Source of the DNA: an uncultured Oribacterium sp.
GTDB lineage: Bacteria > Bacillota > Clostridia > Lachnospirales > Lachnospiraceae
Direction: 5' to 3'
NCBI GenBank assembly: GCA_946413525.1
Contig: CAMKKZ010000001.1
Span: 1 to 64,000 of the forward strand
DNA length: 64,000 bases
The notes beneath the pieces are model-generated. The model was not told the DNA's origin, made no database searches, and saw only the letters and a program-made list of their open reading frames with translations. The translations under genes were made by a program, and so were the position numbers. Positions 1-64,000 of the stretch are shown in pieces; within the stretch, counting starts at the first letter, position 1; each line of letters opens with the position of its first letter.

Positions 1-60
1 TGCGATGCCGCATCGGTTTGTCATGAACTCAAAGTGGCCAAAACCCACTCTGATAAGGAG
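1..60 (+). repeat. Family 1 double-hairpin repeat, copy 1
   Basis: The window opens inside a copy of the family 1 element. Hairpin 1 is TGCG/CGCA around ATGC (1-12). The fixed linker GTTTGTCATGAA follows, then hairpin 2, AGTGG (33-37) with CCACT (45-49), and the tail CTGATAAGGAG. Unlike most copies it is followed by a terminator rather than by a start codon. Two forward frames stay open through it to about position 95, so it could also form the 3' end of an upstream gene that is outside the window. Confidence 0.7.
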
Positions 61-95
61 AAACGCTTTCTACGGTCTGGCCAGCCGGCCTGATT

Positions 96-137
96 AAAAA
101 AAAGGGATTGCCATAGGAATATGGTAATTCCTTTTTT
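96..137 (+). terminator. Rho-independent terminator
   Basis: A 12-bp stem (104-115 with 120-131, two G-U pairs, 4-nt loop GGAA) is followed by six T residues and preceded by a run of A, so it could work in both directions. It separates whatever lies upstream of the window from the carB leader. Confidence 0.75.
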
Positions 138-212
138 ATGACAATGTCAATGAGGTCTGAGCGTTAAAAAAGAAGCAGAAAAGAAGGAAATAAAATAGAA
201 ATAGAAATAGTG

Positions 213-293
213 AGAAGGGAGCCTGATTGATGTGCTGCCGCCTGGCTTTGCCTGAAATCAGAGCAAACTAGAACCACTCTGCTAAGAGAGGAG
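213..293 (+). repeat. Family 1 repeat, copy 2 (degenerate), carB leader
   Basis: This stretch aligns from end to end with the best copy at 37113-37190: AAGGGAGCC, a GATG box, the TGAAAT linker, then CAGAG/CTCTG as hairpin 2 and the tail CTAAGAGAGGAG. Hairpin 1 is no longer paired. The tail supplies the ribosome binding site GAGAGGAG for carB. Confidence 0.6.
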
Positions 294-298
294 ATCTT

Positions 299-3200
299 AT
301 GCCAAAAAGAACAGATATCCACAAAATTCTGATCATCGGTTCGGGTCCGATCGTTATTGGGCAGGCTTGTGAGTTTGATTATTCGGGCACACAGGCCTGT
401 AAAGCCCTTCGCGGGCTTGGCTATGAAATCGTGCTTGTAAATTCCAATCCCGCAACCATTATGACGGATCCGGAAATGGCTGACATCACATATATTGAGC
501 CGTTGAATGCTGAACGTGTGGCAGAGATTATTGAAAAGGAAAGACCGGATGCCCTTCTGCCTAATCTGGGTGGGCAGTCGGGTCTTAACCTTTGTGCCGA
601 ACTCTACAAGAGTGGCGTGCTTGATCGCCTCGGGGTTCAGATTATCGGAGTCCAGGCAGATGCCATTACAAGAGGAGAAGACCGGATCGAATTCAAAGAG
701 ACAATGGAAAAGCTGGGTATTGAAATGGCGCGTTCCGAGGTCTCTTACAGTGTTGAGGAAGCGTTGGAGATTGCCGATAGGCTGGGATATCCCGTCGTGC
801 TTCGGCCTGCCTATACAATGGGGGGCGCAGGCGGGGGCTTGGTTTATAATAGGGAAGAACTGAAGACCGTGTGCGAAAGGGGGCTGGCCGCCTCCCTAAT
901 TCATCAGGTATTGGTGGAGGAATCTATCCTCGGCTGGGAGGAACTGGAGCTGGAGGTTGTCAGAGATAAAGACAACCATATGATTACAGTCTGTTTTATC
1001 GAAAATGTTGATCCGGTAGGGGTTCATACCGGAGATTCTTTCTGCACCGCCCCCATGCTGACCATCGATGAGGAACTTCAGAGAAAGCTGCAGGAACAGG
1101 CATACCGGATAGTGGAACATATTGGTGTGATCGGCGGGACAAATGTACAGTTTGCGCATGACCCGGTGACCGGCAGGGTTGTTGTCATAGAAATCAATCC
1201 AAGGACCTCTCGTTCATCGGCACTGGCATCAAAGGCCACGGGTTTTCCCATCGCCCTGATTTCAGCCAAACTTGCAACGGGACTTACTTTGTCGGAACTT
1301 CCATGCGGTAAATATGGAACACTTGATAAATATGTGCCTTCCGGGGATTATGTGGTCGTCAAATTCGCCCGTTGGGCTTTTGAGAAATTCAAGGGTGTGG
1401 ATGACAAGCTGGGCACGCAGATGAGGGCGGTCGGCGAAGTCATGAGTATTGGCAAAAATTTCAAGGAGGCATTTCAAAAGGCGATACGTTCCCTCGAAAA
1501 GGGCAGGTATGGCCTCGGGCATGTGAATGGCTATGACCGAATGAGAAAGGAGGAGCTTCTGCAGCTCCTGATTTCCGCCAGCTCGGAACGATATTTTATA
1601 ATATATGAAGCGCTGAGGAAAGGTGTCGGGGAAGATGAACTTTTTGAAATCACAAAGGTAAAACATTATTTCCTTCATCAAATGAAGGAATTGGTGGAGG
1701 AAGAGGAGGCGCTTATGTCCTTCCAGGGGAGGCTCCCGTCAGATGAGGCTTTGATAAGCGCAAAGAGAAACGGCTTCTCCGACCACTATCTTGCTGAAAT
1801 ACTCATGGTCAGTGAGGACGACATCCGGCACAGGCGGGAGGCGCTGGGCATCGTGGAACGCTGGGAGGGGGTTCATGTCAGCGGCACTTCGGACAGCGAG
1901 TATTATTACTCCACCTATGCGGAGAAGGGCATGGACGAATCACGTGGATACGATGGCGCTTCTGCTCATGGGGCTTTGGAAATGCCTGTTTCCACTCCAA
2001 AAGGCTTGTCCCATGAAAACAGTGATAGCGGATTGCCCAGGAAAATCATGATTTTGGGAGGGGGACCCAACCGTATCGGTCAGGGCATAGAGTTCGATTA
2101 TTGCTGTGTACATGCTGCCAATGCGCTAAAGGATCTGGGATTCCAGACTATTATTGTAAACTGCAACCCGGAAACGGTTTCCACAGACTACGATACATCA
2201 GATAAGCTTTACTTTGAACCTCTGACGCTGGAGGACGTTCTTTCCATTTACAGGGCGGAGAAGCCCTTGGGAGTGATTGCCCAGTTCGGCGGGCAGACGC
2301 CCCTTAATCTAGCCGCGAAATTGAAGGCGGAGGGCGTTGTTATTTTGGGAACCAGTCCGGAGGTCATAGATCTTGCGGAAGACCGGGATCAGTTCAGGGG
2401 GATGATGGAAAAGCTTGGCATTCCCATGCCGGAATCCGGAATGGCCGTCACAATCCCGGAAGCATTGGAAACTGCGGAAAGGATTGGATATCCGGTCATG
2501 GTCAGACCGTCCTATGTTTTGGGCGGGCGTGGAATGGAGGTTGTTTATGATGATGAGCAGATGACCGAATATATGAAAGAGGCCATCGGATTTTCACATA
2601 CCTCTCTTCCCGAAGAGATGGATGATTCGGGGAAGGGCAGGGAGATTTCTGATGCTTCCCTCGTTTCAAGGGAACGCCCGATCCTTATTGACCGATTCCT
2701 TCACAATGCGCTGGAATGTGAGGCAGATGCCATTTCTGATGGCAGGAATGCCTTTGTGCCTGCCGTTATGGAGCATATTGAGCTTGCGGGAATCCATTCC
2801 GGGGATTCAGCCTGCATCATCCCTTCTCGTCACATTTCCGAAAAAAACCTTGAAATCATAAGGGAGTACACCAGAAGAATTGCTGTAGAATTGCACGTTG
2901 TAGGATTGATGAATATGCAGTATGCCATCGAGGACGATGTCGTATATGTCCTTGAGGCCAACCCAAGAGCTTCCCGTACCGTGCCACTTGTGTCAAAGGT
3001 TTGCGGCATCCGCATGGCTCCCATTGCCACGGATATCGTCACATCCTCTTTAACCGGGAGGCCATCGCCCCTTGATTCTCTGGAGAATATACCTGTACCA
3101 TATTATGGTGTGAAGGAAGCGGTATTTCCATTCAATATGTTTCCGGAGGTAGATCCCCTTTTGGGGCCGGAAATGCGTTCCACTGGCGAGGTGCTGGGCA

Positions 3201-3724
3201 TCGCGGGCAGTACAGGGGAGGCTTACTTCAAAGCCCAGGAAGCTGCCGGCGCATCACTCCCGTTGGAAGGGACTGTCCTTATTTCCCTGAATCAGTCGGA
3301 TAAGCCGGACGCGGTAATGCTTGCTTCACTTTTCCATGAGGCGGGTTTCTCCATTCTGGCAACCGGCACAACGTATGAACGGATAAGGGGGGCGGGGATC
3401 CCTGCGGAAAAAGTCAGGAAGATTTACGAAGGACGTCCCAATGTGCAGGATTATATTACAAACGGCAAGATACAGCTTGTTGTCAATACCCCCTTTGGAA
3501 GGCATGCGCTGCATGATGACAGTTACCTGCGAAAGGGGGCTGTAAGGGCGAAAATCCCTTACATTACAACTGTTGCCGCCGCGAAAGCGGCTGCGGAAGG
3601 CATCATGGAAATGAAAAAGAAGAGAGTGATCCAGGATGGCCTGAAAAACCGGGAGGAGGATCGGAATCAGATGCCGTTATCGCTTCAGGAATGGCATGCC
3701 AGGATTCGTAATGGGGCCGTATAG
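299..3724 (+). CDS. carB: Carbamoyl-phosphate synthase large subunit
   Basis: Makes carbamoyl phosphate from bicarbonate, ATP and ammonia channelled from CarA, for pyrimidine and arginine synthesis in the cytoplasm. Both ATP-grasp halves are visible: the first starts with KILIIGSGPIVIGQ, the second near residue 583 with KIMILGGGPNRIGQG, and the C-terminal MGS-like allosteric domain covers about residues 1000-1115. At 1141 residues it is longer than the usual 1060-1075. The extra length is in two low-complexity insertions, about 548-582 just before the second half and about 770-795 inside the second ATP-grasp, plus a C-terminal tail. The ATG has a GAGAGGAG site 7 nt upstream. The last codons and the stop lie in a family 1 repeat. 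carA is not in the window. Confidence 0.97.
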   Translation: MPKRTDIHKILIIGSGPIVIGQACEFDYSGTQACKALRGLGYEIVLVNSNPATIMTDPEMADITYIEPLNAERVAEIIEKERPDALLPNLGGQSGLNLCAELYKSGVLDRLGVQIIGVQADAITRGEDRIEFKETMEKLGIEMARSEVSYSVEEALEIADRLGYPVVLRPAYTMGGAGGGLVYNREELKTVCERGLAASLIHQVLVEESILGWEELELEVVRDKDNHMITVCFIENVDPVGVHTGDSFCTAPMLTIDEELQRKLQEQAYRIVEHIGVIGGTNVQFAHDPVTGRVVVIEINPRTSRSSALASKATGFPIALISAKLATGLTLSELPCGKYGTLDKYVPSGDYVVVKFARWAFEKFKGVDDKLGTQMRAVGEVMSIGKNFKEAFQKAIRSLEKGRYGLGHVNGYDRMRKEELLQLLISASSERYFIIYEALRKGVGEDELFEITKVKHYFLHQMKELVEEEEALMSFQGRLPSDEALISAKRNGFSDHYLAEILMVSEDDIRHRREALGIVERWEGVHVSGTSDSEYYYSTYAEKGMDESRGYDGASAHGALEMPVSTPKGLSHENSDSGLPRKIMILGGGPNRIGQGIEFDYCCVHAANALKDLGFQTIIVNCNPETVSTDYDTSDKLYFEPLTLEDVLSIYRAEKPLGVIAQFGGQTPLNLAAKLKAEGVVILGTSPEVIDLAEDRDQFRGMMEKLGIPMPESGMAVTIPEALETAERIGYPVMVRPSYVLGGRGMEVVYDDEQMTEYMKEAIGFSHTSLPEEMDDSGKGREISDASLVSRERPILIDRFLHNALECEADAISDGRNAFVPAVMEHIELAGIHSGDSACIIPSRHISEKNLEIIREYTRRIAVELHVVGLMNMQYAIEDDVVYVLEANPRASRTVPLVSKVCGIRMAPIATDIVTSSLTGRPSPLDSLENIPVPYYGVKEAVFPFNMFPEVDPLLGPEMRSTGEVLGIAGSTGEAYFKAQEAAGASLPLEGTVLISLNQSDKPDAVMLASLFHEAGFSILATGTTYERIRGAGIPAEKVRKIYEGRPNVQDYITNGKIQLVVNTPFGRHALHDDSYLRKGAVRAKIPYITTVAAAKAAAEGIMEMKKKRVIQDGLKNREEDRNQMPLSLQEWHARIRNGAV

Positions 3725-3787
3725 TTTGCGATGCCGCAGCCGTTTGTTGTTAATTAAATGGCTCAAAAACCATTTTAATAGGGGAGA
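3713..3787 (+). repeat. Family 1 repeat, copy 3
   Basis: It begins in the last codons of carB with GGGGCCGTATAG, which gives carB its stop. Hairpin 1 is TGCG/CGCA around ATGC (3727-3738). Hairpin 2 is AAATGG (3756-3761) with CCATTT (3770-3775). The tail TAATAGGGGAG supplies the Shine-Dalgarno of the gene at 3791. Compared with copy 9 (AGAGTGG/CCACTCT) the stem has changed on both arms and still pairs. Confidence 0.8.
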
Positions 3788-3790
3788 TAG

Positions 3791-5383
3791 ATGAATAAAC
3801 CACATAACAAACTCAGACCGCTGCTTTTTTCAGCTTTGATTTTCGCCTTCTTTTTTTTGACAGGGTTTGCAAAGCCGCAGGATACTTATTTGAAATCCGC
3901 AACATATTATTCCGATGACTGGGTTGTGAATTTTTGGAATTCCGAGTCAGACCATATGGAAGAAGAACTCAGACAAATCCGGGATGATGGTTTTAACAGC
4001 ATCATTCTTGTCATTCCCTGGAGGGAATTCCAGCCGGGGCCGATGTTTTTTGCCCCCTATGCATTGGAAAAATTTCATAAGGTCATGGATGCCGCAGCTT
4101 CGGCGGATCTTTCCGTCATGCTGCGGGTGGGCTACACCTGGGATTATGCCGAAGGGGATACGGCCGTATCCAGAGTGGACAGAATCAGTTATGACAAAGG
4201 CGTGCGCAATACCTGGCATTCATATCTTGCCAGACTATATCAGGAAAGCATAAAGCATGAAAATTTCGTGGGAGGATTCATGACCTGGGAGGATTTCTGG
4301 AGTTTCACGCGCACATCCGCCTCGTATGGGAAAAGCCTTAAAGGGATAGAATACGCTGAGAAATCCGGTTACGCGGAATACCTGCTTGACCATTACTCGA
4401 TAGATGAGCTGCGCCTGTTATATGACGATGAGGATTTGTCTGAAGACAAGCTTTATTTTCCCTCTCAGGATTCCCCGGCGCGTCGCCTTTTTTACGAATG
4501 GTATGATGCATTCCTTATGCAGCTTTTGGAGGAATCTCAGGAATCTTTTCCAAACCTTTCCTTTGAAGTCCGGCTGGATCAGGATCCGATCAAGGAACCC
4601 GATGGTGACGTGGCCTATTTCTCCCATAGCAGTACCTTTGGGGCAGCCAACGCTCCCTATATCTCCGCCATGTATTCCGTGCAAATGTATAATGAGGGGG
4701 GAAACATCACGGCCGCTCAGGCCCTGCACGGAACCGGGCTTGCTCTTACGGCGGGGAAAGTCGGAGGGAAGGATATCTATATAGATCAGCTTCTGTTCAC
4801 GGACAATACGATCGGTTTTGAGAACGTGGCGCAGCTTTACGATTCGGAAAAGCCCCTTTACCTTTCCGGACTTCCGTCCGTTCTTCGGAAGCAGAGCATT
4901 GGTTACGGCATATGGACTTATCGGGATTACGCTAATAACAAGCTTTACAACTCGCAGTTTGCGCTGGAGAAAAAGGGTTGGGACTTTTCCTCCGCCGGAG
5001 CCCGGGTGGAGGAAAGGGATGGCTCCCATGTGGCAGTCCTTTATGGCGGGGGTACGATCTCTCAGCGGCTGCAGCCAAGCAATGGCACCCAGGACGCTGA
5101 AGGGACTATTGTCAGCTTCCAACTGGAGGGGGACAAATCTTGCGTCGTCAAAGTGGAATGCGGAGATGAGGAGGCTACGTTCAGGGCAGGTGAAAAGCAG
5201 ACTGTAACGCATAACTTTTCAGGAAAGGGCGGCTTTATACGGTTCTCCCTGAGTCAGGGTACTGTTTACATTGACAATGTGGTGGTTTATAACCATGTAA
5301 CGGAGGGGAACCTGTACCATATGGACGGCACAGAGGATTTTTGCCTTGAAGATATGCGTCTTTTGAATAAGAGAATGGATTGA
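3791..5383 (+). CDS. Secreted TIM-barrel glycoside hydrolase-like protein
   Basis: A 530-residue exported protein. The N-terminus is basic, then hydrophobic (about 10-26), and ends in TGFA, a plausible signal peptidase I site; there is no lipobox. The body resembles beta/alpha-barrel glycosidases: IRDDGFNSIILVIPWREF near 63-80, an LRVGYTW strand near 111, and GGFMTWEDFW (Glu167) as a candidate acid residue. Residues after about 380 look like a beta-sandwich carbohydrate-binding module (TVYIDNVVVYN near the end). Family and substrate cannot be named from sequence alone; an exopolysaccharide or wall glycan is a guess. The ATG is preceded by GGGGAG from repeat copy 3. The next gene follows after 16 bases. 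Confidence 0.6.
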   Translation: MNKPHNKLRPLLFSALIFAFFFLTGFAKPQDTYLKSATYYSDDWVVNFWNSESDHMEEELRQIRDDGFNSIILVIPWREFQPGPMFFAPYALEKFHKVMDAAASADLSVMLRVGYTWDYAEGDTAVSRVDRISYDKGVRNTWHSYLARLYQESIKHENFVGGFMTWEDFWSFTRTSASYGKSLKGIEYAEKSGYAEYLLDHYSIDELRLLYDDEDLSEDKLYFPSQDSPARRLFYEWYDAFLMQLLEESQESFPNLSFEVRLDQDPIKEPDGDVAYFSHSSTFGAANAPYISAMYSVQMYNEGGNITAAQALHGTGLALTAGKVGGKDIYIDQLLFTDNTIGFENVAQLYDSEKPLYLSGLPSVLRKQSIGYGIWTYRDYANNKLYNSQFALEKKGWDFSSAGARVEERDGSHVAVLYGGGTISQRLQPSNGTQDAEGTIVSFQLEGDKSCVVKVECGDEEATFRAGEKQTVTHNFSGKGGFIRFSLSQGTVYIDNVVVYNHVTEGNLYHMDGTEDFCLEDMRLLNKRMD

Positions 5384-5399
5384 TTGGGAGGGACGGTAT

Positions 5400-5660
5400 A
5401 TGACCGAATATACTTTTAAACCAAAAGGTGTTTGCGCAAGGAATATTCAGTTTGAACTGGATAATGGCAGGATACATAACCTTCGTTTCACAGGGGGGTG
5501 CAACGGCAACCTGAAAGCAATCGGGAAGCTCCTGGAGGGGCAGGACGCGTCCACTGCCGCAGCCATTTTGGAGGGAAATGATTGCGGTGGACGTGGGACT
5601 TCCTGCGCGGATCAGCTTTCTATCGCGCTTAAGGAAGCCATATCTGCTCAGGCAAATTGA
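5400..5660 (+). CDS. TSCPD domain protein (TIGR03905-like)
   Basis: An 86-residue protein with the features of the small TSCPD family: a conserved N-terminal Cys (VCARNIQF), GGCNGNLKAIGKLLEG, and the signature CGGRGTSCADQL near residues 62-74. Related C-terminal domains occur in adenosylcobalamin-dependent ribonucleotide reductases, and the stand-alone form has no established function. The cysteine spacing suggests metal or thiol chemistry, which is inference. The ATG has GGGAGGG about 9 nt upstream. It is probably cotranscribed with the preceding gene. Confidence 0.85.
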   Translation: MTEYTFKPKGVCARNIQFELDNGRIHNLRFTGGCNGNLKAIGKLLEGQDASTAAAILEGNDCGGRGTSCADQLSIALKEAISAQAN

Positions 5661-5664
5661 GCAA

Positions 5665-5766
5665 ATTAACTACTTTGATTTTAATAGAGAAGCCGTATAA
5701 CCTGCGATACCGTAGCTGTTAGTCGGTAATTATAAGGGTAAAAAAACTACTTAAATAGAGGAGGGT
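5665..5766 (+). repeat. Family 1 repeat, copy 4 (tandem half plus full copy)
   Basis: A half unit (ACTACTTTGATTTTAATAGAGAAGCC) runs into a full unit: GTATAA, hairpin 1 TGCG/CGTA around ATAC (5703-5714, one G-T pair), the TGTTAGTC linker, a weak hairpin 2 and the tail TAAATAGAGGAGGG. The tail supplies the ribosome binding site of the gene at 5770. Confidence 0.65.
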
Positions 5767-5769
5767 GAG

Positions 5770-6768
5770 ATGTCAAGAAAAGCCATGCTCCCTGTAGTCC
5801 TAACGCTTTGCTATTTTCTTTTGTCAATCACAGTATTTGGTGAGGGAATTGGCATAATGAGCGCACCCGGCATTTCTAATGATGGATCCGAAATCCGTAT
5901 CAACTGGTCCGCCCCTTCCTGGGATGGAGCCACTGTGGATAAGTATGAAATTCAGATAGCGAAGACAGATGCTTCCGGAAAATCTCAAAGCATTATCAGG
6001 ACAATCACCCAGGATGCTTCCGATGGGACGACGGCAGAGTATTCTGCCTCCACAAAAGGATATTATAAGGCGCGCGTCCGCGGCAAAGACGTAAACAACA
6101 AGTATTCTGACTGGTCCCCTTATTCGGATAAAGTCAGCGTCACTTCGGAAGATGTGGGAGATAGCGGGAGCGGATCCGGGGCGCCTTATGTCGGAAGCAG
6201 ATATTCAGGCGGAGGGCCGGGGATAAAGACCGAACCTGCCCCGTCTGCTTCTGATTATGTTCCATCCGGTCCCGGGGCACAGGGTGCCGCAGCGGAATCT
6301 TACAATATCTCTACTACTGGTTCATCCGGCGCAGGTCATGGCTGGTCATCCCAGACCATGACATCCGGCAGGGTGATGGTCAATACCTATGTAAGTACCG
6401 GGTGGCAGTCGGACCGTTTGGGCAGATGGTATCTTTATGAAGACGGATCCTACCCAATCAGTTCATGGAGAAACATTGATGGGAGCTTTTATCACTTCAA
6501 TGAAAAGGGCTATATGGATTGGAACCGCTGGATCAGGGAGCCGAATGGCGATTGGCATTTCTGCGTTTCCAATGGCACTATGGCGACGGGATGGAATAAC
6601 ATCAATGAAAAATGGTATTACATGAATCCTGCCAATGGGGTGATGTACACCCAGGGCGAGTATATTATTGACGGCAAGTATTATTATATTGATGCCAATG
6701 GCATTCGTCTTCAGGATGCCTGGATATCGGGTCATTATTATGGCAGCGATGGCGCCAGGACGGACTAG
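5770..6768 (+). CDS. Secreted Fn3 and cell-wall-binding-repeat protein
   Basis: 332 residues. A signal peptide (about 1-25, ending VFGEG) is followed by a fibronectin type III-like domain (about 30-125: INWSAPSWDG, YEIQIAKTD, YKARVRGKD, SDWSPYSD). A Gly/Ser/Pro-rich linker leads to four or more choline-binding-type repeats from about 207 to the end (GRWYLYEDGSYPISSW, GSFYHFNEKG, EKWYYMNPANG, GKYYYIDANG). Proteins of this plan are held on the wall surface by aromatic repeats; no catalytic domain is present. The ATG has GAGGAGGGTGAG upstream, from repeat copy 4. It is followed 8 nt later by a membrane protein gene. Confidence 0.85.
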   Translation: MSRKAMLPVVLTLCYFLLSITVFGEGIGIMSAPGISNDGSEIRINWSAPSWDGATVDKYEIQIAKTDASGKSQSIIRTITQDASDGTTAEYSASTKGYYKARVRGKDVNNKYSDWSPYSDKVSVTSEDVGDSGSGSGAPYVGSRYSGGGPGIKTEPAPSASDYVPSGPGAQGAAAESYNISTTGSSGAGHGWSSQTMTSGRVMVNTYVSTGWQSDRLGRWYLYEDGSYPISSWRNIDGSFYHFNEKGYMDWNRWIREPNGDWHFCVSNGTMATGWNNINEKWYYMNPANGVMYTQGEYIIDGKYYYIDANGIRLQDAWISGHYYGSDGARTD

Positions 6769-6776
6769 GTATTTGT

Positions 6777-8132
6777 ATGGATAATAAGCTGAATGATCTC
6801 AACGATATTGACGGGATTTTAAGGGGAAGCTCAGTTGGAGAAATTATAGAAAGAAAACGCGCGCGGCGAATGAAGGAAGCAGCCCGCGAACAGGGGCTGA
6901 GCTGGCAGTTCCGTATTCTCATCTTTCCGGTAATTACCGTTGTATTAATCATTATCATTCTTATCCTGGATCGGGAACCGGCAGATGAACCGCTTTCAGA
7001 AGAAACGCGTTTAGAGGAAGGAAGTTCCGAAGGGCAGGAGAATGCGGAAACTGCGGCTGCTCCTTCTGGCGAGAGCATGGAGACGGAGTCGGAAACGGAA
7101 GCTGAGACGGAAGACCCCAGCATTGTACGGGAATATTATGATGATGTCCTGGAGGCATTTTTTCAAAGGTTTTTTGACGCAAAGCTTTCCGGTGACGTAG
7201 ATACTCTCTGTCAGATGAGTGGTGTGACCCGCCTGACGGAGGAGCAGAAGGAACATCTCAGCAGCCAGTTGAAGGTTCAGGCCGGCTACATAGAATCCTA
7301 TCGTGATATTCGCCTTTACTCTGTCAGGGGCGTTTCGGAAAATGAACGACTGGTATTTATCACATACAATGTCAAGTTCCGCCGCGCCGAATTGGCAGCT
7401 CCCGCCATTATGTATTGTTACGTTACCGTGAATGAAAAGAATGAATTTGAGCTTGTGGAGAATATGCTGCCGGAACAGGTGCGATTCATCAATGAATACA
7501 TTATGGAGCACCCGGAGGTGGAGGAACTGATTAACGCTACGAACTCAAGGCTTTTAGAGGCGATTTCTTCTGATTCAAGGCTTGCGGTTATTTATGATGC
7601 CTTTCAAACAGGTCGTATATACACTGAGGATCAATCCTCCATAGAATCGGAAGTTTCCCTGATCTCAATCGAAACCGAGGCGGCTGAAGAAGAAAGCGTA
7701 CCAGAAAGCGTGTCAGAGAACGAGGGCGATGGCTCTGTTTCTTCGACCGGGAACGCGGATACAGGCGGCGCGGAAGCCGCAGCGGCAGCATCCGCAAATA
7801 CCGGTGACAGTACTCAGCCCGATGAAACGGAAGTAGTCAACATAGTTATAGAAGTCGAGGGCGATCCTCAGGGAAATGAAGACAATCAAGGAATCTCCGC
7901 TCAAGGGGATGCCGTGGTGGAAGCCGGTCCCCCGGATGGAACAGATGGCCAGACGGCTTCTGATGCTTCCGGTCAGCCTGCGGTGCTTCAGGGGGGGCCT
8001 GATGGGGAAAGCGTCTTTCCACAGGACGGTACCGGAGGAGGCGGGCTGCCTCAGGACAACGCTGTGGAAGGGGAAGCCAGAGACGCGTCCGCCCAGCCGG
8101 AGGAAGGCGTCATAGTGGATGCCCCCGCATAG
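6777..8132 (+). CDS. Single-pass membrane protein with disordered acidic tail
   Basis: 451 residues, not recognised as a named family. A basic cytoplasmic N-terminus (IERKRARRMKEAARE) precedes one transmembrane segment at about 47-66. Next come an acidic linker, a folded domain at about 110-265 with NTF2-like features (FFQRFFDAKLSGDVDTLCQM, then FITYNVKF and YCYVTVNEKNEFEL strands), and about 170 residues rich in Glu, Gly, Ala and Ser. The domain is predicted to lie outside the cell. The gene starts 8 nt after the previous stop with only a weak ribosome binding site, which suggests coupling. Envelope sensing or scaffolding is a guess. Confidence 0.7.
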   Translation: MDNKLNDLNDIDGILRGSSVGEIIERKRARRMKEAAREQGLSWQFRILIFPVITVVLIIIILILDREPADEPLSEETRLEEGSSEGQENAETAAAPSGESMETESETEAETEDPSIVREYYDDVLEAFFQRFFDAKLSGDVDTLCQMSGVTRLTEEQKEHLSSQLKVQAGYIESYRDIRLYSVRGVSENERLVFITYNVKFRRAELAAPAIMYCYVTVNEKNEFELVENMLPEQVRFINEYIMEHPEVEELINATNSRLLEAISSDSRLAVIYDAFQTGRIYTEDQSSIESEVSLISIETEAAEEESVPESVSENEGDGSVSSTGNADTGGAEAAAAASANTGDSTQPDETEVVNIVIEVEGDPQGNEDNQGISAQGDAVVEAGPPDGTDGQTASDASGQPAVLQGGPDGESVFPQDGTGGGGLPQDNAVEGEARDASAQPEEGVIVDAPA

Positions 8133-8168
8133 TTTTCAAGGCTTTATGACAAGGGTTTATAGCTATTA

Positions 8169-9227
8169 ATGGAAACAAAGGATTTTGTATTTGAACTTCC
8201 GGAAGATCTTATTGCCCAGGATCCCCTGGAGAAGCGTTCGGATTCCAGACTGCTTGTCATGGACCGGATCAGCGGTGAGATCTTCCACAGGCATTTTTAT
8301 GATATTATAGATTTTCTCATGCCCGGGGACTGCCTGGTTCTGAATGATACGAAAGTAATCCCCGCGCGTCTTCTTGGGATAAAGGAGATTACCGGAGCGC
8401 ATGTGGAACTGCTCCTTTTGCGGCGGGAAACTGAAGACGTCTGGGAATGTCTTGCCCGTCCCGGCAGGAAGCTCAGGGAGGGGGCGGTGGTGTCTTTCGG
8501 GAACGGGCTCCTTCGGGGTGAAATTATCGGATGCCTTCCTGACGGCAACCGAAGGGTTCGTTTTTCATGGAAAGGCATATTTGAGGAAGTATTAGACAGA
8601 TTGGGCGAAATGCCCCTACCTCCCTACATCAAAAAGAAGCTGTCGGACAAAGGGCGATACAACACAGTATATGCAAGAAATGATGGTTCCGCGGCCGCTC
8701 CGACGGCAGGTCTGCACTGGACAAAGGAATTGCTTTCAAAGGCTCGGGAAAAGGGAGTTGAAATCGCCTATGTCACGCTTCATGTAGGCCTTGGAACCTT
8801 CCGCCCGGTAAAAGCTGCGAATATAGAAGATCATCATATGCACAGCGAATATTATTCCGTCAGTCTTCAGGAGGCTGAGAAGATGAATAGCTGTCGCGCA
8901 AACGGTGGCAGGCTGATTGCTGTCGGCACTACGAGCTGCCGAACCCTTGAGTCCTGCGCCTTTCCCGATGGAAGAATACCGGAAAGTTCAGGATTTACGG
9001 ATATCTTTATTTATCCGGGGTATCGTTTCAAGGCAATTGATGGCCTGATTACAAACTTCCACCTTCCGGGCTCGACACTCCTAATGTTGGTTTCCGCTTT
9101 TGCGGGACGCGAGCATATAATGAAAGCTTATAAAGAAGCGGTTCGACTCCGTTATCGCTTTTTCAGCTTTGGGGATGCGATGTTCATTACAGATACAAAT
9201 TTATCCGCGGAACAAGGAACGCGGTAG
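8169..9227 (+). CDS. queA: tRNA preQ1(34) S-adenosylmethionine ribosyltransferase-isomerase
   Basis: Transfers the ribosyl part of S-adenosylmethionine to preQ1 at tRNA position 34, making epoxyqueuosine. The start [20 protein letters not shown] is the family N-terminus, so the ATG is secure although only a weak AAGGG lies upstream. Further family motifs are [52 protein letters not shown] and [20 protein letters not shown]. Its length of 352 is normal for the family (about 340-350). It is the first of three nucleic acid genes (queA, rluF-like, ligA). Confidence 0.97.
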
Positions 9228-9272
9228 ATAAACCTGATGAACGGAGTCAGATGATTCTCGGGGGGGTGCCAA

Positions 9273-10046
9273 CTGGAAATCAGAATTAATAAATTACTAT
9301 CCTCTGCCGGCTTTTGTTCACGTCGTGAAGCTGACCGCCTTATATCCCAGGGACGCGTTTTTGTTAATGGGGCAAATGCCTTTCCTGGCATGAAGGTATC
9401 AGAAGAGGACGATATTTCCATTGACGGAAATCGCATCGATCCTGTTTCGAGGCAGCGTCCCGTGCTGCTGGCTTTTTACAAGCCACGCGGCATTGTCTGC
9501 ACTTCTTCAAAAAAAGACCGGGCAGAAAACATAGTGGATTATCTGAACTACCCTCTTCGAATTTACCCTGTCGGCAGACTGGACAAAGATTCGGAGGGTC
9601 TTATTCTGTTGACCAATCAGGGCTTCCTTCCAAACCTGATTAATCGTTCCCGCCATTTTCACGAAAAAGAATATCTGGTTACAGTTGACAGGCCCTTGAC
9701 GGCGGGAGACCTTTCCAGGTTATCCGGGGGCATCTGGCTCCCGGAGCTTAATGTATGCACCAGACCATGCAAAGTGTGGCAGCTATCAGGAAAAGAAGAT
9801 TCATACAGCTTTCACATTATCCTTACACAAGGCCTGAATCGACAGATCCGCAGGATGTGCACCGAGATTGGCTGCAGGGTTCAGATGCTGAAAAGAATAC
9901 GGATAATGAAACTGCGTCTTAATGGCCTGCAGCCGGGAGAGTACAGGGAGATACAGATCTCGGATGTGATGGACATCGATGAAATTGATGAGGTCATGAG
10001 CCTGGATACAATCAATAACATGTCACGCATGAATGAAGATGAATAG
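9273..10046 (+). CDS. rluF: RluF-like 23S rRNA pseudouridine synthase, CTG start
   Basis: The RsuA/RluB/E/F family isomerises uridine in rRNA. The S4 RNA-binding domain (INKLLSSAGFCSRREADRLI) is at residues 5-24, followed by the catalytic block GRLDKDSEGLILLTN with its Asp. NRQIRRMC followed by LKRIRIMKL resembles RluF more than RluB or RsuA. The first ATG in frame, 9390, would cut most of the S4 domain. An in-frame TGA at 9252-9254 limits the extension, and no ATG, GTG or TTG lies between them. The only sensible start is CTG at 9273, 6 nt after a run of seven G that can serve as Shine-Dalgarno. That gives 257 residues. A homopolymer sequencing error in the G run is the alternative. Confidence 0.8.
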   Translation: MEIRINKLLSSAGFCSRREADRLISQGRVFVNGANAFPGMKVSEEDDISIDGNRIDPVSRQRPVLLAFYKPRGIVCTSSKKDRAENIVDYLNYPLRIYPVGRLDKDSEGLILLTNQGFLPNLINRSRHFHEKEYLVTVDRPLTAGDLSRLSGGIWLPELNVCTRPCKVWQLSGKEDSYSFHIILTQGLNRQIRRMCTEIGCRVQMLKRIRIMKLRLNGLQPGEYREIQISDVMDIDEIDEVMSLDTINNMSRMNEDE

Positions 10047-10052
10047 ATTAAT

Positions 10053-12023
10053 ATGGATAAAATAAAAAGAATGCGGGAGTTGCATGACATTTTGGATGAC
10101 GCGGCTAAGGCGTATTATCAGGATGGCTGCGAGAAGATTTCCAATTATGAGTACGATCGTTTATATGATGAGCTTGTTGAATTAGAAAGGGAGACCGGCA
10201 TTGTCATGTCCTCGTCCCCAACGCAAAAAGTCGGGTATGAGGTCTTGTCATCTCTTCCGAAAGAGCGGCATCAAAGTCCCATGCTGTCCCTGGAAAAAAC
10301 AAAAAGCGTGGATACCCTTGCGGAATGGCTGGGAGACAAAGAAGGGCTTTTGTCATGGAAATTAGACGGACTTACGGTAGTGCTGAGTTATGAAGAAGGG
10401 CTTCTTGTAAAGGGCGTTACCCGCGGCAATGGTGAAATAGGGGAGGTAATCACCCAAAATGTCAGGGCTTTCGACAATGTCCCTTGCAGCATCCCCTTTC
10501 ATGGAAAGCTCGTTCTGCGGGGAGAGGCCATTATCCGCTATTCGGATTTTCAGGAAATCAATGAGTCTCTTCCCGAAGCGGAAAGCCGCTACAAAAATCC
10601 CAGAAACCTGTGTTCAGGCTCTGTCAGGCAGCTTGATCCTGCCATAACAAAAAAACGGCATGTGAGATTGATCGTTTTCAGCCTGGTATCCGCTGTCAGG
10701 GAGGATGGCACGGACATGGATTTTGGAAACAGCAGATCTAAAGAATTTCAGTTTCTTGAGAATTTGGGATTTGACGTTGTTGAGCATAGGCTCGTCAGAA
10801 ATTCAGACATTGGCGATGCCGTCCTTTTTTTCTCACAAAGGGTTCAAAGTAATGATTTTCCTTCTGATGGCCTTGTGCTTACTTATGAGGATATAGCTTA
10901 TGGATTATCTTTGGGCCGTACCGCCAAAGCCCCCAAGCATTCCATTGCGTTTAAATGGTCGGATGAAATTCGCGAGACGGTTCTTAGGGATGTGGAATGG
11001 TCTCCATCCAGGACAGGGCTGATCAACCCTGTGGCTATTTTTGATCCTGTAGAGCTGGAGGGCAGCACGGTGAGCCGGGCCAGCCTGCACAATATTTCAT
11101 GGTGTGAGGACATGTCCCTCGGAATTGGAGATCATATAAATGTCTACAAGGCAAATATGATCATTCCTCAGATAGCGGAAAACCTGAGCAAGTCGGGGGG
11201 ATTGCTGCCTCCGTCTTTCTGTCCCGCATGCAATGGGAAAACTGAGCTTCGCAAAGAGAAGGACGTGAAGGTCCTGTTTTGCCCCAATCCCCTGTGTCCC
11301 GCAAAGAAAATAAAAAACTTTGCTCTTTTTGTCAGCAGGGACGCCCTTAATATTGACGGCCTGTCGGAGGCGACGTTGGAAAAGCTGGCAGGTCATGGCT
11401 TTGTAAAGACCTATGCGGATATTTTCCGGCTTGGGCGTTACCGTGACCAGATTATTTCACTGGACGGATTTGGCGAAAAATCCTTTGAAAACCTTCTTTC
11501 TTCCATAGAAGAAGCCAGGGAAACAGATTTATACCGCGTAATCTATGGATTAGGAATAGCAGGAATCGGGCTGGCCAATGCGAAGCTTCTTTGCAATTCC
11601 TTTGACAATAATTTGGAGAAACTGTGGGCTGCGAATAAGGATTCTTTTTGCGCAATTGATGGCATAGGGGACGTATTGGCAGAGAACATCGTTCATTATT
11701 TTGAAAACGATGAAAAAATGACCGAACTGAAAGAGCTCCTTCAATATCTCCGTTTCAGGGAAACACCGAGGGATGGGAAAGCGGAGAAAAAGCTTTCCGG
11801 AAAGAGCGTTGTCATAACCGGTTCCCTGCGTCATTTCTCGAATAGGAGAGAGCTGGAGGAACTGATTTCCGCGGCCGGCGGCAAAGCCACTGGCTCTGTT
11901 TCCGCCAAAACAGCTTATCTTGTTAATAATGACATCAATTCTACATCTGGCAAGAACAGGAAAGCCAAGGAATTGGGGATTCCGATTTTGACAGAAGAAG
12001 AATTCATTAAGCTGCTTGAGTAG
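10053..12023 (+). CDS. ligA: NAD-dependent DNA ligase
   Basis: Seals nicks in DNA using NAD+. The order of domains is complete: the NMN-binding Ia region (ISNYEYDRLYDEL, then SSPTQKVG), the adenylation lysine in SWKLDG (Lys103), the OB-fold, a zinc finger (CPAC ... CPNPLCP, about 395-420), helix-hairpin-helix segments (GIAGIGLANAKLL and IDGIGDVLAENI) and a C-terminal BRCT domain (GKSVVITGSLRHFSNRRELE). Its 656 residues are near the usual 660-670. It starts 6 nt after the rluF-like stop, so the two are probably cotranscribed. Confidence 0.97.
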   Translation: MDKIKRMRELHDILDDAAKAYYQDGCEKISNYEYDRLYDELVELERETGIVMSSSPTQKVGYEVLSSLPKERHQSPMLSLEKTKSVDTLAEWLGDKEGLLSWKLDGLTVVLSYEEGLLVKGVTRGNGEIGEVITQNVRAFDNVPCSIPFHGKLVLRGEAIIRYSDFQEINESLPEAESRYKNPRNLCSGSVRQLDPAITKKRHVRLIVFSLVSAVREDGTDMDFGNSRSKEFQFLENLGFDVVEHRLVRNSDIGDAVLFFSQRVQSNDFPSDGLVLTYEDIAYGLSLGRTAKAPKHSIAFKWSDEIRETVLRDVEWSPSRTGLINPVAIFDPVELEGSTVSRASLHNISWCEDMSLGIGDHINVYKANMIIPQIAENLSKSGGLLPPSFCPACNGKTELRKEKDVKVLFCPNPLCPAKKIKNFALFVSRDALNIDGLSEATLEKLAGHGFVKTYADIFRLGRYRDQIISLDGFGEKSFENLLSSIEEARETDLYRVIYGLGIAGIGLANAKLLCNSFDNNLEKLWAANKDSFCAIDGIGDVLAENIVHYFENDEKMTELKELLQYLRFRETPRDGKAEKKLSGKSVVITGSLRHFSNRRELEELISAAGGKATGSVSAKTAYLVNNDINSTSGKNRKAKELGIPILTEEEFIKLLE

Positions 12024-12031
12024 TTGAGTAG

Positions 12032-12146
12032 TCATGAAATAAGAGCAGCCAAAAACCTATTCTAATAGGGCGCCGTATAGATTGCGATACCGCAGATGTT
12101 AGTCAGGAATTAAAGCGGACCAAAAGCCACTTTGATAGAGAAGAAA
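12032..12146 (+). repeat. Family 1 repeat, copy 5 (tandem)
   Basis: A half unit (GTCATGAAATAAGAG ... TCTAATAGGG) is followed by GCCGTATAG and a full unit. Hairpin 1 is TGCG/CGCA around ATAC (12083-12094). Hairpin 2 is AAAGCGG (12112-12118) with CCACTTT (12127-12133), which has one mismatch. The tail is TTGATAGAGAAG. It occupies nearly all of the ligA-lgt gap. Confidence 0.75.
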
Positions 12147-12157
12147 GCGGAGATTGT

Positions 12158-13054
12158 ATGGATTTCACCAATTATGATTTATATTTCCCAAATTTGGGCC
12201 TTGGTATAGAACACCTTCAGAATTCCATTTCCGTGTTTGGAATCCGCGTCGCGTTTTATGGCATTATCATATCCTTTGGCATGCTGCTTGGAACCATAGT
12301 GGCACACCAGGATTATGTAAGGCGCGGGGGAAAATCGGATGACATTCTTGATTTTGGCTTATATGCCATTTTTCTTTCCGTGCTGGGGGCACGTCTATAT
12401 TATGTAGCTTTCAGATGGGATTATTATTCCAGGAATCTGGCTGAAATTCCAAATATCAGGAAAGGCGGGCTGGCAATTTACGGGGGGATCCTGACCGCCT
12501 TCATATTTGGATATATATTTACTCGCAAAAGGAAGCTATCCTACCTTAATATAATGGATAGTGGAGTAATTGGACTTGCGCTTGGGCAGGCCATAGGCAG
12601 ATGGGGGAATTTTTTTAATGCGGAAGCCTTTGGGTGCTATACAGAATCCCTTTTTGCCATGCGCATACGCCTTGCTCTTGTGACTTCCAACATGTTGAAT
12701 GACAATGTGTTGAATCACCTTGTTTCTGTAGGCGGGAAGGACTATATACAGGTGCACCCTACTTTTTTTTATGAAAGTGCGTGGAACTTTCTTGTATTCC
12801 TTGTTCTTTCATATGTTTCCAGAAAAAAGAAATTTTTGGGGCAGACATGTTTCCTATACCTCACTCTATATGGATTTGGAAGGTTTTTTATTGAACAGCT
12901 CCGCGTGGATTCCTTGCTTTTGTGGGGAACCAGAATTGCTGTTTCCCAGGCATTATCCGCAATTCTTTTTGTTTTAGGGATAATTGTACTGGCTCATTTG
13001 TCCCGTACAGCTTCCTCTCGTCTTTCTTCCAATACATCGGACGAGGAAAAATAA
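12158..13054 (+). CDS. lgt: Phosphatidylglycerol-prolipoprotein diacylglyceryl transferase
   Basis: Adds diacylglycerol from phosphatidylglycerol to the lipobox cysteine of prolipoproteins, the first step of lipoprotein maturation. 298 residues with about seven membrane segments. The family signature GRWGNFFNAEAFG is present near 146-158, with FYGIIISFGMLLG near the N-terminus, RKGGLAIYGGI, HPTFFYES and GFGRFFIEQLR. The ATG is preceded by AGCGGAG. The partner enzyme lspA lies at 53953 on the other strand. Confidence 0.96.
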   Translation: MDFTNYDLYFPNLGLGIEHLQNSISVFGIRVAFYGIIISFGMLLGTIVAHQDYVRRGGKSDDILDFGLYAIFLSVLGARLYYVAFRWDYYSRNLAEIPNIRKGGLAIYGGILTAFIFGYIFTRKRKLSYLNIMDSGVIGLALGQAIGRWGNFFNAEAFGCYTESLFAMRIRLALVTSNMLNDNVLNHLVSVGGKDYIQVHPTFFYESAWNFLVFLVLSYVSRKKKFLGQTCFLYLTLYGFGRFFIEQLRVDSLLLWGTRIAVSQALSAILFVLGIIVLAHLSRTASSRLSSNTSDEEK

Positions 13055-13062
13055 GAATTTCT

Positions 13063-13177
13063 TTAGGCATAGTTTATACCGTATTTGGCGCATCCCACAG
13101 GGATGCGCCTGAATAAAATATGCCTTCAGGCATTTTTTTCAGATTTTTCCGCAGCATTCCTTATGCTGCGGAAAAAC
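13063..13177 (-). repeat. Family 2 multi-hairpin element, copy a
   Basis: It starts 9 nt after the lgt stop. In + strand order it has the right arm of module A (GCATAGTTTATACC), module B (GGCGCATCCC/GGGATGCGCC, 13087-13109), module C (ATGCCT/AGGCAT inside A and T runs, about 13110-13141) and module D (TTTTTCCGCAGCA/TGCTGCGGAAAAA, about 13144-13177). It matches the reverse complement of the units at 28537-28769 almost base for base. Module C is followed by seven T, so it may also terminate lgt transcription. Confidence 0.85.
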
Positions 13178-13361
13178 CTACAAATTATCTATATTGAAAG
13201 AAAATACAGAAGACACCTGATACGGGACAATAATAAAGCCTCAAAATAGCATTGCTTTACGTATACCAAGAATTTTAAAGCGAGAGCGGTTTTACCCTCT
13301 GCTCTATTAACATAACTCTTTTCTTCTGCATCTGGAAATCCTGTATATGAAGATTGTCTGT
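13178..13361. other. Intergenic, nothing recognised
   Basis: AT-rich sequence between the family 2 element after lgt and the 3' end of the convergent regulator gene. No reading frame, hairpin or promoter stands out. Confidence 0.6.
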
Positions 13362-14039
13362 CTATTTTTGGTCAAGATTTGGATCGGTGATTTTTTTTGA
13401 TTCTTTCTTCCTCAAGATGGGGTCTTCCACATGTCTACGCTTTCGTTCCTCGACCCTTGCTTTGTAATCATAACGTTGAGAGTGTTTTTTTCGATCTTCC
13501 TGATACAGATTCGCAAATATGGAGTCGATGCTCTTGATCACTTGCTCTTTGATAAGCTCCGCCATCTCCATGAGATATGGGTAAAAGTTGCTGTGTTCAG
13601 GTTGGAAATTTCCAAAGAGCAGGACGTCCGGGGAGACCTGAAGGGCATTCGCTATTGAGACAAGGTTGCTGAGACTGCACTTCCTGGCCCCTGTTTCAAT
13701 TTGTGAGATGACGTATTCTTTAAGTCCTGCTTTCTCCGCCAAATCCTTCTGGTAGTACCCAAGACGCTTCCTGTAAATTTGAATCTGTTTTCCCAAAAGA
13801 ACAGCATCGAAATCCTTGCTTTCCTTTTCAGTCTCAGGCAATTGTGTTCCCGGTACAGTTCCCTCCATACCGTAAGGATCGTATGTATGACTGTCAGGAA
13901 ATATATTTGACTTTACTTCAGTTACGGGACCATTGGCAACGGCCATTTTGCCATCCGGTCGATCCTCCTTCAATCCGTTGTCTTGCCTGCCGATTGACGG
14001 ATGAGGGAGCAATTTTTTTTCAGTATTTTTTTGCTTCAT
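13362..14039 (-). CDS. XRE-family transcriptional regulator
   Basis: 225 residues with a central Cro/CI-type helix-turn-helix at about 85-145 (GKQIQIYRKRLGYYQKDLAE, YVISQIETGARKCSLSNLV, IANALQVSPDVLLFG). The N-terminal 80 residues are polar and probably disordered. The C-terminal 60 are strongly basic (KARVEERKRRH, LRKKESKK). No ligand domain is seen and the target is unknown. A good promoter lies upstream at 14102-14130 and GGAAAGGG precedes the ATG. It is the only minus-strand gene among the first 44 kb of + strand genes. Confidence 0.85.
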   Translation of the reverse strand: MKQKNTEKKLLPHPSIGRQDNGLKEDRPDGKMAVANGPVTEVKSNIFPDSHTYDPYGMEGTVPGTQLPETEKESKDFDAVLLGKQIQIYRKRLGYYQKDLAEKAGLKEYVISQIETGARKCSLSNLVSIANALQVSPDVLLFGNFQPEHSNFYPYLMEMAELIKEQVIKSIDSIFANLYQEDRKKHSQRYDYKARVEERKRRHVEDPILRKKESKKITDPNLDQK

Positions 14040-14101
14040 TTACTTACTACCCTTTCCTTGATCTTGGTATACATTAAGCAAAAGAGCATTATGATGATTC
14101 T

Positions 14102-14130
14102 ATTATATCGTTAAATCCTTGTTTTGTCAT
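14102..14130 (-). promoter_or_regulatory. Sigma-A type promoter of the XRE gene
   Basis: Read on the minus strand: -35 ATGACA (14125-14130), a 17-nt spacer, -10 TATAAT (14102-14107). The start codon is about 60 nt downstream. Confidence 0.65.
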
Positions 14131-14261
14131 TGCCATATGGGAAAAAATAAGGAATTATTTTTGTATTTTTTTTTAAATTTTTATATTTGTCATTTATCTG
14201 TCCTCATTTTTGTTTCCTTTTTTGTTTCTTTTTTGTTTTTTTACTTTTTTGAAAAATACAC

Positions 14262-14290
14262 TTGCAAGCCTTGCATCTTTTGTGTATAAT
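14262..14290 (+). promoter_or_regulatory. Promoter of tRNA-Val
   Basis: -35 TTGCAA (14262-14267), a 17-nt spacer and a perfect -10 TATAAT (14285-14290). Transcription would start around 14297, ten bases before the tRNA. Confidence 0.8.
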
Positions 14291-14306
14291 GTTCTCTGTT
14301 GCATAG

Positions 14307-14379
14307 GGAACCGTAGCTCAGCTGGGAGAGCACGTCCTTGACGTGGACGGGGTCACAGGTTCGAGTCCTGCCGGTTCCA
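14307..14379 (+). tRNA. tRNA-Val (GAC)
   Basis: A 73-nt cloverleaf: acceptor GGAACCG/CGGTTCC with discriminator A, D arm GCTC/GAGC, anticodon stem CGTCC/GGACG with loop TTGACGT giving anticodon GAC, and T arm with TTCGAGT. The outermost T-stem pair (A49-C65) is a mismatch and position 37 is G rather than A. CCA is not encoded. It stands alone between its own promoter and terminator, unlike the large tRNA clusters typical of Firmicutes. Confidence 0.93.
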
Positions 14380-14382
14380 TTC

Positions 14383-14415
14383 ACGGACGGTATTTTGCCG
14401 TCCGTAATTTTTTTT
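14383..14415 (+). terminator. Terminator after tRNA-Val
   Basis: ACGGACGG (14383-14390) pairs with CCGTCCGT (14398-14405) over a 7-nt loop and is followed by AA and eight T. Confidence 0.9.
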
Positions 14416-14433
14416 ATCGCAGACCACCATGAG

Positions 14434-14502
14434 GAAGATCTTGTCTTGTTGTAGCAAACGGCTCTATGGATGTGTTTGACATAGGACAAGATTTTCCGAA
14501 GA
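14434..14502 (+). promoter_or_regulatory. Structured leader of the purine permease gene (unassigned)
   Basis: ATCTTGTC near 14437 pairs with GACAAGAT near 14491. Between them CTATG pairs with CATAG around an 11-nt loop, and a short TTG/CAA hairpin may form, which would make a three-way junction. Purine transport genes often carry a guanine or adenine riboswitch, but the conserved purine-riboswitch core is not seen here, so the element is left unassigned. Confidence 0.35.
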
Positions 14503-14531
14503 CTGGGCAATGATGAAAAGGAGGCTTGTAT

Positions 14532-15893
14532 ATGAAGAAGTATTTCAAGTTGAAAGAGCATGGGACAAATGTCCGCACAGAGATCATCGCGGGTTTGACG
14601 ACGTTTATGACAATGGCTTATATACTTGCTGTCAATCCTAGTATATTAAGCGCTTCAGGCATGGATACCGGTGCAATATTTACTGCAACGGCAATTGCGT
14701 CCGCCGTTGCGTCTTTCTGTATGGCCAAGTTGGCCAACCTTCCTTTCGTTCTGTCTGCGGGTCTTGGATTAAATGCTTATTTTGCTTATACCGTGGTTGG
14801 TATCATGGGATATTCCTGGCAGCAGGCACTGACGGCAGTCTTTATGGAAGGCCTGCTTTTCATCGTTCTTTCACTTACAAATGTCCGTGAAGCAATTTTT
14901 AACGCGATTCCTGCCACGCTTAAAGTTGCGGTGTCTGTTGGTATAGGCCTGTTTATTTGTTTCATAGGCCTTCAGAATTCGCACATTGTTGTGGATGGCG
15001 CGACGCTTGTCAGTCTGTACTCCTTCAAAGCCTCCATCGCAAATGGCATGTTCCAGTCTGAAGGGATAACAGTCATTCTTACGCTGTTTGGAATTCTCCT
15101 TATGGCATTCCTGATGTTCCGAAACGTCAAAGGTTCTATTCTGATCGGCATGCTGATCCTATGGGGAATCGGGATGCTGCTGGAGCATTTTGGAATATAT
15201 GTTCCGAATCCCGAACTTGGTTTTTATAGCATGTTCCCTCAAAGCATCATTTCCCTTCCTTCTTCACTGGCTCCTACGGCTTTCAAGCTTGATTTTTCGT
15301 TCATGAAGAGCATCGATTTCTTTGTGGTCATGTTTGCTTTCCTTTTTGTGGATATATTTGATACATTAGGCACCCTTATAGGCTGCGCTTCAAAAGCGAA
15401 TATGCTGGATGAGAAAGGGGAGCTCAAGGGTATTAAGGGAGCCCTGTTGGCGGACTCTATCGGAACAGTAGTGGGCGCTTTGCTTGGTACTTCAACGATC
15501 ACAACTTTTGTTGAATCCTCCTCAGGCATTGCTGAGGGCGGCAGGACCGGCCTTACAGCCGTTGTTTCCGGCATTCTTTTCCTGCTTGCCTTGTTCTTTT
15601 CCCCGGTATTCCTTACGATTCCTACTTTTGCCACGTCACCGGCACTGATCATCGTGGGATTTCTGATGCTGCAGCAAGTCACCAAGATAGATTGGAACTC
15701 CAATCTCATTGATGCTGTTCCCGCGTATGTATGTATTTTCTCAATGCCGTTCATGTATTCCATTTCAGAAGGCATTGCATTCGGAGTAATTTCTTATGTG
15801 GCATTGCATGTGGTGGCCGGAAAATTCAAGGACATCACTCCTTTGATGTATCTTTTGGCCATATTGTTTGTTTTGAAATATGTCATCCTTTGA
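14532..15893 (+). CDS. NCS2-family guanine/hypoxanthine-type permease
   Basis: A nucleobase:cation symporter of the AzgA/PbuG branch, 453 residues with about 12-14 membrane segments. Family marks are RTEIIAGLTTFMTMAYILAV with NPSILS, the GLGLNAYFAY stretch, the QNSHIVVDGATLV region, FVDIFDTLGTLIG and TFVESSSGIAEGGRTGLTAV. ATG 14532 has AAAGGAGG 8 nt upstream; the TTG two codons earlier is less well placed. It likely imports guanine or hypoxanthine; which base cannot be told from sequence. It follows the tRNA but has an independent leader. Confidence 0.93.
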   Translation: MKKYFKLKEHGTNVRTEIIAGLTTFMTMAYILAVNPSILSASGMDTGAIFTATAIASAVASFCMAKLANLPFVLSAGLGLNAYFAYTVVGIMGYSWQQALTAVFMEGLLFIVLSLTNVREAIFNAIPATLKVAVSVGIGLFICFIGLQNSHIVVDGATLVSLYSFKASIANGMFQSEGITVILTLFGILLMAFLMFRNVKGSILIGMLILWGIGMLLEHFGIYVPNPELGFYSMFPQSIISLPSSLAPTAFKLDFSFMKSIDFFVVMFAFLFVDIFDTLGTLIGCASKANMLDEKGELKGIKGALLADSIGTVVGALLGTSTITTFVESSSGIAEGGRTGLTAVVSGILFLLALFFSPVFLTIPTFATSPALIIVGFLMLQQVTKIDWNSNLIDAVPAYVCIFSMPFMYSISEGIAFGVISYVALHVVAGKFKDITPLMYLLAILFVLKYVIL

Positions 15894-15924
15894 TTTAAAT
15901 TCCACAGGCTTATTATTCGTACAA

Positions 15925-16054
15925 GAATGAAGGGCTTGCCTTTCATTCTTGTAGCCATGGAGCCCCGCCCCACAAAAATCACGAAAGATCCTTTCATACT
16001 TCATTTGTGCTTTGACGCGACAAAAATGGGACTCAATGCCTGTGGCCTCAAGTC
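15925..16054 (+). repeat. Family 3 three-hairpin repeat, intergenic copy
   Basis: An upstream hairpin (ACAAGAATGAA/TTCATTCTTGT, 15930-15961) precedes a unit (about 15990-16054) that is clearly homologous to the two units inside cobD at 36412-36576: CCTTTCAT, CTTCATTTGTGC, ATGGGACTCAATGCCTG, then GGC(C)TCAAGTC. The third hairpin keeps its form: GACT, CA, ATGCC over GGC, CA, AGTC. Here the unit lies between the purine permease and ilvB and encodes nothing obvious. Confidence 0.85.
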
Positions 16055-16085
16055 AAAGAATGAAATGCGGGCAAATATAAACAAA

Positions 16086-16222
16086 TTGTAACTATTCAGT
16101 TAGCACCTCGCGCTTGCCGCGAGGTGCGTATGAAAGCGTCGAAAAGCCTGCCTCGGGCGTACTCGGAATGCGCGTAAGCGCCACGCCCGAGGCGTAACTG
16201 TTCAGCTTGACTGAACAGTTAC
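16086..16222 (+). repeat. Cluster of three strong palindromes before ilvB
   Basis: Hairpin 1 is GCACCTCGCG/CGCGAGGTGC (16103-16127). Hairpin 2 is GCCTCGGGCGT/ACGCCCGAGGC (16150-16193) with an inner GCGC/GCGC. Hairpin 3 is GTAACTGTTCA/TGAACAGTTAC (16194-16222). A half copy of hairpin 3 (GTAACTATTCAGTTA) starts the cluster. GC content is well above its surroundings. No T run follows, so it is not a simple terminator. It is not related in sequence to families 1-3. Confidence 0.75.
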
Positions 16223-16268
16223 GACAAATTTGCGCTGTACGGACATAAACTTCCTTGAGGGGTCGTTT

Positions 16269-17948
16269 ATGTCCATGTTCTATGTTCAGAGAGGGAATTA
16301 TAGGGACATTGCAATGACGGGTGCAGATGCATTGGTGAAAAGCCTTGAATTAGAAAAAACGGAATACGTATTCGGTTATCCCGGCGTAGCCATCTGCCCT
16401 TTTTACGATGCCATTTTGAATACTCATATCAAAGCAATTTTAGTAAGGGAAGAACAAAATGCGGCTCATGCGGCAAATGGCTATGCAAGAATCAGTGGAA
16501 AAGTCGGTGTGGCCGTCGTGACCAGCGGGCCGGGTTCCACCAATATTATTACAGGTATCGCAACAGCTTTTGCGGACAGCATTCCCATGGTTGTCATTAC
16601 CGGACAGGTGGAAAGCCGCCTTATGGGTTCAGATGTTTTTCAGGAAGCGGATATTTCAGGCGCATGCGAATCCTTCGTCAAGTACAGCTACATTATTCGG
16701 AAGGCAGATGATATTCCTAAAGTTGTAAAAGAAGCTTTTTATATCGCAAGTTCAGGCCGGAAAGGCCCTGTCTTGATTGACGTGCCGGTTGATATTCAGC
16801 AGCAAGAGATTAAATCCTTTCATTATCCTGAGGAAGTCCGTCTGCGTACCTACCGGCCAACGGTGCAGGGCAATGCTGTACAGATCAAAAAGTTATTCAG
16901 CCGTTTGAGCGAGGCAAAGCGTCCAATCCTATGTATTGGAGGAGGGGTACACCTTTCCGGAGCAGTTCAAAAAGTCAAGCAGTTTATAGAAAAGTTCCAA
17001 ATCCCCGCCGTTTGTACCATGATGGGAATCGGGGCAATGGAAAGCAATCATCCCCTGTTTTTTGGAATGGTTGGCAATAATGGGAAGATTTATGGGAACT
17101 GGGCGATGAATGAGTCCGACTTGATCATCATGGCAGGGGCCAGGGTGGCTGACCGATCCATTACCCAGCCGGATCTCATTACGGAACATAAGGTTCTCGT
17201 CCATATTGATGTGGATCCCGCTGAAATAGGAAAAAATGCAGGGCCGGAAATTCCTTTGGTAGGAGATATTGCCAGTGTTTTTGAAGATTTCAATCGTCAC
17301 GAACTAAAGAATAGTTTTGAGGATTGGATTCGTGTTCTGAATAAACGCAAAAAGGAAATAGAAGAGGCAGGCCTGAAAATAATATTGGACAAACTGAAAA
17401 AAGCTTCCCTGGTGACTCCGGAGGAGTTTATTTACAGGCTGTCCATCAAAATGGATAAAGACGCGGTTTATGTTGCTGATGTCGGGCAGAACCAGTTATG
17501 GTCTTGCGCAAATTATCAAATGCGGGACGGCAGCTTCCTTACATCTGGAGGCATGGGAACCATGGGGTATTCTGTTCCGGCTGCCATTGGGGCTTCCCTG
17601 GCCAACCCCTTGCGACAGGTTGTTGCTGTTTGCGGGGATGGCGCGTTCCAGATGTGCATGATGGAACTGGCCACCATGAAACAATTTGACATACCGGTCA
17701 AAATTGTTGTAATGAAAAATAATGTACTTGGTCTTGTAAGGCAGTATCAGCACTTTTTCTATCAGGATCGTTATTCCGTTACAGATCTTTACGGAAGTCC
17801 GGATCTGGCATGTATTGCCGCGGCATATGATATGGCTTTTATAAAGCTTTCTGATAATGCTTCCATGGATGAAGCCCTGGATCGCTTTCTTTCAAAAAGA
17901 GAGGCGGTTCTAATGGAGTGTGACATATCTCCAAACGAACTGGTTTGA
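16269..17948 (+). CDS. ilvB: Acetolactate synthase large subunit
   Basis: A ThDP- and FAD-dependent enzyme that joins pyruvate to pyruvate or 2-ketobutyrate in valine, leucine and isoleucine synthesis. The order is PYR domain with the ThDP-activating Glu in VREEQNAAHAANGYAR, a central domain, and a PP domain with the GDGAFQM ... KNNVLGLVRQ metal and ThDP motif. VFQEADISGACESFVKYSY is typical of true acetolactate synthases. 559 residues. ATG 16269 is chosen because GAGGGG lies 8 nt before it; an upstream ATG at 16230 has no site. The regulatory subunit follows after 154 bases. Confidence 0.93.
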   Translation: MSMFYVQRGNYRDIAMTGADALVKSLELEKTEYVFGYPGVAICPFYDAILNTHIKAILVREEQNAAHAANGYARISGKVGVAVVTSGPGSTNIITGIATAFADSIPMVVITGQVESRLMGSDVFQEADISGACESFVKYSYIIRKADDIPKVVKEAFYIASSGRKGPVLIDVPVDIQQQEIKSFHYPEEVRLRTYRPTVQGNAVQIKKLFSRLSEAKRPILCIGGGVHLSGAVQKVKQFIEKFQIPAVCTMMGIGAMESNHPLFFGMVGNNGKIYGNWAMNESDLIIMAGARVADRSITQPDLITEHKVLVHIDVDPAEIGKNAGPEIPLVGDIASVFEDFNRHELKNSFEDWIRVLNKRKKEIEEAGLKIILDKLKKASLVTPEEFIYRLSIKMDKDAVYVADVGQNQLWSCANYQMRDGSFLTSGGMGTMGYSVPAAIGASLANPLRQVVAVCGDGAFQMCMMELATMKQFDIPVKIVVMKNNVLGLVRQYQHFFYQDRYSVTDLYGSPDLACIAAAYDMAFIKLSDNASMDEALDRFLSKREAVLMECDISPNELV

Positions 17949-17951
17949 AGG

Positions 17952-18046
17952 TATCAACTATGCTGCGGATAAACCCAGGAATCAACTATGCATCAGGCAT
18001 AGTTGATTCCATAATTGGCACATCCCTGCGGCATTTCTTATGCCGC
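17952..18046 (+). repeat. Family 2 element, copy b (modules A and D-like)
   Basis: It begins 4 nt after the ilvB stop. Module A is a perfect 14-bp hairpin, GGAATCAACTATGC/GCATAGTTGATTCC (17978-18010), that differs from the copy at 28737 at two positions, each changed on both arms. A shorter hairpin GCGGCAT/ATGCCGC (18028-18046) stands where module D is expected. Confidence 0.8.
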
Positions 18047-18102
18047 TGATAATCCATGGACATGAATGGCCTGGTGAAATACGGGAAAGGTATGATAGAT
18101 AT

Positions 18103-18603
18103 ATGAAACGTATTTATTCTGTTTTGGTAGAGAACCGATCCGGGGTGCTCTGCAAGGTCGCTGGCCTTTTTTGGCGCAGGTGCTTCAACATTGATTCCCT
18201 GGCTGTGGGCGAAACAGAAGATAAGTCCGTATCTAATATGGTCATTGTCTCAAGTGGTGATGAAAGGACACTGGAGCAAATAGAAAAGCAGCTAAACAAA
18301 AAGCTTGATATTATCAAGGTTCGGACTTTCCAGGAGGGGGAAGGGATTTGCCGGGAGCTTGTGCTTGTAAAGATTCGATATAGCCGTGAGAATCGTAAGG
18401 ATATTATAGAGAACTGCCAGATAATGGGAGCTCATATTGTGGATTTGGGCAAGATTTACATGACCATCCAAATGTGTGATACGCCTGAAAGGGTGGAAAT
18501 GTTTTTGAATACATTAAAAAACGTCAATATTACTGAAATTGCCAGAACCGGAACATTGGCGATGTTAAAGATTTCGGAGCAAAAAGAGAATGCGCAGGGG
18601 TGA
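18103..18603 (+). CDS. ilvN: Acetolactate synthase small (regulatory) subunit
   Basis: 166 residues with the N-terminal ACT domain, YSVLVENRSGVLCKVAGLF and FNIDSLAVGETED, followed by the second domain ICRELVLVKI. It gives the large subunit full activity and valine feedback. ATG 18103 begins the family N-terminus MKRIYSVLVEN; upstream ATG 18040 would add 21 unrelated residues read through repeat-adjacent sequence. GGGAAAGG lies about 13 nt before the chosen start. Confidence 0.93.
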   Translation: MKRIYSVLVENRSGVLCKVAGLFWRRCFNIDSLAVGETEDKSVSNMVIVSSGDERTLEQIEKQLNKKLDIIKVRTFQEGEGICRELVLVKIRYSRENRKDIIENCQIMGAHIVDLGKIYMTIQMCDTPERVEMFLNTLKNVNITEIARTGTLAMLKISEQKENAQG

Positions 18604-18774
18604 GGCAGTTAGCATTATATCACCTATTTTGGCGGTAACTTAAACTTACTGCAAGAAGCGTATAACTGTGCCGAAACACAGGCAAAAAGGCATTGGTATG
18701 CGCATAAAAGCTGCGTCTTTTGCTGTAAATGCCAGGACACCTGAGTAGTTACAGAACCCGGAGGTAAAGGAAAA

Positions 18775-21700
18775 ATGAGGTGCAAGATTTGCGGCACGGA
18801 GATGCCTGACTATTCAAAATTCTGTCCGAATTGCGGGCTTTTATGCAAAAGCATCAAGAAGAAGAAAAATACCCTTGCCAATGAAGCTGAAAAGCAGTCC
18901 GAAAAGCCTGTAAACCCAGATTCCCTTGACGAGGCCAATGCAAATAATCTTGAAGAGGAGGGGAATTTCCCTAAATTAATTCATGAAACAGCAGATTCCG
19001 ATTTTTCTGACGATGGCAAAGATGAAAATTCCGAAATCCATGCACCTTCACTTTCAGATTCTCTAAGGGATAATACTGCGCATAACATTGACATCTCTGA
19101 AACTTCACAATCAGAACGCAACGCTGATGAATCCATAGCGAAGGAAAACAGGGAATCATCAAGTTCTTCCGTTCAAACCGGCTTCAATTTGCCCGATAAT
19201 ATTTCAGGAGAAGAAGTAATGAGGGCTGGCTCCGCACAGATGGAGCAGGATGCCGGGTCGGTTTCAGGTGAGGAAACGGCGACTCCGCCAATTGCCAATG
19301 AAGGGGATGATCGGGGAAAGGGGGGGCAAGAGAAGGCAGACTTCGAGAATCTGTCTGAAAAGATTGATTCCAGTTCCTTTGCTGCCCATGAAAACACAGA
19401 TTTTACGGATAGCTCAGACATAGAAGCTACTTTTAAAAAGGAGACTCTGGAGAACGGCATCGCAGTCTTTACGGGTCATTATGAGTTCATAAAAATTCTT
19501 GAGCAGGAAAGCGAGATGTCGAGACAAAACAGGATTCTGATGAGTACGTCCTGGCCAAGGCTCCGAACAGATCACTTTGATGATACAAAAGTGCCAAATC
19601 CCGGACAGACTTTGGATTCAGAGAAAAACGCAACTGATCAGCCTGTTGACGTTGCCGCACCAGACATCGAGCATGATTCCATCAAGCTTTCCGGACAATT
19701 ATCCGAAGAAAGTAAAATAATGGATTCAGGTCCTTCTCATCAACAGCATGAAGATGATCCCAGCCAGACACGAGAGGATAAATCAGATTATCTCCCTGAG
19801 GATTCGAAAGATTTTCAGGATTCATGGGCCAAAAATGAATTTGGCCAGGCCGGGGCTGAACAAGCGACGAATGAGGATGGGGAGCCCCATAATCATGATG
19901 AGGTTAATGACAGCCTGGAATCTGACTCGTCAAAGCCTGATGCGACATGGGATTCTGGAAACCGAGCCTTGGAAGCCGATAGAGTTCCGGAATCTCAAGA
20001 AGAACCGCATACTGATGACAAGATGACATTATGGGATGGCACGGAATATGAAACAGATAACAATAAAATCGAAGAAATAGAAATCGATAAGGCATCGGAT
20101 TCCGGATCAGAGCCCGGCACGGAAGCAATGGCCGAACAGGAAAATGGATACAAACCCTTCTCGTTGAACAGTGAAGAAGCCATTAATCCCTCCGGCTATG
20201 AAACAGAAATTAAAAACACGATGAAAGAAGTGTCGGAACCAGACGAGAACTTGAAACAAATGTCAGATTCGTCAGATTCCGAGGAAAATCCGGCTGAAAA
20301 CCGGGATGGCAAAGAAGATGTTTCAAAATCTGAGAATAACATAGCTGATCTTCCTCACGGTATGAGCGAGTCATTCCCGGTGAGGAGACGTAAAAGGAAG
20401 AGACGCAAGAAAAACAGAAACGAAAACATTCCCGATAAGCTGGAAAATCCTGCTTTGTCAGAAAACGACATGCGGCTGGAAAATAATGAAGGGAATAAGG
20501 ATACGGAGGATTATCAATCGGATAGGGATTTCTTCCCTGAAGGAAATGTGGACGAAACGCCATTTGAGGATAATCTCGAAAATCCATCCATACAGAATAC
20601 AGAAGAAGACAGCACTGATGAAACCATCGTCCCTCTTCGGAAAAGCAGGGCAAAAAGAAGAACGGAAAGGAACCGCGGGACTGGAAGACGCATACTTGCT
20701 GCAGGATGTATCGGGGCATTTGTCCTTTGCGTTTTTCTTATGAATCGTTATGCCCCTTCGAAACATACAAAAGAAAGCGCAAAAGCAGAAACGGAACCTA
20801 CGATTAATACAAGTATAAGGTCAACAGCCGCGCAAAAGCCAACCAGGAAAACGGAAGAAAAGGATACTTTTTCTGATGCATCCATGCTTATGGAAAAAGG
20901 GGAGTATGAGGCTGCCATCCCTGTGCTGCGAACGTTGCTGTCCCGACAATCATCGAATGAAGAGGCCTGGCTGTTGCTTGCGGAAGCCTGTCTGAAGAAT
21001 GGGCAGAGGGATATGGCGATTGAAGAATTGCGAAAGGCCGGTGATGCTTTGCCGGACAGCAGTGGTATCCAGGAATTATTAACAAGCCTTCTTCCTGCCG
21101 TTTCATTTAATCCCGCTGGCGGTAAGTACTCAGATCCTACCGTTGTTCATTTAGAAAGCAACGTTGATTCCCCTATTCATTTTGTCCTGGAGGAAGGAGG
21201 AGAAACCATATCGGAGGGGATATACCAGGATGGCATTTCGATTCCATACAGCGGACATTTCGTACTTTCTGCTTATGCTGAGGCCTCGGACGGTCATAAT
21301 GGCGAAATATCCACAGAAGAATACGCTTTGCAGCTTGATCCTGACAAATACCGTCTGAATGATTGGTCCCATACTGATGAAGGTACCTTCTACCTTGACG
21401 ACAATGGACGGCGTGTAAAAGGCTGGATCACTCTCGATGAAAAGAAGTATTATTTCAACGAAAACGGTCTGCTGGCCACGGGTCTGACCCGGATTGGCGA
21501 TGATGACTATTATTTTTCTGAAGACGGCCTTCCGCAGGATGGCTATCAAACAATTGATGAAAAGAATTATTTCTTCCTTGAGGATGGCAGGATGTTGAAG
21601 AATGCATGGGCAGGTAATCAGTATTATGCCAATGAGGAGGGGGTCTTGCAAATGAATGATGGTACAGGCGGTGCCGGTCTGGCTGCGGATGGAAGCATGT

Positions 21701-22035
21701 ATTTTGACGCAGCCCTGGAATATAGCTATTTCCCGAACACTATTGTACAATGTCATGTGAAAGACCGTTTCACTCAGGATGATTATTATATTTTCCCTGC
21801 ATCGGTATTTCATGAGAATGAAGGGGGGGAACCCATAAGGGGGGCTGAACCGGATTATAATATTACAATTAAAGTTTATAAGAGAGCTTACCATCATTAC
21901 CTTGATCGGCAGCTGCCTATTATCCTGGCTTCCGATGCCATTCATTTTCTCCCGGAACTGAATATGCAAAAGATCCAACAGGATGAAAATGGAATTGTAA
22001 ATGACTACAGCATAGTACTTGGAAGTTATGCTTAA
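18775..22035 (+). CDS. Zinc-ribbon, TM, TPR and wall-repeat multidomain protein
   Basis: 1086 residues, no named family for the whole. A zinc ribbon (Cys3, Cys6, Cys17, Cys20) opens the protein. About 600 acidic, Ser/Glu/Asp-rich residues without predicted fold follow, then a basic stretch (KRRTERNRGTGRR) and one membrane segment at about 638-656. Outside the cell come TPR-like helices (about 697-770), a chitobiase C-terminal-like beta domain (about 771-855, FNPAGGKYSDPTVVHL), choline-binding-type repeats (about 862-965, GTFYLDDNGRRVKGW, KYYFNENGLLATG) and a C-terminal domain of about 110 residues. The topology links a cytoplasmic metal-binding head to the cell wall. The ATG follows GGAGGTAAAGG. 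Its end overlaps cbiD. Confidence 0.8.
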   Translation: MRCKICGTEMPDYSKFCPNCGLLCKSIKKKKNTLANEAEKQSEKPVNPDSLDEANANNLEEEGNFPKLIHETADSDFSDDGKDENSEIHAPSLSDSLRDNTAHNIDISETSQSERNADESIAKENRESSSSSVQTGFNLPDNISGEEVMRAGSAQMEQDAGSVSGEETATPPIANEGDDRGKGGQEKADFENLSEKIDSSSFAAHENTDFTDSSDIEATFKKETLENGIAVFTGHYEFIKILEQESEMSRQNRILMSTSWPRLRTDHFDDTKVPNPGQTLDSEKNATDQPVDVAAPDIEHDSIKLSGQLSEESKIMDSGPSHQQHEDDPSQTREDKSDYLPEDSKDFQDSWAKNEFGQAGAEQATNEDGEPHNHDEVNDSLESDSSKPDATWDSGNRALEADRVPESQEEPHTDDKMTLWDGTEYETDNNKIEEIEIDKASDSGSEPGTEAMAEQENGYKPFSLNSEEAINPSGYETEIKNTMKEVSEPDENLKQMSDSSDSEENPAENRDGKEDVSKSENNIADLPHGMSESFPVRRRKRKRRKKNRNENIPDKLENPALSENDMRLENNEGNKDTEDYQSDRDFFPEGNVDETPFEDNLENPSIQNTEEDSTDETIVPLRKSRAKRRTERNRGTGRRILAAGCIGAFVLCVFLMNRYAPSKHTKESAKAETEPTINTSIRSTAAQKPTRKTEEKDTFSDASMLMEKGEYEAAIPVLRTLLSRQSSNEEAWLLLAEACLKNGQRDMAIEELRKAGDALPDSSGIQELLTSLLPAVSFNPAGGKYSDPTVVHLESNVDSPIHFVLEEGGETISEGIYQDGISIPYSGHFVLSAYAEASDGHNGEISTEEYALQLDPDKYRLNDWSHTDEGTFYLDDNGRRVKGWITLDEKKYYFNENGLLATGLTRIGDDDYYFSEDGLPQDGYQTIDEKNYFFLEDGRMLKNAWAGNQYYANEEGVLQMNDGTGGAGLAADGSMYFDAALEYSYFPNTIVQCHVKDRFTQDDYYIFPASVFHENEGGEPIRGAEPDYNITIKVYKRAYHHYLDRQLPIILASDAIHFLPELNMQKIQQDENGIVNDYSIVLGSYA

Positions 22036-23380
22036 TAATAAAGAGAATCCGGGGCATAATCTTACCAGGGTAAAGCAAAGCTTTTTGCGTTTTGGATATA
22101 CGACGGGAACATGCGCCGCGGCAGCGGCAAAGGCAGCTATAGAGGACCTTTTGCTTGGGGACCGTGCAGGGAAGGGTGTATCCGATCCCTCGCTTGTCCC
22201 CATGCCGCCGGGCTCTGCAAAACAAGAAGTTCCTTTCAGCGTTTCTGAGAAAAAAAACAATGGGGATATCCAGGTTCCCGTTCACCTTCCGGATGGCAGA
22301 CAGGTTATTCTGCGTGCCTGCCGGGTGAATAAAGGAAAAATTCCCCCTTTCCTTTCCTGTTCAGAGTATTTTGTCATAAAAGACGCGGGGGATGACCCGG
22401 ATGTTACAAATGGATTGGAAATACATGTTACAGCCCTGCTCTTTGATATTGATTCCATAAATGCAGAAAATCAGATTTTACCGGATACCGCTTTTAGGGA
22501 TATCCGGTTTCCTTATTTCTGGATAGATGGAGGAAAAGGCGTGGGAAGAGCCACCAGGGATCTGCCCTTTCTCCACACTGGGCAGGCTGCAATCAACCCG
22601 GTTCCCAGGGAAATGATTTTTTCATCTGCCCAGGAAGCATGGGAAAATGCCGTTAAGTGCCCGGAAAATTATGAAAACAAGGGTATTTTGCTGCTGGTTT
22701 CTGTTCCGGGAGGAGAAGAGAGAGCCGAACATACTTTTAATTCCAGCCTTGGTATTGTCGGAGGGATATCCATTTTGGGCAGTACTGGAATTGTGGAACC
22801 CATGTCAGAAAAAGCCATACTGGACACAATGGAACTAATGGTGAAGGAAGCAAGATTAAGCGGGGCATCATCCATTATTTTTGTGCCGGGCAATTATGGC
22901 GAGAAGTATACCCGCAGATTTCTCGGCATCCCTGCCGGGGGCATTCCCCTTGTACACTGTTCCAATTATATCGGGGAAGCCTTTGATCTTGCGGCAGCCT
23001 ACGGGTTTTCTGAGCTTTTGCTGGTTGGAAACATTGGCAAGATATCCAAACTTGCGGCTGGCATTATGAATACGCATTCCCGTGTGGCTGATGCCCGTTG
23101 GGAAATCTTTGTCGCGCATTCAGCGCTTCTGGGGCTTCCCATTGATGTCCTGAACGCGCTGAAATCATGCGTTTCGACAGAAGAAATGCTTATGGTTCTG
23201 GAAAAAAACCTATCTTTGCAGCCTGTTCTTGATTCTATTTTGCATGAGATAGAAAAGCATGTTGGCAGACGTTTGCGTAAAAAGACGGACTTCGGGATAT
23301 TCGTTTTTTCAGAATCTTTTGGCTTGTTGGGAAGCTGTGGCCATGCCAGGGAAATAGCCGGAAGAATGATGTCCCCGTAA
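22028..23380 (+). CDS. cbiD: Cobalt-precorrin-5B C1-methyltransferase
   Basis: Methylates C-1 of cobalt-precorrin-5B in the anaerobic cobalamin route. Family motifs are RFGYTTGTCAAAAAKAA at the N-terminus and GGISILGSTGIVEPMSEKA near 245, then IIFVPGNYGEKY. About 450 residues against the usual 360-380; the surplus sits in insertions such as residues 45-75. ATG 22028 lies inside the last codons of the previous gene, with no free-standing ribosome binding site, so translation is probably coupled. It is the first cobalamin gene of the cluster, yet no cobalamin riboswitch was found before it. Confidence 0.93.
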   Translation: MLNNKENPGHNLTRVKQSFLRFGYTTGTCAAAAAKAAIEDLLLGDRAGKGVSDPSLVPMPPGSAKQEVPFSVSEKKNNGDIQVPVHLPDGRQVILRACRVNKGKIPPFLSCSEYFVIKDAGDDPDVTNGLEIHVTALLFDIDSINAENQILPDTAFRDIRFPYFWIDGGKGVGRATRDLPFLHTGQAAINPVPREMIFSSAQEAWENAVKCPENYENKGILLLVSVPGGEERAEHTFNSSLGIVGGISILGSTGIVEPMSEKAILDTMELMVKEARLSGASSIIFVPGNYGEKYTRRFLGIPAGGIPLVHCSNYIGEAFDLAAAYGFSELLLVGNIGKISKLAAGIMNTHSRVADARWEIFVAHSALLGLPIDVLNALKSCVSTEEMLMVLEKNLSLQPVLDSILHEIEKHVGRRLRKKTDFGIFVFSESFGLLGSCGHAREIAGRMMSP

Positions 23381-23404
23381 TTTCACCCAAAGGAGTTCTT
23401 TTGA

Positions 23405-24178
23405 ATGGTTCATTTTGTTGGTGCCGGTCCCGGCAGTGCCGATCTAATAACAGTCCGGGGCATGCGGCTTTTGCAAAAGGCTGATTTGTTGATTTACACC
23501 GGGTCTCTGATTAATCCTGAGCTTATCAGTTTCGCGCCTCCCGAAGCGGTAAAGCTTGATTCTTTCCGCATGTCCCTGGCTGAGATTACAGAAGCCATTG
23601 CCAAAGAATACGAATGCTGGCATAGTGGCAAACGGAAAAGCGAGCCGGAGATTGTCAGACTTCAAACTGGGGATATTTCTCTCTACAGCGCCTTTTGGGA
23701 ACAGGCGGATGAATTGGAATCAAGGGGCATCCCCTATGACATTTGCCCCGGTCTGGGGGCTTTCCAGGCATCCGCGGCAGCCTTAAATGCGGAATATACT
23801 GAACCGGGTCTCACGCAAACGGTCATAATCAGCCGTGTCGAAGGAAGGACAAAGATGCCTCAAAGTGAATCTCTCCGGAAGCTTGCCGGAATCGGATGCA
23901 CTTTGGTGCTTTATTTGTCTGCCCGGTACCCACGAAAGCTAAGGGATGAATTGATAGCGGGAGGATTGCGGGCAGATACGGCTGCTGCCATTGTTTATAA
24001 GGCAGGATGGGCTGAGGAAAAAGTCTTCCGTACGACATTGGGACAAGTTCCGCAGGTTTTGGAAAAAGAGGGTATCAGCAATACGGCCCTGATAATTATT
24101 GGAGATGTTTTGAACCATGAAAAACAAATGTTCCATTCTTATCTCTATAGCGAAGAACGGACAACCTATAGGACATGA
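23405..24178 (+). CDS. cbiF: Cobalt-precorrin-4 C11-methyltransferase
   Basis: An S-adenosylmethionine-dependent methyltransferase of the tetrapyrrole methylase fold. VHFVGAGPGSADLITVRG is the N-terminal signature, LIYTGSLINPELI separates CbiF from its paralogues, and RLQTGDISLYS and CPGLGAFQASAAAL follow. 257 residues, normal length. AGGAG lies 8 nt before ATG 23405. The stop overlaps the cbiG start by 4 nt (ATGA). Confidence 0.96.
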   Translation: MVHFVGAGPGSADLITVRGMRLLQKADLLIYTGSLINPELISFAPPEAVKLDSFRMSLAEITEAIAKEYECWHSGKRKSEPEIVRLQTGDISLYSAFWEQADELESRGIPYDICPGLGAFQASAAALNAEYTEPGLTQTVIISRVEGRTKMPQSESLRKLAGIGCTLVLYLSARYPRKLRDELIAGGLRADTAAAIVYKAGWAEEKVFRTTLGQVPQVLEKEGISNTALIIIGDVLNHEKQMFHSYLYSEERTTYRT

Positions 24179-25254
24179 ATCACAAACTACGTATCTTTGT
24201 TTTTTCTGAAAAAGCTTATTGCCTGGCATGCTATATCAAGACCTCTTATGTGAAGAAAAATCCCAGGACGTCAGTAAATATTACCGTAAAATGCAGGGCG
24301 TTACCTGAATTATTTGAAGAAAAATCGCTTTCCGAGCTCTGTGGGGATTGTTTTCGTAATTTGGAGGATATGATTTTCATTTCGGCAACAGGCATTGCTG
24401 TCCGAGGCATTGCCGCGCATCTTGTACACAAGGCAAAAGATCCGGCCGTCGTGGTGATTGACGAGGGAGGCAGGCATTGTATCTCCCTGCTTTCCGGACA
24501 CCTTGGAGGAGCCAATGATCTTACTCTCGAGCTTGCCGACATGATTGGGGCGGAGGCAGTCATAACCACTGCTTCTGATATAAGACGATGTTTTTCCATC
24601 GACCTGTTTGCAATGTCAAATCGCCTTCGGCTGTCAGATTTTCAAAAAGCCCGCGCGTTAGAGGCCAGAGTGCTTTCCGGGAAAAAGATCCGGCTTTATT
24701 CTGAACTTCCACTTTCAGCTTTTTCCCTGCTCCCGAATGCCGCGGAGGGGGAGTGGCTTCCCTCTGAATGCTTCCCCGAAGCAGAAATCATCATTGCTTT
24801 CCACAAATCACTGATGAAAAGGGCAATGACCGGCGGTCAGCTCTTTCTCCTTGCGAGGAGGATCTATGTGGGGATTGGTTCAAGGAAGGGCGTGGGGGTT
24901 GAAGAGGTAGGAGAAGCTGTCATTAAATGTCTTTGCGAGACAGATATTATGGAGGCTTCTTTGGCAGCCATATGCAGTATTGATATAAAAAGGGAGGAAA
25001 AGGGAATATGCGAAACTGCCAAAGAGATGGGACTTCCATATTTGACTTTTTCTTCTGAAGAGTTAAGGTCCGTTGAAGGATATTTTCACGATTCTGATTT
25101 TGTGAGGAATACCGTTGGCGTCTCGAATGTTTGCGAACGTGCTGCATGCCGTGGCGCCGGGCAGGGAAGCAGTCTGATCATGCCAAAACGTATATGTAAA
25201 AATGTCACTGTCGCCCTGGCCCTTGATCTTCGTCCTGTAGCCGCATCGATATGA
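24175..25254 (+). CDS. cbiG: Cobalt-precorrin-5A hydrolase
   Basis: Opens the delta-lactone of cobalt-precorrin-5A with loss of acetaldehyde, giving precorrin-5B for CbiD. 359 residues. Family marks are MIFISATGIAVRGIAAHL, DPAVVVIDEGGRHCISLLSG, HLGGANDLTLELA, ITTASDI and, in the C-terminal part, IYVGIGSRKGVGVEEV. It overlaps cbiF by 4 nt, so the two are translationally coupled. The stop lies in the first bases of family 1 repeat copy 6. Confidence 0.95.
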   Translation: MNHKLRIFVFSEKAYCLACYIKTSYVKKNPRTSVNITVKCRALPELFEEKSLSELCGDCFRNLEDMIFISATGIAVRGIAAHLVHKAKDPAVVVIDEGGRHCISLLSGHLGGANDLTLELADMIGAEAVITTASDIRRCFSIDLFAMSNRLRLSDFQKARALEARVLSGKKIRLYSELPLSAFSLLPNAAEGEWLPSECFPEAEIIIAFHKSLMKRAMTGGQLFLLARRIYVGIGSRKGVGVEEVGEAVIKCLCETDIMEASLAAICSIDIKREEKGICETAKEMGLPYLTFSSEELRSVEGYFHDSDFVRNTVGVSNVCERAACRGAGQGSSLIMPKRICKNVTVALALDLRPVAASI

Positions 25255-25366
25255 CATGAAATCAGATTGGTCAAAACTCACCCTGATAGGGAAGCCATAT
25301 AGCTTGCGATACCGCATATGTCTCGGGTATTAAATGGCCAAAATAACACTTTTATAAGAGGAAAGA
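25252..25366 (+). repeat. Family 1 repeat, copy 6 (tandem)
   Basis: A half unit (GACATGAAATCAGATTGG ... CCTGATAGGG) overlaps the cbiG stop and is followed by AAGCCATATAG and a full unit. Hairpin 1 is TGCG/CGCA around ATAC (25305-25316). Hairpin 2 is weak (TTAAATGGCCAAAATAACACTTTTATAA). The tail AAGAGGAAAG is 10 nt before the cbiH start. Confidence 0.75.
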
Positions 25367-25376
25367 AATTGTTGTT

Positions 25377-26117
25377 ATGACAGGAAAGGTTTTTGCTGTA
25401 GGGCTGGGGCCTGGCCGTGCCGAACTGATAACACCGGAGGCCATGAACGCATTAAATTCTTCAAATGTCATCATTGGCTACCAGACTTATATTGAAATGC
25501 TCCATGATATACTGCCGGAAAAAAAATATATTTCCTTTGGCATGCGGCAGGAAATAATGAGGTGTGAGGAAGCCCTTGCCCTGTCCCGCAGCGGCCTTAC
25601 AGTTTCGGTGGTCTGCAGTGGGGACAGCGGTATATACGGAATGGCTGAATTGCTCCTTTCCCACAGGGTGGATGGGAGGGATGGGGAGGTCGTTGTCATT
25701 CCCGGTATTACGGCTGCCATTTCCGCTGCATCAAGGATTGGATGCCCTTTGTCAAATGACTTTGTCGTAATCAGTTTGTCAGACCTGATGACACCCTGGG
25801 AAACAATTGAAAAAAGGCTCCGGGCTGCCATTGAAGGCGACTTCGTTATTTCTTTGTACAATCCATCCAGTTCCGGGCGAAGACCCATATTTTTAAAAGC
25901 GTGCGACATTCTGGAAGCATCACTTCCTTCGGGGCGAATATGCGGAATGGGAAAAAATATTGGAAGGCCGGGAGAAGTGACGGAATTGTTCCCTCTCTCC
26001 AGACTGAGGGAGATGCCGGCCGATATGAGGACAATCTTTTTCATAGGCAGTTCGGAAAGCATTGCCGTCAATGGGAAAATGCTGACCAGAAGGGGTTATG
26101 AAAGACGCAGACCTTGA
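25377..26117 (+). CDS. cbiH: Cobalt-precorrin-3B C17-methyltransferase
   Basis: A tetrapyrrole methylase that contracts the ring while methylating C-17. KVFAVGLGPGRAELITPEA opens the protein, with VIIGYQTYIEML typical of CbiH/CobJ, then VVCSGDSGIYGMAELL, VIPGITAAISAASRIGCPL and DFVVISLSDLMTPWE. 246 residues, normal. The start has AAGAGGAAAG upstream, partly from repeat copy 6. Confidence 0.96.
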   Translation: MTGKVFAVGLGPGRAELITPEAMNALNSSNVIIGYQTYIEMLHDILPEKKYISFGMRQEIMRCEEALALSRSGLTVSVVCSGDSGIYGMAELLLSHRVDGRDGEVVVIPGITAAISAASRIGCPLSNDFVVISLSDLMTPWETIEKRLRAAIEGDFVISLYNPSSSGRRPIFLKACDILEASLPSGRICGMGKNIGRPGEVTELFPLSRLREMPADMRTIFFIGSSESIAVNGKMLTRRGYERRRP

Positions 26118-26154
26118 TCGGCTTCCGGAAAATGTGAGTCATAATCCTTCCTTT

Positions 26155-26184
26155 GGTCCTTTGAAAAGGATCTTTATAAATTTT
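26155..26184 (+). terminator. Possible weak terminator after cbiH
   Basis: GGTCCTTT (26155-26162) is complementary to AAAGGATC (26165-26172), allowing for a G-T pair and a wider loop in practice. TTTATAAATTTTTTAA follows. The stem is short, so termination may be partial. Confidence 0.35.
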
Positions 26185-26245
26185 TTAATGCACTAAAAAC
26201 CGTGCGGTAATGACGATTAAATGACAGGAGGCAGAGGGAAAAGGA

Positions 26246-27580
26246 ATGGAACAGATGTCGCTTTTTGGCAACGTGGTTTCAGAACCCCTTGCGGCGCGGC
26301 TACGGCCAGAATCGCTTGAAGATTATGTTGGACAGGAACATCTTCTTGGGAAAGGCCGCGTGCTTCGCCGGATGATTGAATCGGATATGATATCCTCAAT
26401 GATTTTCTGGGGGCCTCCGGGCGTTGGAAAAACCACCCTCGCGCAAATCATTGCCGTAAGTACAAGGGCAAGGTTTATAAATTTCTCGGCTGTAACCAGT
26501 GGTATACGGGATATTAAAGAAGTCATGCAGCAAGCCGAAAAAAACAGGCAGTTTGGGGAAAAAACCATCGTTTTTGTTGATGAAATCCATAGATTCAACA
26601 AGGCTCAGCAGGATGCCTTCCTCCCTTTCGTTGAAAAGGGCAGCATTATCCTGATTGGCGCCACCACGGAGAACCCTTCCTTTGAGGTGAATGGGGCTTT
26701 GCTGTCAAGATGCAAAGTGTTTGTGCTGCATGCCCTGGATATCAATGCTTTGATGAAACTTCTCAAACATGCCCTGAGTTCATCCAAAGGCTTTGGCGGA
26801 CAACAGATCCATATTTCGGATGATATCCTTTATGGAATTGCTCATTTTGCAAATGGGGATGCCCGCAGCGCGCTTTCCACATTGGAAATGACCATTCTGA
26901 ACGGGGATCTTGACAAGGATGGCACAGTCACGGTTTCGAAGGAAATACTGGAGCAGTGCATTTCAAAAAAAACCTTATTATATGACAAAAACGGGGAAGA
27001 GCATTATAACCTGATATCCGCCCTGCATAAGTCCATGAGAAATTCCGATCCGGACGCGGCAGTATATTGGCTTGCCCGCATGCTTGAAGCCGGGGAGGAT
27101 CCAATGTATATATCCCGCAGGGTCACACGTTTCGCCAGTGAGGATATAGGCCTTGCCGATTCCCATGCATTGGAAATCGCAGTGGCTGCCGGGCAGGCAT
27201 GCCACCTTATCGGCATGCCTGAATGTTCGGTCCATCTTACCGAAGCAGTCATTTATATGTCCATCGCGCCTAAGTCCAATGCTATGGAAGTGGCCTACAA
27301 CGAGGCAAAAGAGGATGCTTTACGGGAGATTTCAGAACCAGTACCATTGCACCTGAGAAATGCCCCTACCCGCCTTATGAAGGAAATCGGATATGGAAAG
27401 GGCTATCAATATGCGCATGACACGGAAGAGAAGCTTACCAGTATGAGCTGTCTCCCGGACAGCCTTCTGGGAAAGGAATATTACCGACCTACCTCCCAGG
27501 GCAATGAGGGCAGGTATGGGGAACGGCTGAAAAAAATCAAAGAGTGGAAGAGCGCCCATGGAAATGCGAATCGAAACTAA
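26246..27580 (+). CDS. rarA: Replication-associated recombination protein A (AAA+ ATPase)
   Basis: A MgsA/RarA/WRNIP1-family clamp-loader-like ATPase acting at stalled replication forks. It starts with RPESLEDYVGQEHLLG, the Walker A motif is WGPPGVGKTTLAQ near residue 54, Walker B and sensor are FVDEIHRFNKAQQDAFLP, and the C-terminal tetramerisation domain has RLMKEIGYGKGYQYAHD. 444 residues, normal length. GGAGG is upstream. It has no known link to cobalamin but sits between cbiH and cbiJ, overlapping cbiJ by 23 nt, which suggests that it is expressed with the cluster. Confidence 0.96.
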   Translation: MEQMSLFGNVVSEPLAARLRPESLEDYVGQEHLLGKGRVLRRMIESDMISSMIFWGPPGVGKTTLAQIIAVSTRARFINFSAVTSGIRDIKEVMQQAEKNRQFGEKTIVFVDEIHRFNKAQQDAFLPFVEKGSIILIGATTENPSFEVNGALLSRCKVFVLHALDINALMKLLKHALSSSKGFGGQQIHISDDILYGIAHFANGDARSALSTLEMTILNGDLDKDGTVTVSKEILEQCISKKTLLYDKNGEEHYNLISALHKSMRNSDPDAAVYWLARMLEAGEDPMYISRRVTRFASEDIGLADSHALEIAVAAGQACHLIGMPECSVHLTEAVIYMSIAPKSNAMEVAYNEAKEDALREISEPVPLHLRNAPTRLMKEIGYGKGYQYAHDTEEKLTSMSCLPDSLLGKEYYRPTSQGNEGRYGERLKKIKEWKSAHGNANRN

Positions 27581-28487
27581 CGATGCCATGACTGCAAGAA
27601 GGAAGGAAAATGGAATTTATATTTTTGGCGGCACATCAGAGGGAAGGGAGCTTGCGGAATTAATCCTGGACAAGTGGAATCATGCGCTCCCCCTGCTCAA
27701 ATCGACAGAAAAGCTTATCCAAAAGCCACGCTTATGCATTTACACAGCCAGCCCCTATGGTTCATCCCTCCTTCCTAAGGACTGTCACCTTGATGTTTTC
27801 GCAGGGAGACTCTCCAGAGGAGATATTCAGGAACTTTGCAGGGACAGGCCTCCCTTTATCCTTATTGACGCGACCCATCCTTATGCCTGCGATATTTCAA
27901 ATAATCTGCAGCATGCCGCCTCCATTTTTCAAATCCCGTATCTGCGAATTATCAGGGATGGTTCCGGACGCTCCCTAAATGGGGGGAGTTCCTTCGGAAA
28001 GCATCCTTCGGCATCTGTTTCTTCGGAAAAGAAAATCCGTTTTTTCAATAGCCTTTGTGACATTGCCTCTTTCCTCAAGGGTACAAGCGGTAATATCCTG
28101 ATTACAACGGGGAGCAAGGAACTCCGTCCTTTTATCTCCATACCGGATTATTCCTCCCGCTGTTTCATTCGCGCCCTCCCGACTATTGAAGCCATCGATT
28201 ATTGCATGCAGCTTGGATTCAAACAAAGCCATTTATTACTGATGCAAGGCCCATTTTCTGAAGAAATGAACGCGGCCATTTTACGAAAAACAGGGGCCCG
28301 TTATCTGGTTTCAAAGGATTCCGGGAAAAGGGGAGGCTTCTTTGAAAAAGTGCGCGCGGCGCGCAAGCTTTCGGTAGAAATGCTGATATTGAAGAGGCCG
28401 GCTGAGGCTGCCTCATTATCTGAATGCATATGCGAGGGGCCGGATGAAGCACTGGAAAAGCTTTTGCCATACCTATATGATTTTTAA
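27558..28487 (+). CDS. cbiJ: Cobalt-precorrin-6A reductase
   Basis: NAD(P)H-dependent reduction of the corrin macrocycle. IYIFGGTSEGRELAEL is the dinucleotide-binding start, followed by IDATHPYACDISNNL, YLRIIRDG, ITTGSKEL and QLGFKQSHLLLMQGPFSEEMN. 309 residues, a little longer than the usual 250-260 because of inserts near 55-65 and 135-165. The start overlaps the end of rarA; GGAAG lies 9 nt before ATG 27558, and ATG 27588 is an alternative. Confidence 0.92.
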   Translation: MEMRIETNDAMTARRKENGIYIFGGTSEGRELAELILDKWNHALPLLKSTEKLIQKPRLCIYTASPYGSSLLPKDCHLDVFAGRLSRGDIQELCRDRPPFILIDATHPYACDISNNLQHAASIFQIPYLRIIRDGSGRSLNGGSSFGKHPSASVSSEKKIRFFNSLCDIASFLKGTSGNILITTGSKELRPFISIPDYSSRCFIRALPTIEAIDYCMQLGFKQSHLLLMQGPFSEEMNAAILRKTGARYLVSKDSGKRGGFFEKVRAARKLSVEMLILKRPAEAASLSECICEGPDEALEKLLPYLYDF

Positions 28488-28492
28488 TAATG

Positions 28493-28536
28493 CAGGTATC
28501 ATCCATGCTTCATGCATTCCTTGCACTGCGGAAAAA
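28493..28536 (+). repeat. Family 2 element, partial unit
   Basis: A degenerate module A trace (GGTATCATCCATGC) and the right half of module D (GCATTCC ... CTGCGGAAAAA) lie 5 nt after the cbiJ stop, directly before the first full unit. Confidence 0.6.
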
Positions 28537-28671
28537 TCTGAACAAAACATGCCTGAAGGCATTTTTTGTTCAGACGCATCCCTGTGGAATGCGCCAAATA
28601 CGGTATAAACCATGCCTGATGCATAGTTTATACCTAGGTTTTTCCGCAGCACAAGGAATGCTGCGGAAAAA
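28537..28671 (+). repeat. Family 2 element, copy c (full C-B-A-D unit)
   Basis: A 135-bp unit. Module C is TCTGAACAAA/TTTGTTCAGA with inner ATGCC/GGCAT. Module B is GCATCCC/GAATGC with one mismatch. Module A is GGTATAAACCATGC/GCATAGTTTATACC with one mismatch. Module D is TTTTTCCGCAGCA/TGCTGCGGAAAAA (28639-28671). It is the first of two tandem copies between cbiJ and cbiET. Confidence 0.9.
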
Positions 28672-28769
28672 TCTGAACAAAACATGCCTGAAGGCATTTT
28701 TTGTTCAGACGCATCCCTGTGGGATGCGCCAAATACGGTATAAACTATGCCTGATGCATAGTTTATACC
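28672..28769 (+). repeat. Family 2 element, copy d (C-B-A unit)
   Basis: The second tandem unit, offset by 135 bp. Module C is at 28672-28709, module B is a perfect CGCATCCC/GGGATGCG with a 3-nt loop (28710-28728), and module A is a perfect 14-bp hairpin GGTATAAACTATGC/GCATAGTTTATACC (28737-28769). Module D is absent. The spurious reading frames across this region come from the repeats. Confidence 0.9.
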
Positions 28770-28813
28770 TACCAATTCTTTAAACAATACAGCAAAGGTG
28801 GACATACGAAATA

Positions 28814-30058
28814 ATGGAGCAAACAATCTGCTTTGTAGGGGTCGGTCCAGGAAATGAAAAATATCTGTCGGAAGAGGCCAGGCTTGCCATTCTGGAGGCT
28901 GATCTTCTGACCGGGTCAAAAAGAATGCTGGAAACAGCGGGCCAATTGCTGATGGACAGCGGAAAAAAGATTCTTTTTGAAAGCAGCAACAGGGAAGAAA
29001 TAGCAGATTTTCTGAATTCGCATTCGGAATGTAAAAAGCCAGTGCTGCTTTACAGCGGGGATCTTTCTGTTTTTTCCGGGGCTATGGAAATGAGGAAGCT
29101 CCTGATAAAGAAGGGGTTTGATTCCGAAAAGATGCGCTTTATCCCTGGCATTTCGTCAGCCAGCCTGTTCTTGTCAAAAATAGGCATACCGCTTTCGGAG
29201 ACCGTTCTCTTAAGCCTTCATGGCAGGGAGGCTACCCCGCTTCCTCTTTTGCGTGAAAAAAAATATATATTACTTTTTCTGGGAAATGCGGGACAGGCAT
29301 CTGAAATAGCCGAAAAACTTATTTTTTATGGTTTGTCGAAGGTGGAAATGACATTGGCCAGCCGGCTTTCCTATCCTGATGAGAGTATTGTGCAGGGAAA
29401 ACCAGAGGACTTTCTTCATCTTCAACATGACAACCTCTCCCTGCTGTTTTTAAATAATAAAGACGCCGTTCCGCTTGGTTTTTTCGGATTACCGAATGAG
29501 CTTTTTTTCAAGGGCAGCGTCCCCATGAGCAAAAGGGAAAGCCGCATAGCTATTCTTTCACGTATGAAAATCAAACCGGACTCTGTCATTTTTGATATTG
29601 GGGCGGGAACAGGATCTGTATCTGTCGAGGCGGCTCTCCATGCGCCTTATGGGAAAGTCTATGCTTTTGAAAAAAAGGAAGACGCGGTATGCCTGATCAG
29701 GGAGAATCGTCGCCGTTTTGCATGTGACAACCTGCATGTCATTCCCGGAAATGCCCCGGATAGTTTTCGCCTGCTTCCAGAGGGGCTGATTCCCGATACA
29801 GTATTTATCGGAGGGAGCGGGGGTCATTTGCCTGAAATATTGCATGCAGTACTATTAAAAAACAATGCGGCAACGGTTGTTATTTCTGCTGTAACACTGG
29901 AAACGCTGGGATGCCTTCTGGAGGAGAAAAAGAGGCTTTCGAGTGAATATTGTATTAATTTCAGCAGCCTCTCTACCGTCAATGTGCCGGTACGGGGACC
30001 TTATCACATGATGCAGGCTGAAAATCCTGTATGGATTGCGGAAATTATACGACAATAG
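28814..30058 (+). CDS. cbiET: Precorrin-6Y C5,15-methyltransferase (CbiE-CbiT fusion)
   Basis: A bifunctional enzyme. Residues 1-200 are CbiE (ICFVGVGPGNEKYLSEEA, LLTGSKRML, LLYSGDLSVFSGAMEMRKLL), the C5 methylase. Residues about 230-414 are CbiT (ESRIAILSRMKIKPDSVIFD, then IGAGTGSVSVEAAL, FIGGSGGHLPEIL), which methylates C15 and removes the C12 acetate carboxyl. The fused form is widespread and 414 residues is the expected size. AAAGGTGG lies 13 nt before the ATG. Confidence 0.95.
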   Translation: MEQTICFVGVGPGNEKYLSEEARLAILEADLLTGSKRMLETAGQLLMDSGKKILFESSNREEIADFLNSHSECKKPVLLYSGDLSVFSGAMEMRKLLIKKGFDSEKMRFIPGISSASLFLSKIGIPLSETVLLSLHGREATPLPLLREKKYILLFLGNAGQASEIAEKLIFYGLSKVEMTLASRLSYPDESIVQGKPEDFLHLQHDNLSLLFLNNKDAVPLGFFGLPNELFFKGSVPMSKRESRIAILSRMKIKPDSVIFDIGAGTGSVSVEAALHAPYGKVYAFEKKEDAVCLIRENRRRFACDNLHVIPGNAPDSFRLLPEGLIPDTVFIGGSGGHLPEILHAVLLKNNAATVVISAVTLETLGCLLEEKKRLSSEYCINFSSLSTVNVPVRGPYHMMQAENPVWIAEIIRQ

Positions 30059-30114
30059 AGTAACACAAAGCCTGGTTTGACAGGAGAGTTGAAGCTTTTG
30101 ATCGGGAGGGCGAA

Positions 30115-32727
30115 ATGAGCGGGGGTATCCTTATTGCGGCTATGAACAGCGGGGCAGGAAAAACAACAGCAAGCTGCGCTATTCTTTCAGCCCTGCGAAA
30201 GAGGGGGCTTTCCATTCGAAGCTTTAAATGCGGTCCGGATTATATAGACACCATGTTTCACAGGGCAATAAACGATGGCAAGGGCGGGAATCTGGACAGC
30301 TATTTCATGGATTGGGAGAGAATCAGCGAGGTTTTTCACAGGCAGACAGAAGGGGTGGATTTTGTACTTGCAGAGGGGGCAATGGGCTTTTATGATGGCA
30401 TAAATGATTCATTGAAAGGCAGCGCTTTTGAAATAGCTGAAACTCTTGATTTCCCGGTTTTACTGCTTGTGGATGGGAAAGGCGCCGGACTGTCCGTTTG
30501 TGCATCCATTCAGGGAATGCTTTCCTTCTCATCCCATCCTCGCCGGAGGATTGCCGGAATTCTGCTCAACCGTGTTTCCCCTCCTTATTATCCCCGCCTG
30601 AAAAAAATGATAGAAGAGCATTGCGGAATTCCGGTATACGGTTATATTCCGGAACTGCCGGCATTCCGTCTTCCGGAACGCCATCTGGGATTGTTTCTTC
30701 CTGGGGAAATGCCACGATTCCGGGATTGGGAGGAAGGTCTTGGACGACAGGTCGAGGACAGCATTGACCTTGACGGCATCCTTTTGCTTGGAAACAGTGC
30801 CGGTTGGGCGCAGCATGAAATGGTGGGGAGAAATTCGATGTCCGAATACGAAAAAAGATATCCTGAATTTCCTGCCTTGCGGATTGCCGTAGCTTCCGAT
30901 GAAGCCTTCTGCTTTTATTATGAGGAGGACAGGATGCTCCTTCGTGACATGGGGGCTACCCTTGTCCCTTTCAGCCCGCTTTCCGATTCCTGCCTTCCAG
31001 AGGACATTGACGGAATTCTTATTCCGGGAGGATACCCGGAACATTTCATCCGGCAGCTCCATGATAATGTTTCCATGCGGCGTTCTATCCGTTCCGCTAT
31101 AAGGAATGGAACTCCTTGTATAGCGGAAGGAGGGGGATTCCTTTATTTATCCCACAGTCTTTCATATAATGGGGAAAGTAAGAAAATGTGCGGGATTTTT
31201 CCCGGAAGAGGGAAAATAAAGAACCGGCTTGTACGCTTTGGCTATGTGGAATTCTTTTCGGAAAGAGGGGGGATGTTCGGACCGGCAGGTACGCGTCTCA
31301 AGGGGCATGAATTTCATTATTTTGATACCGATCAGAATGGAAGCGGACTGCTCTTTAAAAAAGCCGGAGGAAAAACGGAATGGCGCGGGGCATTTTATAC
31401 CGATGTCATGTATGCGGGCTTTCCCCAGTTGTCCTTCCAAAGCAATCCTTCTGCCGCGGCCTCGTTCCTGAAATCCTGCGAATCATTCCGAATTCGAAGG
31501 GAAGCCGCAAGGCGCTGGGACAGTCTGGGAAAGCCTTTGGGAAGCCTGGGCCTCCTTGAAGAGAATATCATTAAAATCTGCGGTATTTATAGAAACAGCA
31601 AACCCGAGATAAGTTCAAAAAAAGCATTGGCAGTATTTTGCGGTGATCATGGAGTGGTGGCGGAGGGCGTCAGCCAGACGGATTCCAGCGTGAGCCATAT
31701 TGTCACGGAAAATTTTCCAAAGGGAAAGACCGTGGCCAGCCGCTTTGCCGTAATGACAGGGGTTGATGTATTCACAGTGGATACCGGCCTTTTGGGAGAT
31801 CATTATCCGGATAAGGATATAAAAGCTTTCCGCGTTATCGACCGAAAAATTCGTTTTGGTACAGGAAATATCGCAAAAGAACCCGCCATGAGCAAGGAGG
31901 AATGTTTGTCTGCCATGGCCTGCGGCAGAGAAATCGTCAGTCATCTGAAACAACATGGATACAAGCTTGTCTGTTTGGGCGAAATGGGTATTGGAAATAC
32001 CACTGCCAGTACCGCGATGCTTGCCGGCCTTCTTTTGCTGTATCGCAATGGCATTCATGATAATATGCCAGTTTTCTCAGATGGGCATGACTATTTTCTT
32101 TCTTTTGCTAAAAAGATTGGAATGCCTTTCCAAAATAGAGGTCGTGACGATCAGCCTGACAGGGCTATGAGCGCGCTTGATTTGTCCGCCCGGCAGCTAT
32201 CCGATTTGCTGACTGGCAGAGGAGCCGGACTGTCAGAGGACGGCCTGCATAGAAAAAGGACGGCCGTGAGAAAAGCTCTTATGAGGACGGCAAAAAAGGG
32301 GGCAAATAGTCCCGAAGATCTGCTCAGAGAACTGGGTGGAACGGAGATTGCTGCCATGACTGGCGCTATATTACAGGCCGTCCAGGATGAAATTCCCTTG
32401 CTTTTGGACGGAGCGATTACAGCCGTAGCAGCGCTTTACGCGTTTATGATGGACGCAAGGGTTCCCTCATTTCTGATCGCATCCCATAAGCCGGCGGAAA
32501 AAACAGGGAGATCATCCTTGCGTCTCCTTGGACTGAAGCCGATCCTTTCAGGGAATTTTTATCAGGGAGAGGGCTCGGGCGCGCTTCTGCTCCTTCCCCT
32601 TCTCGACATGGCAATGGATGTTTACAGGGAAATGTCCACTTTTCAGGAAATATCCGTAAAAGCATATCAACGGTATGACAAGCTGTGTGGGAAGCGGGAA
32701 AAAGGGAGGAAAAAAGACGGAAAATAA
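30115..32727 (+). CDS. CbiA-CobT fusion: cobyrinate a,c-diamide synthase / DMB phosphoribosyltransferase
   Basis: 870 residues in one frame. Residues 1 to about 450 are CbiA: P-loop MNSGAGKTT, FKCGPDYIDTMFH, LDSYFMD, and a class I glutaminase domain (ILIPGGYPE, KGHEFHYFDTD). The nucleophile motif normally AECGG reads AEGGG, with Gly339 for Cys. From about residue 460 it is CobT: DSLGKPLGSLGLLEENI, VFCGDHGVVAEGVSQ, GEMGIGNTTASTAML, and the catalytic Glu819 in QGEGSGALL, with an extra segment of about 45 residues near 650-695. The two domains act at different stages: amidation of ring side chains, and activation of the lower-ligand base. GGGAGGG precedes the ATG. No stop or frameshift signature is seen at the junction. 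Confidence 0.92.
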   Translation: MSGGILIAAMNSGAGKTTASCAILSALRKRGLSIRSFKCGPDYIDTMFHRAINDGKGGNLDSYFMDWERISEVFHRQTEGVDFVLAEGAMGFYDGINDSLKGSAFEIAETLDFPVLLLVDGKGAGLSVCASIQGMLSFSSHPRRRIAGILLNRVSPPYYPRLKKMIEEHCGIPVYGYIPELPAFRLPERHLGLFLPGEMPRFRDWEEGLGRQVEDSIDLDGILLLGNSAGWAQHEMVGRNSMSEYEKRYPEFPALRIAVASDEAFCFYYEEDRMLLRDMGATLVPFSPLSDSCLPEDIDGILIPGGYPEHFIRQLHDNVSMRRSIRSAIRNGTPCIAEGGGFLYLSHSLSYNGESKKMCGIFPGRGKIKNRLVRFGYVEFFSERGGMFGPAGTRLKGHEFHYFDTDQNGSGLLFKKAGGKTEWRGAFYTDVMYAGFPQLSFQSNPSAAASFLKSCESFRIRREAARRWDSLGKPLGSLGLLEENIIKICGIYRNSKPEISSKKALAVFCGDHGVVAEGVSQTDSSVSHIVTENFPKGKTVASRFAVMTGVDVFTVDTGLLGDHYPDKDIKAFRVIDRKIRFGTGNIAKEPAMSKEECLSAMACGREIVSHLKQHGYKLVCLGEMGIGNTTASTAMLAGLLLLYRNGIHDNMPVFSDGHDYFLSFAKKIGMPFQNRGRDDQPDRAMSALDLSARQLSDLLTGRGAGLSEDGLHRKRTAVRKALMRTAKKGANSPEDLLRELGGTEIAAMTGAILQAVQDEIPLLLDGAITAVAALYAFMMDARVPSFLIASHKPAEKTGRSSLRLLGLKPILSGNFYQGEGSGALLLLPLLDMAMDVYREMSTFQEISVKAYQRYDKLCGKREKGRKKDGK

Positions 32728-32748
32728 TCATGAGAAGGGGAAAGAAAA

Positions 32749-33327
32749 ATGTCCTTACATCTCATTATCGGAGCGAATGCTTCCGGAAAGTCCCACTATG
32801 CGGAAAAAAAAGCCAGCGCGTCGTGGCTCCTTTCTTCTGGGAAGGGAGGGCTGATCTACCTGGCCACCATGCTTTCCGGCAAGGATGATGAAACACAAAA
32901 GAGGATTAGGCGTCACCGGGAAAGACGGGCAGGAATGGGGTTTCTCAGTTTGGAATGCCCATACCCTTATGTATTGGAAGATATTTTGGAATCGGAAGAC
33001 TTTTACCTGCCAGACAGCGTTCTTCTTTTGGAGGATTTGACCAATCTTTTTGCCAATGTTTCTTTTCCCCCAGAATCTTTTCAAGGGCAGGACATGGAGT
33101 CAACTGCTACAGGGATATTGGATATATTGTTCCGTGTGGACGCAATGTGTTCGGATTTATTTATTGTGATGAATTCCATCTTTTCAGATGGATTTCAATA
33201 TCCCGAAGAAACAGAGGTCTTCCTGTATTACCTTTCCTGGTTACATAAAAAACTTTCGGCCCGCTCTTTGGATGTGACTGAAATAGTATGTGGCATTCCG
33301 GTTTTCCTAAAGAGAGAGCATATGTGA
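32749..33327 (+). CDS. cobU: CobU-like adenosylcobinamide kinase/guanylyltransferase, N-terminal motifs kept
   Basis: 192 residues. It keeps the P-loop (GANASGKS, residues 8-15) and the guanylyl-accepting histidine region (KRIRRHRERR, compare HHKDGR in the Salmonella enzyme), plus LLLEDLTNLFAN. The C-terminal motif NEVGxGIVP ... RxFRD ... GRxNQ of the family is lost (here MNSIFSDGFQYPEETEVF), although VCGIPVFLK is kept at the end. The missing motif is present in the small protein at 34200, on the far side of cobS. AAGGGG lies upstream of ATG 32749. Confidence 0.85.
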   Translation: MSLHLIIGANASGKSHYAEKKASASWLLSSGKGGLIYLATMLSGKDDETQKRIRRHRERRAGMGFLSLECPYPYVLEDILESEDFYLPDSVLLLEDLTNLFANVSFPPESFQGQDMESTATGILDILFRVDAMCSDLFIVMNSIFSDGFQYPEETEVFLYYLSWLHKKLSARSLDVTEIVCGIPVFLKREHM

Positions 33328-33348
33328 GCATTTCTTTTGTAGTTATAG

Positions 33349-33396
33349 GTATGCGCCAAATACGGCATAAACTATGCCCGATGCATAGTTTATGCC
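33349..33396 (+). repeat. Family 2 element, copy e (module A, B remnant)
   Basis: It begins 21 nt after the cobU stop. A trace of module B (GGTATGCGCCAAATAC) is followed by a perfect module A, GGCATAAACTATGC (33364-33377) with GCATAGTTTATGCC (33383-33396). Relative to copy d the third pair has changed from T-A to C-G on both arms. The element is open in the cobS frame and creates an artificial N-terminal extension there. Confidence 0.88.
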
Positions 33397-33416
33397 TGGG
33401 AAAGAAAGGGGTTTTT

Positions 33417-34160
33417 TTGCGCTCGTTCATTTTGGCATTCTCCATGTATTCAGCCATCCCCATGCCGGAAATGACCTGGAAAGAGGAGGATACATGCTTT
33501 GTCCTTTGCTTTTTTCCTTTGGTCGGGCTTGTCGTGGGAACTGTATTATATTTTGCGTTCAAACTTATGACCTCCTTATCCGTCCCTCCCTTGCTTCGGG
33601 GGGCAGTCCTTTTCACTGTTCCAATCCTTGTGACGGGGGGGATCCATATAGATGGGTTTCTGGACACCCTTGACGCGAAGCATTCCTGGAGGGAAAAAGA
33701 GAAGCGCCTGGAAATATTGAAGGATCCGCATATTGGAGCCTTTGCGTTTGTATATGGGTCAACTTATGTTTTGCTGCAAACAGCCGCGCTTTCCGGCCTG
33801 GAGGAGGAATCTGTAAAAGCCTATGCCGCGTCCTTGATCCTGTCCAGAATTCTTTCCGCGATTTCCGCATTGTTTTTCCCGAAAGCAAATACTACGGGTT
33901 CCTTATATACCCTTGCGAAAGCGCAGGACTTCATTGTAAAATGGGTTTTGATTACAGAATTATGTTTTCTTGTCCTGCTTCTGTTATTCCGGTTTGGCAG
34001 GCGAGGGATAGTTTGTCTTTTTGCTTCCGCTCTGGCTTTTCTCTATTACCGGTATATGTCCAAACGACTTTTTGGAGGTATCACCGGGGATCTGGCAGGG
34101 TATTTTCTGTGCATTTGCGAGCTCTCTGTTTTGATGTCTTTGGCTTTTTTGTTCAAATAG
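33417..34160 (+). CDS. cobS: Adenosylcobinamide-GDP ribazoletransferase (cobalamin synthase)
   Basis: An integral membrane enzyme that joins adenosyl-GDP-cobinamide to alpha-ribazole. 247 residues with several membrane segments. Family marks are FSMYSAIPMPEMTW at the N-terminus, GGIHIDGFLDTLDAKHS, EILKDPHIGAFAF and LFGGITGDLAGYF. The frame is open from 33288, but that stretch is the cobU tail and repeat copy e. TTG 33417 is preferred: GAAAGGGG lies 5 nt upstream and the protein then begins as family members do. Confidence 0.92.
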   Translation: MRSFILAFSMYSAIPMPEMTWKEEDTCFVLCFFPLVGLVVGTVLYFAFKLMTSLSVPPLLRGAVLFTVPILVTGGIHIDGFLDTLDAKHSWREKEKRLEILKDPHIGAFAFVYGSTYVLLQTAALSGLEEESVKAYAASLILSRILSAISALFFPKANTTGSLYTLAKAQDFIVKWVLITELCFLVLLLLFRFGRRGIVCLFASALAFLYYRYMSKRLFGGITGDLAGYFLCICELSVLMSLAFLFK

Positions 34161-34199
34161 TTTATTACGTATTTGACGATATGCATTGGAGTTCTTAAC

Positions 34200-34535
34200 A
34201 TGGTCTTTTTGGTAGGCGGAAAATATCAGGGAAAACTGGATTTTGCCAAATCTCAATTTGCCGACTTCCACATTATCCCGGAATACGAGGAAATTGTGAG
34301 AAGACAAATTGCGCAAGGGAAAGATCCCCTTGCTGAAGCGGAGAGTCTGTTGTCAGGGGATTCCTGTCCTGAAAGCCTTTTAATCATATCGGAAGAAACT
34401 GGCTGTGGAATTGTGCCGTTATCAAGGGAGGATAGGGACTTCCAGGAACAGAACGGAAGAGTGAATTGTTTTTTTGCGGCCCGGGCGGAAAAGGTTTACC
34501 GTATTCTTTGTGGGATTCCTCAAAAAATCAAGTAG
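34200..34535 (+). CDS. Small CobU-like protein, C-terminal motif kept
   Basis: 111 residues, clearly related to the C-terminal half of CobU: ETGCGIVPLSREDRDFQ, then GRVNCFFAARAEKVYRI and CGIPQKIK. The start MVFLVGGKYQGKLDFAK resembles the CobU P-loop start, but the GKS core reads GKL, so nucleotide binding of the usual kind is doubtful, and the guanylylated histidine segment is missing. It complements the motif loss in the protein at 32749. It may be a partner subunit, a relic, or a regulator. GGAG lies 8 nt before ATG 34200; a TTG at 34173 is less likely. Confidence 0.8.
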   Translation: MVFLVGGKYQGKLDFAKSQFADFHIIPEYEEIVRRQIAQGKDPLAEAESLLSGDSCPESLLIISEETGCGIVPLSREDRDFQEQNGRVNCFFAARAEKVYRILCGIPQKIK

Positions 34536-34554
34536 GCGAAGAGGAACTATTTTA

Positions 34555-35568
34555 ATGAAAGAACGATTTATCATCCTCCTGGCCGCTTTTCTTTTGGATC
34601 TGCTTCTGGGAGATCCGCCTTATCCTTTCCACCCTGTCAGACTGATGGGAAAAGTAATTATAATGTCGGAAAAGGGAGTACGCTTTTTTTTTCAAATTCC
34701 TGTCGGGCAGGGAAATGAGAAAGGGACACTGAAAAAAATACGAAGTCTTTCCGCAGGGGGTTTTTTAGTAATCCTTGTGCTTTTGATTTGTGCCGGATTG
34801 CCGGCCATCATGTTTTTATACATTAAACAACGATTCCGTTTTTTTTCCTTCATCCTTTCACTGGCATGGGTTTATCAACTTCTTTCAGCCAGAGACATGA
34901 AGGATGAAGCGATGAAAGTATATGACTCATTGGAAAAAGAAGATCTTCCCAAAGCCAGGCAGTGTCTTTCCAGGATAGTAGGCCGGGATACGGACAGCCT
35001 GGATAGAAAGGGAATTATCATGGCCACCATTGAAACGGTGGCCGAAAATACTTCTGATGGCGTGATCGCCCCTATGCTGTTTTATTATCTTTTTGATATT
35101 CCGGGAATCTTTTTCTATAAAGCGTCAAATACAATGGATTCCATGCTGGGTTACAAAAATGAAAAGTATCGTTATTTTGGACGGGCAGCCGCCAGGCTGG
35201 ATGATCTTTGCAATTTCATCCCTTCCCGCCTTACTGCCTTCCTTTTCATTCTTTCGGCTTTTCTGACAGGCTTTGACTGGAAGGAAGCATGGAGGATTAT
35301 GTGGAGGGACGCCGGAAAACACAACAGCCCTAATGCAGGCTGGCCGGAGTCCGCCGTTGCCGGCGCCCTTGGCCTTCGTCTTGGGGGACCTGCCAGCTAT
35401 TTTGGGAAAATAAGCGATAAAGCCTGGCTTGGGGATAGGAAGCGGGAGTATTTGAACGAATCCATACCATGCTGCTGCAGACTGATGTATGTTTCATCCC
35501 TCCTTTTCTTTATACTGCCTGTTTTTGGCTTTGTGATCCACTGTTTCCGGCAAGCCTTGCCGGCGTAG
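34555..35568 (+). CDS. cbiB: Adenosylcobinamide-phosphate synthase
   Basis: A membrane enzyme that attaches aminopropanol phosphate (made by CobD) to adenosylcobyric acid. 337 residues. Signature stretches are FLLDLLLGDPPYPFHPVRLM, LSRIVGRDTDSLD, IATIETVAENTSDGVIAP as ATIETVAENTSDGVIAP, YKASNTMDSMLGYKNEKY, ARLDDLCNFIPSRLTA and NAGWPESAVAGALGLRLGG. ATG 34555 has GAGGA 9 nt upstream and begins at the family N-terminus; the frame is open further upstream without a signal. Confidence 0.95.
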   Translation: MKERFIILLAAFLLDLLLGDPPYPFHPVRLMGKVIIMSEKGVRFFFQIPVGQGNEKGTLKKIRSLSAGGFLVILVLLICAGLPAIMFLYIKQRFRFFSFILSLAWVYQLLSARDMKDEAMKVYDSLEKEDLPKARQCLSRIVGRDTDSLDRKGIIMATIETVAENTSDGVIAPMLFYYLFDIPGIFFYKASNTMDSMLGYKNEKYRYFGRAAARLDDLCNFIPSRLTAFLFILSAFLTGFDWKEAWRIMWRDAGKHNSPNAGWPESAVAGALGLRLGGPASYFGKISDKAWLGDRKREYLNESIPCCCRLMYVSSLLFFILPVFGFVIHCFRQALPA

Positions 35569-35589
35569 GGGCGATTTAAAGCATAAGAG

Positions 35590-35667
35590 GAAAGGAGTCC
35601 TGCTGATGCGATAGCGCATCGGTTTGTCATGAAATTAGTGTAGCGAAAACCCACTCTAATAGGGGAG
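35590..35667 (+). repeat. Family 1 repeat, copy 7
   Basis: Hairpin 1 is a perfect GATGCG/CGCATC around ATAG (35605-35620). The linker GGTTTGTCATGAAATTA is identical to copy 9. Hairpin 2 has decayed on the left arm (TTAGTGTAG) while the right arm CCACTCTAA is intact. The tail TAATAGGGGAGG gives the ribosome binding site of cobD. Confidence 0.88.
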
Positions 35668-35677
35668 GAAAGCGAAT

Positions 35678-37072
35678 ATGGGCGGTGCCATATCTTTCAT
35701 CCGGCAAACGGAGCAATCAAGTCCCGCTAGGGAAAAGCCGCTTTGCTCCCCGGCTGGTTTGTCATGCCAGAACTCAGAATGTTCAAAAACCGCCCTAATA
35801 AAGGGGCAGCATGGTGGAGATGTCTATCGAAACAAAGTCAGGCTGGACTTTTCTGTAAGCCTGAATCCATTGGGAATGCCGGAATCTGTAAAGGAAGCTG
35901 CAAAAAGGGGTGTTGACTTGTCCGGGCAATACCCTGACTGGCGTCAGGATGCCCTTCGGGAAAAGATCTCCAATCATTTTCAGGTTCCGCCCCATTGCAT
36001 CCTTCCAGGAAATGGAGCAGCGGAATTGATTTATGCCTTCTGTCAGGCGCTTCGTCCCAAACGGGGGCTTTGCTTTGTGCCTTGTTTTCAGGAATATGAG
36101 GAGGCGTTACTTTCAGCAGGAGCGGTTTTCTGTCCTGTTTTTCTGCCGGAGGAAGAAGCTTTCCAGTTCCCTCCACAGGATAGATTGGAATTCTGGATGG
36201 ATGAGCTTGTCAGGAAAAACAATCTGGGCATGGGGGATGTCGTCTTTCTTTGCAATCCTAATAACCCTACAGGAGTAGCACTTTCAGCAGAAAGCATTCA
36301 TATTATTGCTCGTTGCCTTGAAAAGAAAAAAATATGGCTGTTTTTGGATGAATGCTTCCTTCCTTTTCTTGACAGTGGCTATTCATTCCTCGATCTGCCC
36401 TACATGGATAAGCATGAAAGGGCAAGCCTTTCATGCTTCATTTGTGCCGCGGGAGCGTCACAAATGGGACTCAATGCCTGCGGCATCAAGTCAATGCATG
36501 AAAGGGCAAACCCTTCACCTTTCATTTGTGCCGCGGGAGCGTCACAAATGGGACTCAATGCCTGCGGCATCAAGTCGAAGAATGATAATGAGGAGGCAGG
36601 CAGTAAAAGCTTCGCAGGAAGAGTCTTCCTGCTTCGAGCATTCACGAAGATTTACGCCATGCCCGGTCTTCGACTGGGATTTGGAATTTGTTTTGACATG
36701 GATTTATACTCAAAAATGCGTTCTGTTCTGCAGCCTTGGAACATTTCGCTCCCGGCACAGCTTGCGGGAATCGCCGCGCTGGATGAGGAAAAATATGTTC
36801 GCGTTACCAGGGGGCTTGTTCGGCAGGAGCATTCTTTCCTTTCAGAAAAGCTTTCACAGGGTCTTGCGGAAAAAACATACCCTGGAAACGCGAATTTCAT
36901 ATTGTTTAAAGCCCGCAGCGATCTTTCAGCAAGGCTTCTGGAAAAAGGGATCCTGATCAGGGATTGCCGTAATTTTCGAGGGCTTTCCGCCGGCTTTTTC
37001 CGAATCGCTGTCAGAACCCATGAAGAAAATATTCAGTTAATCCGCGCATTTGAGGAATCTCTGTCGCGGTGA
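35678..37072 (+). CDS. cobD: L-threonine-O-3-phosphate decarboxylase with repeat-derived segments
   Basis: A PLP enzyme of aminotransferase fold class I that makes (R)-1-aminopropan-2-ol phosphate for CbiB. Family marks are HGGDVYRN near residue 45, LDFSVSLNPLG, LPGNGAAELIY, NPNNPTG, FLDECFLPF, and FTKIYAMPGLRLGFG with the PLP lysine Lys324. At 464 residues it is about 100 longer than usual. Residues 1-44 include translated family 1 repeat sequence. Residues about 245-300 are two tandem copies of the family 3 repeat (ICAAGASQMGLNACGIKS twice), inserted in frame between the aspartate strand and the lysine strand. Both ends of the fold are intact, so the protein may work. ATG 35678 has GGGGAGG upstream; a start nearer HGGDVYRN would need a rare codon. 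Confidence 0.9.
   Translation: MGGAISFIRQTEQSSPAREKPLCSPAGLSCQNSECSKTALIKGQHGGDVYRNKVRLDFSVSLNPLGMPESVKEAAKRGVDLSGQYPDWRQDALREKISNHFQVPPHCILPGNGAAELIYAFCQALRPKRGLCFVPCFQEYEEALLSAGAVFCPVFLPEEEAFQFPPQDRLEFWMDELVRKNNLGMGDVVFLCNPNNPTGVALSAESIHIIARCLEKKKIWLFLDECFLPFLDSGYSFLDLPYMDKHERASLSCFICAAGASQMGLNACGIKSMHERANPSPFICAAGASQMGLNACGIKSKNDNEEAGSKSFAGRVFLLRAFTKIYAMPGLRLGFGICFDMDLYSKMRSVLQPWNISLPAQLAGIAALDEEKYVRVTRGLVRQEHSFLSEKLSQGLAEKTYPGNANFILFKARSDLSARLLEKGILIRDCRNFRGLSAGFFRIAVRTHEENIQLIRAFEESLSR
35730..35806 (+). repeat. Family 1 repeat, copy 8, inside the cobD 5' coding region
   Basis: GGTTTGTCATG (35756-35766), then CAGAATGTTCAAAAACCGCCCTAATAAAGGGG, follow the family 1 layout, preceded by a GCCG/CGGC trace of hairpin 1. 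It lies downstream of ATG 35678 and so is translated in cobD as an N-terminal leader. It is more diverged than copy 7, which lies just upstream. Confidence 0.65.
36412..36576 (+). repeat. Family 3 repeat, two tandem copies inside cobD
   Basis: Copy 1 is 36412-36492 and copy 2 is 36496-36576. Each is 81 nt and the period is 84 nt, so the frame is kept. Copy 1 has hairpin 1 GCATGAAAGG/CCTTTCATGC, hairpin 2 ATTTGTG-CGC/GCG-CACAAAT with a GGGA loop, and hairpin 3 GACT-ATGCC/GGCAT-AGTC with matching CA bulges. In copy 2 the right arm of hairpin 1 is altered, while hairpins 2 and 3 are identical to copy 1. A relative lies between genes at 15925-16054. Confidence 0.95.
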
Positions 37073-37082
37073 GTTTAAAATG

Positions 37083-37190
37083 GTGTAATTAGCACTTTAA
37101 AAACACTCTAATAAGGGAGCCTTAATGATGCGATACCGCATCGGTTTGTCATGAAATTAGAGTGGCAAAAACCCACTCTAATAGGGGAGG
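37083..37190 (+). repeat. Family 1 repeat, copy 9 (best preserved, tandem)
   Basis: A half unit (TTAGCACTTTAAAAACACTCTAATAAGGGAGCC) runs into a full unit. Hairpin 1 is GATGCG/CGCATC around ATAC (37127-37142). The linker is GGTTTGTCATGAAA. Hairpin 2 is a perfect 9-bp TTAGAGTGG (37157-37165), loop CAAAAAC, CCACTCTAA (37173-37181). The tail TAGGGGAGG ends 11 nt before the cbiP start. Confidence 0.93.
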
Positions 37191-37201
37191 ACATTAATAC
37201 G

Positions 37202-38785
37202 ATGGCGAAGACGATCATGCTTCAGGGAACCATGAGCAATGTCGGAAAAAGCTATCTCTGCGCAGGGCTTTGCAGGATTTTTCGACAGGATGGTTTCCGG
37301 GTGGCTCCCTTCAAGGCCCAGAATATGGCCTTGAATTCATGCGTTTCCATAGAAGGATTGGAAATGGGAAGGGCCCAGGCCGTTCAGGCAGAGGCTTGCG
37401 GCATTGCGCCATCTGTCCTTATGAATCCTGTTCTTTTGAAACCATCAAGTGACAGGGGATCCCAGGTAATCGTAAACGGGCATATATATGGGGAAATGGG
37501 GGCTAGGGAATATTTTTCTTTCAGACAAAAATTGCGATCCCGGATTTTTGAATCTTTCCATAAGCTTTCACAGGATTATGACATTATCGTGATCGAAGGA
37601 GCCGGAAGCCCTGCTGAAATAAATCTAATGGAAAACGACATAGTAAATATGGGTATGGCCCGAATGGCAGGTTCGCCTGTCCTTCTTGTGGGAGATATCG
37701 ATCCTGGCGGAGTTTTCGCCCAGCTCCTTGGAACCCTTGATTTGCTTCCTCCGGCTGACAGGAAAAGGGTACGGGGTATGATTATCAATAAGTTCCGTGG
37801 GGACCCGACTATTTTATATCCTGGAATCGATGAACTATCCCGCAGAGCGGAAAAGCCGGTGCTTGGCCTGGTGCCTTTTACGGATGTAAGCCTCCCTGAA
37901 GAGGATTCCCTTTCAGGCGAACTTTTTCATAATGAGTTTACAGGTGGCATTGATATTTGTATCATCCGCTTTCCCAGGATATCTAATTTCACCGATTTCC
38001 AGCCCCTTCGGAGGGAAAAAGGCATTTCGGTGCGTTATGCTATGCGGGCAGGAGATTTGGGAAGCCCGGATCTTCTGATTTTGCCCGGAAGCAAAAATAC
38101 GATAAATGATATGAAATGGCTACGGGAAAAGGGCTTTCCTGACGAGATTTACAGGCTTATGGAAGAGGGAGTTCCTATAATGGGGATATGCGGCGGTTAC
38201 GAAATGCTGGGCGAAGAAATTCTTGATCCTTTTCATGTGGAAACAGGCGATGATGAAGACGGGGAGGGTTTGGAGGAGCCAAATTCCGTGGAGGGCCTAT
38301 GCATTCTGCCTCTTCGGACAATTTTACAGAAAGAAAAGTTTACTGAAAATGAGATGGGGCATATTAATGCTCTGCCGGTTGATTCCGTTTTTTCCACACT
38401 TTCCGGCATTCAGGTATCAGGATATGAAATGCATGTCGGCTTGAGTGAAATAAGGATTGGGGATGGATGCGGCGAAGGATTTGCAAGTCTGTCAAATGGG
38501 CGGAAGGACGGATGGGTGCAAGGAAATGTTCTTGGAACATTTCTTCATGGAATCTTTGAATCGGATGATTTTCGCGGTGAATTCTGTGATATACTAAGGC
38601 GGAGAAGCAATAAAAGGAATGAGGATTTAGCGGAGAGCGGAGGTTTAAACCGAAATTTGACCGGAGGAAAAGTCCTTTCTTTAACTGGCAGCAGGGATAA
38701 ACAGTTCGACAGACTTGCCGAAATTCTACGGAAAAGCCTTGCCATTAAAGATATTTACAAAATAATGGAAGAAGGGCCGGAGTAA
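37202..38785 (+). CDS. cbiP: Cobyric acid synthase
   Basis: The glutamine-dependent amidotransferase (CbiP/CobQ) that amidates side chains b, d, e and g. 527 residues. The N-terminal P-loop is MLQGTMSNVGKSYLCAGL, followed by FKAQNMALNS, VIEGAGSPAEINL, and the glutaminase domain with the nucleophile intact in GICGGYEMLGE and HGIFES with the triad histidine. The frame is open 51 nt further up, but those codons are repeat copy 9; ATG 37202 has GGGGAGG 11 nt upstream and matches the family start. Confidence 0.96.
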   Translation: MAKTIMLQGTMSNVGKSYLCAGLCRIFRQDGFRVAPFKAQNMALNSCVSIEGLEMGRAQAVQAEACGIAPSVLMNPVLLKPSSDRGSQVIVNGHIYGEMGAREYFSFRQKLRSRIFESFHKLSQDYDIIVIEGAGSPAEINLMENDIVNMGMARMAGSPVLLVGDIDPGGVFAQLLGTLDLLPPADRKRVRGMIINKFRGDPTILYPGIDELSRRAEKPVLGLVPFTDVSLPEEDSLSGELFHNEFTGGIDICIIRFPRISNFTDFQPLRREKGISVRYAMRAGDLGSPDLLILPGSKNTINDMKWLREKGFPDEIYRLMEEGVPIMGICGGYEMLGEEILDPFHVETGDDEDGEGLEEPNSVEGLCILPLRTILQKEKFTENEMGHINALPVDSVFSTLSGIQVSGYEMHVGLSEIRIGDGCGEGFASLSNGRKDGWVQGNVLGTFLHGIFESDDFRGEFCDILRRRSNKRNEDLAESGGLNRNLTGGKVLSLTGSRDKQFDRLAEILRKSLAIKDIYKIMEEGPE

Positions 38786-38799
38786 TCGAAAAAATAGCT

Positions 38800-38857
38800 T
38801 TTTCTGTGGAATGCGCAAAACAAGTTATGAACTATATCTGATGTATAGTTAATAACT
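38800..38857 (+). repeat. Family 2 element, copy f (variant module A)
   Basis: After the cbiP stop comes a module B remnant (CTGTGGAATGCGC) and a variant module A, AGTTATGAACTATA/TGTATAGTTAATAACT, with the usual 5-nt loop TCTGA. The stem sequence differs from other copies at many positions but still pairs apart from a bulge. Confidence 0.7.
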
Positions 38858-38966
38858 ACTGTAGTAATTGATGAAAAATGGAATAATGGAATAATGGAAG
38901 AAATAGAAAGAACAGCTTAACGAACAGGAAGCAAGGTTGAAAGTGCGGGGAGGGCGGAAAAAGACC

Positions 38967-39515
38967 ATGATACATATTTATTATGGTGATGGGAAAGGGA
39001 AGACAAGCGCAGCGATTGGCCTATGCATCAGGGCCATTGGTCATGGAATACCGGTACTGTTCATTCAATTTCTGAAGGATTCGCATTCCGGTGAAATTGA
39101 GATTCTTCAAAGGCTTCCCGGCATCCATGTTATGCATCCGGAACGTCATTATGGTTTTTCATACCGAATGACACAAGAAGAAAAAAAGGATGCGGAATGG
39201 CAATACCTTTTCATGCTTGGGAAGGCACTTGCCTTTCAGGACAGCATAAATGAAGAGAATGCGGCTGCGGATTTTTTTCGTATTTCATGCGTCATTGTCC
39301 TGGATGAAATACTACATGCAATCAGCACGCGCATAATCAGCGAGAGACAGTTCATGGATTTTCTGGGACGTATTAAACCGAGCACGGAATTGGTACTTAC
39401 CGGTATGGCGGCAAACGATTCCCTTCTGCAAAGGGCTGACTATATTACGGAAATGAAGAAAAAGAAGCATCCTTTTGACAAAGGCGTGCTGGCCAGGGCA
39501 GGCATTGAGGAATGA
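38967..39515 (+). CDS. cobO: ATP:corrinoid adenosyltransferase (CobO/BtuR type)
   Basis: Adds the 5'-deoxyadenosyl group to cob(I)alamin or its precursors. 182 residues. It starts with MIHIYYGDGKGKTSAAIGLC, whose P-loop variant GDGKGKTS is typical; later motifs are VLFIQFLKD, CVIVLDEILHAI and ELVLTG. ATG 38967 matches the family start and has GGGGAGGG upstream; a GTG or ATG earlier in the frame adds only basic residues. Confidence 0.95.
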   Translation: MIHIYYGDGKGKTSAAIGLCIRAIGHGIPVLFIQFLKDSHSGEIEILQRLPGIHVMHPERHYGFSYRMTQEEKKDAEWQYLFMLGKALAFQDSINEENAAADFFRISCVIVLDEILHAISTRIISERQFMDFLGRIKPSTELVLTGMAANDSLLQRADYITEMKKKKHPFDKGVLARAGIEE

Positions 39516-39550
39516 GAACTGATAAGCCGAAAACCATCTGAATAAAGGAA
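39512..39550 (+). repeat. Family 1-like remnant before cbiC
   Basis: CTGATAAGCCGAAAACCATCTGAATAAAGGA follows the layout of hairpin 2 and tail, but pairing is poor and hairpin 1 is absent. It provides the AAAGGA before cbiC. Confidence 0.35.
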
Positions 39551-39558
39551 TTTTTGAA

Positions 39559-40188
39559 ATGGAATTTATCAATTTGCCAGTACAAATTGAAAAAAGAAGC
39601 TTTGAGATCATAAAGAAGGAGCTCTTGGATAAAGGGATTTCTCTTGATCCTGAACTGTCCCCTGTCATTTTGAGGGTAATTCACGCAAGCGCTGATTTTG
39701 AATATGCAGAATCTCTGTATTTTTCAAAAGACGCTGTTCCGAAAATGAAGGAAGCGTTGTCAAAGGGGGCTTCCATTGTTACTGATACAGAGATGGCCAA
39801 GGCCGGAATCAGTCATCAAAAGCTAGAACGCTTTGGAGGAAAAGTCTATTGTTTCATGAAGGACGAGAGAGTTCGCGAAGAGGCTATGAGCAGGGGGGCT
39901 ACAAGGGCATCTGTCAGTATGGAATACGCGTCTCGCCTGCATGAAGAACTGATTTTCGCGATTGGAAACGCCCCGACTGCCTTGCTTCGTATTTTGCAGC
40001 TAATGGAGGAAACTGATTTCCGTCCGTCCGGCATTATCGGGGTTCCGGTTGGCTTTGTCAATGTCATAGAGGCAAAAGAAAGGCTGATTCGTGAAAAACG
40101 AATTCCTGTCATATCATCAAGAGGGCGAAAGGGGGGCAGCAGCGTGGCAGCCGCAATTTGTAATGCGCTGCTCTATTCGATAGACTAA
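39559..40188 (+). CDS. cbiC: Cobalt-precorrin-8 methylmutase
   Basis: Moves the methyl group from C-11 to C-12, giving cobyrinic acid. 209 residues, normal size. Motifs are RVIHASADFEYAESL with the catalytic histidine, GASIVTDTEMAKAGI, TRASVSMEYA, FAIGNAPTALLRI, GVPVGFVNVIEAKERL and SRGRKGGSSVAAAICNALLY. It is the last cobalamin gene on this strand. AAAGGA lies upstream. Confidence 0.95.
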   Translation: MEFINLPVQIEKRSFEIIKKELLDKGISLDPELSPVILRVIHASADFEYAESLYFSKDAVPKMKEALSKGASIVTDTEMAKAGISHQKLERFGGKVYCFMKDERVREEAMSRGATRASVSMEYASRLHEELIFAIGNAPTALLRILQLMEETDFRPSGIIGVPVGFVNVIEAKERLIREKRIPVISSRGRKGGSSVAAAICNALLYSID

Positions 40189-40233
40189 AATGTATCATGC
40201 GTATTTTATTTGTGAAAGGGAGGATTATTATTT

Positions 40234-41364
40234 GTGCTGACTGATTATAAAGATGGACATCCAATCTATGAACAGATTATCAATTATTACAAACAACTGA
40301 TTTTGAAAGGCATCCTGGAACAGGATGAGCAGTTGCCTTCCGTCCGAAGCCTTGCCATGGAATATTCAACGAATCCCAATACCATACAAAAGGCTTTTTC
40401 GTTAATGGAACGTCAGGGATACCTTTACTATAGTAAAGGAAAAGGATTTTTTGTCAAAAAAGGAAACCTGGCAAAAAAAGAAAAGGCAGCGGAGCTTCAT
40501 AACAGAATCTTAAATATAGTTAATGAGGCTAAGGCACTCGGCTTTACCCCGGAAGATTTGCACTGTCCTCCGGAATTGTTCGAATGGCAGATTATGAGCG
40601 TAGAAACAAATGCAGGTGGGGAAAGCATACGGGCTGTGGAAGATGAACCGGATATCGGAGCAGCTATTCTGTCGAGGGAAACGGGTATTGAAACAGCTAT
40701 CCCGGAGGATGAATCATACAATGGGATGCCCATTTCGCAGTATGAGCCAAGCCAGGACTCAGCCATACAAGCTGATGAGCCGTCGGCCCATGACTCAGCC
40801 ATACAACCGGATGAGCAGATGACTTATGAGTCAGGCATTCAGCCGGAGGAGCCGACAGACCATGAGCCAGGCATCCAGCAGGAGATCCATGGGTCAGGCA
40901 TTCAGCAGGAGGAGCCGACAGCTTATGAACCAGGCATCCAGCAGGAGGAGCCGACAGCTCATGAACCAGGCATCCAGCCGGAGGAGGAGCCGACAGACCA
41001 TGAGTCAGGCATTCAGCAGGAGAAGCCGACAGACCATGAGTCAGGCATTCAGCCGGAGGAGCCGACAGACCATAAGTCAGGCATTCAGTCGGAAGGTACT
41101 GTCATCCCGTCAGAAGAAGGGGGAAATTCAGAGCAGCTAAAACCCTCTCTGATAAAAGAGATGGACACGGAAGGGGGCGTTTCGGATAAGCCTCCTGCGC
41201 AGCTTCCCGGCGAAAGCAGGTATGCCGTTTTCATAGATGAGAAGAAAGAAGAGGACATGCCCTCAGATGAGGGAGACTATGATGAGATCGGACTATGGAA
41301 TGCGGCGGGAAGCGGCATAGTAATTACTGTGGAAGATATCAAAGAGGATGGCGGAGACACATAA
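40234..41364 (+). CDS. GntR (YtrA-type) regulator with long acidic repeat tail
   Basis: Residues 1-80 are a winged helix of the YtrA branch (PIYEQIINYYKQLILKG, LPSVRSLAMEYSTNPNTIQKA as LPSVRSLAMEYSTNPN, ERQGYLYYSKGKGFFV). YtrA-type proteins are normally about 120-130 residues. Here some 250 more follow, acidic and disordered, with a 12-residue unit repeated about six times (GIQQEEPTAYEP, GIQQEEPTAHEP, GIQQEKPTDHES) between about residues 200 and 290. The start is GTG 40234, with GAAAGGGAGG 10 nt upstream. It heads an operon with an ABC ATPase and permease, which it probably represses. Confidence 0.88.
   Translation: MLTDYKDGHPIYEQIINYYKQLILKGILEQDEQLPSVRSLAMEYSTNPNTIQKAFSLMERQGYLYYSKGKGFFVKKGNLAKKEKAAELHNRILNIVNEAKALGFTPEDLHCPPELFEWQIMSVETNAGGESIRAVEDEPDIGAAILSRETGIETAIPEDESYNGMPISQYEPSQDSAIQADEPSAHDSAIQPDEQMTYESGIQPEEPTDHEPGIQQEIHGSGIQQEEPTAYEPGIQQEEPTAHEPGIQPEEEPTDHESGIQQEKPTDHESGIQPEEPTDHKSGIQSEGTVIPSEEGGNSEQLKPSLIKEMDTEGGVSDKPPAQLPGESRYAVFIDEKKEEDMPSDEGDYDEIGLWNAAGSGIVITVEDIKEDGGDT
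40833..41092 (+). repeat. 36-bp tandem repeat inside the GntR gene
   Basis: About six units of 36 bp built on CAGGCATTCAG, CAGGAGGAG and CCGACAGACCATGAG. One unit carries an extra codon and another is shortened, but all changes keep the frame. A second frame across the repeat is also open, a side effect of the period being a multiple of three. Confidence 0.9.
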
Positions 41365-41430
41365 ACCATTGGTTTAAGCTCGGCATAAGGAATGGGAGAT
41401 AGGGAAGCGGGATGAAGAAGGGAATAGCTT

Positions 41431-42339
41431 ATGATTGAAATCAATGCATTGGAAAAAAAATTTGAAGAAAAGCTCAAAGCTCTGGATGGAATATCCCTTT
41501 TAATCAGGGAACAGCAGGTTTTTGGGTTGATTGGTACAAATGGAGCGGGCAAAAGCACGCTGCTCCGAATCCTATGCGGCATATTAAAGCAGGATGCAGG
41601 GGAGGTGCTGGTGGATGGGCAAACGGTTTATGATAATCCAAAAGTAAAAAGCCTTATTTTTTTCATATCTGATGAACCATGGTTTTTTCGCAATGCTTCA
41701 CCCGCAACCATGAAAAACTATTACAGTCAGATTTACCCTGCCTTTGACAAGACAAGATGCGAGAATCTCCTTCGGGATTTCTCCCTGGACATGGACAGAA
41801 AAATTTCCACCTTTTCCAAAGGAATGAAGAAACAACTGGCGGTTATTCTGGGAATTTCTTCAGGGTCAAAATATCTTATTTGTGACGAAACCTTTGATGG
41901 CCTGGATCCGGTTATGAGGCAAGGGGTTAAAAGTATTTTCGCGAACGACATGCTGGAAAGGGGTATGACCCCAATCATTGCTTCTCATAATCTCAGGGAG
42001 CTTGAAGACATTTGTGATCATATTGGACTTCTGCATCAAGGCGGGGTATTGCTCAACGAAGACCTGGATAACATGAAGCTTAACATCCAAAAGGTGCAGG
42101 CTGTTTTTTCGGACGAAAATGATTTGGAAAATCTCAATTCTCATCTTCATGTATTGAAGCAGCAGCAAACCGGCAGGCTCCGCACATTCACCATACGGGG
42201 AAGCCGTGAAGAAGTGGAAGAGTACTTTCGCGGAATCAGTACTGTTTATTTTGAGATTCTTCCCCTGACTCTGGAGGAGATTTTCATAAGTGAAACGGAG
42301 GTTGTCGGTTATGACGTCAAAAAATTCATTCTTCACTAG
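41431..42339 (+). CDS. ABC transporter ATP-binding protein
   Basis: 302 residues. Walker A GTNGAGKSTLL, signature FSKGMKKQLAVILG in place of LSGGQ, Walker B YLICDETFDGLDP and the switch histidine region IIASHNLRELEDIC are all present. The FSKGM signature and linkage to a YtrA-type regulator fit the antibiotic- or envelope-stress-responsive exporters of Firmicutes; substrate unknown. It overlaps the permease start by 29 nt. Confidence 0.92.
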   Translation: MIEINALEKKFEEKLKALDGISLLIREQQVFGLIGTNGAGKSTLLRILCGILKQDAGEVLVDGQTVYDNPKVKSLIFFISDEPWFFRNASPATMKNYYSQIYPAFDKTRCENLLRDFSLDMDRKISTFSKGMKKQLAVILGISSGSKYLICDETFDGLDPVMRQGVKSIFANDMLERGMTPIIASHNLRELEDICDHIGLLHQGGVLLNEDLDNMKLNIQKVQAVFSDENDLENLNSHLHVLKQQQTGRLRTFTIRGSREEVEEYFRGISTVYFEILPLTLEEIFISETEVVGYDVKKFILH

Positions 42340-44566
42340 TCTGGGGCTGCAGTTCCGGAACCGTATATGGACAATAGCCCTTTCCGGACTTTTGTTTTTC
42401 TTTAATCATGTCCTTGCGATGTATCTGTCCTTATCCGGACTCCAATCTCAGTCAGTAGGATGGAGTGATCCAGATTCATTTCAATTGAATAGACTGCAGA
42501 CTGTATCACACATTCTTGGAATGGATAATGTCTTTACGGTTTTTCTCACCTGCTGTATAGCCATTATGCTTTCGGTACAGGGGTACGCATGGCTGGATAA
42601 TAAACGGGAAATTGATTTTTTTGAAAGCCAGCCCATATCCAGAAAAAGCAGATTTTTTTCTGTACTGTTTGGCAGCCTGATCATTTTTGCTTTGAGCTAT
42701 TTGCTCACGGCCCTGCTTGGCGTTTTCTGCGCCTTTTGCATGAAGGCGATGAGTGAGGCGATCCTTCTGGAAGCCCTTTTTCAGTTTTTCAGATACCTGA
42801 TCCTTTTTCTGGGCATATTCAGTATTGCCACGCTTGCCATGATGCTATGCGGAAATGTCATAATAGCCTTGCTGGGTACCGGAGTATTCCTTTTTTGGGA
42901 AACCATCATGAGGATGCTCATGTCTCTATGTGAGGATATGTTTTATATAACACGATATAATTATTTTAGTGACGCTTCTGATGCAATAATGATTATTTCA
43001 TCGCCGGTTTTTCATTATTATGACGGATTAAACCGCTATTATGACATTGTAGGGAACATATACAACCATTATACACCGCTGCGGGCTCTTGAAATATCTG
43101 ATATAATGAATTATATGCGCGTTGCGGCTATTCCCGACATTAGAAGCTTTCTTCTTTTCCTTATTGTCCTGATTCTGGCCTGGATCGCCTATTCCAGGCG
43201 AAAAAATGAATTTGCCGAAAAAGCCATTGTATTCAGGCCTGTTCAATGTCTGGTGAAGTTGGGCATTGCCCTCATGTTCGCTTTTCCTTCAGGCATGCTC
43301 GTTTTCGAGATAATGGGCCAGCGCAGGGGCATATCTACGGATATTCCTGTTTTTTTAATGATGATTTTTGTGTCCACCCTGGTTTGTTGTATTATGGAGA
43401 TTATTTATAATTTCCGCTTTGGATCCTTATTCCGGCATGGAAGGGAGATTATACTGGCAGCCATTCTGCCGGTCTTTCTCTTCAGCTTCTATCGCTTTGA
43501 TTTTTCGGGCTATAATCGTTACGTGCCAAAACCAGGCACCATAGAAAACGTTGCGCTCTTTTTAACGGATCGTTACCATGCTTATGTAGACGATCAAGGT
43601 CAATCCCTCCCGATGCAAGACTATTATCTGGACAGCATGAAATTAAAGGATATTGAAGCTGTGGGACGTATCGCTGCGCGCAGCCAGCTTTATACAATTG
43701 AACGAAATAACAAAAATGACGATCAGATTGCGGGCTACGAAGCCGTTGCAATTTATACTTTGAAAAATGGGAAAAAAATAGGAAGGCAGTTTACAATTCC
43801 TGAAGACATTGATCCCGAGCTCATGGATCTGGTATTTTCTTCAGATGAGTATAAAAAATCCCAGTGGCCATTTTCTTCTTACCCTTTTGAGGAAGGGCAT
43901 GGGACTTATACACAACTGTCTTATTATACGGAATATGCCAGAACCATAATAGACGGAGAAGATGAACTTCTAAAGGCATTCCGGGCCGCCTATGAAAAGG
44001 ATCTGCATAATTACAGTTTCACTTACGCTCGTGAAAGATTTGCTGTTGGTTCTGTTCAAATCAGCGGCCGGCCCAGTGCGGAGGATGCATTGGCAAAGAT
44101 TAAAGAAGCGAGGGCTGCCTATATTGAAGATGATTTTTATCAGGAATATACCCAGAAGGCAATGGAATACTGGGATAACGAATATAGTCTTACCTATGAA
44201 GTATATCCTGAATATGAAAATACAATCGCCTTCCTTAAAGAACACAAGCTATGGATGGAAGGTGTGCCGAAGCCGGAATCCATCCGACAGATTAAGATAA
44301 TTAAAGATGAATATATGGCGCCGGATAAGGAAGTGGTTTATGACGATCCCGGGGAAATTAAGGAGCTGCTTTCCTCGTTAATTCCAAACCTGTCTGACAG
44401 CTACTTTCATCCGCGGGAAGCTTATGATCCCTATTATACAGTTTATATTATGATAAATGGAAACAGTATCGGGGAATCTGAATCGACATTATTGTTTGAC
44501 GAGAATGTCCGTTATTATTTTCCGAAAGAGAAGATTCCGGAGATCGTTCTTAGAGATTTCAGTTAA
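42311..44566 (+). CDS. ABC transporter permease with large C-terminal domain
   Basis: 751 residues. The N-terminal 380 hold about ten hydrophobic segments (WTIALSGLLFFFNHVLAMYL, VFTVFLTCCIAIMLSV, IIFALSYLLTALLGVFCAF, FGSLFRHGREIILAAIL). The region between about 395 and the end is soluble and rich in Tyr, Glu and Lys. It has no named domain that I recognise. ATG 42311 has GGAGG 9 nt upstream and lies inside the ATPase gene, so the two are coupled. The gene ends before a strong terminator facing metH. Confidence 0.85.
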   Translation: MTSKNSFFTSLGLQFRNRIWTIALSGLLFFFNHVLAMYLSLSGLQSQSVGWSDPDSFQLNRLQTVSHILGMDNVFTVFLTCCIAIMLSVQGYAWLDNKREIDFFESQPISRKSRFFSVLFGSLIIFALSYLLTALLGVFCAFCMKAMSEAILLEALFQFFRYLILFLGIFSIATLAMMLCGNVIIALLGTGVFLFWETIMRMLMSLCEDMFYITRYNYFSDASDAIMIISSPVFHYYDGLNRYYDIVGNIYNHYTPLRALEISDIMNYMRVAAIPDIRSFLLFLIVLILAWIAYSRRKNEFAEKAIVFRPVQCLVKLGIALMFAFPSGMLVFEIMGQRRGISTDIPVFLMMIFVSTLVCCIMEIIYNFRFGSLFRHGREIILAAILPVFLFSFYRFDFSGYNRYVPKPGTIENVALFLTDRYHAYVDDQGQSLPMQDYYLDSMKLKDIEAVGRIAARSQLYTIERNNKNDDQIAGYEAVAIYTLKNGKKIGRQFTIPEDIDPELMDLVFSSDEYKKSQWPFSSYPFEEGHGTYTQLSYYTEYARTIIDGEDELLKAFRAAYEKDLHNYSFTYARERFAVGSVQISGRPSAEDALAKIKEARAAYIEDDFYQEYTQKAMEYWDNEYSLTYEVYPEYENTIAFLKEHKLWMEGVPKPESIRQIKIIKDEYMAPDKEVVYDDPGEIKELLSSLIPNLSDSYFHPREAYDPYYTVYIMINGNSIGESESTLLFDENVRYYFPKEKIPEIVLRDFS

Positions 44567-44602
44567 TTCTTAGGGATTTTGAGTAAAAAATCAAAAGGAC
44601 AT

Positions 44603-44644
44603 TGGCTTACAGAGAATTCTTCATCTGGAATTCTCTGTAAGCCA
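44603..44644. terminator. Bidirectional hairpin between convergent permease and metH
   Basis: A perfect 17-bp stem: TGGCTTACAGAGAATTC (44603-44619) with its complement at 44628-44644, 8-nt loop. The minus-strand side runs into a T-rich stretch, the + side into CCTTTTT. It lies 36 nt after one stop and 6 nt from the other. Confidence 0.85.
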
Positions 44645-44649
44645 GAGGA

Positions 44650-47130
44650 CTATTCCTTTTTATAAACCATATCGCAGAACCGGACTGTAGCCATAGCATC
44701 TTTCGCGTAATAATCCGCGCCGATTTTTTCCGCATATTCTTTTGTGAGGACGGCTCCCCCGACAACAACTTTCGTATCCGGTTTATTCAGGCGGAGCTGG
44801 CGGATCGTTTCCTCCATGCTTGGCACGGTGGTAGTCATTAATGCGGATAATCCTACTACCGGGACGCAATTCTCAATGGCTGTATCTACAATTCTTTCCG
44901 GCGCGACATCGCGGCCGAGGTCAATTACAGAATAACCATAATTCTCCAGCATGACTTTCACGATATTTTTCCCAATATCATGAATATCTCCCTTTACAGT
45001 GGCCAGTATTACGGTGCCTTTTTGTATGCCGGCTGTATTTGCCATTGAATCCTTTACCACAGAAAAAGCAGCCTGGGCAGCCTCCGCGGCCATCAAAAGC
45101 TGGGGAAGAAAAACAATTCCCTTCTCAAAATCCTTGCCGACCGAATCAAGAGCCGGAACCAGGCAGCCATCCACCAGCTCCATAGCTTCTTCATTATTAA
45201 GGCATTTTTTCGTTTCCGCCGCGGCAGACTGGGCCATGCCCCTGCGAATTGCTTCATAAAGGGGAAAGAAGGCAGACGACACAGGACTGTTTAAAGGCGC
45301 GGCTCCATTTTCATTTCCATTTCCAACCTTTGGCTTATTCTTGCTGTCGGACGATTCCGAAGCGGAAGGAGCCTTCCCATCCCGAATCTTTGGCACAGTG
45401 TAATCCTTATAGGCTGAGATATAAGCCTGGAAATTTTGGTCTTTTCCTGTCAGGGCAAGGAAAGAACGATAGGCCTGCATCATGGCTTCATTATTGGGAT
45501 TAATAATGGCGCAGGATAAGCCGGAATGCATCGCCATAGTAAAAAAAGACGCGTTAAGCAGCTCCCTTGCCGGAAGCCCGAAGCTGATATTGGAAACGCC
45601 AAGGATGCTTTTTCCAGACAGCTCGTCCCTTACACGCCTTATAGTCTCCAGCGTGGTAAGGGCGGAGAGGGGATCAGAGGAGACGGTCATACATAATCCA
45701 TCAATGACAATGTCTTCCCTGGGAATCCCATATTTTGCCGCCTCATTATAAATACGTTGGGCAATCTCCAATCTCTTGTCAGCGTTGTCCGGGATCCCGT
45801 TTTCATCCAATGGCAAGGCGACAAGGACGCCCCCGTATTTTGCTGCCAGAGGAAAAATGCTGTCCATGGACTCCTGTTTTCCGTTTATGGAATTGATCAT
45901 GGCCTTTCCATTGTAAATACGCAGGGCTTTTTCAAGTACGGAAGGGTTCGAAGTATCAATCTGCAAGGGAAGGGCACATATTGATTGAAGCCTTGTTATG
46001 ACTTCCGTCATCAATTCCTTTTCGTCAATTCCGGGAAGGCCGACATTCACATCAAGGATATGCGCGCCGGCATCCTCCTGGGCCAGCCCCTGCGAAAGTA
46101 CATATTCCAGATCATGATTCTGAAGAGCTTCTTTCAGTTTTTTCTTGCCTGTAGGATTGATTCTTTCCCCAATAAGCACAGGGGCATCTTCGATACAAAG
46201 GCACTGAGAGAAGGAGGACAGGACTGTGTGGTGTTTTTTTCTGACAGGGCTAAAGGGCAGGGGAGAAACCAGAGATATGGTTTTCCTGATATATTCCGGC
46301 GTGGTTCCGCAGCAGCCACCCACACCTTGCACTCCCAATAACGCAATTTCACGCATTACAGACGCGAATTCATCTGCCCCGAGATCATAAAGTGTTTTTC
46401 CGTTTTCCACGCGCGGGAGGCCGGCGTTGGGATTTACGATCAGGGGAGTGGAGGAACAGGCGGCAAAGCGTTTTACAATTGGCAGCATCTGCCGGGGACC
46501 AAGGGAACAGTTTATTCCCAGCGCGTCCACATGCAGTCCTTCCAGCATGGCCGTCATTGACTCCGGCGTGCCTCCTGTCAGCATCTTGCCGTTCTCATCG
46601 AAAACCATGGTAATGAATACGGGCAGCTCACAGGCTTCTTTTGCCCCCAGGACGGCTGCCTTCGCCTCATAGGAGTCATTCATTGTTTCTATCAGGATCA
46701 GATCCGCACCGGCCTCATATCCAAGATGAGCTAATTCGAAAAAAATCGAAACAGCTTCTTCAAAAGGAAGATCTCCCATGGGTTCCAAAAGCCTGCCTGT
46801 GGGGCCGATATCGAGGGCAATATATGCGTCTTGCTCACGTCCCGCAAGCATTCTTGCCTTTTTGGCAAGCCGTACAGCGCTGTTTACAATTTCAGAAAGC
46901 TGGCTTCCGTATTTCAGCCGGTTTGCGCCAAAAGTATTCGTATTGATTACAGTGGAGCCCGCATTAAGGTAGCCTTCATGCAACGAAACGACCTCATCCG
47001 GATGAGAGAGGTTCCATGTTTCCGGGAGCTCGCCGGCCTGAAGCCCCAGGCTCTGTAAAACGGATCCCGTTCCACCGTCAAAAAAAATCCAATCTTTATT
47101 CAATTTTTCAAGGATAGAGTTCTTTTTCAT
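44650..47130 (-). CDS. metH: Cobalamin-dependent methionine synthase, lacking the reactivation domain
   Basis: Methylates homocysteine using methyltetrahydrofolate and methylcobalamin. 826 residues. In order: the homocysteine domain (FFDGGTGSVLQSLGL, GINCSLGPRQM, zinc cysteines in GGCCGTTPEYIR), the folate domain (LIGERINPTGKKKLKEAL, HILDVNVGLPGIDE), and the cobalamin cap and Rossmann domains (GDIHDIGKNIVKVMLENYGY, with the cobalt-binding His). Full-length enzymes have about 1200 residues. The missing C-terminal reactivation domain is encoded by the next gene upstream, which overlaps the metH start by 4 nt. Confidence 0.96.
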   Translation of the reverse strand: MKKNSILEKLNKDWIFFDGGTGSVLQSLGLQAGELPETWNLSHPDEVVSLHEGYLNAGSTVINTNTFGANRLKYGSQLSEIVNSAVRLAKKARMLAGREQDAYIALDIGPTGRLLEPMGDLPFEEAVSIFFELAHLGYEAGADLILIETMNDSYEAKAAVLGAKEACELPVFITMVFDENGKMLTGGTPESMTAMLEGLHVDALGINCSLGPRQMLPIVKRFAACSSTPLIVNPNAGLPRVENGKTLYDLGADEFASVMREIALLGVQGVGGCCGTTPEYIRKTISLVSPLPFSPVRKKHHTVLSSFSQCLCIEDAPVLIGERINPTGKKKLKEALQNHDLEYVLSQGLAQEDAGAHILDVNVGLPGIDEKELMTEVITRLQSICALPLQIDTSNPSVLEKALRIYNGKAMINSINGKQESMDSIFPLAAKYGGVLVALPLDENGIPDNADKRLEIAQRIYNEAAKYGIPREDIVIDGLCMTVSSDPLSALTTLETIRRVRDELSGKSILGVSNISFGLPARELLNASFFTMAMHSGLSCAIINPNNEAMMQAYRSFLALTGKDQNFQAYISAYKDYTVPKIRDGKAPSASESSDSKNKPKVGNGNENGAAPLNSPVSSAFFPLYEAIRRGMAQSAAAETKKCLNNEEAMELVDGCLVPALDSVGKDFEKGIVFLPQLLMAAEAAQAAFSVVKDSMANTAGIQKGTVILATVKGDIHDIGKNIVKVMLENYGYSVIDLGRDVAPERIVDTAIENCVPVVGLSALMTTTVPSMEETIRQLRLNKPDTKVVVGGAVLTKEYAEKIGADYYAKDAMATVRFCDMVYKKE

Positions 47131-47819
47131 GGCTTTGTTTCAGCTTCATCCTTCCTGTATGCGCAATTCCGCAGTGTGCAAAGGGAACATGCATTTTCCT
47201 TGTTGTCAGACTGTTCTCCATTTTCTTTCGGCTTTTCAATTGTCTGGATTCCGATGATGGCCGTCACGGATTTTGTTGGCATCAGGAGAAGGGACGATGT
47301 CAAAGACAGACCAATCAGTTTGAAAGCATCGAGAAGCAGGAGAAGAGGCTTTTGAAATTCCAGGCTCAGATCCCCGTAGCCAGGGGAAAAGCGAGGACGC
47401 GTAATTTTTCCTTCAGGAAGCAAAAGCTCATTCAGGTCTACAACGAGCTGACGGCAGTATGCTTCAATCATTTCCGTACTGATTGCCTGAAGTATCAGGG
47501 CGTCTGTCATTGAAGTAATGGATGCCCGCCGTATCAGCCTGTCGGGGGCAAGGCCGATAGTTGCTGCAAGAAGATAAACCTCGCTGCATCCCTCAAGATT
47601 TCTGGCCAGAGAGACACTTGACACGGAATATCCGGCGATAAAGATGATATTATCTGACTTTTTCCATTGAATCGGGAAACGCTTAAGAACATGTCCAGGG
47701 TGAATTGCGTCTTGAAGCAGCTTCCCCTGAGTATTGATTTTTTCCAATATTTCCGTTTCCGGTTCTATACCATTTTGATAGCCAAGATAGCGCCATATTT
47801 CTTTTTGTCTTAGGTTCAT
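47127..47819 (-). CDS. Stand-alone MetH reactivation (S-adenosylmethionine-binding) domain
   Basis: 230 residues resembling the Met_synt_B12 activation domain: EVYLLAATIGLAPDRLIRRA, then RPRFSPGYGDLSLEFQK with the RxSPGY motif that binds S-adenosylmethionine, and LTSSLLLMPTKSVTAIIG. The C-terminal end has a short cysteine cluster (CSLCTLRNC) that could bind metal. It would reductively remethylate cob(II)alamin on the truncated MetH. It overlaps metH by 4 nt and follows metF by 18 nt. Confidence 0.9.
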   Translation of the reverse strand: MNLRQKEIWRYLGYQNGIEPETEILEKINTQGKLLQDAIHPGHVLKRFPIQWKKSDNIIFIAGYSVSSVSLARNLEGCSEVYLLAATIGLAPDRLIRRASITSMTDALILQAISTEMIEAYCRQLVVDLNELLLPEGKITRPRFSPGYGDLSLEFQKPLLLLLDAFKLIGLSLTSSLLLMPTKSVTAIIGIQTIEKPKENGEQSDNKENACSLCTLRNCAYRKDEAETKP

Positions 47820-47837
47820 AATGTTTTTGTACCGGTA

Positions 47838-48713
47838 CTATATGGAGGAAGGGCGGATAATGGAAGACAGGGCCTTAATAATGCCGAAAGCAACTTCCGG
47901 CTTGTTCATTGAATAAACATGGATATGAGTGCAGTCATTTGCAATAAGGTCAATGATCTGTTCGGCAGCATAAATAATTCCTGCCTGCATCATAGCCCCC
48001 GGGTCATTTGAGAACCGGTCCACTATGGCACGGAAACGACTTGGAATAGAGGTTCCTGACAGGGAAATGCTTCTTTCCAATTGAATTTTTCTGGTAATCG
48101 GCATAATGCCTGCCAGGACGGGAACGGTGATTCCCTTTTCCCTGAGTCTGTATAGGTAATTGTAGTAAACCGAATTGTCAAAAAACATCTGCGTTGTCAG
48201 GAACTGGCAGCCTGCTTTGACCTTTTCAAGGATATGCCCAATGTCTTCATTCTTATTGGCTGATTCCACATGTCCATCGGGATAGCACGCGCCGCCGATA
48301 CATATGTTCGGATCAATTTCCCTGATATCCTGTATTAATTCAGCGGCGTAATGATATTCCTGACTAATCGGCCCGTCCTTTGGGACATCACCTCGCAGAG
48401 CCATGATATTTTCAAAACCCATGTTCCGTATTCGATGAAGCATATCATGGATGTGTGATTTTGAGCTGCTGATACATGTAAGGTGCGGCAAAACTGTGAC
48501 ATTGTGTATTTTTTGTATATCCTCAGCAATATTCAAAGTATATTCGGATGTTCCTCCGCCTGCGCCATATGTTACAGACATGAAATCAGGGTGAAAAGAC
48601 GCAATTTTTTCGGCGGCCTCCAATACGGATTTGTAATTGGAATTGATTTTCGGAGGAAAAACCTCAAAGGACAAAGTAATTTTTTCGGACGAAAGAATAT
48701 CTATGATTTTCAT
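47838..48713 (-). CDS. metF: 5,10-methylenetetrahydrofolate reductase
   Basis: Supplies methyltetrahydrofolate for MetH. 291 residues of TIM-barrel FAD enzyme: LSFEVFPPKINSNYKSVL, FMSVTYGAGGGTSEYT, VLPHLTCISSS, IMALRGDVPKDGP, GGACYPDGH, FLTTQMFFDNSVYYNYL, VLAGIMPI. AAAGGAAG precedes the ATG. It is the promoter-proximal gene of the metF/activation-domain/metH operon. Confidence 0.96.
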   Translation of the reverse strand: MKIIDILSSEKITLSFEVFPPKINSNYKSVLEAAEKIASFHPDFMSVTYGAGGGTSEYTLNIAEDIQKIHNVTVLPHLTCISSSKSHIHDMLHRIRNMGFENIMALRGDVPKDGPISQEYHYAAELIQDIREIDPNICIGGACYPDGHVESANKNEDIGHILEKVKAGCQFLTTQMFFDNSVYYNYLYRLREKGITVPVLAGIMPITRKIQLERSISLSGTSIPSRFRAIVDRFSNDPGAMMQAGIIYAAEQIIDLIANDCTHIHVYSMNKPEVAFGIIKALSSIIRPSSI

Positions 48714-48794
48714 GAGTGCTTCCTTTATGAAATCTATAATAAATAAACAAAAGTGGGTATCAATCCGGGAGATGGGGATAGTCCGACAGAGGCA

Positions 48795-48834
48795 CCCAAC
48801 TTGTCGCTAAATCTCAGTTTAACGACAAGTTGGG
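48795..48834. promoter_or_regulatory. Long hairpin in the metF leader
   Basis: CCCAACTTGTCG (48795-48806) pairs with CGACAAGTTGGG (48823-48834). After one mismatch TAAA pairs with TTTA around TCTCAG. There is no T run in either direction. It lies about 80 nt upstream of metF on its transcript. The SAM-I, T-box and folate riboswitch signatures were looked for by eye and not seen. Confidence 0.6.
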
Positions 48835-48852
48835 CGAAAAACCCTGTATTCT

Positions 48853-48864
48853 GAACAATAGTTT
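48853..48864. promoter_or_regulatory. lexA: Candidate LexA (SOS) box
   Basis: GAAC-AATA-GTTT resembles the Firmicute SOS box GAAC-N4-GTTC with one change. It lies 11 nt upstream of the -35 of the lexA promoter, where LexA could repress its own gene. Confidence 0.5.
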
Positions 48865-48875
48865 TGTGATTTAAA

Positions 48876-48904
48876 TTGCAATTAATTATTGCTTATGCTA
48901 TAAT
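48876..48904 (+). promoter_or_regulatory. lexA promoter
   Basis: -35 TTGCAA (48876-48881), a 17-nt spacer, -10 TATAAT (48899-48904). Confidence 0.8.
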
Positions 48905-48924
48905 CTAATTATAACATAAGCAAT
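48888..48924. promoter_or_regulatory. 37-nt palindrome covering the lexA -10 region
   Basis: ATTGCTTATG (48888-48897) pairs with CATAAGCAAT (48915-48924), and inside it TATAAT pairs with ATTATA around CTA, with one mismatch between the two blocks. Because TATAAT also appears on the minus strand, the palindrome could carry back-to-back -10 elements for lexA and metF and be an operator for either. Confidence 0.65.
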
Positions 48925-49017
48925 TTATTTTGCACGTATTATATCATATCTTTTTTCCAAAAATTCAAATCATATGATATGTGTCACGTTTTTCAAAAAG
49001 GATAATAAGGTGAATGA

Positions 49018-49659
49018 ATGGGAAGAAAAAAAAAGGATCCAGATCCAAATAATATGACTCCAAAGCAGGCCGCTATTTTTAATTACATAAAAACATGCGT
49101 TGAGGAACATAATTATCCACCCTCGGTAAGGGACATTTGCAAAGCCGTCGGGCTGAAATCAACATCGAGCGTATTCAGCTACATTAATGATTTGGAAAAA
49201 ATGGGTCTGATTCGAAAAGATCCGGCTCATCCGCGTGCCCTGGAGATTCTCAGCAAAGACTTCAAGTCACGATCTGTAAAGGATATTGTAGAAGTTCCCC
49301 TGGTTGGATATGTGGCGGCCGGAACCCCTATCCTTGCCGAAGAAAACATTTCTGAATATTATCCAATGCCTGCGGGAATGCTTCCTAATAAGACTGTGTT
49401 CATGCTTTCCGTCCGGGGTGATTCCATGATTAATTGCGGGATATTTTCAGGTGACATGGTAATCGTCCAACAGCAAAATACCTGTGAAAATGGAGAGATT
49501 GTTGTCGCCTTGATTGAGGACAGCGCCACTGTCAAACGCCTTTACAAAGAAAATGGGCATATTCGACTGCAGCCTGAAAATGATTCCATGGATCCTATCA
49601 TCGTTGAAGATTGTGTGGTTTTGGGAAAAGTCATCGGTTTGCTACGAATGGGGTTATAA
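49018..49659 (+). CDS. lexA: LexA repressor
   Basis: The SOS repressor, which cleaves itself when stimulated by RecA filaments. 213 residues. The N-terminal winged helix is MTPKQAAIFNYIKTCVEE to SSVFSYINDLEKMGLI. The cleavage bond is Ala101-Gly102 in YVAAGTP, and the catalytic pair is Ser136 (RGDSMI) and Lys173 (TVKRLY). AAGGTGAATG gives the start. It is divergent from metF and ends in a strong terminator. Confidence 0.97.
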   Translation: MGRKKKDPDPNNMTPKQAAIFNYIKTCVEEHNYPPSVRDICKAVGLKSTSSVFSYINDLEKMGLIRKDPAHPRALEILSKDFKSRSVKDIVEVPLVGYVAAGTPILAEENISEYYPMPAGMLPNKTVFMLSVRGDSMINCGIFSGDMVIVQQQNTCENGEIVVALIEDSATVKRLYKENGHIRLQPENDSMDPIIVEDCVVLGKVIGLLRMGL

Positions 49660-49680
49660 AACCTTGCAAACAAGCAAGGA

Positions 49681-49723
49681 AGAACCCGACCAAAGCAATT
49701 GTTTCTTTGGTCGGGTTCTTTTT
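49681..49723 (+). terminator. Terminator after lexA
   Basis: A 15-bp stem AGAACCCGACCAAAG/CTTTGGTCGGGTTCT (49681-49695 with 49705-49719), a 9-nt loop, then TTTTT. An A-rich left flank means it could also stop the convergent gene on the minus strand. Confidence 0.92.
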
Positions 49724-49817
49724 ATCGCAATTTCATAAGGGAAACATTGATTTAATCTTTCCGGCGCCGAAAATTCCTTTGCGTTTTCGTGCGCATCATA
49801 AGGAAATACTGGCCTTT

Positions 49818-52800
49818 TTATTCAAGTATACGCCGATAATAGGGGTAATTAGCCGTCACTTCATTGACGGATACATTATTATGATAGCTGTTTTCATGGA
49901 TGGCCATCATATTTCCGTTGGGCAGCCAGCTAAGGAACATTACTACATGGCTGTCTGCTCCCACACGTATAATGATATCTCCCGGCTTAAGATCTGCGCG
50001 CCGTATCTTTTCACCAACGCCTATCAATGTCGATGTACTGGCAGCTCCGCCCAAGGTTTTGCCAAGAGCCGACCAATAAACCCATTGTATCCATCCAGAG
50101 CAATCAAGCCCGCGGAGTATCCTTCCTTTATAATCAGCTTCACCAATCACCCTTCCAAAGCCATTGGACTCATAACCCGGCCCGCTGGCCTTTCCTCCCC
50201 AATAATATGGGATTTTTCCTACGGAGCCCAAGGCATAACGAATCAAGGTCTTTCTTTCTTCACTGATGCCCACAGGCAGTCCGTCCAGGTAAGCAGAAAC
50301 TTCCTCTCCCGTCAATGGTATCTTTGGATCTAATGAGGATATGCTAAGGCCATAGTTTCTGAACCAATCCTGAGAGATCAAACTCTGTACAGCCAACAGG
50401 TTCGCCTGATTCCAGCCCTCCCACCTGCTGTATTCATCAATGGCATCTCTTGCCTCTAATTCATTGTCCGCATCCAGATTGATGGAACGAAGGCCGTTTT
50501 TATCATCAAATTGATAAACGGTAATGCTGACATACAAATCGACATGTCCAGGACAATAATTTTTGTCATTTGGATCATCATCATGTCTGACTTGACTATT
50601 ATCCTCACTATCATTCCTGACGTCATTGTTTGGATTTTCATTGCCGTAGCTCTCAGAAGCTGAAGGATTCGCGGCACTTTCGTCAGTGAATGTAAGTTCC
50701 GGATGATTATCACCAGATGAATTGCTGTCATTTTGAACACTATCCAGAATATGTACTTCCTCTGATGATTCACCAATGCTAGAATCGCCGGAATCTGTGA
50801 CTTCCTCATGAAAATCAGAAGGCGGATCTTCTGCTGATTCAACTGTTACTACAGAACTTTCCAACAAGTCTGAGGGTTCATCCTCTTCTGCCGGGGCATT
50901 TTCCACGAATTCTTCCGTTGAATCGGCCTGGTTAGCTGAATCCGCGGCATTCTGTTCATTTTGAATCGTCGTTTCCGAAGATGACTCTGCAGTTTCCTCT
51001 ACAGGTGGAGGCGGTGTTTCTTCATTTGAAGAGTTTGCGTCGAAAACAAGGAGATTTTCACTTATTACCTTAAGAAAGGGCTTATATGCCTTGTTTAATA
51101 GAAGCGTGAAACTCGTTTGCCGTTTTTTTCCTGATGACATCTCCGAAAATTCCAGCATATCATCTGAGCTTGCCGTGGCAGCAGGGTTTTCTGACTGCCC
51201 TTCCCCCCCTGTCTGAGATGCCTCTGTATTGGAAGATGAAGTAGAAACATCTGTATTATCATTTGAGCTGGAAACGGTCTCACTTGACCCTGATTCATTG
51301 TTTGAAGCTTCTGCTTGGCCTGTTTCCGATATTTGTACATCAGGGGATGTAGCATCCAATGGATTCGAGTTCCCTGATTCAATATTGGCAGGAGAATCCG
51401 CAGCCTCTGGATTGCCAGCTTCGCCCTCATCAAACCCGTTCTCAGCGGTTCCATCTTCAATATTGTCCGATGGATTAGTGGCCTCTCCATTAACATCGAC
51501 CGATGGATCAGCGGCTTCTCCTGCAATGCTGTCCGATGGATCAGCAGCTTCTCCTGCAATGCTGTCCGATGGATTAGCGGCATTGTTATCAACATTATCC
51601 GATGAATCAATGTCTTCACCTTCAACGCTGTCTGATGGACTGGAATTTTCGGATTGACTGCTTTCTGCCACATCGTTATTTGATGAGATAATGTTATCTG
51701 CCGTTTCCTCCAGGGACAGAACGTCTGAAACAGATTCTTCATCGTTCAGAGTATCCGGCATGCCCTCGCTTCCCAATGCGATATTTTCATCGGAAAATGT
51801 GATTCCAGACTGTAAGTCAGAATTTTGAAATTCGCTGTTATTTTCATATTCAGAAGATGGGGTTCCTTCTTCGGAACTTGTTGATGGAAGCTCTTCTTCG
51901 TTATTAGCTACCTTGTCAAATGAAGCATCAGGACCCTCCTGGAAAGATGTTTCTTCTTGAATGATATTATTAAATTCCCCTCCTTCCACTACGTTTTCTG
52001 AAGCAGACTGTATCCCTTCATTTCCTTGATTATTTGGATCATGGAATTCCAATAAGTTGGATTGGGAAGGATTATCCTGTTCTTCCTGTTCAACAAGTTT
52101 TGCCTCGTCTTCAACAGTACGGTGTATACAACCATCATCATAATAAACGCTGCCGATGCTGATTCTGTACGAATGGGATTTTTTATATAACTCCAGACAT
52201 ATTTTTTCAAATGTATCATGGTCAAGATAATTATGTTGATAGCAGTAAACGCTTGCCATGGACATTATATCCTTGATATTGGAATATTCTGTTGTCTGAT
52301 TCCCATCGGCATCATAAAAAGCCACATTGACTCGCCGGAAATTGGGGATAAACCAACTCGATGGGTCAGAATTATTATGAGAGGAATCATCTGGATTGTA
52401 TTTGCCAAGTACATTGGCGGAGGAAATGCCCATGCGTCTGGCCATCTCCAGTGGCGTGATGCCGCAGGCATCATATATGTCCGCAATATACCTGGCGTCT
52501 TCATTCATTAATTTGTTATATACTTCCCCCGCATAAGAATGAAGCACATCGCTGTCATCGGCATCCGGGCTATAATAATATGCCAGATTCAATCTGTCGG
52601 ATGCAGGCTGGAAAGATGCTTCATCTACTTCGACTATGCCATCGTATTCGGCAATCTCGCTTAAAAGCGCGGAGTGGATATTGGAAAAGCGGGGAATTTC
52701 ATATTCTGGCACAGTTTTATTCTGGACAGACTCTTCCGTCTCATTATCCATGACAGCAACAGGGCTTGATGCCAAAGTTTCCTGACCTTCCGCCTTTTCC

Positions 52801-52955
52801 TGAGAAGAGATGGAATCAGCAGTAGCAGGCTGAATATCTCCAGACTTTTTGCTGCTCTGCCAGTAATTAAAGAGTATGACTGATAATATGCAGAATACAA
52901 GCAACGCGGAAATGCTTCGCTTTTTCTTACTAATAATCTGTATTATGGATTTCAA
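49818..52955 (-). CDS. Membrane-anchored NlpC/P60-type wall hydrolase with long disordered stalk
   Basis: 1045 residues. One membrane segment (about 13-31) anchors it. A globular region to about 290 contains two DUF-like halves. About 520 residues rich in Ser, Asp, Glu and Asn follow, including near-repeats NPSDSIAGEAAD / DPSDSIAGEAAD. The C-terminal domain (about 905-1045) is NlpC/P60 or CHAP-like: YYWGGKA, the catalytic Cys952 in LDCSGWIQWVYW, the histidine in ADSHVVMFLSW, and HENSYHNN. It probably cuts peptidoglycan cross-peptides. AGGAG is upstream and the start overlaps rluD by 26 nt. Confidence 0.9.
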   Translation of the reverse strand: MKSIIQIISKKKRSISALLVFCILSVILFNYWQSSKKSGDIQPATADSISSQEKAEGQETLASSPVAVMDNETEESVQNKTVPEYEIPRFSNIHSALLSEIAEYDGIVEVDEASFQPASDRLNLAYYYSPDADDSDVLHSYAGEVYNKLMNEDARYIADIYDACGITPLEMARRMGISSANVLGKYNPDDSSHNNSDPSSWFIPNFRRVNVAFYDADGNQTTEYSNIKDIMSMASVYCYQHNYLDHDTFEKICLELYKKSHSYRISIGSVYYDDGCIHRTVEDEAKLVEQEEQDNPSQSNLLEFHDPNNQGNEGIQSASENVVEGGEFNNIIQEETSFQEGPDASFDKVANNEEELPSTSSEEGTPSSEYENNSEFQNSDLQSGITFSDENIALGSEGMPDTLNDEESVSDVLSLEETADNIISSNNDVAESSQSENSSPSDSVEGEDIDSSDNVDNNAANPSDSIAGEAADPSDSIAGEAADPSVDVNGEATNPSDNIEDGTAENGFDEGEAGNPEAADSPANIESGNSNPLDATSPDVQISETGQAEASNNESGSSETVSSSNDNTDVSTSSSNTEASQTGGEGQSENPAATASSDDMLEFSEMSSGKKRQTSFTLLLNKAYKPFLKVISENLLVFDANSSNEETPPPPVEETAESSSETTIQNEQNAADSANQADSTEEFVENAPAEEDEPSDLLESSVVTVESAEDPPSDFHEEVTDSGDSSIGESSEEVHILDSVQNDSNSSGDNHPELTFTDESAANPSASESYGNENPNNDVRNDSEDNSQVRHDDDPNDKNYCPGHVDLYVSITVYQFDDKNGLRSINLDADNELEARDAIDEYSRWEGWNQANLLAVQSLISQDWFRNYGLSISSLDPKIPLTGEEVSAYLDGLPVGISEERKTLIRYALGSVGKIPYYWGGKASGPGYESNGFGRVIGEADYKGRILRGLDCSGWIQWVYWSALGKTLGGAASTSTLIGVGEKIRRADLKPGDIIIRVGADSHVVMFLSWLPNGNMMAIHENSYHNNVSVNEVTANYPYYRRILE
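51478..51600 (-). repeat. Tandem repeats in the stalk-coding region
   Basis: Degenerate 39-bp (13-residue) units coding for versions of NPSDSIAGEAAD occur at least four times. Two neighbouring copies are nearly identical in DNA. Length variation here would alter only the stalk length. Confidence 0.75.
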
Positions 52956-53922
52956 TTTTTCTCCTGTTCAACTTTCCTTTTTCCATTTTTCTGAGCTTTT
53001 CGAGCAAATCCGAAAAATATTCGGGATACTCAGATTCAAATACTGTAAGTTTTTTGCTGCCTGGATGTATAAAACCAAGTACTTTTGCATGCAGACATTG
53101 CCCTTCCAATGAAAAAGGGATGTTTCTGACATTTCCGTACACCTCATCTCCGAGGACAGGGTGACCGATGCTTGCCATATGGACACGAATTTGATGGGTT
53201 CGTCCCGTTTCCAGTGTACATTCCACCAAAGTATAGTCTGAAAAGCGCTCCAAAACACGATAATGGGTTACCGCATTTCTTCCGTTCTTATGGTCAATCG
53301 CCTGTTTCTTCCTATCCTTGTGGCTTCTGCCTATAGGTTCCTGAATTGTCCCCTCTTCTTCTTTCAAGAAACCACATACAATTGCCACATATTTTCTGAT
53401 GATTGAATGTTCTTTTAGCTGTTCGGCCAGAAATCTGTGGGCTTGGTCATTTTTACATACCACAAGAAGGCCGGTCGTATCTTTGTCTATCCTGTGTACA
53501 ATGCCGGGACGCTGAATGCCATTAATGGAAGAAAGACTGCTGCCGCAATGCTCCATTACGGCATTGACTAATGTGCCTCCGGGATGTCCCGGTGCGGGAT
53601 GCACAACCATTCCTTTTTTTTTATTAATCACCAAAAGATCATCGTCTTCATATACGATGTCAAGCGGGATATCTTCAGGAGAGATGACGGTTTCCAAAGG
53701 AGGCGGAAGTAAGACGAGTATGTGATCGCCTGCTTTTAATTTTGTACTGGGCTTAGGATTGGAGCCATTTAAAAAGACATGCTTATCCAAAATCAGATTT
53801 GATATATAGCTTCTGCTCCATGCTTTTTCTGACGCGGAAGCAAGGAAAACATCTATTCTCTTCCCGGCCTCTTCATTCCCTGTCACAAAAACGCGTTCTT
53901 CCGTTTCATTTCTTTTTTCCAT
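52930..53922 (-). CDS. rluD: RluD-type 23S rRNA pseudouridine synthase
   Basis: An S4 domain (RIDVFLASASEKAWSRSYIS) precedes the RluA/RluD catalytic domain with HRIDKDTTGLLVVCKN, whose Asp attacks uridine, then GRTHQIRVHMASIGHPVLGD and CLHAKVLGFIHP. It modifies helix 69 in known members. 330 residues from ATG 53922. The frame is open up to a TTG at 53952, directly after the lspA stop; neither start has a clear ribosome binding site, so coupling to lspA is likely. Confidence 0.92.
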   Translation of the reverse strand: MEKRNETEERVFVTGNEEAGKRIDVFLASASEKAWSRSYISNLILDKHVFLNGSNPKPSTKLKAGDHILVLLPPPLETVISPEDIPLDIVYEDDDLLVINKKKGMVVHPAPGHPGGTLVNAVMEHCGSSLSSINGIQRPGIVHRIDKDTTGLLVVCKNDQAHRFLAEQLKEHSIIRKYVAIVCGFLKEEEGTIQEPIGRSHKDRKKQAIDHKNGRNAVTHYRVLERFSDYTLVECTLETGRTHQIRVHMASIGHPVLGDEVYGNVRNIPFSLEGQCLHAKVLGFIHPGSKKLTVFESEYPEYFSDLLEKLRKMEKGKLNRRKIEIHNTDY

Positions 53923-53952
53923 GGTAATACATAGTCTTGAGTGACATTCCAA

Positions 53953-54456
53953 CTACTGTAAGGGCGACCGAAATTCATCTTCTTTATAAAAAAATATTAG
54001 AAGGAAGGCAAGCAGGAAACAACCACAGGTTATGCAGATATCAGCAAAATTGAATACCGGAAAATCAATAAGTTTGAAATAAATAAAATCAACAACATAC
54101 GCATTGCTCATCCGGTCTATCAGATTTCCGATAGCGCCACTGAAAATCAAAATACAAACGAAAAATATGGGCAGATACCGCTGTCTGAGTGGAATGGAAT
54201 TGATGAAAACAAATAATCCGAAAATGACCAAAAATGTAATGCATAAAAAAAACACCTGTTGCCCCTGAAAAATACCAAAAGCTGCTCCCCGGTTTTCCAC
54301 ATAAACAAGATGCAAAATATTTCGGATGAGGACTATCTCTTTCCCGCTTGAAAGGAATCGAACCGCAAGATTCTTGCTGTATCGATCCACCCAGATAAGG
54401 AATAGGGATAATAAAAGAAAAAGCGTACTATTCTTCCATTTTATCTTAATTTTCAT
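53953..54456 (-). CDS. lspA: Lipoprotein signal peptidase (signal peptidase II)
   Basis: Cleaves diacylated prolipoproteins made by Lgt. 167 residues with four membrane segments. The two catalytic aspartates lie in GNLIDRM and FNFADICI. VENRGAAFGIFQ is the conserved loop before them. It overlaps nothing and abuts rluD at the stop codon, an order common in Firmicutes. Confidence 0.95.
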   Translation of the reverse strand: MKIKIKWKNSTLFLLLSLFLIWVDRYSKNLAVRFLSSGKEIVLIRNILHLVYVENRGAAFGIFQGQQVFFLCITFLVIFGLFVFINSIPLRQRYLPIFFVCILIFSGAIGNLIDRMSNAYVVDFIYFKLIDFPVFNFADICITCGCFLLAFLLIFFYKEDEFRSPLQ

Positions 54457-54476
54457 AAAGCTTTTTCGATAATAAA

Positions 54477-54505
54477 CGGGCAGAGAATAATATACTCTCT
54501 GCCCG
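54477..54505 (-). terminator. Terminator between sepF and lspA
   Basis: CGGGCAGAGA (54477-54486) pairs perfectly with TCTCTGCCCG (54496-54505) over a 9-nt loop. On the minus strand it is followed by TTTATT. It lies 22 nt after the sepF stop. Confidence 0.7.
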
Positions 54506-54527
54506 AAAAATTAATTTGAATAATGGA

Positions 54528-55061
54528 CTAAGCCCTCAAGTTCAATCCGCCCATGGTTTGCTCAGCGTTTTCAGACAGTATGTTTTGAAAATCCCCTGTG
54601 AGATCCACATTATCCGGTGTAGCAATAAAGATATATTTTGATATCTTATCAAATCTTCCGTTAATTGAATATGCCGCCCCACATGAGAAATCAATAATTC
54701 GTTGTGCTATCTCCATGTGCAAGCCTTCCATATTAAGAACTACGGCTTTGCCGGAAAGAAGATAATCGCATATTTCCCTGGAATCATCCATGGAGGTAGG
54801 TTTAATCATCGTCACTTCAAAATCTGCCCTCCTGCTCTGCTGCGTGGATTTGTTTCGACTGAAAAATCTCGGCTTTGAATCGTCAATGGGATCAGAGTAA
54901 TCATTATCCCGTAAATTCTTTCTCAAAAAAGGGATGGGGCGCTGCTCTGGCGGTTCATCATCATAACCATTCTCGAAATCATAGCCTTCATCGTCAATTG
55001 GAAATTCGTCATCTCCCCTGCCAAATGTGAAATTTTTCATAAAATCGCTGATAATACTCAT
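54528..55061 (-). CDS. sepF: Cell division protein SepF
   Basis: Assembles on FtsZ filaments and tethers them to the membrane. 177 residues. An N-terminal amphipathic helix (MSIISDFMKNFTFG), an acidic and Pro-rich linker, and the C-terminal domain (EVTMIKPTSMDDSREICDYL, AVVLNMEGL, RIIDFSCGAAYSINGRFDKI) are all in place. GGGGCGGGGG precedes the ATG. Confidence 0.95.
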   Translation of the reverse strand: MSIISDFMKNFTFGRGDDEFPIDDEGYDFENGYDDEPPEQRPIPFLRKNLRDNDYSDPIDDSKPRFFSRNKSTQQSRRADFEVTMIKPTSMDDSREICDYLLSGKAVVLNMEGLHMEIAQRIIDFSCGAAYSINGRFDKISKYIFIATPDNVDLTGDFQNILSENAEQTMGGLNLRA

Positions 55062-55183
55062 TTTTTACCCCCGCCCCATTAAGAAAGCTATAAATTTGCT
55101 TATGGTCTATTGTAACAATTTTTAAATTCTTGTCAACTATGGCAATTCAGATTTTGGCACGTAAATTCCTTTTTACAGGAAAA

Positions 55184-56593
55184 CTATTGATAAATAAGCT
55201 GCCCCTCCCTGACCAAGGAAGCATCAAGCACAATATGATCATATACAGATAGCCCGTAGTCCGTATTTTTTTCAATGATTACATATTCATTATTCGCTTC
55301 TATAGGAACAATCTGGCGGAAAACACAAAACCCCTTGTTAATGTTATACACGCCTTTGATTGGCTTCATGGGTCCTACAGTATATGTTTCCCCTGTGTCT
55401 TTCTTGAAAAGAACATCCCCTGTTTTCAATTGCGAAAGATCATCAGGGTCAGAAACGCTTAGATAACAATATTGATTGTCAATGCGGTAAATCTCCGCTT
55501 TGGTGAACTCCTGAGTAATTCCGTCTTCTGTGATTTTCTGATGAATGAATCCTTTAATATCATTTTCACTGATCAAAAAATCCTTGGGGACAATGTAAAA
55601 ATCTTTGTCCACTATGGAAGTGACGGGAATCTTGAGCCCGCTCTCATTACTGCTCATAATTTCAAAAGAAATAAGGCGTTCACCACAAAACTCTTCCATC
55701 AAACTGTTCATGCTTATTTTGCCATAATCATTGCCATCAGTAGCTGTGTAAACAGAAAGAGTACCAGACCCTGTCAGGTTTTTTTCAGTAAAATATATTC
55801 GGACGGATTTGAGGATTTGATAACGTTCTTTCTCTTCGTCCGAAATAGGAAAAACTATGCTCCAGTTCGGACTAGTGATGAGTTTGTAAACAAGGTTTCC
55901 TTCTTCAATCGTTTCGCCCGGCTTTGTGACATGACGGTTGTAGGCATCTGTGGAAAACATTTCTGCTGTCACATCTGCCTCCCTTACCCCTTCATACCCG
56001 TCAGTGGCATAGGATACAATGCCGGATTTTTCCGTGGGAACCCTGGTATAACCATAATCCCCCTCCTCAAACATGGCATCTAAATCTTCTGAATTCGCAA
56101 AGCTGCTAAATTCCAATGCTGAAGCATCCAGAGAATATTTAATATCATATAGAGCATAAAAATCTTCATTTTTGAATGATTTCGAAAATTGCGAAAGTCG
56201 GTAACGTATATCTGATATTTGTTCCTTGTTTAATTCAATCGCTAATTCCGGATGCTGCTGTATGAACTCGTGAAGTTTGTTTGACTGGTCGATAACATAT
56301 ACGTTTGATTGCGCGGCGACCCGTCTGCCATCTTGAATATAGTAATGGATGGTTCCAGACTGTGGGGCGGCTACAGCCTCTTCCTCACGAATGGCAAAGC
56401 CTGTATATTGTTTTTGACGTACAATATTCCCCTCCATCACTTCATAGTGCCGAATTTGGTCTCTTGATAAGTAAGCATAAACACTAAAAATAATGTAGAG
56501 AAAGATAATCACAAAAATTATCGTCCCTACATTGAACCTGAACCAGCTTTGCTGTGACTTATTATTGGATTCTGTTTGCCGGTCGGATGCCAT
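55184..56593 (-). CDS. HlyD-family-like membrane adaptor protein
   Basis: 469 residues. One membrane segment at about 24-44 is followed by a barrel-sandwich hybrid typical of membrane-fusion proteins: TGFAIREEEAVAAPQSGTIH and YIQDGRRVAAQSNVYVID. Further beta-rich segments run to residue 469. No cognate ABC transporter is beside it. In Firmicutes, proteins of this plan are often found next to sepF, so a division or envelope role is more likely than toxin export. It starts 5 nt after the P-loop gene. Confidence 0.75.
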   Translation of the reverse strand: MASDRQTESNNKSQQSWFRFNVGTIIFVIIFLYIIFSVYAYLSRDQIRHYEVMEGNIVRQKQYTGFAIREEEAVAAPQSGTIHYYIQDGRRVAAQSNVYVIDQSNKLHEFIQQHPELAIELNKEQISDIRYRLSQFSKSFKNEDFYALYDIKYSLDASALEFSSFANSEDLDAMFEEGDYGYTRVPTEKSGIVSYATDGYEGVREADVTAEMFSTDAYNRHVTKPGETIEEGNLVYKLITSPNWSIVFPISDEEKERYQILKSVRIYFTEKNLTGSGTLSVYTATDGNDYGKISMNSLMEEFCGERLISFEIMSSNESGLKIPVTSIVDKDFYIVPKDFLISENDIKGFIHQKITEDGITQEFTKAEIYRIDNQYCYLSVSDPDDLSQLKTGDVLFKKDTGETYTVGPMKPIKGVYNINKGFCVFRQIVPIEANNEYVIIEKNTDYGLSVYDHIVLDASLVREGQLIYQ

Positions 56594-56598
56594 GTGGA

Positions 56599-57018
56599 TT
56601 ATAGTGTGATAATCACGTTTTCTTTAATTTCATCAGGCAGCTCTTCAGCGTCTAATGAAACACTGAGGACAAAAGTGATTTTATACCTTTCGCCCAGTAA
56701 CTTCAATTTTTTTATACAGCCACTGATATCTGCCCCGTCCAGACCTGAGAGCTTGAGGAAACTGTCCAGAAAAACATATTCAAGATCATGATCTTGGGAA
56801 ATGATTCCGCTTACAAATCCAATAAAGGAATCCTCGTTCTCGATTGGAAATTCATTTACATTAATGAGGCGGATGCGATTATTCAGCTCATACATGTACT
56901 GCACGGACTTGTCCAGAAAAACGACCGATCCATTTGCCTCTTTCACTATTGAATTTGCCCGATCCAGAAGCTGCTTGGTTTTCCCCTTTCCTCTCCTGCC
57001 TACGATTAACTGCACCAT
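56599..57018 (-). CDS. Small P-loop protein, function unknown
   Basis: 139 residues. LIVGRRGKGKTKQLL (residues 4-18) is a Walker A motif, and YVFLDSFLKLSG could be the Walker B strand. Automatic annotations sometimes label such proteins as PilT-like, but no other PilT features are present. AGGAGG precedes the ATG, and a good promoter lies at 57151-57179. It heads a transcript with the HlyD-like gene. Confidence 0.75.
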   Translation of the reverse strand: MVQLIVGRRGKGKTKQLLDRANSIVKEANGSVVFLDKSVQYMYELNNRIRLINVNEFPIENEDSFIGFVSGIISQDHDLEYVFLDSFLKLSGLDGADISGCIKKLKLLGERYKITFVLSVSLDAEELPDEIKENVIITL

Positions 57019-57047
57019 GGCTTCTTACCTCCTAAAGGATTAGATAG

Positions 57048-57076
57048 GGCAGGCAAACGAAACGGTTTCCTGCCCA
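57048..57076 (-). promoter_or_regulatory. Hairpin in the 5' leader of the P-loop gene
   Basis: GGGCAGG pairs with CCTGCCC and AAAC with GTTT inside it, with one unpaired base on each side. It lies about 30 nt before the start codon and could affect translation or mRNA life. Confidence 0.5.
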
Positions 57077-57150
57077 TAGTGCAAACCAACTTATTTGCCT
57101 TGAGCATTCATATTGTTGAATATTGATCTGCACAAAAATAACTCATATTT

Positions 57151-57179
57151 ATTATATTACATCTTAAATGTGTTTTCAA
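57151..57179 (-). promoter_or_regulatory. Promoter of the P-loop/HlyD-like operon
   Basis: On the minus strand: -35 TTGAAA (57174-57179), a 17-nt spacer, -10 TATAAT (57151-57156). Confidence 0.8.
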
Positions 57180-57230
57180 GTTGAATCTCTGTGCCTGTCA
57201 CAAGCCTTTATTTGTGCATGAGGTACATAA

Positions 57231-57261
57231 TTTTCCGCAGCATTCCTTGTGCTGCGGAAAA
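57231..57261. repeat. Family 2 element, copy g (module D only), after dacA
   Basis: TTTTCCGCAGCA (57231-57242) pairs with TGCTGCGGAAAA (57250-57261). It is nearly identical to module D at 13144 and 28639. It ends 10 nt from the dacA stop, so it again lies just past a stop codon, this time of a minus-strand gene, and the T run could make it the dacA terminator. Confidence 0.88.
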
Positions 57262-57271
57262 ACCCACTATT

Positions 57272-58237
57272 TCAATGTGACCTTGACAAAAGTTCTGTCA
57301 AATCGCCATACAAGGCATCCTTGCTTTCTTCCTTCATTGAAATGGCGATGAACTCCTCGTTGGATGCTTCTCTTTCCGCGGCAAGAGCAAGGCAATAACC
57401 GGCTTTTTTTGTAGTTCCGGTTTTCCCGAACAGAACATTCACACCATCGGGTTCTTCCCTTTCCCCGGTCAGAAAAAGATTTGTCCCATTCCAAACCTGG
57501 GATTTTGGCATCCCGTTCCGATCTTTGTACTTCACATTGTAAGTAACTGTAGACGCAATTGTCCTGAATTCGTCATATTTCATGACCTCATTCAAAATAA
57601 TGTAAATATCATAAGGCGTTGTATAATGGTTATCGTCCGGAAGTCCGTGAGGATTCACAAAATGTGTCCCTGTACAACCCAGCGCGAGCGCCCTTTCGTT
57701 CATTATCCGGACAAAATCGGATACAGATCCGGCTGTAGCTTCCGCAACGGCAACGGCGGCATCATTACCGGAGGGCAGGAGCATTCCATAAAGGAGATCT
57801 TCAATCCTCATACGCTCCCCGGATTGCAGGAAAGCTGTAGAGGAACCTGCCTCTTTAATTACGGAATTACTGGTAATCAGAAACTCTTCATTCAAATCCT
57901 CCACATTTTCGAGGCATACCAGCGCCGTCATTAATTTTGTAATACTGGCAGGGTATGTCCTGGCATACGGATTTTTGTACGCCTGAGCCTCATCAGTATT
58001 CAGGGATACAAGGAGGCAGGCCGGAGAAAGCAGTCCCTCGGCATTAAAATCAGCATCATCCGGTACGGCGAGATATTTAGAAAAACCTTCTGCCTGGACA
58101 GGGATGCCTGGATTGACGGACACGGAATTCATCCTTCCTATGGCCATCTTGATATCAAATGGTTTTTCTATTTCTTTTTCGCAGGAGCAAAGCAAAAGAA
58201 CAAGGATGAGGGGCAAAACAAAATGTAATTTACGCAT
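57272..58237 (-). CDS. dacA: D-alanyl-D-alanine carboxypeptidase (S11 family), probable lipoprotein
   Basis: Trims the terminal D-Ala of wall pentapeptides. 321 residues from the start chosen. The N-terminus MRKLHFVLPLILVLLLCSC ends in a lipobox-like LCSC, so it is probably lipid-anchored. The active-site motifs are SITK, SGN (LPSGNDAAVAVAE) and KTG (FGKTGTTKKAGY). The frame is open further up to 58312, inside mgsA, but the signal sequence argues for ATG 58237. The C-terminal PBP5-like beta domain is missing or very short. Confidence 0.9.
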   Translation of the reverse strand: MRKLHFVLPLILVLLLCSCEKEIEKPFDIKMAIGRMNSVSVNPGIPVQAEGFSKYLAVPDDADFNAEGLLSPACLLVSLNTDEAQAYKNPYARTYPASITKLMTALVCLENVEDLNEEFLITSNSVIKEAGSSTAFLQSGERMRIEDLLYGMLLPSGNDAAVAVAEATAGSVSDFVRIMNERALALGCTGTHFVNPHGLPDDNHYTTPYDIYIILNEVMKYDEFRTIASTVTYNVKYKDRNGMPKSQVWNGTNLFLTGEREEPDGVNVLFGKTGTTKKAGYCLALAAEREASNEEFIAISMKEESKDALYGDLTELLSRSH

Positions 58238-58268
58238 GATCGAATATACCATTAATTTGTCAAGAATG

Positions 58269-58661
58269 CTACTGCAGGTTACGCCATTCGAGGTCTCCTC
58301 TTTCAAGAGCATGGATTAAAAGCTCTGCGGATGCCAGGTTTGTAGCCACCGGAACATTGTGGATGTCACAGAGGCGGACAATTGAACTGAATTTGTGCTC
58401 ATAATCCTTTCTGCTCAAGGGATCCCTGAGAAAAATGACCATATCAATATTGCCCTGTTCTATTTGGGACGCGAATTGCCTGGCCCCACCCGTTTGCCCG
58501 GGAAGGAACTTGTGAATGCGCAGATTAGTCACCTCCTCAACCAGTATGCCCGTGGTACCTGTAGCATACAGGTCATGCCTGCTGAGAATACCCCTGTAGG
58601 CGATACAAAAATTCTGCATGAGCTTTTTTTTGGAGTCATGCGCAATTAATCCAACATTCAT
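58269..58661 (-). CDS. mgsA: Methylglyoxal synthase
   Basis: Converts dihydroxyacetone phosphate to methylglyoxal and phosphate. 130 residues. VGLIAHDSKKKLMQNFC at the start, LYATGTTG, GGARQFASQI, MVIFLRDPLSRKDYEHKFSS with the catalytic Asp region, and VPVATNLASAELLI are family signatures. It starts 3 nt after rodA ends; its place in a wall-elongation cluster is common in Clostridia. Confidence 0.95.
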   Translation of the reverse strand: MNVGLIAHDSKKKLMQNFCIAYRGILSRHDLYATGTTGILVEEVTNLRIHKFLPGQTGGARQFASQIEQGNIDMVIFLRDPLSRKDYEHKFSSIVRLCDIHNVPVATNLASAELLIHALERGDLEWRNLQ

Positions 58662-58664
58662 TAA

Positions 58665-59813
58665 TCAGTCCTCCCTGTCCTGTCCTCTTCGCTGTAAAGC
58701 AACATTCAAAGTAATTCCAAAACCTGCATAGACAGAAATGAGCGAACTCACGCCGCGTGAAAAAAAAGGCAACGTGATTCCGGTATTTGGAAACAATCCG
58801 GTAGCTACGGCTATATTTGTATATGTCTGAAAACCAATCCAGGCCATCATTCCTATGGCAACCAACCTGCCGCTGATATTTTTCGCATTGTAAGCTATTA
58901 TAAGGCAGTCTATGATAATGAACAAGAAAATTATAATAATAACTACGGATCCTTTGAAGCCAAGCTCTTCACCGATTACGGCAAAAATAAAGTCATTATC
59001 CTCCTCCACAAGGAAATCACCATTTTTTACGGAAAAAATAGAATCATTATTCAAACCTTTGCCATTAAGCTTCCCGGAACCAATGGCCATCATGGAATAC
59101 ATTTGCTGATAAAAAGACTGCTGGTTTTCCGATGGATTCAGGAAAGTCAGGATTCGGTCGGCCTGATAGTCTTTCAGGAAAGGAATACGGTCATAATGGC
59201 CAAAACGGAACAGATAAAAAAAGATTCCTATGAACAAAAGTCCAATCAGCAAAGCCCCGAATATCCATTTTGAGCTGATGGGGGAGGCAAATACCATCGA
59301 AGCGATAATCACAGTCAGAATAATGGCCGTGGAAAGGTTTGGCTGTAACAAAATAAGGGCTATCGGCACAGAGTAATAGATCAGGGCCAAAAAAACAATG
59401 TGGGGAAGATTGATTTCATCCTTCACTTTCTGAAAATAATTGGCATAAAAAAGGATCAGGCCCACCTTGACAAATTCAGCAGGCTGGAGCTTCCCGATAA
59501 TGGGAAGCTGGATCCAGCGAACCGCGCCATGGCCGGAAGCCGTGCCGTATACCATCACCCCAATCAGCAGGGCCACTGACAGCACATACATCAATGTGGA
59601 TTGACGCATGAAATGCTTATAATCCACAAGTGAAAGGGCGATGCAGATAACTAAACCGGCGAAGGATCCCAGAATCTGACGAAGTACCTGCGGGTCATCA
59701 AATCCCGTGGCGCCCGTAGCGGAACGAATAATGAAAATACCAATGACATTAAGTATAATAATAGCTATAAGCAAGGGGAAATCATATCTTTTCAAATTGT
59801 AATCCAGTTTCAT
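58665..59813 (-). CDS. rodA: RodA, SEDS-family peptidoglycan glycosyltransferase
   Basis: Polymerises lipid II glycan strands during elongation together with PBP2. 382 residues and about ten membrane segments. HGAVRWIQLPIIGKLQPAEFVKVG, LLQPNLSTAIIL with its conserved Asn/Ser, DFIFAVIGEELGF and GITLPFFSRGVSSLISVY are SEDS motifs. AGGCAGG lies before the ATG. It is separated from mrdA by 159 bases in which no gene is seen. Confidence 0.96.
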   Translation of the reverse strand: MKLDYNLKRYDFPLLIAIIILNVIGIFIIRSATGATGFDDPQVLRQILGSFAGLVICIALSLVDYKHFMRQSTLMYVLSVALLIGVMVYGTASGHGAVRWIQLPIIGKLQPAEFVKVGLILFYANYFQKVKDEINLPHIVFLALIYYSVPIALILLQPNLSTAIILTVIIASMVFASPISSKWIFGALLIGLLFIGIFFYLFRFGHYDRIPFLKDYQADRILTFLNPSENQQSFYQQMYSMMAIGSGKLNGKGLNNDSIFSVKNGDFLVEEDNDFIFAVIGEELGFKGSVVIIIIFLFIIIDCLIIAYNAKNISGRLVAIGMMAWIGFQTYTNIAVATGLFPNTGITLPFFSRGVSSLISVYAGFGITLNVALQRRGQDRED

Positions 59814-59972
59814 TTTGCCTGCCTTTCAGGAATCCGAGCAGCGCATGGATATATGATACCTTCCATTCACAATGTCTCGGAAAATGCTTCCGGGAAGTCC
59901 GCGTGATTGTGGGTATGACAATCAAGGCCATGCCTGAAATCAGCCAGGCAGAATTTCACCGGGCAGAAATCA

Positions 59973-62843
59973 TCAGTCGGACACATTAACAGCCGAAACA
60001 TAAGATGCATCCAGCTTTAAAATTTCATCCAGAGTAATTTTCCCAAAGCAATAATTATATACACTATTTGCCAGCGTGGCCGCGTTTCCGGAGGAATAGC
60101 CATAAGGAATATTGACAGTGACGCTGATTTCGGGATTTTGATAGGGGGCATATGAGACGAAGACGGAATGATTTCCCCGGTCTTCCCTTTCCTGTGCCGT
60201 CCCCGTTTTGCCCGCCACCTCTATATCCTGGCCTGCGAAAATGCTTCTGCCAACCCCTTCTGTAATCATTCTGCGAAGACCGGTGCGAACGGCCATCCAT
60301 GTCTCCTCGCGAATGGAAAGTGTATCCTCTATTTCGGGCTCAACGATTTCCAGAACGCTTCCATCGGGTTCCGTTATTCTGTCGATGATGGACAAACGGA
60401 AAAGCGTCCCGTTATTTGCCACCGCGGTAATATAGCGGGCAAGCTGGGCATTATTATATGCGTGGTTCCCCTGTCCCATAGCCGATCTTTCCGGGTCGTA
60501 GTCAGAAATACGAGGTTCTGCTTCATCAATTTCTATTCCACTCTTATGGTCAAGGCCAAAAAGGCCCGCATATTTTCTGATCAGCTCCATTCCTTTTTCC
60601 GGATCATATTCCCCATCTCCCCTTGTGGCGAGCCTGTGGCCAACATCGGCAAAAAAGTAGTTACAGGAGTTCATGATACCGTCAATGATGTTTTCCTTGC
60701 CATGGGAATAGGGCCAAATCCAGCATCTTATATTCGGTGTTACCTCCTCATACTTTCCCGTGCAGTTGATTTCAGTGTACAGGTCGACAGCCCCCTCCTC
60801 AAGAGCTGCCACAGAGGTAATTGGTTTGAATGTAGAGCCGGGCGCAAGCTGTGTTTGAGTGGCGCAGTTTAACAGGGGCAAGGATAAATCTTCATTGCAT
60901 TGCCTTAGGTATTCGGATTCAGAAATTCGGTTATTGTCGAAACCGGGATAGGTTACGAGAGCCTTCACCTTTCCGGTCGCAATGTCCGTTACAACTACCG
61001 ATCCATTACACGGATCAAGCGCCAACTGGGCAGGCGTGATTTGCAGCTTCCTGATTTTGTCAATAAAGAACAGGTAGGCAAAATGGGAATCCCCTGTGGA
61101 AAGCTGAAGATAGGAATCCTGATCATATTCGAGACAACCCTGTTCAAACAACGCCATCAAAAGCAGGTATCCGGGCAGCCGCCTGTCTGCTATCGCATAT
61201 TTATACAAGACTTTGTCAAAACCGGGATCGTCACGGAGGAACTCCATGATTTTTTCAACAAAAAGATTGAAAATACGTCCTGTATCGGAATATTCCTCCG
61301 AAAGATTGAGCTTGGATGTATCAAGCCAGGATTCCTCTATGCCCATCATGATGAAATCACGAAGTGAAATGGTGTCATTCCTCCAGGCAGCGTAAGCCTG
61401 TGATTGCCGATAGGCCGCATTTCCCGTATCAATGATCCCTGAATTCTTCCCTGTCAGATAATCATAAATATATACAATATAGGCCTGCATATCCATCGGC
61501 AAATCTATAAGCCTGTCCGTTGAAGGATTCAGGAGCTCCTCTTCCGTCTCTTGAAGCTTTATTTCCTTGTTGGACAGAAAAATTTCCGCTATTTGTTTTT
61601 CCGCGGTGCCGGCATTCGGAAGAAATAGCCTCTGCCTGTCAATCACATTATTATTGATTAGCTGGAAATAGGCATCCTTCAGGGGGATAACAATTTGGGA
61701 TTGTTCCGCTGATTGTTGATCAATCTCATAACTTTCCACTATTTTTGAAACCAGCACGCCCGCCAGTTCCTGTTCCAGGAGATGATAAATCGCTATTTGG
61801 TCGTTTGCGGAAATTGTGGTATAAATGTCCTTTCCGGACTGAGGTTCTGTTTCAGAAAGAATTTCCAGGATGCTTCCCACAGAATTAAGATACATTTCCC
61901 TGTATCCCTTCTTTCCCTTCAGAATTCTTTCTTCGCTTTTTTCCAAACCCCACACGCCAACAATATCATTCAGTTCGTAATCCTCGTCCGTATTCTTCAG
62001 ATCCTTCAGTTGTTCTTCCCGAACCTGCCCTGTATAACCGACAATGTGTGACAGATAAGGGGCGTAATTGTACTTACGTACGGAGACGCCCTCAATATCA
62101 ACACCTTTAAGCTCCCCCCTCGATTCCAGGATTTCAGCCATGCACTCTTTTGAGACATTTGTCACAACCGTGGTTGTCTGATAACGCTGATAGGCTGTCA
62201 GCCTCATCGTATATAGTATGTTAATCATATCCAGCACGGTTTTGTCCGGAATGACTATGGCGTTTCCTTTGGAATCTCTGACATCATCGAAACGATAACG
62301 GGATTTTGAAAAATTGAATGTTTCTAACGGATTCATCTCAAAGTCCTTTTCGGAAAGGTCAGACATATTCCTGCCCCGGACATTTGCTATGAAGCGCCTC
62401 CGCTCATCCTCTGAATTGCACGTGAAATACATTTCCCCTTCTTCGGAAATCCGTATTTTGTACTGGGTCCGTATTGGATACTGATATTTTTCAATAATAC
62501 CCGCCAGCTTCATCAACATGGTGTTCCTGTCATTGATTCCCTCATTGGTGGTATTGTACGCGTCTATATCCGATATCACGATATTGTATTGAAGTTCATT
62601 ATAAGCGAGAAGATTTCCGTCACAGTCATAAATATTGCCCCTTGTGCCTGACATGGACACTCGGCGGAGCGTTCTGGATTGATATTCCTCGAGATATTCA
62701 TCACCATGAATGATTTGAAGCTGAAAAAGCTGCATTATGAGGATGACAAAAAGAACCGTAAATATTGTGCCTAGCGCGAACAACCTGGAGGCGACGACCC
62801 TGCCAAGTATTTCAAAAATAATTTCCCGTATTTCCTTAAACAT
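59973..62843 (-). CDS. mrdA: Penicillin-binding protein 2 with large insertion
   Basis: The class B transpeptidase partner of RodA. 956 residues from ATG 62843, which has AAGGAGGGGG 7 nt upstream; the frame is open 87 nt further without such a site. A membrane anchor is at about 20-42 and a PBP-dimer region follows (GTRGNIYDCDGNLLAYN). The active-site motifs are STFK, SCN (NSCNYFFADVG) and KTGTAQ. Family members usually have 600-700 residues. The excess is one insertion of about 240 residues between TTISANDQIAIYHLL and NGSVVVTDIATGKVKALVTY, with no domain I recognise. Confidence 0.95.
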   Translation of the reverse strand: MFKEIREIIFEILGRVVASRLFALGTIFTVLFVILIMQLFQLQIIHGDEYLEEYQSRTLRRVSMSGTRGNIYDCDGNLLAYNELQYNIVISDIDAYNTTNEGINDRNTMLMKLAGIIEKYQYPIRTQYKIRISEEGEMYFTCNSEDERRRFIANVRGRNMSDLSEKDFEMNPLETFNFSKSRYRFDDVRDSKGNAIVIPDKTVLDMINILYTMRLTAYQRYQTTTVVTNVSKECMAEILESRGELKGVDIEGVSVRKYNYAPYLSHIVGYTGQVREEQLKDLKNTDEDYELNDIVGVWGLEKSEERILKGKKGYREMYLNSVGSILEILSETEPQSGKDIYTTISANDQIAIYHLLEQELAGVLVSKIVESYEIDQQSAEQSQIVIPLKDAYFQLINNNVIDRQRLFLPNAGTAEKQIAEIFLSNKEIKLQETEEELLNPSTDRLIDLPMDMQAYIVYIYDYLTGKNSGIIDTGNAAYRQSQAYAAWRNDTISLRDFIMMGIEESWLDTSKLNLSEEYSDTGRIFNLFVEKIMEFLRDDPGFDKVLYKYAIADRRLPGYLLLMALFEQGCLEYDQDSYLQLSTGDSHFAYLFFIDKIRKLQITPAQLALDPCNGSVVVTDIATGKVKALVTYPGFDNNRISESEYLRQCNEDLSLPLLNCATQTQLAPGSTFKPITSVAALEEGAVDLYTEINCTGKYEEVTPNIRCWIWPYSHGKENIIDGIMNSCNYFFADVGHRLATRGDGEYDPEKGMELIRKYAGLFGLDHKSGIEIDEAEPRISDYDPERSAMGQGNHAYNNAQLARYITAVANNGTLFRLSIIDRITEPDGSVLEIVEPEIEDTLSIREETWMAVRTGLRRMITEGVGRSIFAGQDIEVAGKTGTAQEREDRGNHSVFVSYAPYQNPEISVTVNIPYGYSSGNAATLANSVYNYCFGKITLDEILKLDASYVSAVNVSD

Positions 62844-62926
62844 TTGGAATCCCCCTCCTTCTGACATATTTAGCCGCCCGACTTCCTGCTTGTAATGATT
62901 CCCTGGAAAGCGACGGGCATACCGAT

Positions 62927-63454
62927 TCAAAGGGATTCCATCTTCCTGCTTGCGGAAAAAAGAAAGCGATAGACCAACAGGGTCAGCATCAGGGAAAAGA
63001 TTATTGAAGGGAAAATAATATGCAGGAAATAATAAACAATATTGAACTTTCCCCGTATCAGAAATCGAAAAACATAGATATATATGTGATACAGCAGCTC
63101 ATTGAAAACACACATGAAAACAGGAAGAGTTATATATTCTTCATAATAAAAATGGCTGAAAAGGCCATTCATATAACCGACAAAGACAAAAATGAAGCTA
63201 TAGAAACCAAAGGAACCCGAATAAAACAAATCCATCAAAAGACCGGCGAAAAGCCCATAGAACATGCCTGGGACGCTCCCATGAATGAAGCCGAAGGAAA
63301 ATGTCACGATAAGGAGCAGGTTGGGCGTCGCGGAAAAAAAGGGGATCAAGGGGAAAATGGAAACCTGCATCAAAAAAGCCAAAATGATAATGATGAGATG
63401 ATAAAATATTGAAATTTTGCCGCTTTTTAGCTTTTTAGTTACCTTTAACTTCAT
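62927..63454 (-). CDS. mreD: Rod shape-determining protein MreD
   Basis: 175 residues with five or six membrane segments (SIFYHLIIIILAFLMQVSIF, NLLLIVTFSFGFIHGSVPGM as LLLIVTFSFGFIHG, FAGLLMDLFYSGSFGFYSFI). It links MreC and RodA/PBP2 in the elongasome. AGGGCGG precedes the ATG. It lies 51 nt downstream of mreC and 83 nt upstream of mrdA. Confidence 0.92.
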   Translation of the reverse strand: MKLKVTKKLKSGKISIFYHLIIIILAFLMQVSIFPLIPFFSATPNLLLIVTFSFGFIHGSVPGMFYGLFAGLLMDLFYSGSFGFYSFIFVFVGYMNGLFSHFYYEEYITLPVFMCVFNELLYHIYIYVFRFLIRGKFNIVYYFLHIIFPSIIFSLMLTLLVYRFLFSASRKMESL

Positions 63455-63505
63455 TTCCGCCCTGACATCCTCACTTTCATGTTTGTTTTCTGATCTTAGA
63501 CAATC

Positions 63506-64000
63506 CTAAGGAAGCTCGTTCAGTGTTCCCGGGTTTTCATCCAAAAATTGATCTGACTTAACATCGATTATGATCAATACCTCCCGCAGGTCATTAAAAT
63601 CAGCAGCGGGAACAAGATAACCATTCTTCATAAGATGCTTTGAATCTTCTTCTATGTCCATGGCATAACCCACGAGGATACCCGGCATGAAGCGTGAAGA
63701 AATATTTGATGTCACAATCCGATCCCCTTCCCGGATGGATGAATCCTTTTCAAGGTTTGTGATCCTTAGCCTGCCCTCCTGGAACAGCGTCAAATCTCCG
63801 GCCACGATGCATGTGTCACTGGAACGCATGCCCATGCAGGAAACCCTTGATTCATCATCGATAATGGAACGGACTGTGGCATAATTCAGGCCTACATCTG
63901 TAATGATGCCGACCAGGCCCCCGTTTGCCATCACATTCTGATCAACGCGAATCCCGTCTTGAGATCCCTTGTCGATACGGAATACATGGAACCAGTTCTC
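63506..64000 (-). CDS. mreC: Rod shape-determining protein MreC (C-terminal part)
   Basis: The gene runs off the window; the frame is open to position 64000 (start of the visible part WFHVFRIDKGSQDGIRVDQN). The C-terminal beta domains are seen: GLVGIITDVGLNYATVRSII and GDRIVTSNISSRFMPGILVG, ending in VLIIID. MreC is a periplasm-side scaffold of the elongation complex. The N-terminal membrane segment and coiled coil lie outside the window. Confidence 0.93.
   Translation of the reverse strand, partial: ENWFHVFRIDKGSQDGIRVDQNVMANGGLVGIITDVGLNYATVRSIIDDESRVSCMGMRSSDTCIVAGDLTLFQEGRLRITNLEKDSSIREGDRIVTSNISSRFMPGILVGYAMDIEEDSKHLMKNGYLVPAADFNDLREVLIIIDVKSDQFLDENPGTLNELP

Follow-up and report, generated by a model that had tools for sequence, protein, structure and literature searches.

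The window analysed here, a stretch of DNA 64,000 nucleotides in length, contains on its forward strand a gene, cobD, into which two copies of a palindromic repeat are set in frame. The gene and the features of its insert are as follows:

35678-37072, forward strand: cobD, encoding a threonine-phosphate decarboxylase-like PLP enzyme of 464 aa (TIGR01140 in two stretches, Aminotran_1_2, Foldseek)
36410-36493, forward strand: repeat unit 1, 84 nt with three hairpins, of the GGGC subfamily, KHERASLSCFICAAGASQMGLNACGIKS (repeat comparison, RNA folding)
36494-36577, forward strand: repeat unit 2, 84 nt, MHERANPSPFICAAGASQMGLNACGIKS, with hairpin 1 partly decayed (boundaries from comparison with other copies)
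36578-36584, forward strand: partial repeat AAGAATG that closes the array and begins a third unit (read from the sequence)
36446-36461 and again 36530-36545, forward strand: private variant GCCGCGGGAGCGTCAC, found nowhere else among the stretches searched
36647-36649, forward strand: codon of K324, the lysine of FTKIY, downstream of the insert (an invariant alignment column)

The neighbours of cobD are cbiB-like and cobQ-like genes, and a Shine-Dalgarno (SD)-like GGGGAGG was seen by eye 5′ of the gene. In a named-genome collection, the nearest named relatives of the protein were those of Anaerostipes sp. MSJ-23 and of an uncultured Acetatifactor. The best NCBIfam match of the frame, to TIGR01140, scored 245.4 bits in two stretches, below the curated cut-off of 290.55, possibly because the insert splits the match; since the score is below the cut-off, the CobD activity of the product is something that we infer.

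A sequence-only reading of this DNA had proposed that two palindromic repeats lie in frame within cobD, each adding the same peptide without a stop codon, and both points were confirmed. The units are head-to-tail direct repeats, 92% identical and with a period of exactly 84 nt; the frame from 35678 to 37072 is uninterrupted across both of them, with the peptide ICAAGASQMGLNACGIKS present twice, and by pattern the repeat is far beyond chance relative to a reversed control. The insert comprises 56 codons in frame between the DECFLPF and FTKIY strands. The codon of K324, which we take to be the PLP lysine, is 3′ of the insert, and therefore in-frame read-through of both units is required to reach it. 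The reading had described an 81-nt unit with an 84-nt period; the period stands, whereas the unit itself is 84 nt long and there is no 3-nt spacer. The register given by the repeat finder for the pair (36412-36495 and 36496-36579) is shifted relative to the natural units (36410-36493 and 36494-36577), which were set by comparison with other copies. RNA folding of the units gave -43.4 and -32.2 kcal/mol, with z scores of -7.3 and -2.9 against shuffled sequences; each unit folds into three hairpins, of which hairpin 1 of unit 2 is partly decayed. As had been claimed, the two units do not differ in hairpins 2 and 3, and their hairpin 1 differs by non-synonymous changes.

Other repeats were seen near cobD and elsewhere. 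By eye, a second repeat family, ending in CACTCTAATAGGGGAGG, lies directly before cobD (35605-35668) and before cobQ (37103-37190) and seems to supply their SD sequences; the cobQ copy starts with a similar CACTCTAATAAGGGAG, and the end of this family gave 11 matches in the stretches scanned. A diverged copy of this second family, also recognised by eye, is at 35756-35811, seemingly in frame within the 44-residue N-terminal extension of CobD. A match to a Y1 transposase elsewhere in the genome (L213) is flanked, by eye, by GGGGACGGTCC-type repeats plus one that resembles the family before cobD. The window also contains a 135-nt tandem repeat with palindromic parts (28526-28771, 1.8 copies) and two tandem repeats, possibly coding, with units of about 36 nt (40788-41093) and about 33 nt (51500-51581), which are multiples of three.

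Architecture and distribution of the repeat family

The genome from which the window comes consists of 4,017,963 bases in 70 contigs. A similarity search of this genome found the unit in at least 50 places (40 of the 219 first-look candidates were scored), and a pattern of 28 letters from hairpin 2, allowing 3 mismatches at most, matched 175 times on the forward and 181 times on the reverse strand, counts that overlap and are not additive because the pattern is nearly self-complementary; the reversed control gave 0. A profile of 83 positions, built from repeat copies, was applied to the window and to 118 further stretches that surround listed copies or the Y1 transposase gene (together 795,390 non-redundant bases, a non-random sample of about 20% of the genome). 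This sample holds 151 distinct arrays with 184 units of more than 60 nt, and the whole genome at least as many; the repeat is a large family. By size, 118 arrays are single, 24 double and 6 triple, and 3 consist of fragments only. The counts given below on right ends, periods, SD context, covariation and unit variants include one array twice, owing to overlapping stretches.

Units measure 83 nt as a rule, or else 84 nt, and have three hairpins in a fixed order; in the consensus the first two are AAGTATGAAAGGCAAGCCTTTCATACTT and CATTTGTGCCGCTGGCGCGACACAAATG, and the third lies around GACTCAATGCCTGCGGCATTAAGTC (z = -6.1 when the partial start of the next unit is included in the fold). It is bounded by the direct motif AAGYATG(AAA). 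The same motif, the start of another unit, forms the right end of arrays, and the left flank is unconserved; the AAGAATG at the end of the cobD array resembles the right end of most arrays in a profile of 91 right ends. The AAGYATG present at both array ends could belong to the element or to its target sequence. Terminal inverted repeats, a criterion for MITEs, are absent from the unit, the ends of which are direct AAGYATG motifs, and each hairpin is an internal inverted repeat. Among 63 distinct 83-nt units outside genes, the arms of the hairpins covary: 1924 of 2079 cells are paired, compared to 1889 +/- 3 after shuffling, with 42 double changes. A search of Rfam with window positions 30000-42000, at E up to 0.5, returned nothing for the repeat and a single match, below the gathering score and outside the repeat.

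Most of the arrays are intergenic. In a first set of 124 arrays, 100 were between genes, 17 overlapped a gene end and 7 were inside genes, whereas the coding share of the first 643 kb was 76.4%; these values come from a gene caller that uses a simple hexamer score and likely misses some genes, and borderline arrays were excluded from the nine in-gene arrays described below. The window has one further, diverged copy, found by profile match:

15988-16055, forward strand: diverged copy of the unit, between the open reading frames 14526-15893 and 16230-17948

Hexamer gene calls at three loci (L137, L144 and L168) have the end of the upstream gene overlapping the start of an array, and the TGA in the GTATGA of the unit may provide the stop codons there, as reported for BOX elements (PMC3049150).

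A frame-by-frame test placed nine arrays, containing 14 units, within genes, in frame and with coding signal on either flank, one of the nine being only probable. The gene families, assigned by Pfam and PDB searches, are:

cobD: 2 units
TIR-NTPase-TPR gene: 2 units
ftsK/spoIIIE: 1 unit, inverted, separating the membrane part from the motor
AlaX-like gene: 1 unit
SpoU methyltransferase: 1 unit
dGTPase: 1 unit
RsmE: 3 units, diverged
KdpD-like kinase: 2 units, with weak upstream coding signal
glycosyltransferase: 1 unit, near the N-terminus, only probable

The notion that a repeat which is non-coding elsewhere had become protein in cobD was therefore half right, as the family is indeed mostly non-coding elsewhere but cobD is not a special case. 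Similarly, the gene is open and conserved here, yet its protein-coding repeat is a property of the genome, seen in nine genes, and not an accident of a single cobalamin gene. In-frame placement is not universal, given that fumC is split out of frame by one inverted unit (L201, 2943-3595), so that Lyase_1 and FumaraseC_C are found in separate pieces flanking it, and that a membrane-protein gene (L125), which has no supporting family match, may be a second broken gene. The upstream part of the split fumC also looks frame-shifted.

Unit length, array growth and relatives of the inserts

The period from one AAGNATG to the next could be measured for 9 of the 14 in-gene units and was 84 nt in 7, 81 nt in 1 and 83 nt in 1. 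Of 97 measured outside genes, 78 had a period of 83 nt and 12 a period of 84 nt. Multiples of three thus make up 8 of 9 periods in genes compared to 14 of 97 elsewhere (Fisher 8e-6), a contrast that is partly circular, as the status of being inside a gene is itself defined via the open frame. Since 19 of the 26 full 84-nt units are outside genes, length alone is no sign of coding. The extra base by which in-gene units reach 84 nt is in four different places: the GGGC form in hairpin 1 of the cobD, AlaX, dGTPase and glycosyltransferase units (a form also present in intergenic units), an additional C in hairpin 2 of TIR-NTPase unit 2, which is otherwise identical to several 83-nt units, an additional T between hairpins 1 and 2 of the SpoU unit, and an additional T in hairpin 1 of the more diverged ftsK unit. 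To judge from the sequences, these varied routes to 84 nt suggest that open frames were selected, whether from among arriving variants or through subsequent change.

Of 48 units in 23 multi-unit arrays, only 4 had an array mate as their nearest relative; most arrays therefore look like successive arrivals. The distance within arrays was 0.138 compared to 0.155 under permuted membership (fraction 0.013), and so local duplication plays some part. The cobD pair shares GCCGCGGGAGCGTCAC, which is private to it among the stretches searched, and hence local duplication or conversion is likely there. The proposal of recent duplication or active conversion consequently fits the cobD pair, with its private 16-mer, but it is not a general rule for the family.

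The insertion in CobD was upheld by alignment with relatives, in which the repeats account for 56 codons and are absent from all 13 best-hit rows (10 of them congeners); among the best-hit relatives that were aligned, the repeat was likewise absent from 12 for dGTPase, 9 for SpoU and 3 for RsmE. In five of the proteins, the inserts are placed at alignment gaps relative to solved structures. The alignment of CobD with 1lc5 extends to residue 238 and resumes at 315, the matching step in 1lc5 being from 199 to 207. The corresponding residues are 179 and 294 in RsmE against 185 and 198 in 1vhk, 55 and 100 in SpoU against 76 and 89 in 7qiu (with a weak match for the first piece), 72 and 143 in AlaX against 68 and 82 in 3kew, and 295 and 340 in dGTPase against 340 and 351 in 2dqb, where the pieces are weak and the second-best chain, 9p8w, aligned through the insert with low similarity. 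By alignment count, dGTPase has about 16-20 and SpoU about 18-29 extra residues over congeners, and CobD is about 67 residues longer than its short-loop relatives compared to the 56 residues in repeats. The inserts are therefore not clean additions of 28 codons, and the residues that flank them have changed as well. In the genus, the CobD loop carries other, unrelated extra residues in L051-L053 and L055-L058 and is very short in L054, L059 and L060; because its length varies without the repeat, the insertion site is permissive.

An AlphaFold2 model of CobD, made with four sequences, had a mean pLDDT of 61, with values below 50 for residues 1-62 and 226-312. When this model was used in Foldseek, the top matches were 1lkc, 1lc8, 1lc7 and 1lc5, which are Salmonella CobD structures. 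The insert is thus predicted to be unstructured within a recognisable fold.

Full units were seen only in the window's own genome when the genus, family and order were searched. In 16 other genomes of the genus, the hairpin pattern gave three single hits with three mismatches each. With at most 2 candidates scored per genome, 397 genomes of the family yielded matches in G263 and G279 only, weak and partial, and 392 genomes of the order yielded two scraps of 27 and 30 nt; the two sets have genomes in common, and the own genome is in both. Phage, plasmid and viral collections, from which records of the own genome were possibly left out, gave no match by blastn or exact pattern. The G263 and G279 look-alikes have hairpin motifs in common with the unit and not the whole unit. 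In G263, which belongs to another genus, about three look-alike copies with three hairpins are upstream of genes, and the two read over their whole length terminate directly ahead of an ATG. These look-alikes (L087, L090 and L240-L243) have AAAAGGAG in the loop of hairpin 1, an SD inside that loop.

Origin of the cobD insert and comparison with known elements

The interpretation that we consider probable is that the cobD segment is a pair of units from a small palindromic repeat that is species-specific, high in copy number and of a mobile, non-autonomous sort, and that is tolerated in loops when the reading frame survives. We infer movement of the unit only from its copy number and distribution; no empty site was found at the DNA level. 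Units would have been inserted into pre-existing genes, and insertions that broke the frame would mostly have been purged by selection, such that 84-nt versions, equal to 28 codons, were favoured in genes. The cobD insert would be translated as a disordered loop of about 56 residues, leaving the PLP fold intact and the enzyme working, with a nearly neutral effect. With less confidence, we suggest that arrays mostly grow by entry of a new unit into the AAGYATG of a resident unit and that local duplication or conversion is the likelier origin of the cobD pair. A stronger version, in which an active, site-specific inserter of peptide cassettes places 83-84 nt units into AAGYATG in and between genes, and a frame-neutral 84-nt subfamily spreads through coding DNA and adds disordered loops at a measurable rate, seems doubtful to us.

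The unit might instead be kept as a structure in 5′ untranslated regions that aids the translation or stability of downstream genes, the in-gene copies being strays, and we regard this as a possibility to be held tentatively, in part compatible with a mobile element. Of 143 non-genic arrays, 43 have an SD and a start codon (of an open reading frame of at least 100 aa) within 150 nt in their own direction compared to 22 in the other direction (p = 0.0125), the right end of the unit, ATGAAAGG, sometimes forms an SD itself, the hairpins covary, and look-alikes in G263 are upstream of genes, two of them ending just before the ATG with an SD in the hairpin-1 loop. However, arrays occur in both orientations and in all gene contexts (++ 44, -- 28, -+ 17 and +- 7, of 96), covariation is expected of any palindromic element, and the hairpin-2 pattern is missing from congeners except for three poor hits. 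As for how the unit moves, it could be, as in a REP/RAYT system, the substrate of the single Y1 transposase of the genome, for which there is one PF01797 match in a 255-aa frame (C9:7040-7375, L213) and the richness of the unit in hairpins. This is improbable, given three hairpins per unit, ends that are direct rather than inverted, other repeats (by eye) flanking the Y1 gene, and no copy of the unit around that gene in C9:1-13500; the Y1 transposase was thus considered as the mover and found to be unsupported.

That cobD is a pseudogene or its array an assembly artefact is very unlikely in our view: the assembly is in 70 contigs, tandem repeats are error-prone and fumC is broken in the same genome, but the cobD units carry a private variant that is absent from all other stretches searched and are well inside a 247-kb contig, and the reading frame stays open from end to end and has conserved residues to either side of the insert. 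We give hardly any credence to a domesticated peptide, that is, to a functional insert in CobD and other proteins, for example a common tag for binding or localisation. The peptide ICAA(G/D)A(S/T)QMG(L/P)NACGI(K/T)S is indeed found, the same or nearly so, in CobD, the TIR-NTPase and the SpoU protein; however, the copies are read in three or more frames, including an antisense one, and so have no peptide in common, the cobD units differ non-synonymously in hairpin 1, the RsmE and KdpD-like copies are widely diverged, and the CobD insert is unstructured in the predicted model.

The hosts of Rickettsia and Wolbachia palindromic elements (RPE and WPE) are alphaproteobacterial intracellular bacteria. 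In-frame palindromic elements, apparently tolerated, have been described in unrelated Rickettsia genes and outside genes, the RPE being about 150 bp long (PMC10969869), as well as in Wolbachia (PMC4224334) and in an archaeon, as cited in PMC2996958. The sequence-only reading had named the Rickettsia elements as the parallel, and with in-frame copies in nine genes this is the right comparison. As with RPE and WPE, a short palindromic repeat is present in many copies, in frame in several unrelated genes and also outside genes, and as with RPE the inserts are where homologues tolerate extra residues (in five of nine: CobD, RsmE, SpoU, dGTPase and AlaX). In contrast to the approximately 150-bp RPE, the present unit has 83-84 nt, three hairpins, tandem arrays in register and direct terminal motifs, and is mostly intergenic; its host is probably a gut clostridium, with the nearest named CobD relatives in Anaerostipes and an uncultured Acetatifactor, and probably of another phylum. 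By likeness of description, the present family would work like RPE, yet it is set apart by size and probable host. No clostridial case was among the open-licence papers that our literature searches listed.

Four other systems share some of these features. The enterobacterial RU-1, RU-2 and RU-3 are intergenic MITE-like repeats with open frames fused into annotated genes, and PMC2759123 reports the fusions at C-terminal regions and none inside conserved domains of superfamily proteins, whereas the present inserts are mostly internal, between conserved blocks. Pneumococcal BOX elements, of structure boxA-boxB(n)-boxC, are built of hairpin modules and overlap mainly gene ends and BOX-encoded open reading frames (PMC3049150). 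They resemble the present family in their Gram-positive host, modular hairpins, tandem modules and overlap with gene ends, and differ in that here a single unit type is repeated and inserts are also found in internal loops. REPINs, inverted REP pairs tied to a RAYT gene, are likewise palindromic and high in copy number, with compensatory changes in hairpins (PMC3116915); the present unit differs in its three hairpins and direct ends and in having no copy beside the sole Y1 transposase (C9:1-13500). PARCEL repeats are palindromic, protein-coding and amphipathic (PMC2996958), and like them the present repeat is palindromic and can code for protein, but it is mainly non-coding and contributes one to three units within otherwise ordinary proteins.

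By profile score, the in-gene copies form a rough age series, with dGTPase and AlaX high, cobD in between, and the KdpD-like kinase and RsmE low. To our knowledge, most of the known palindromic elements that code for protein come from intracellular Rickettsiales, a bias that weak selection in small populations might explain. A family of many copies, with nine arrays in frame inside genes, in an anaerobe of 4 Mb that is probably free-living would make it testable in an ordinary bacterium whether selfish DNA feeds new protein segments; the rough age series, the frame filter from 83 to 84 nt and the congeners that lack the unit could serve such a test. There is also a lesson for annotation, in that a unit interrupting a domain may lower the score against the family model, as has perhaps happened with CobD. 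It seems that this bacterium acquires extra protein loops from selfish-looking DNA, as Rickettsia does.
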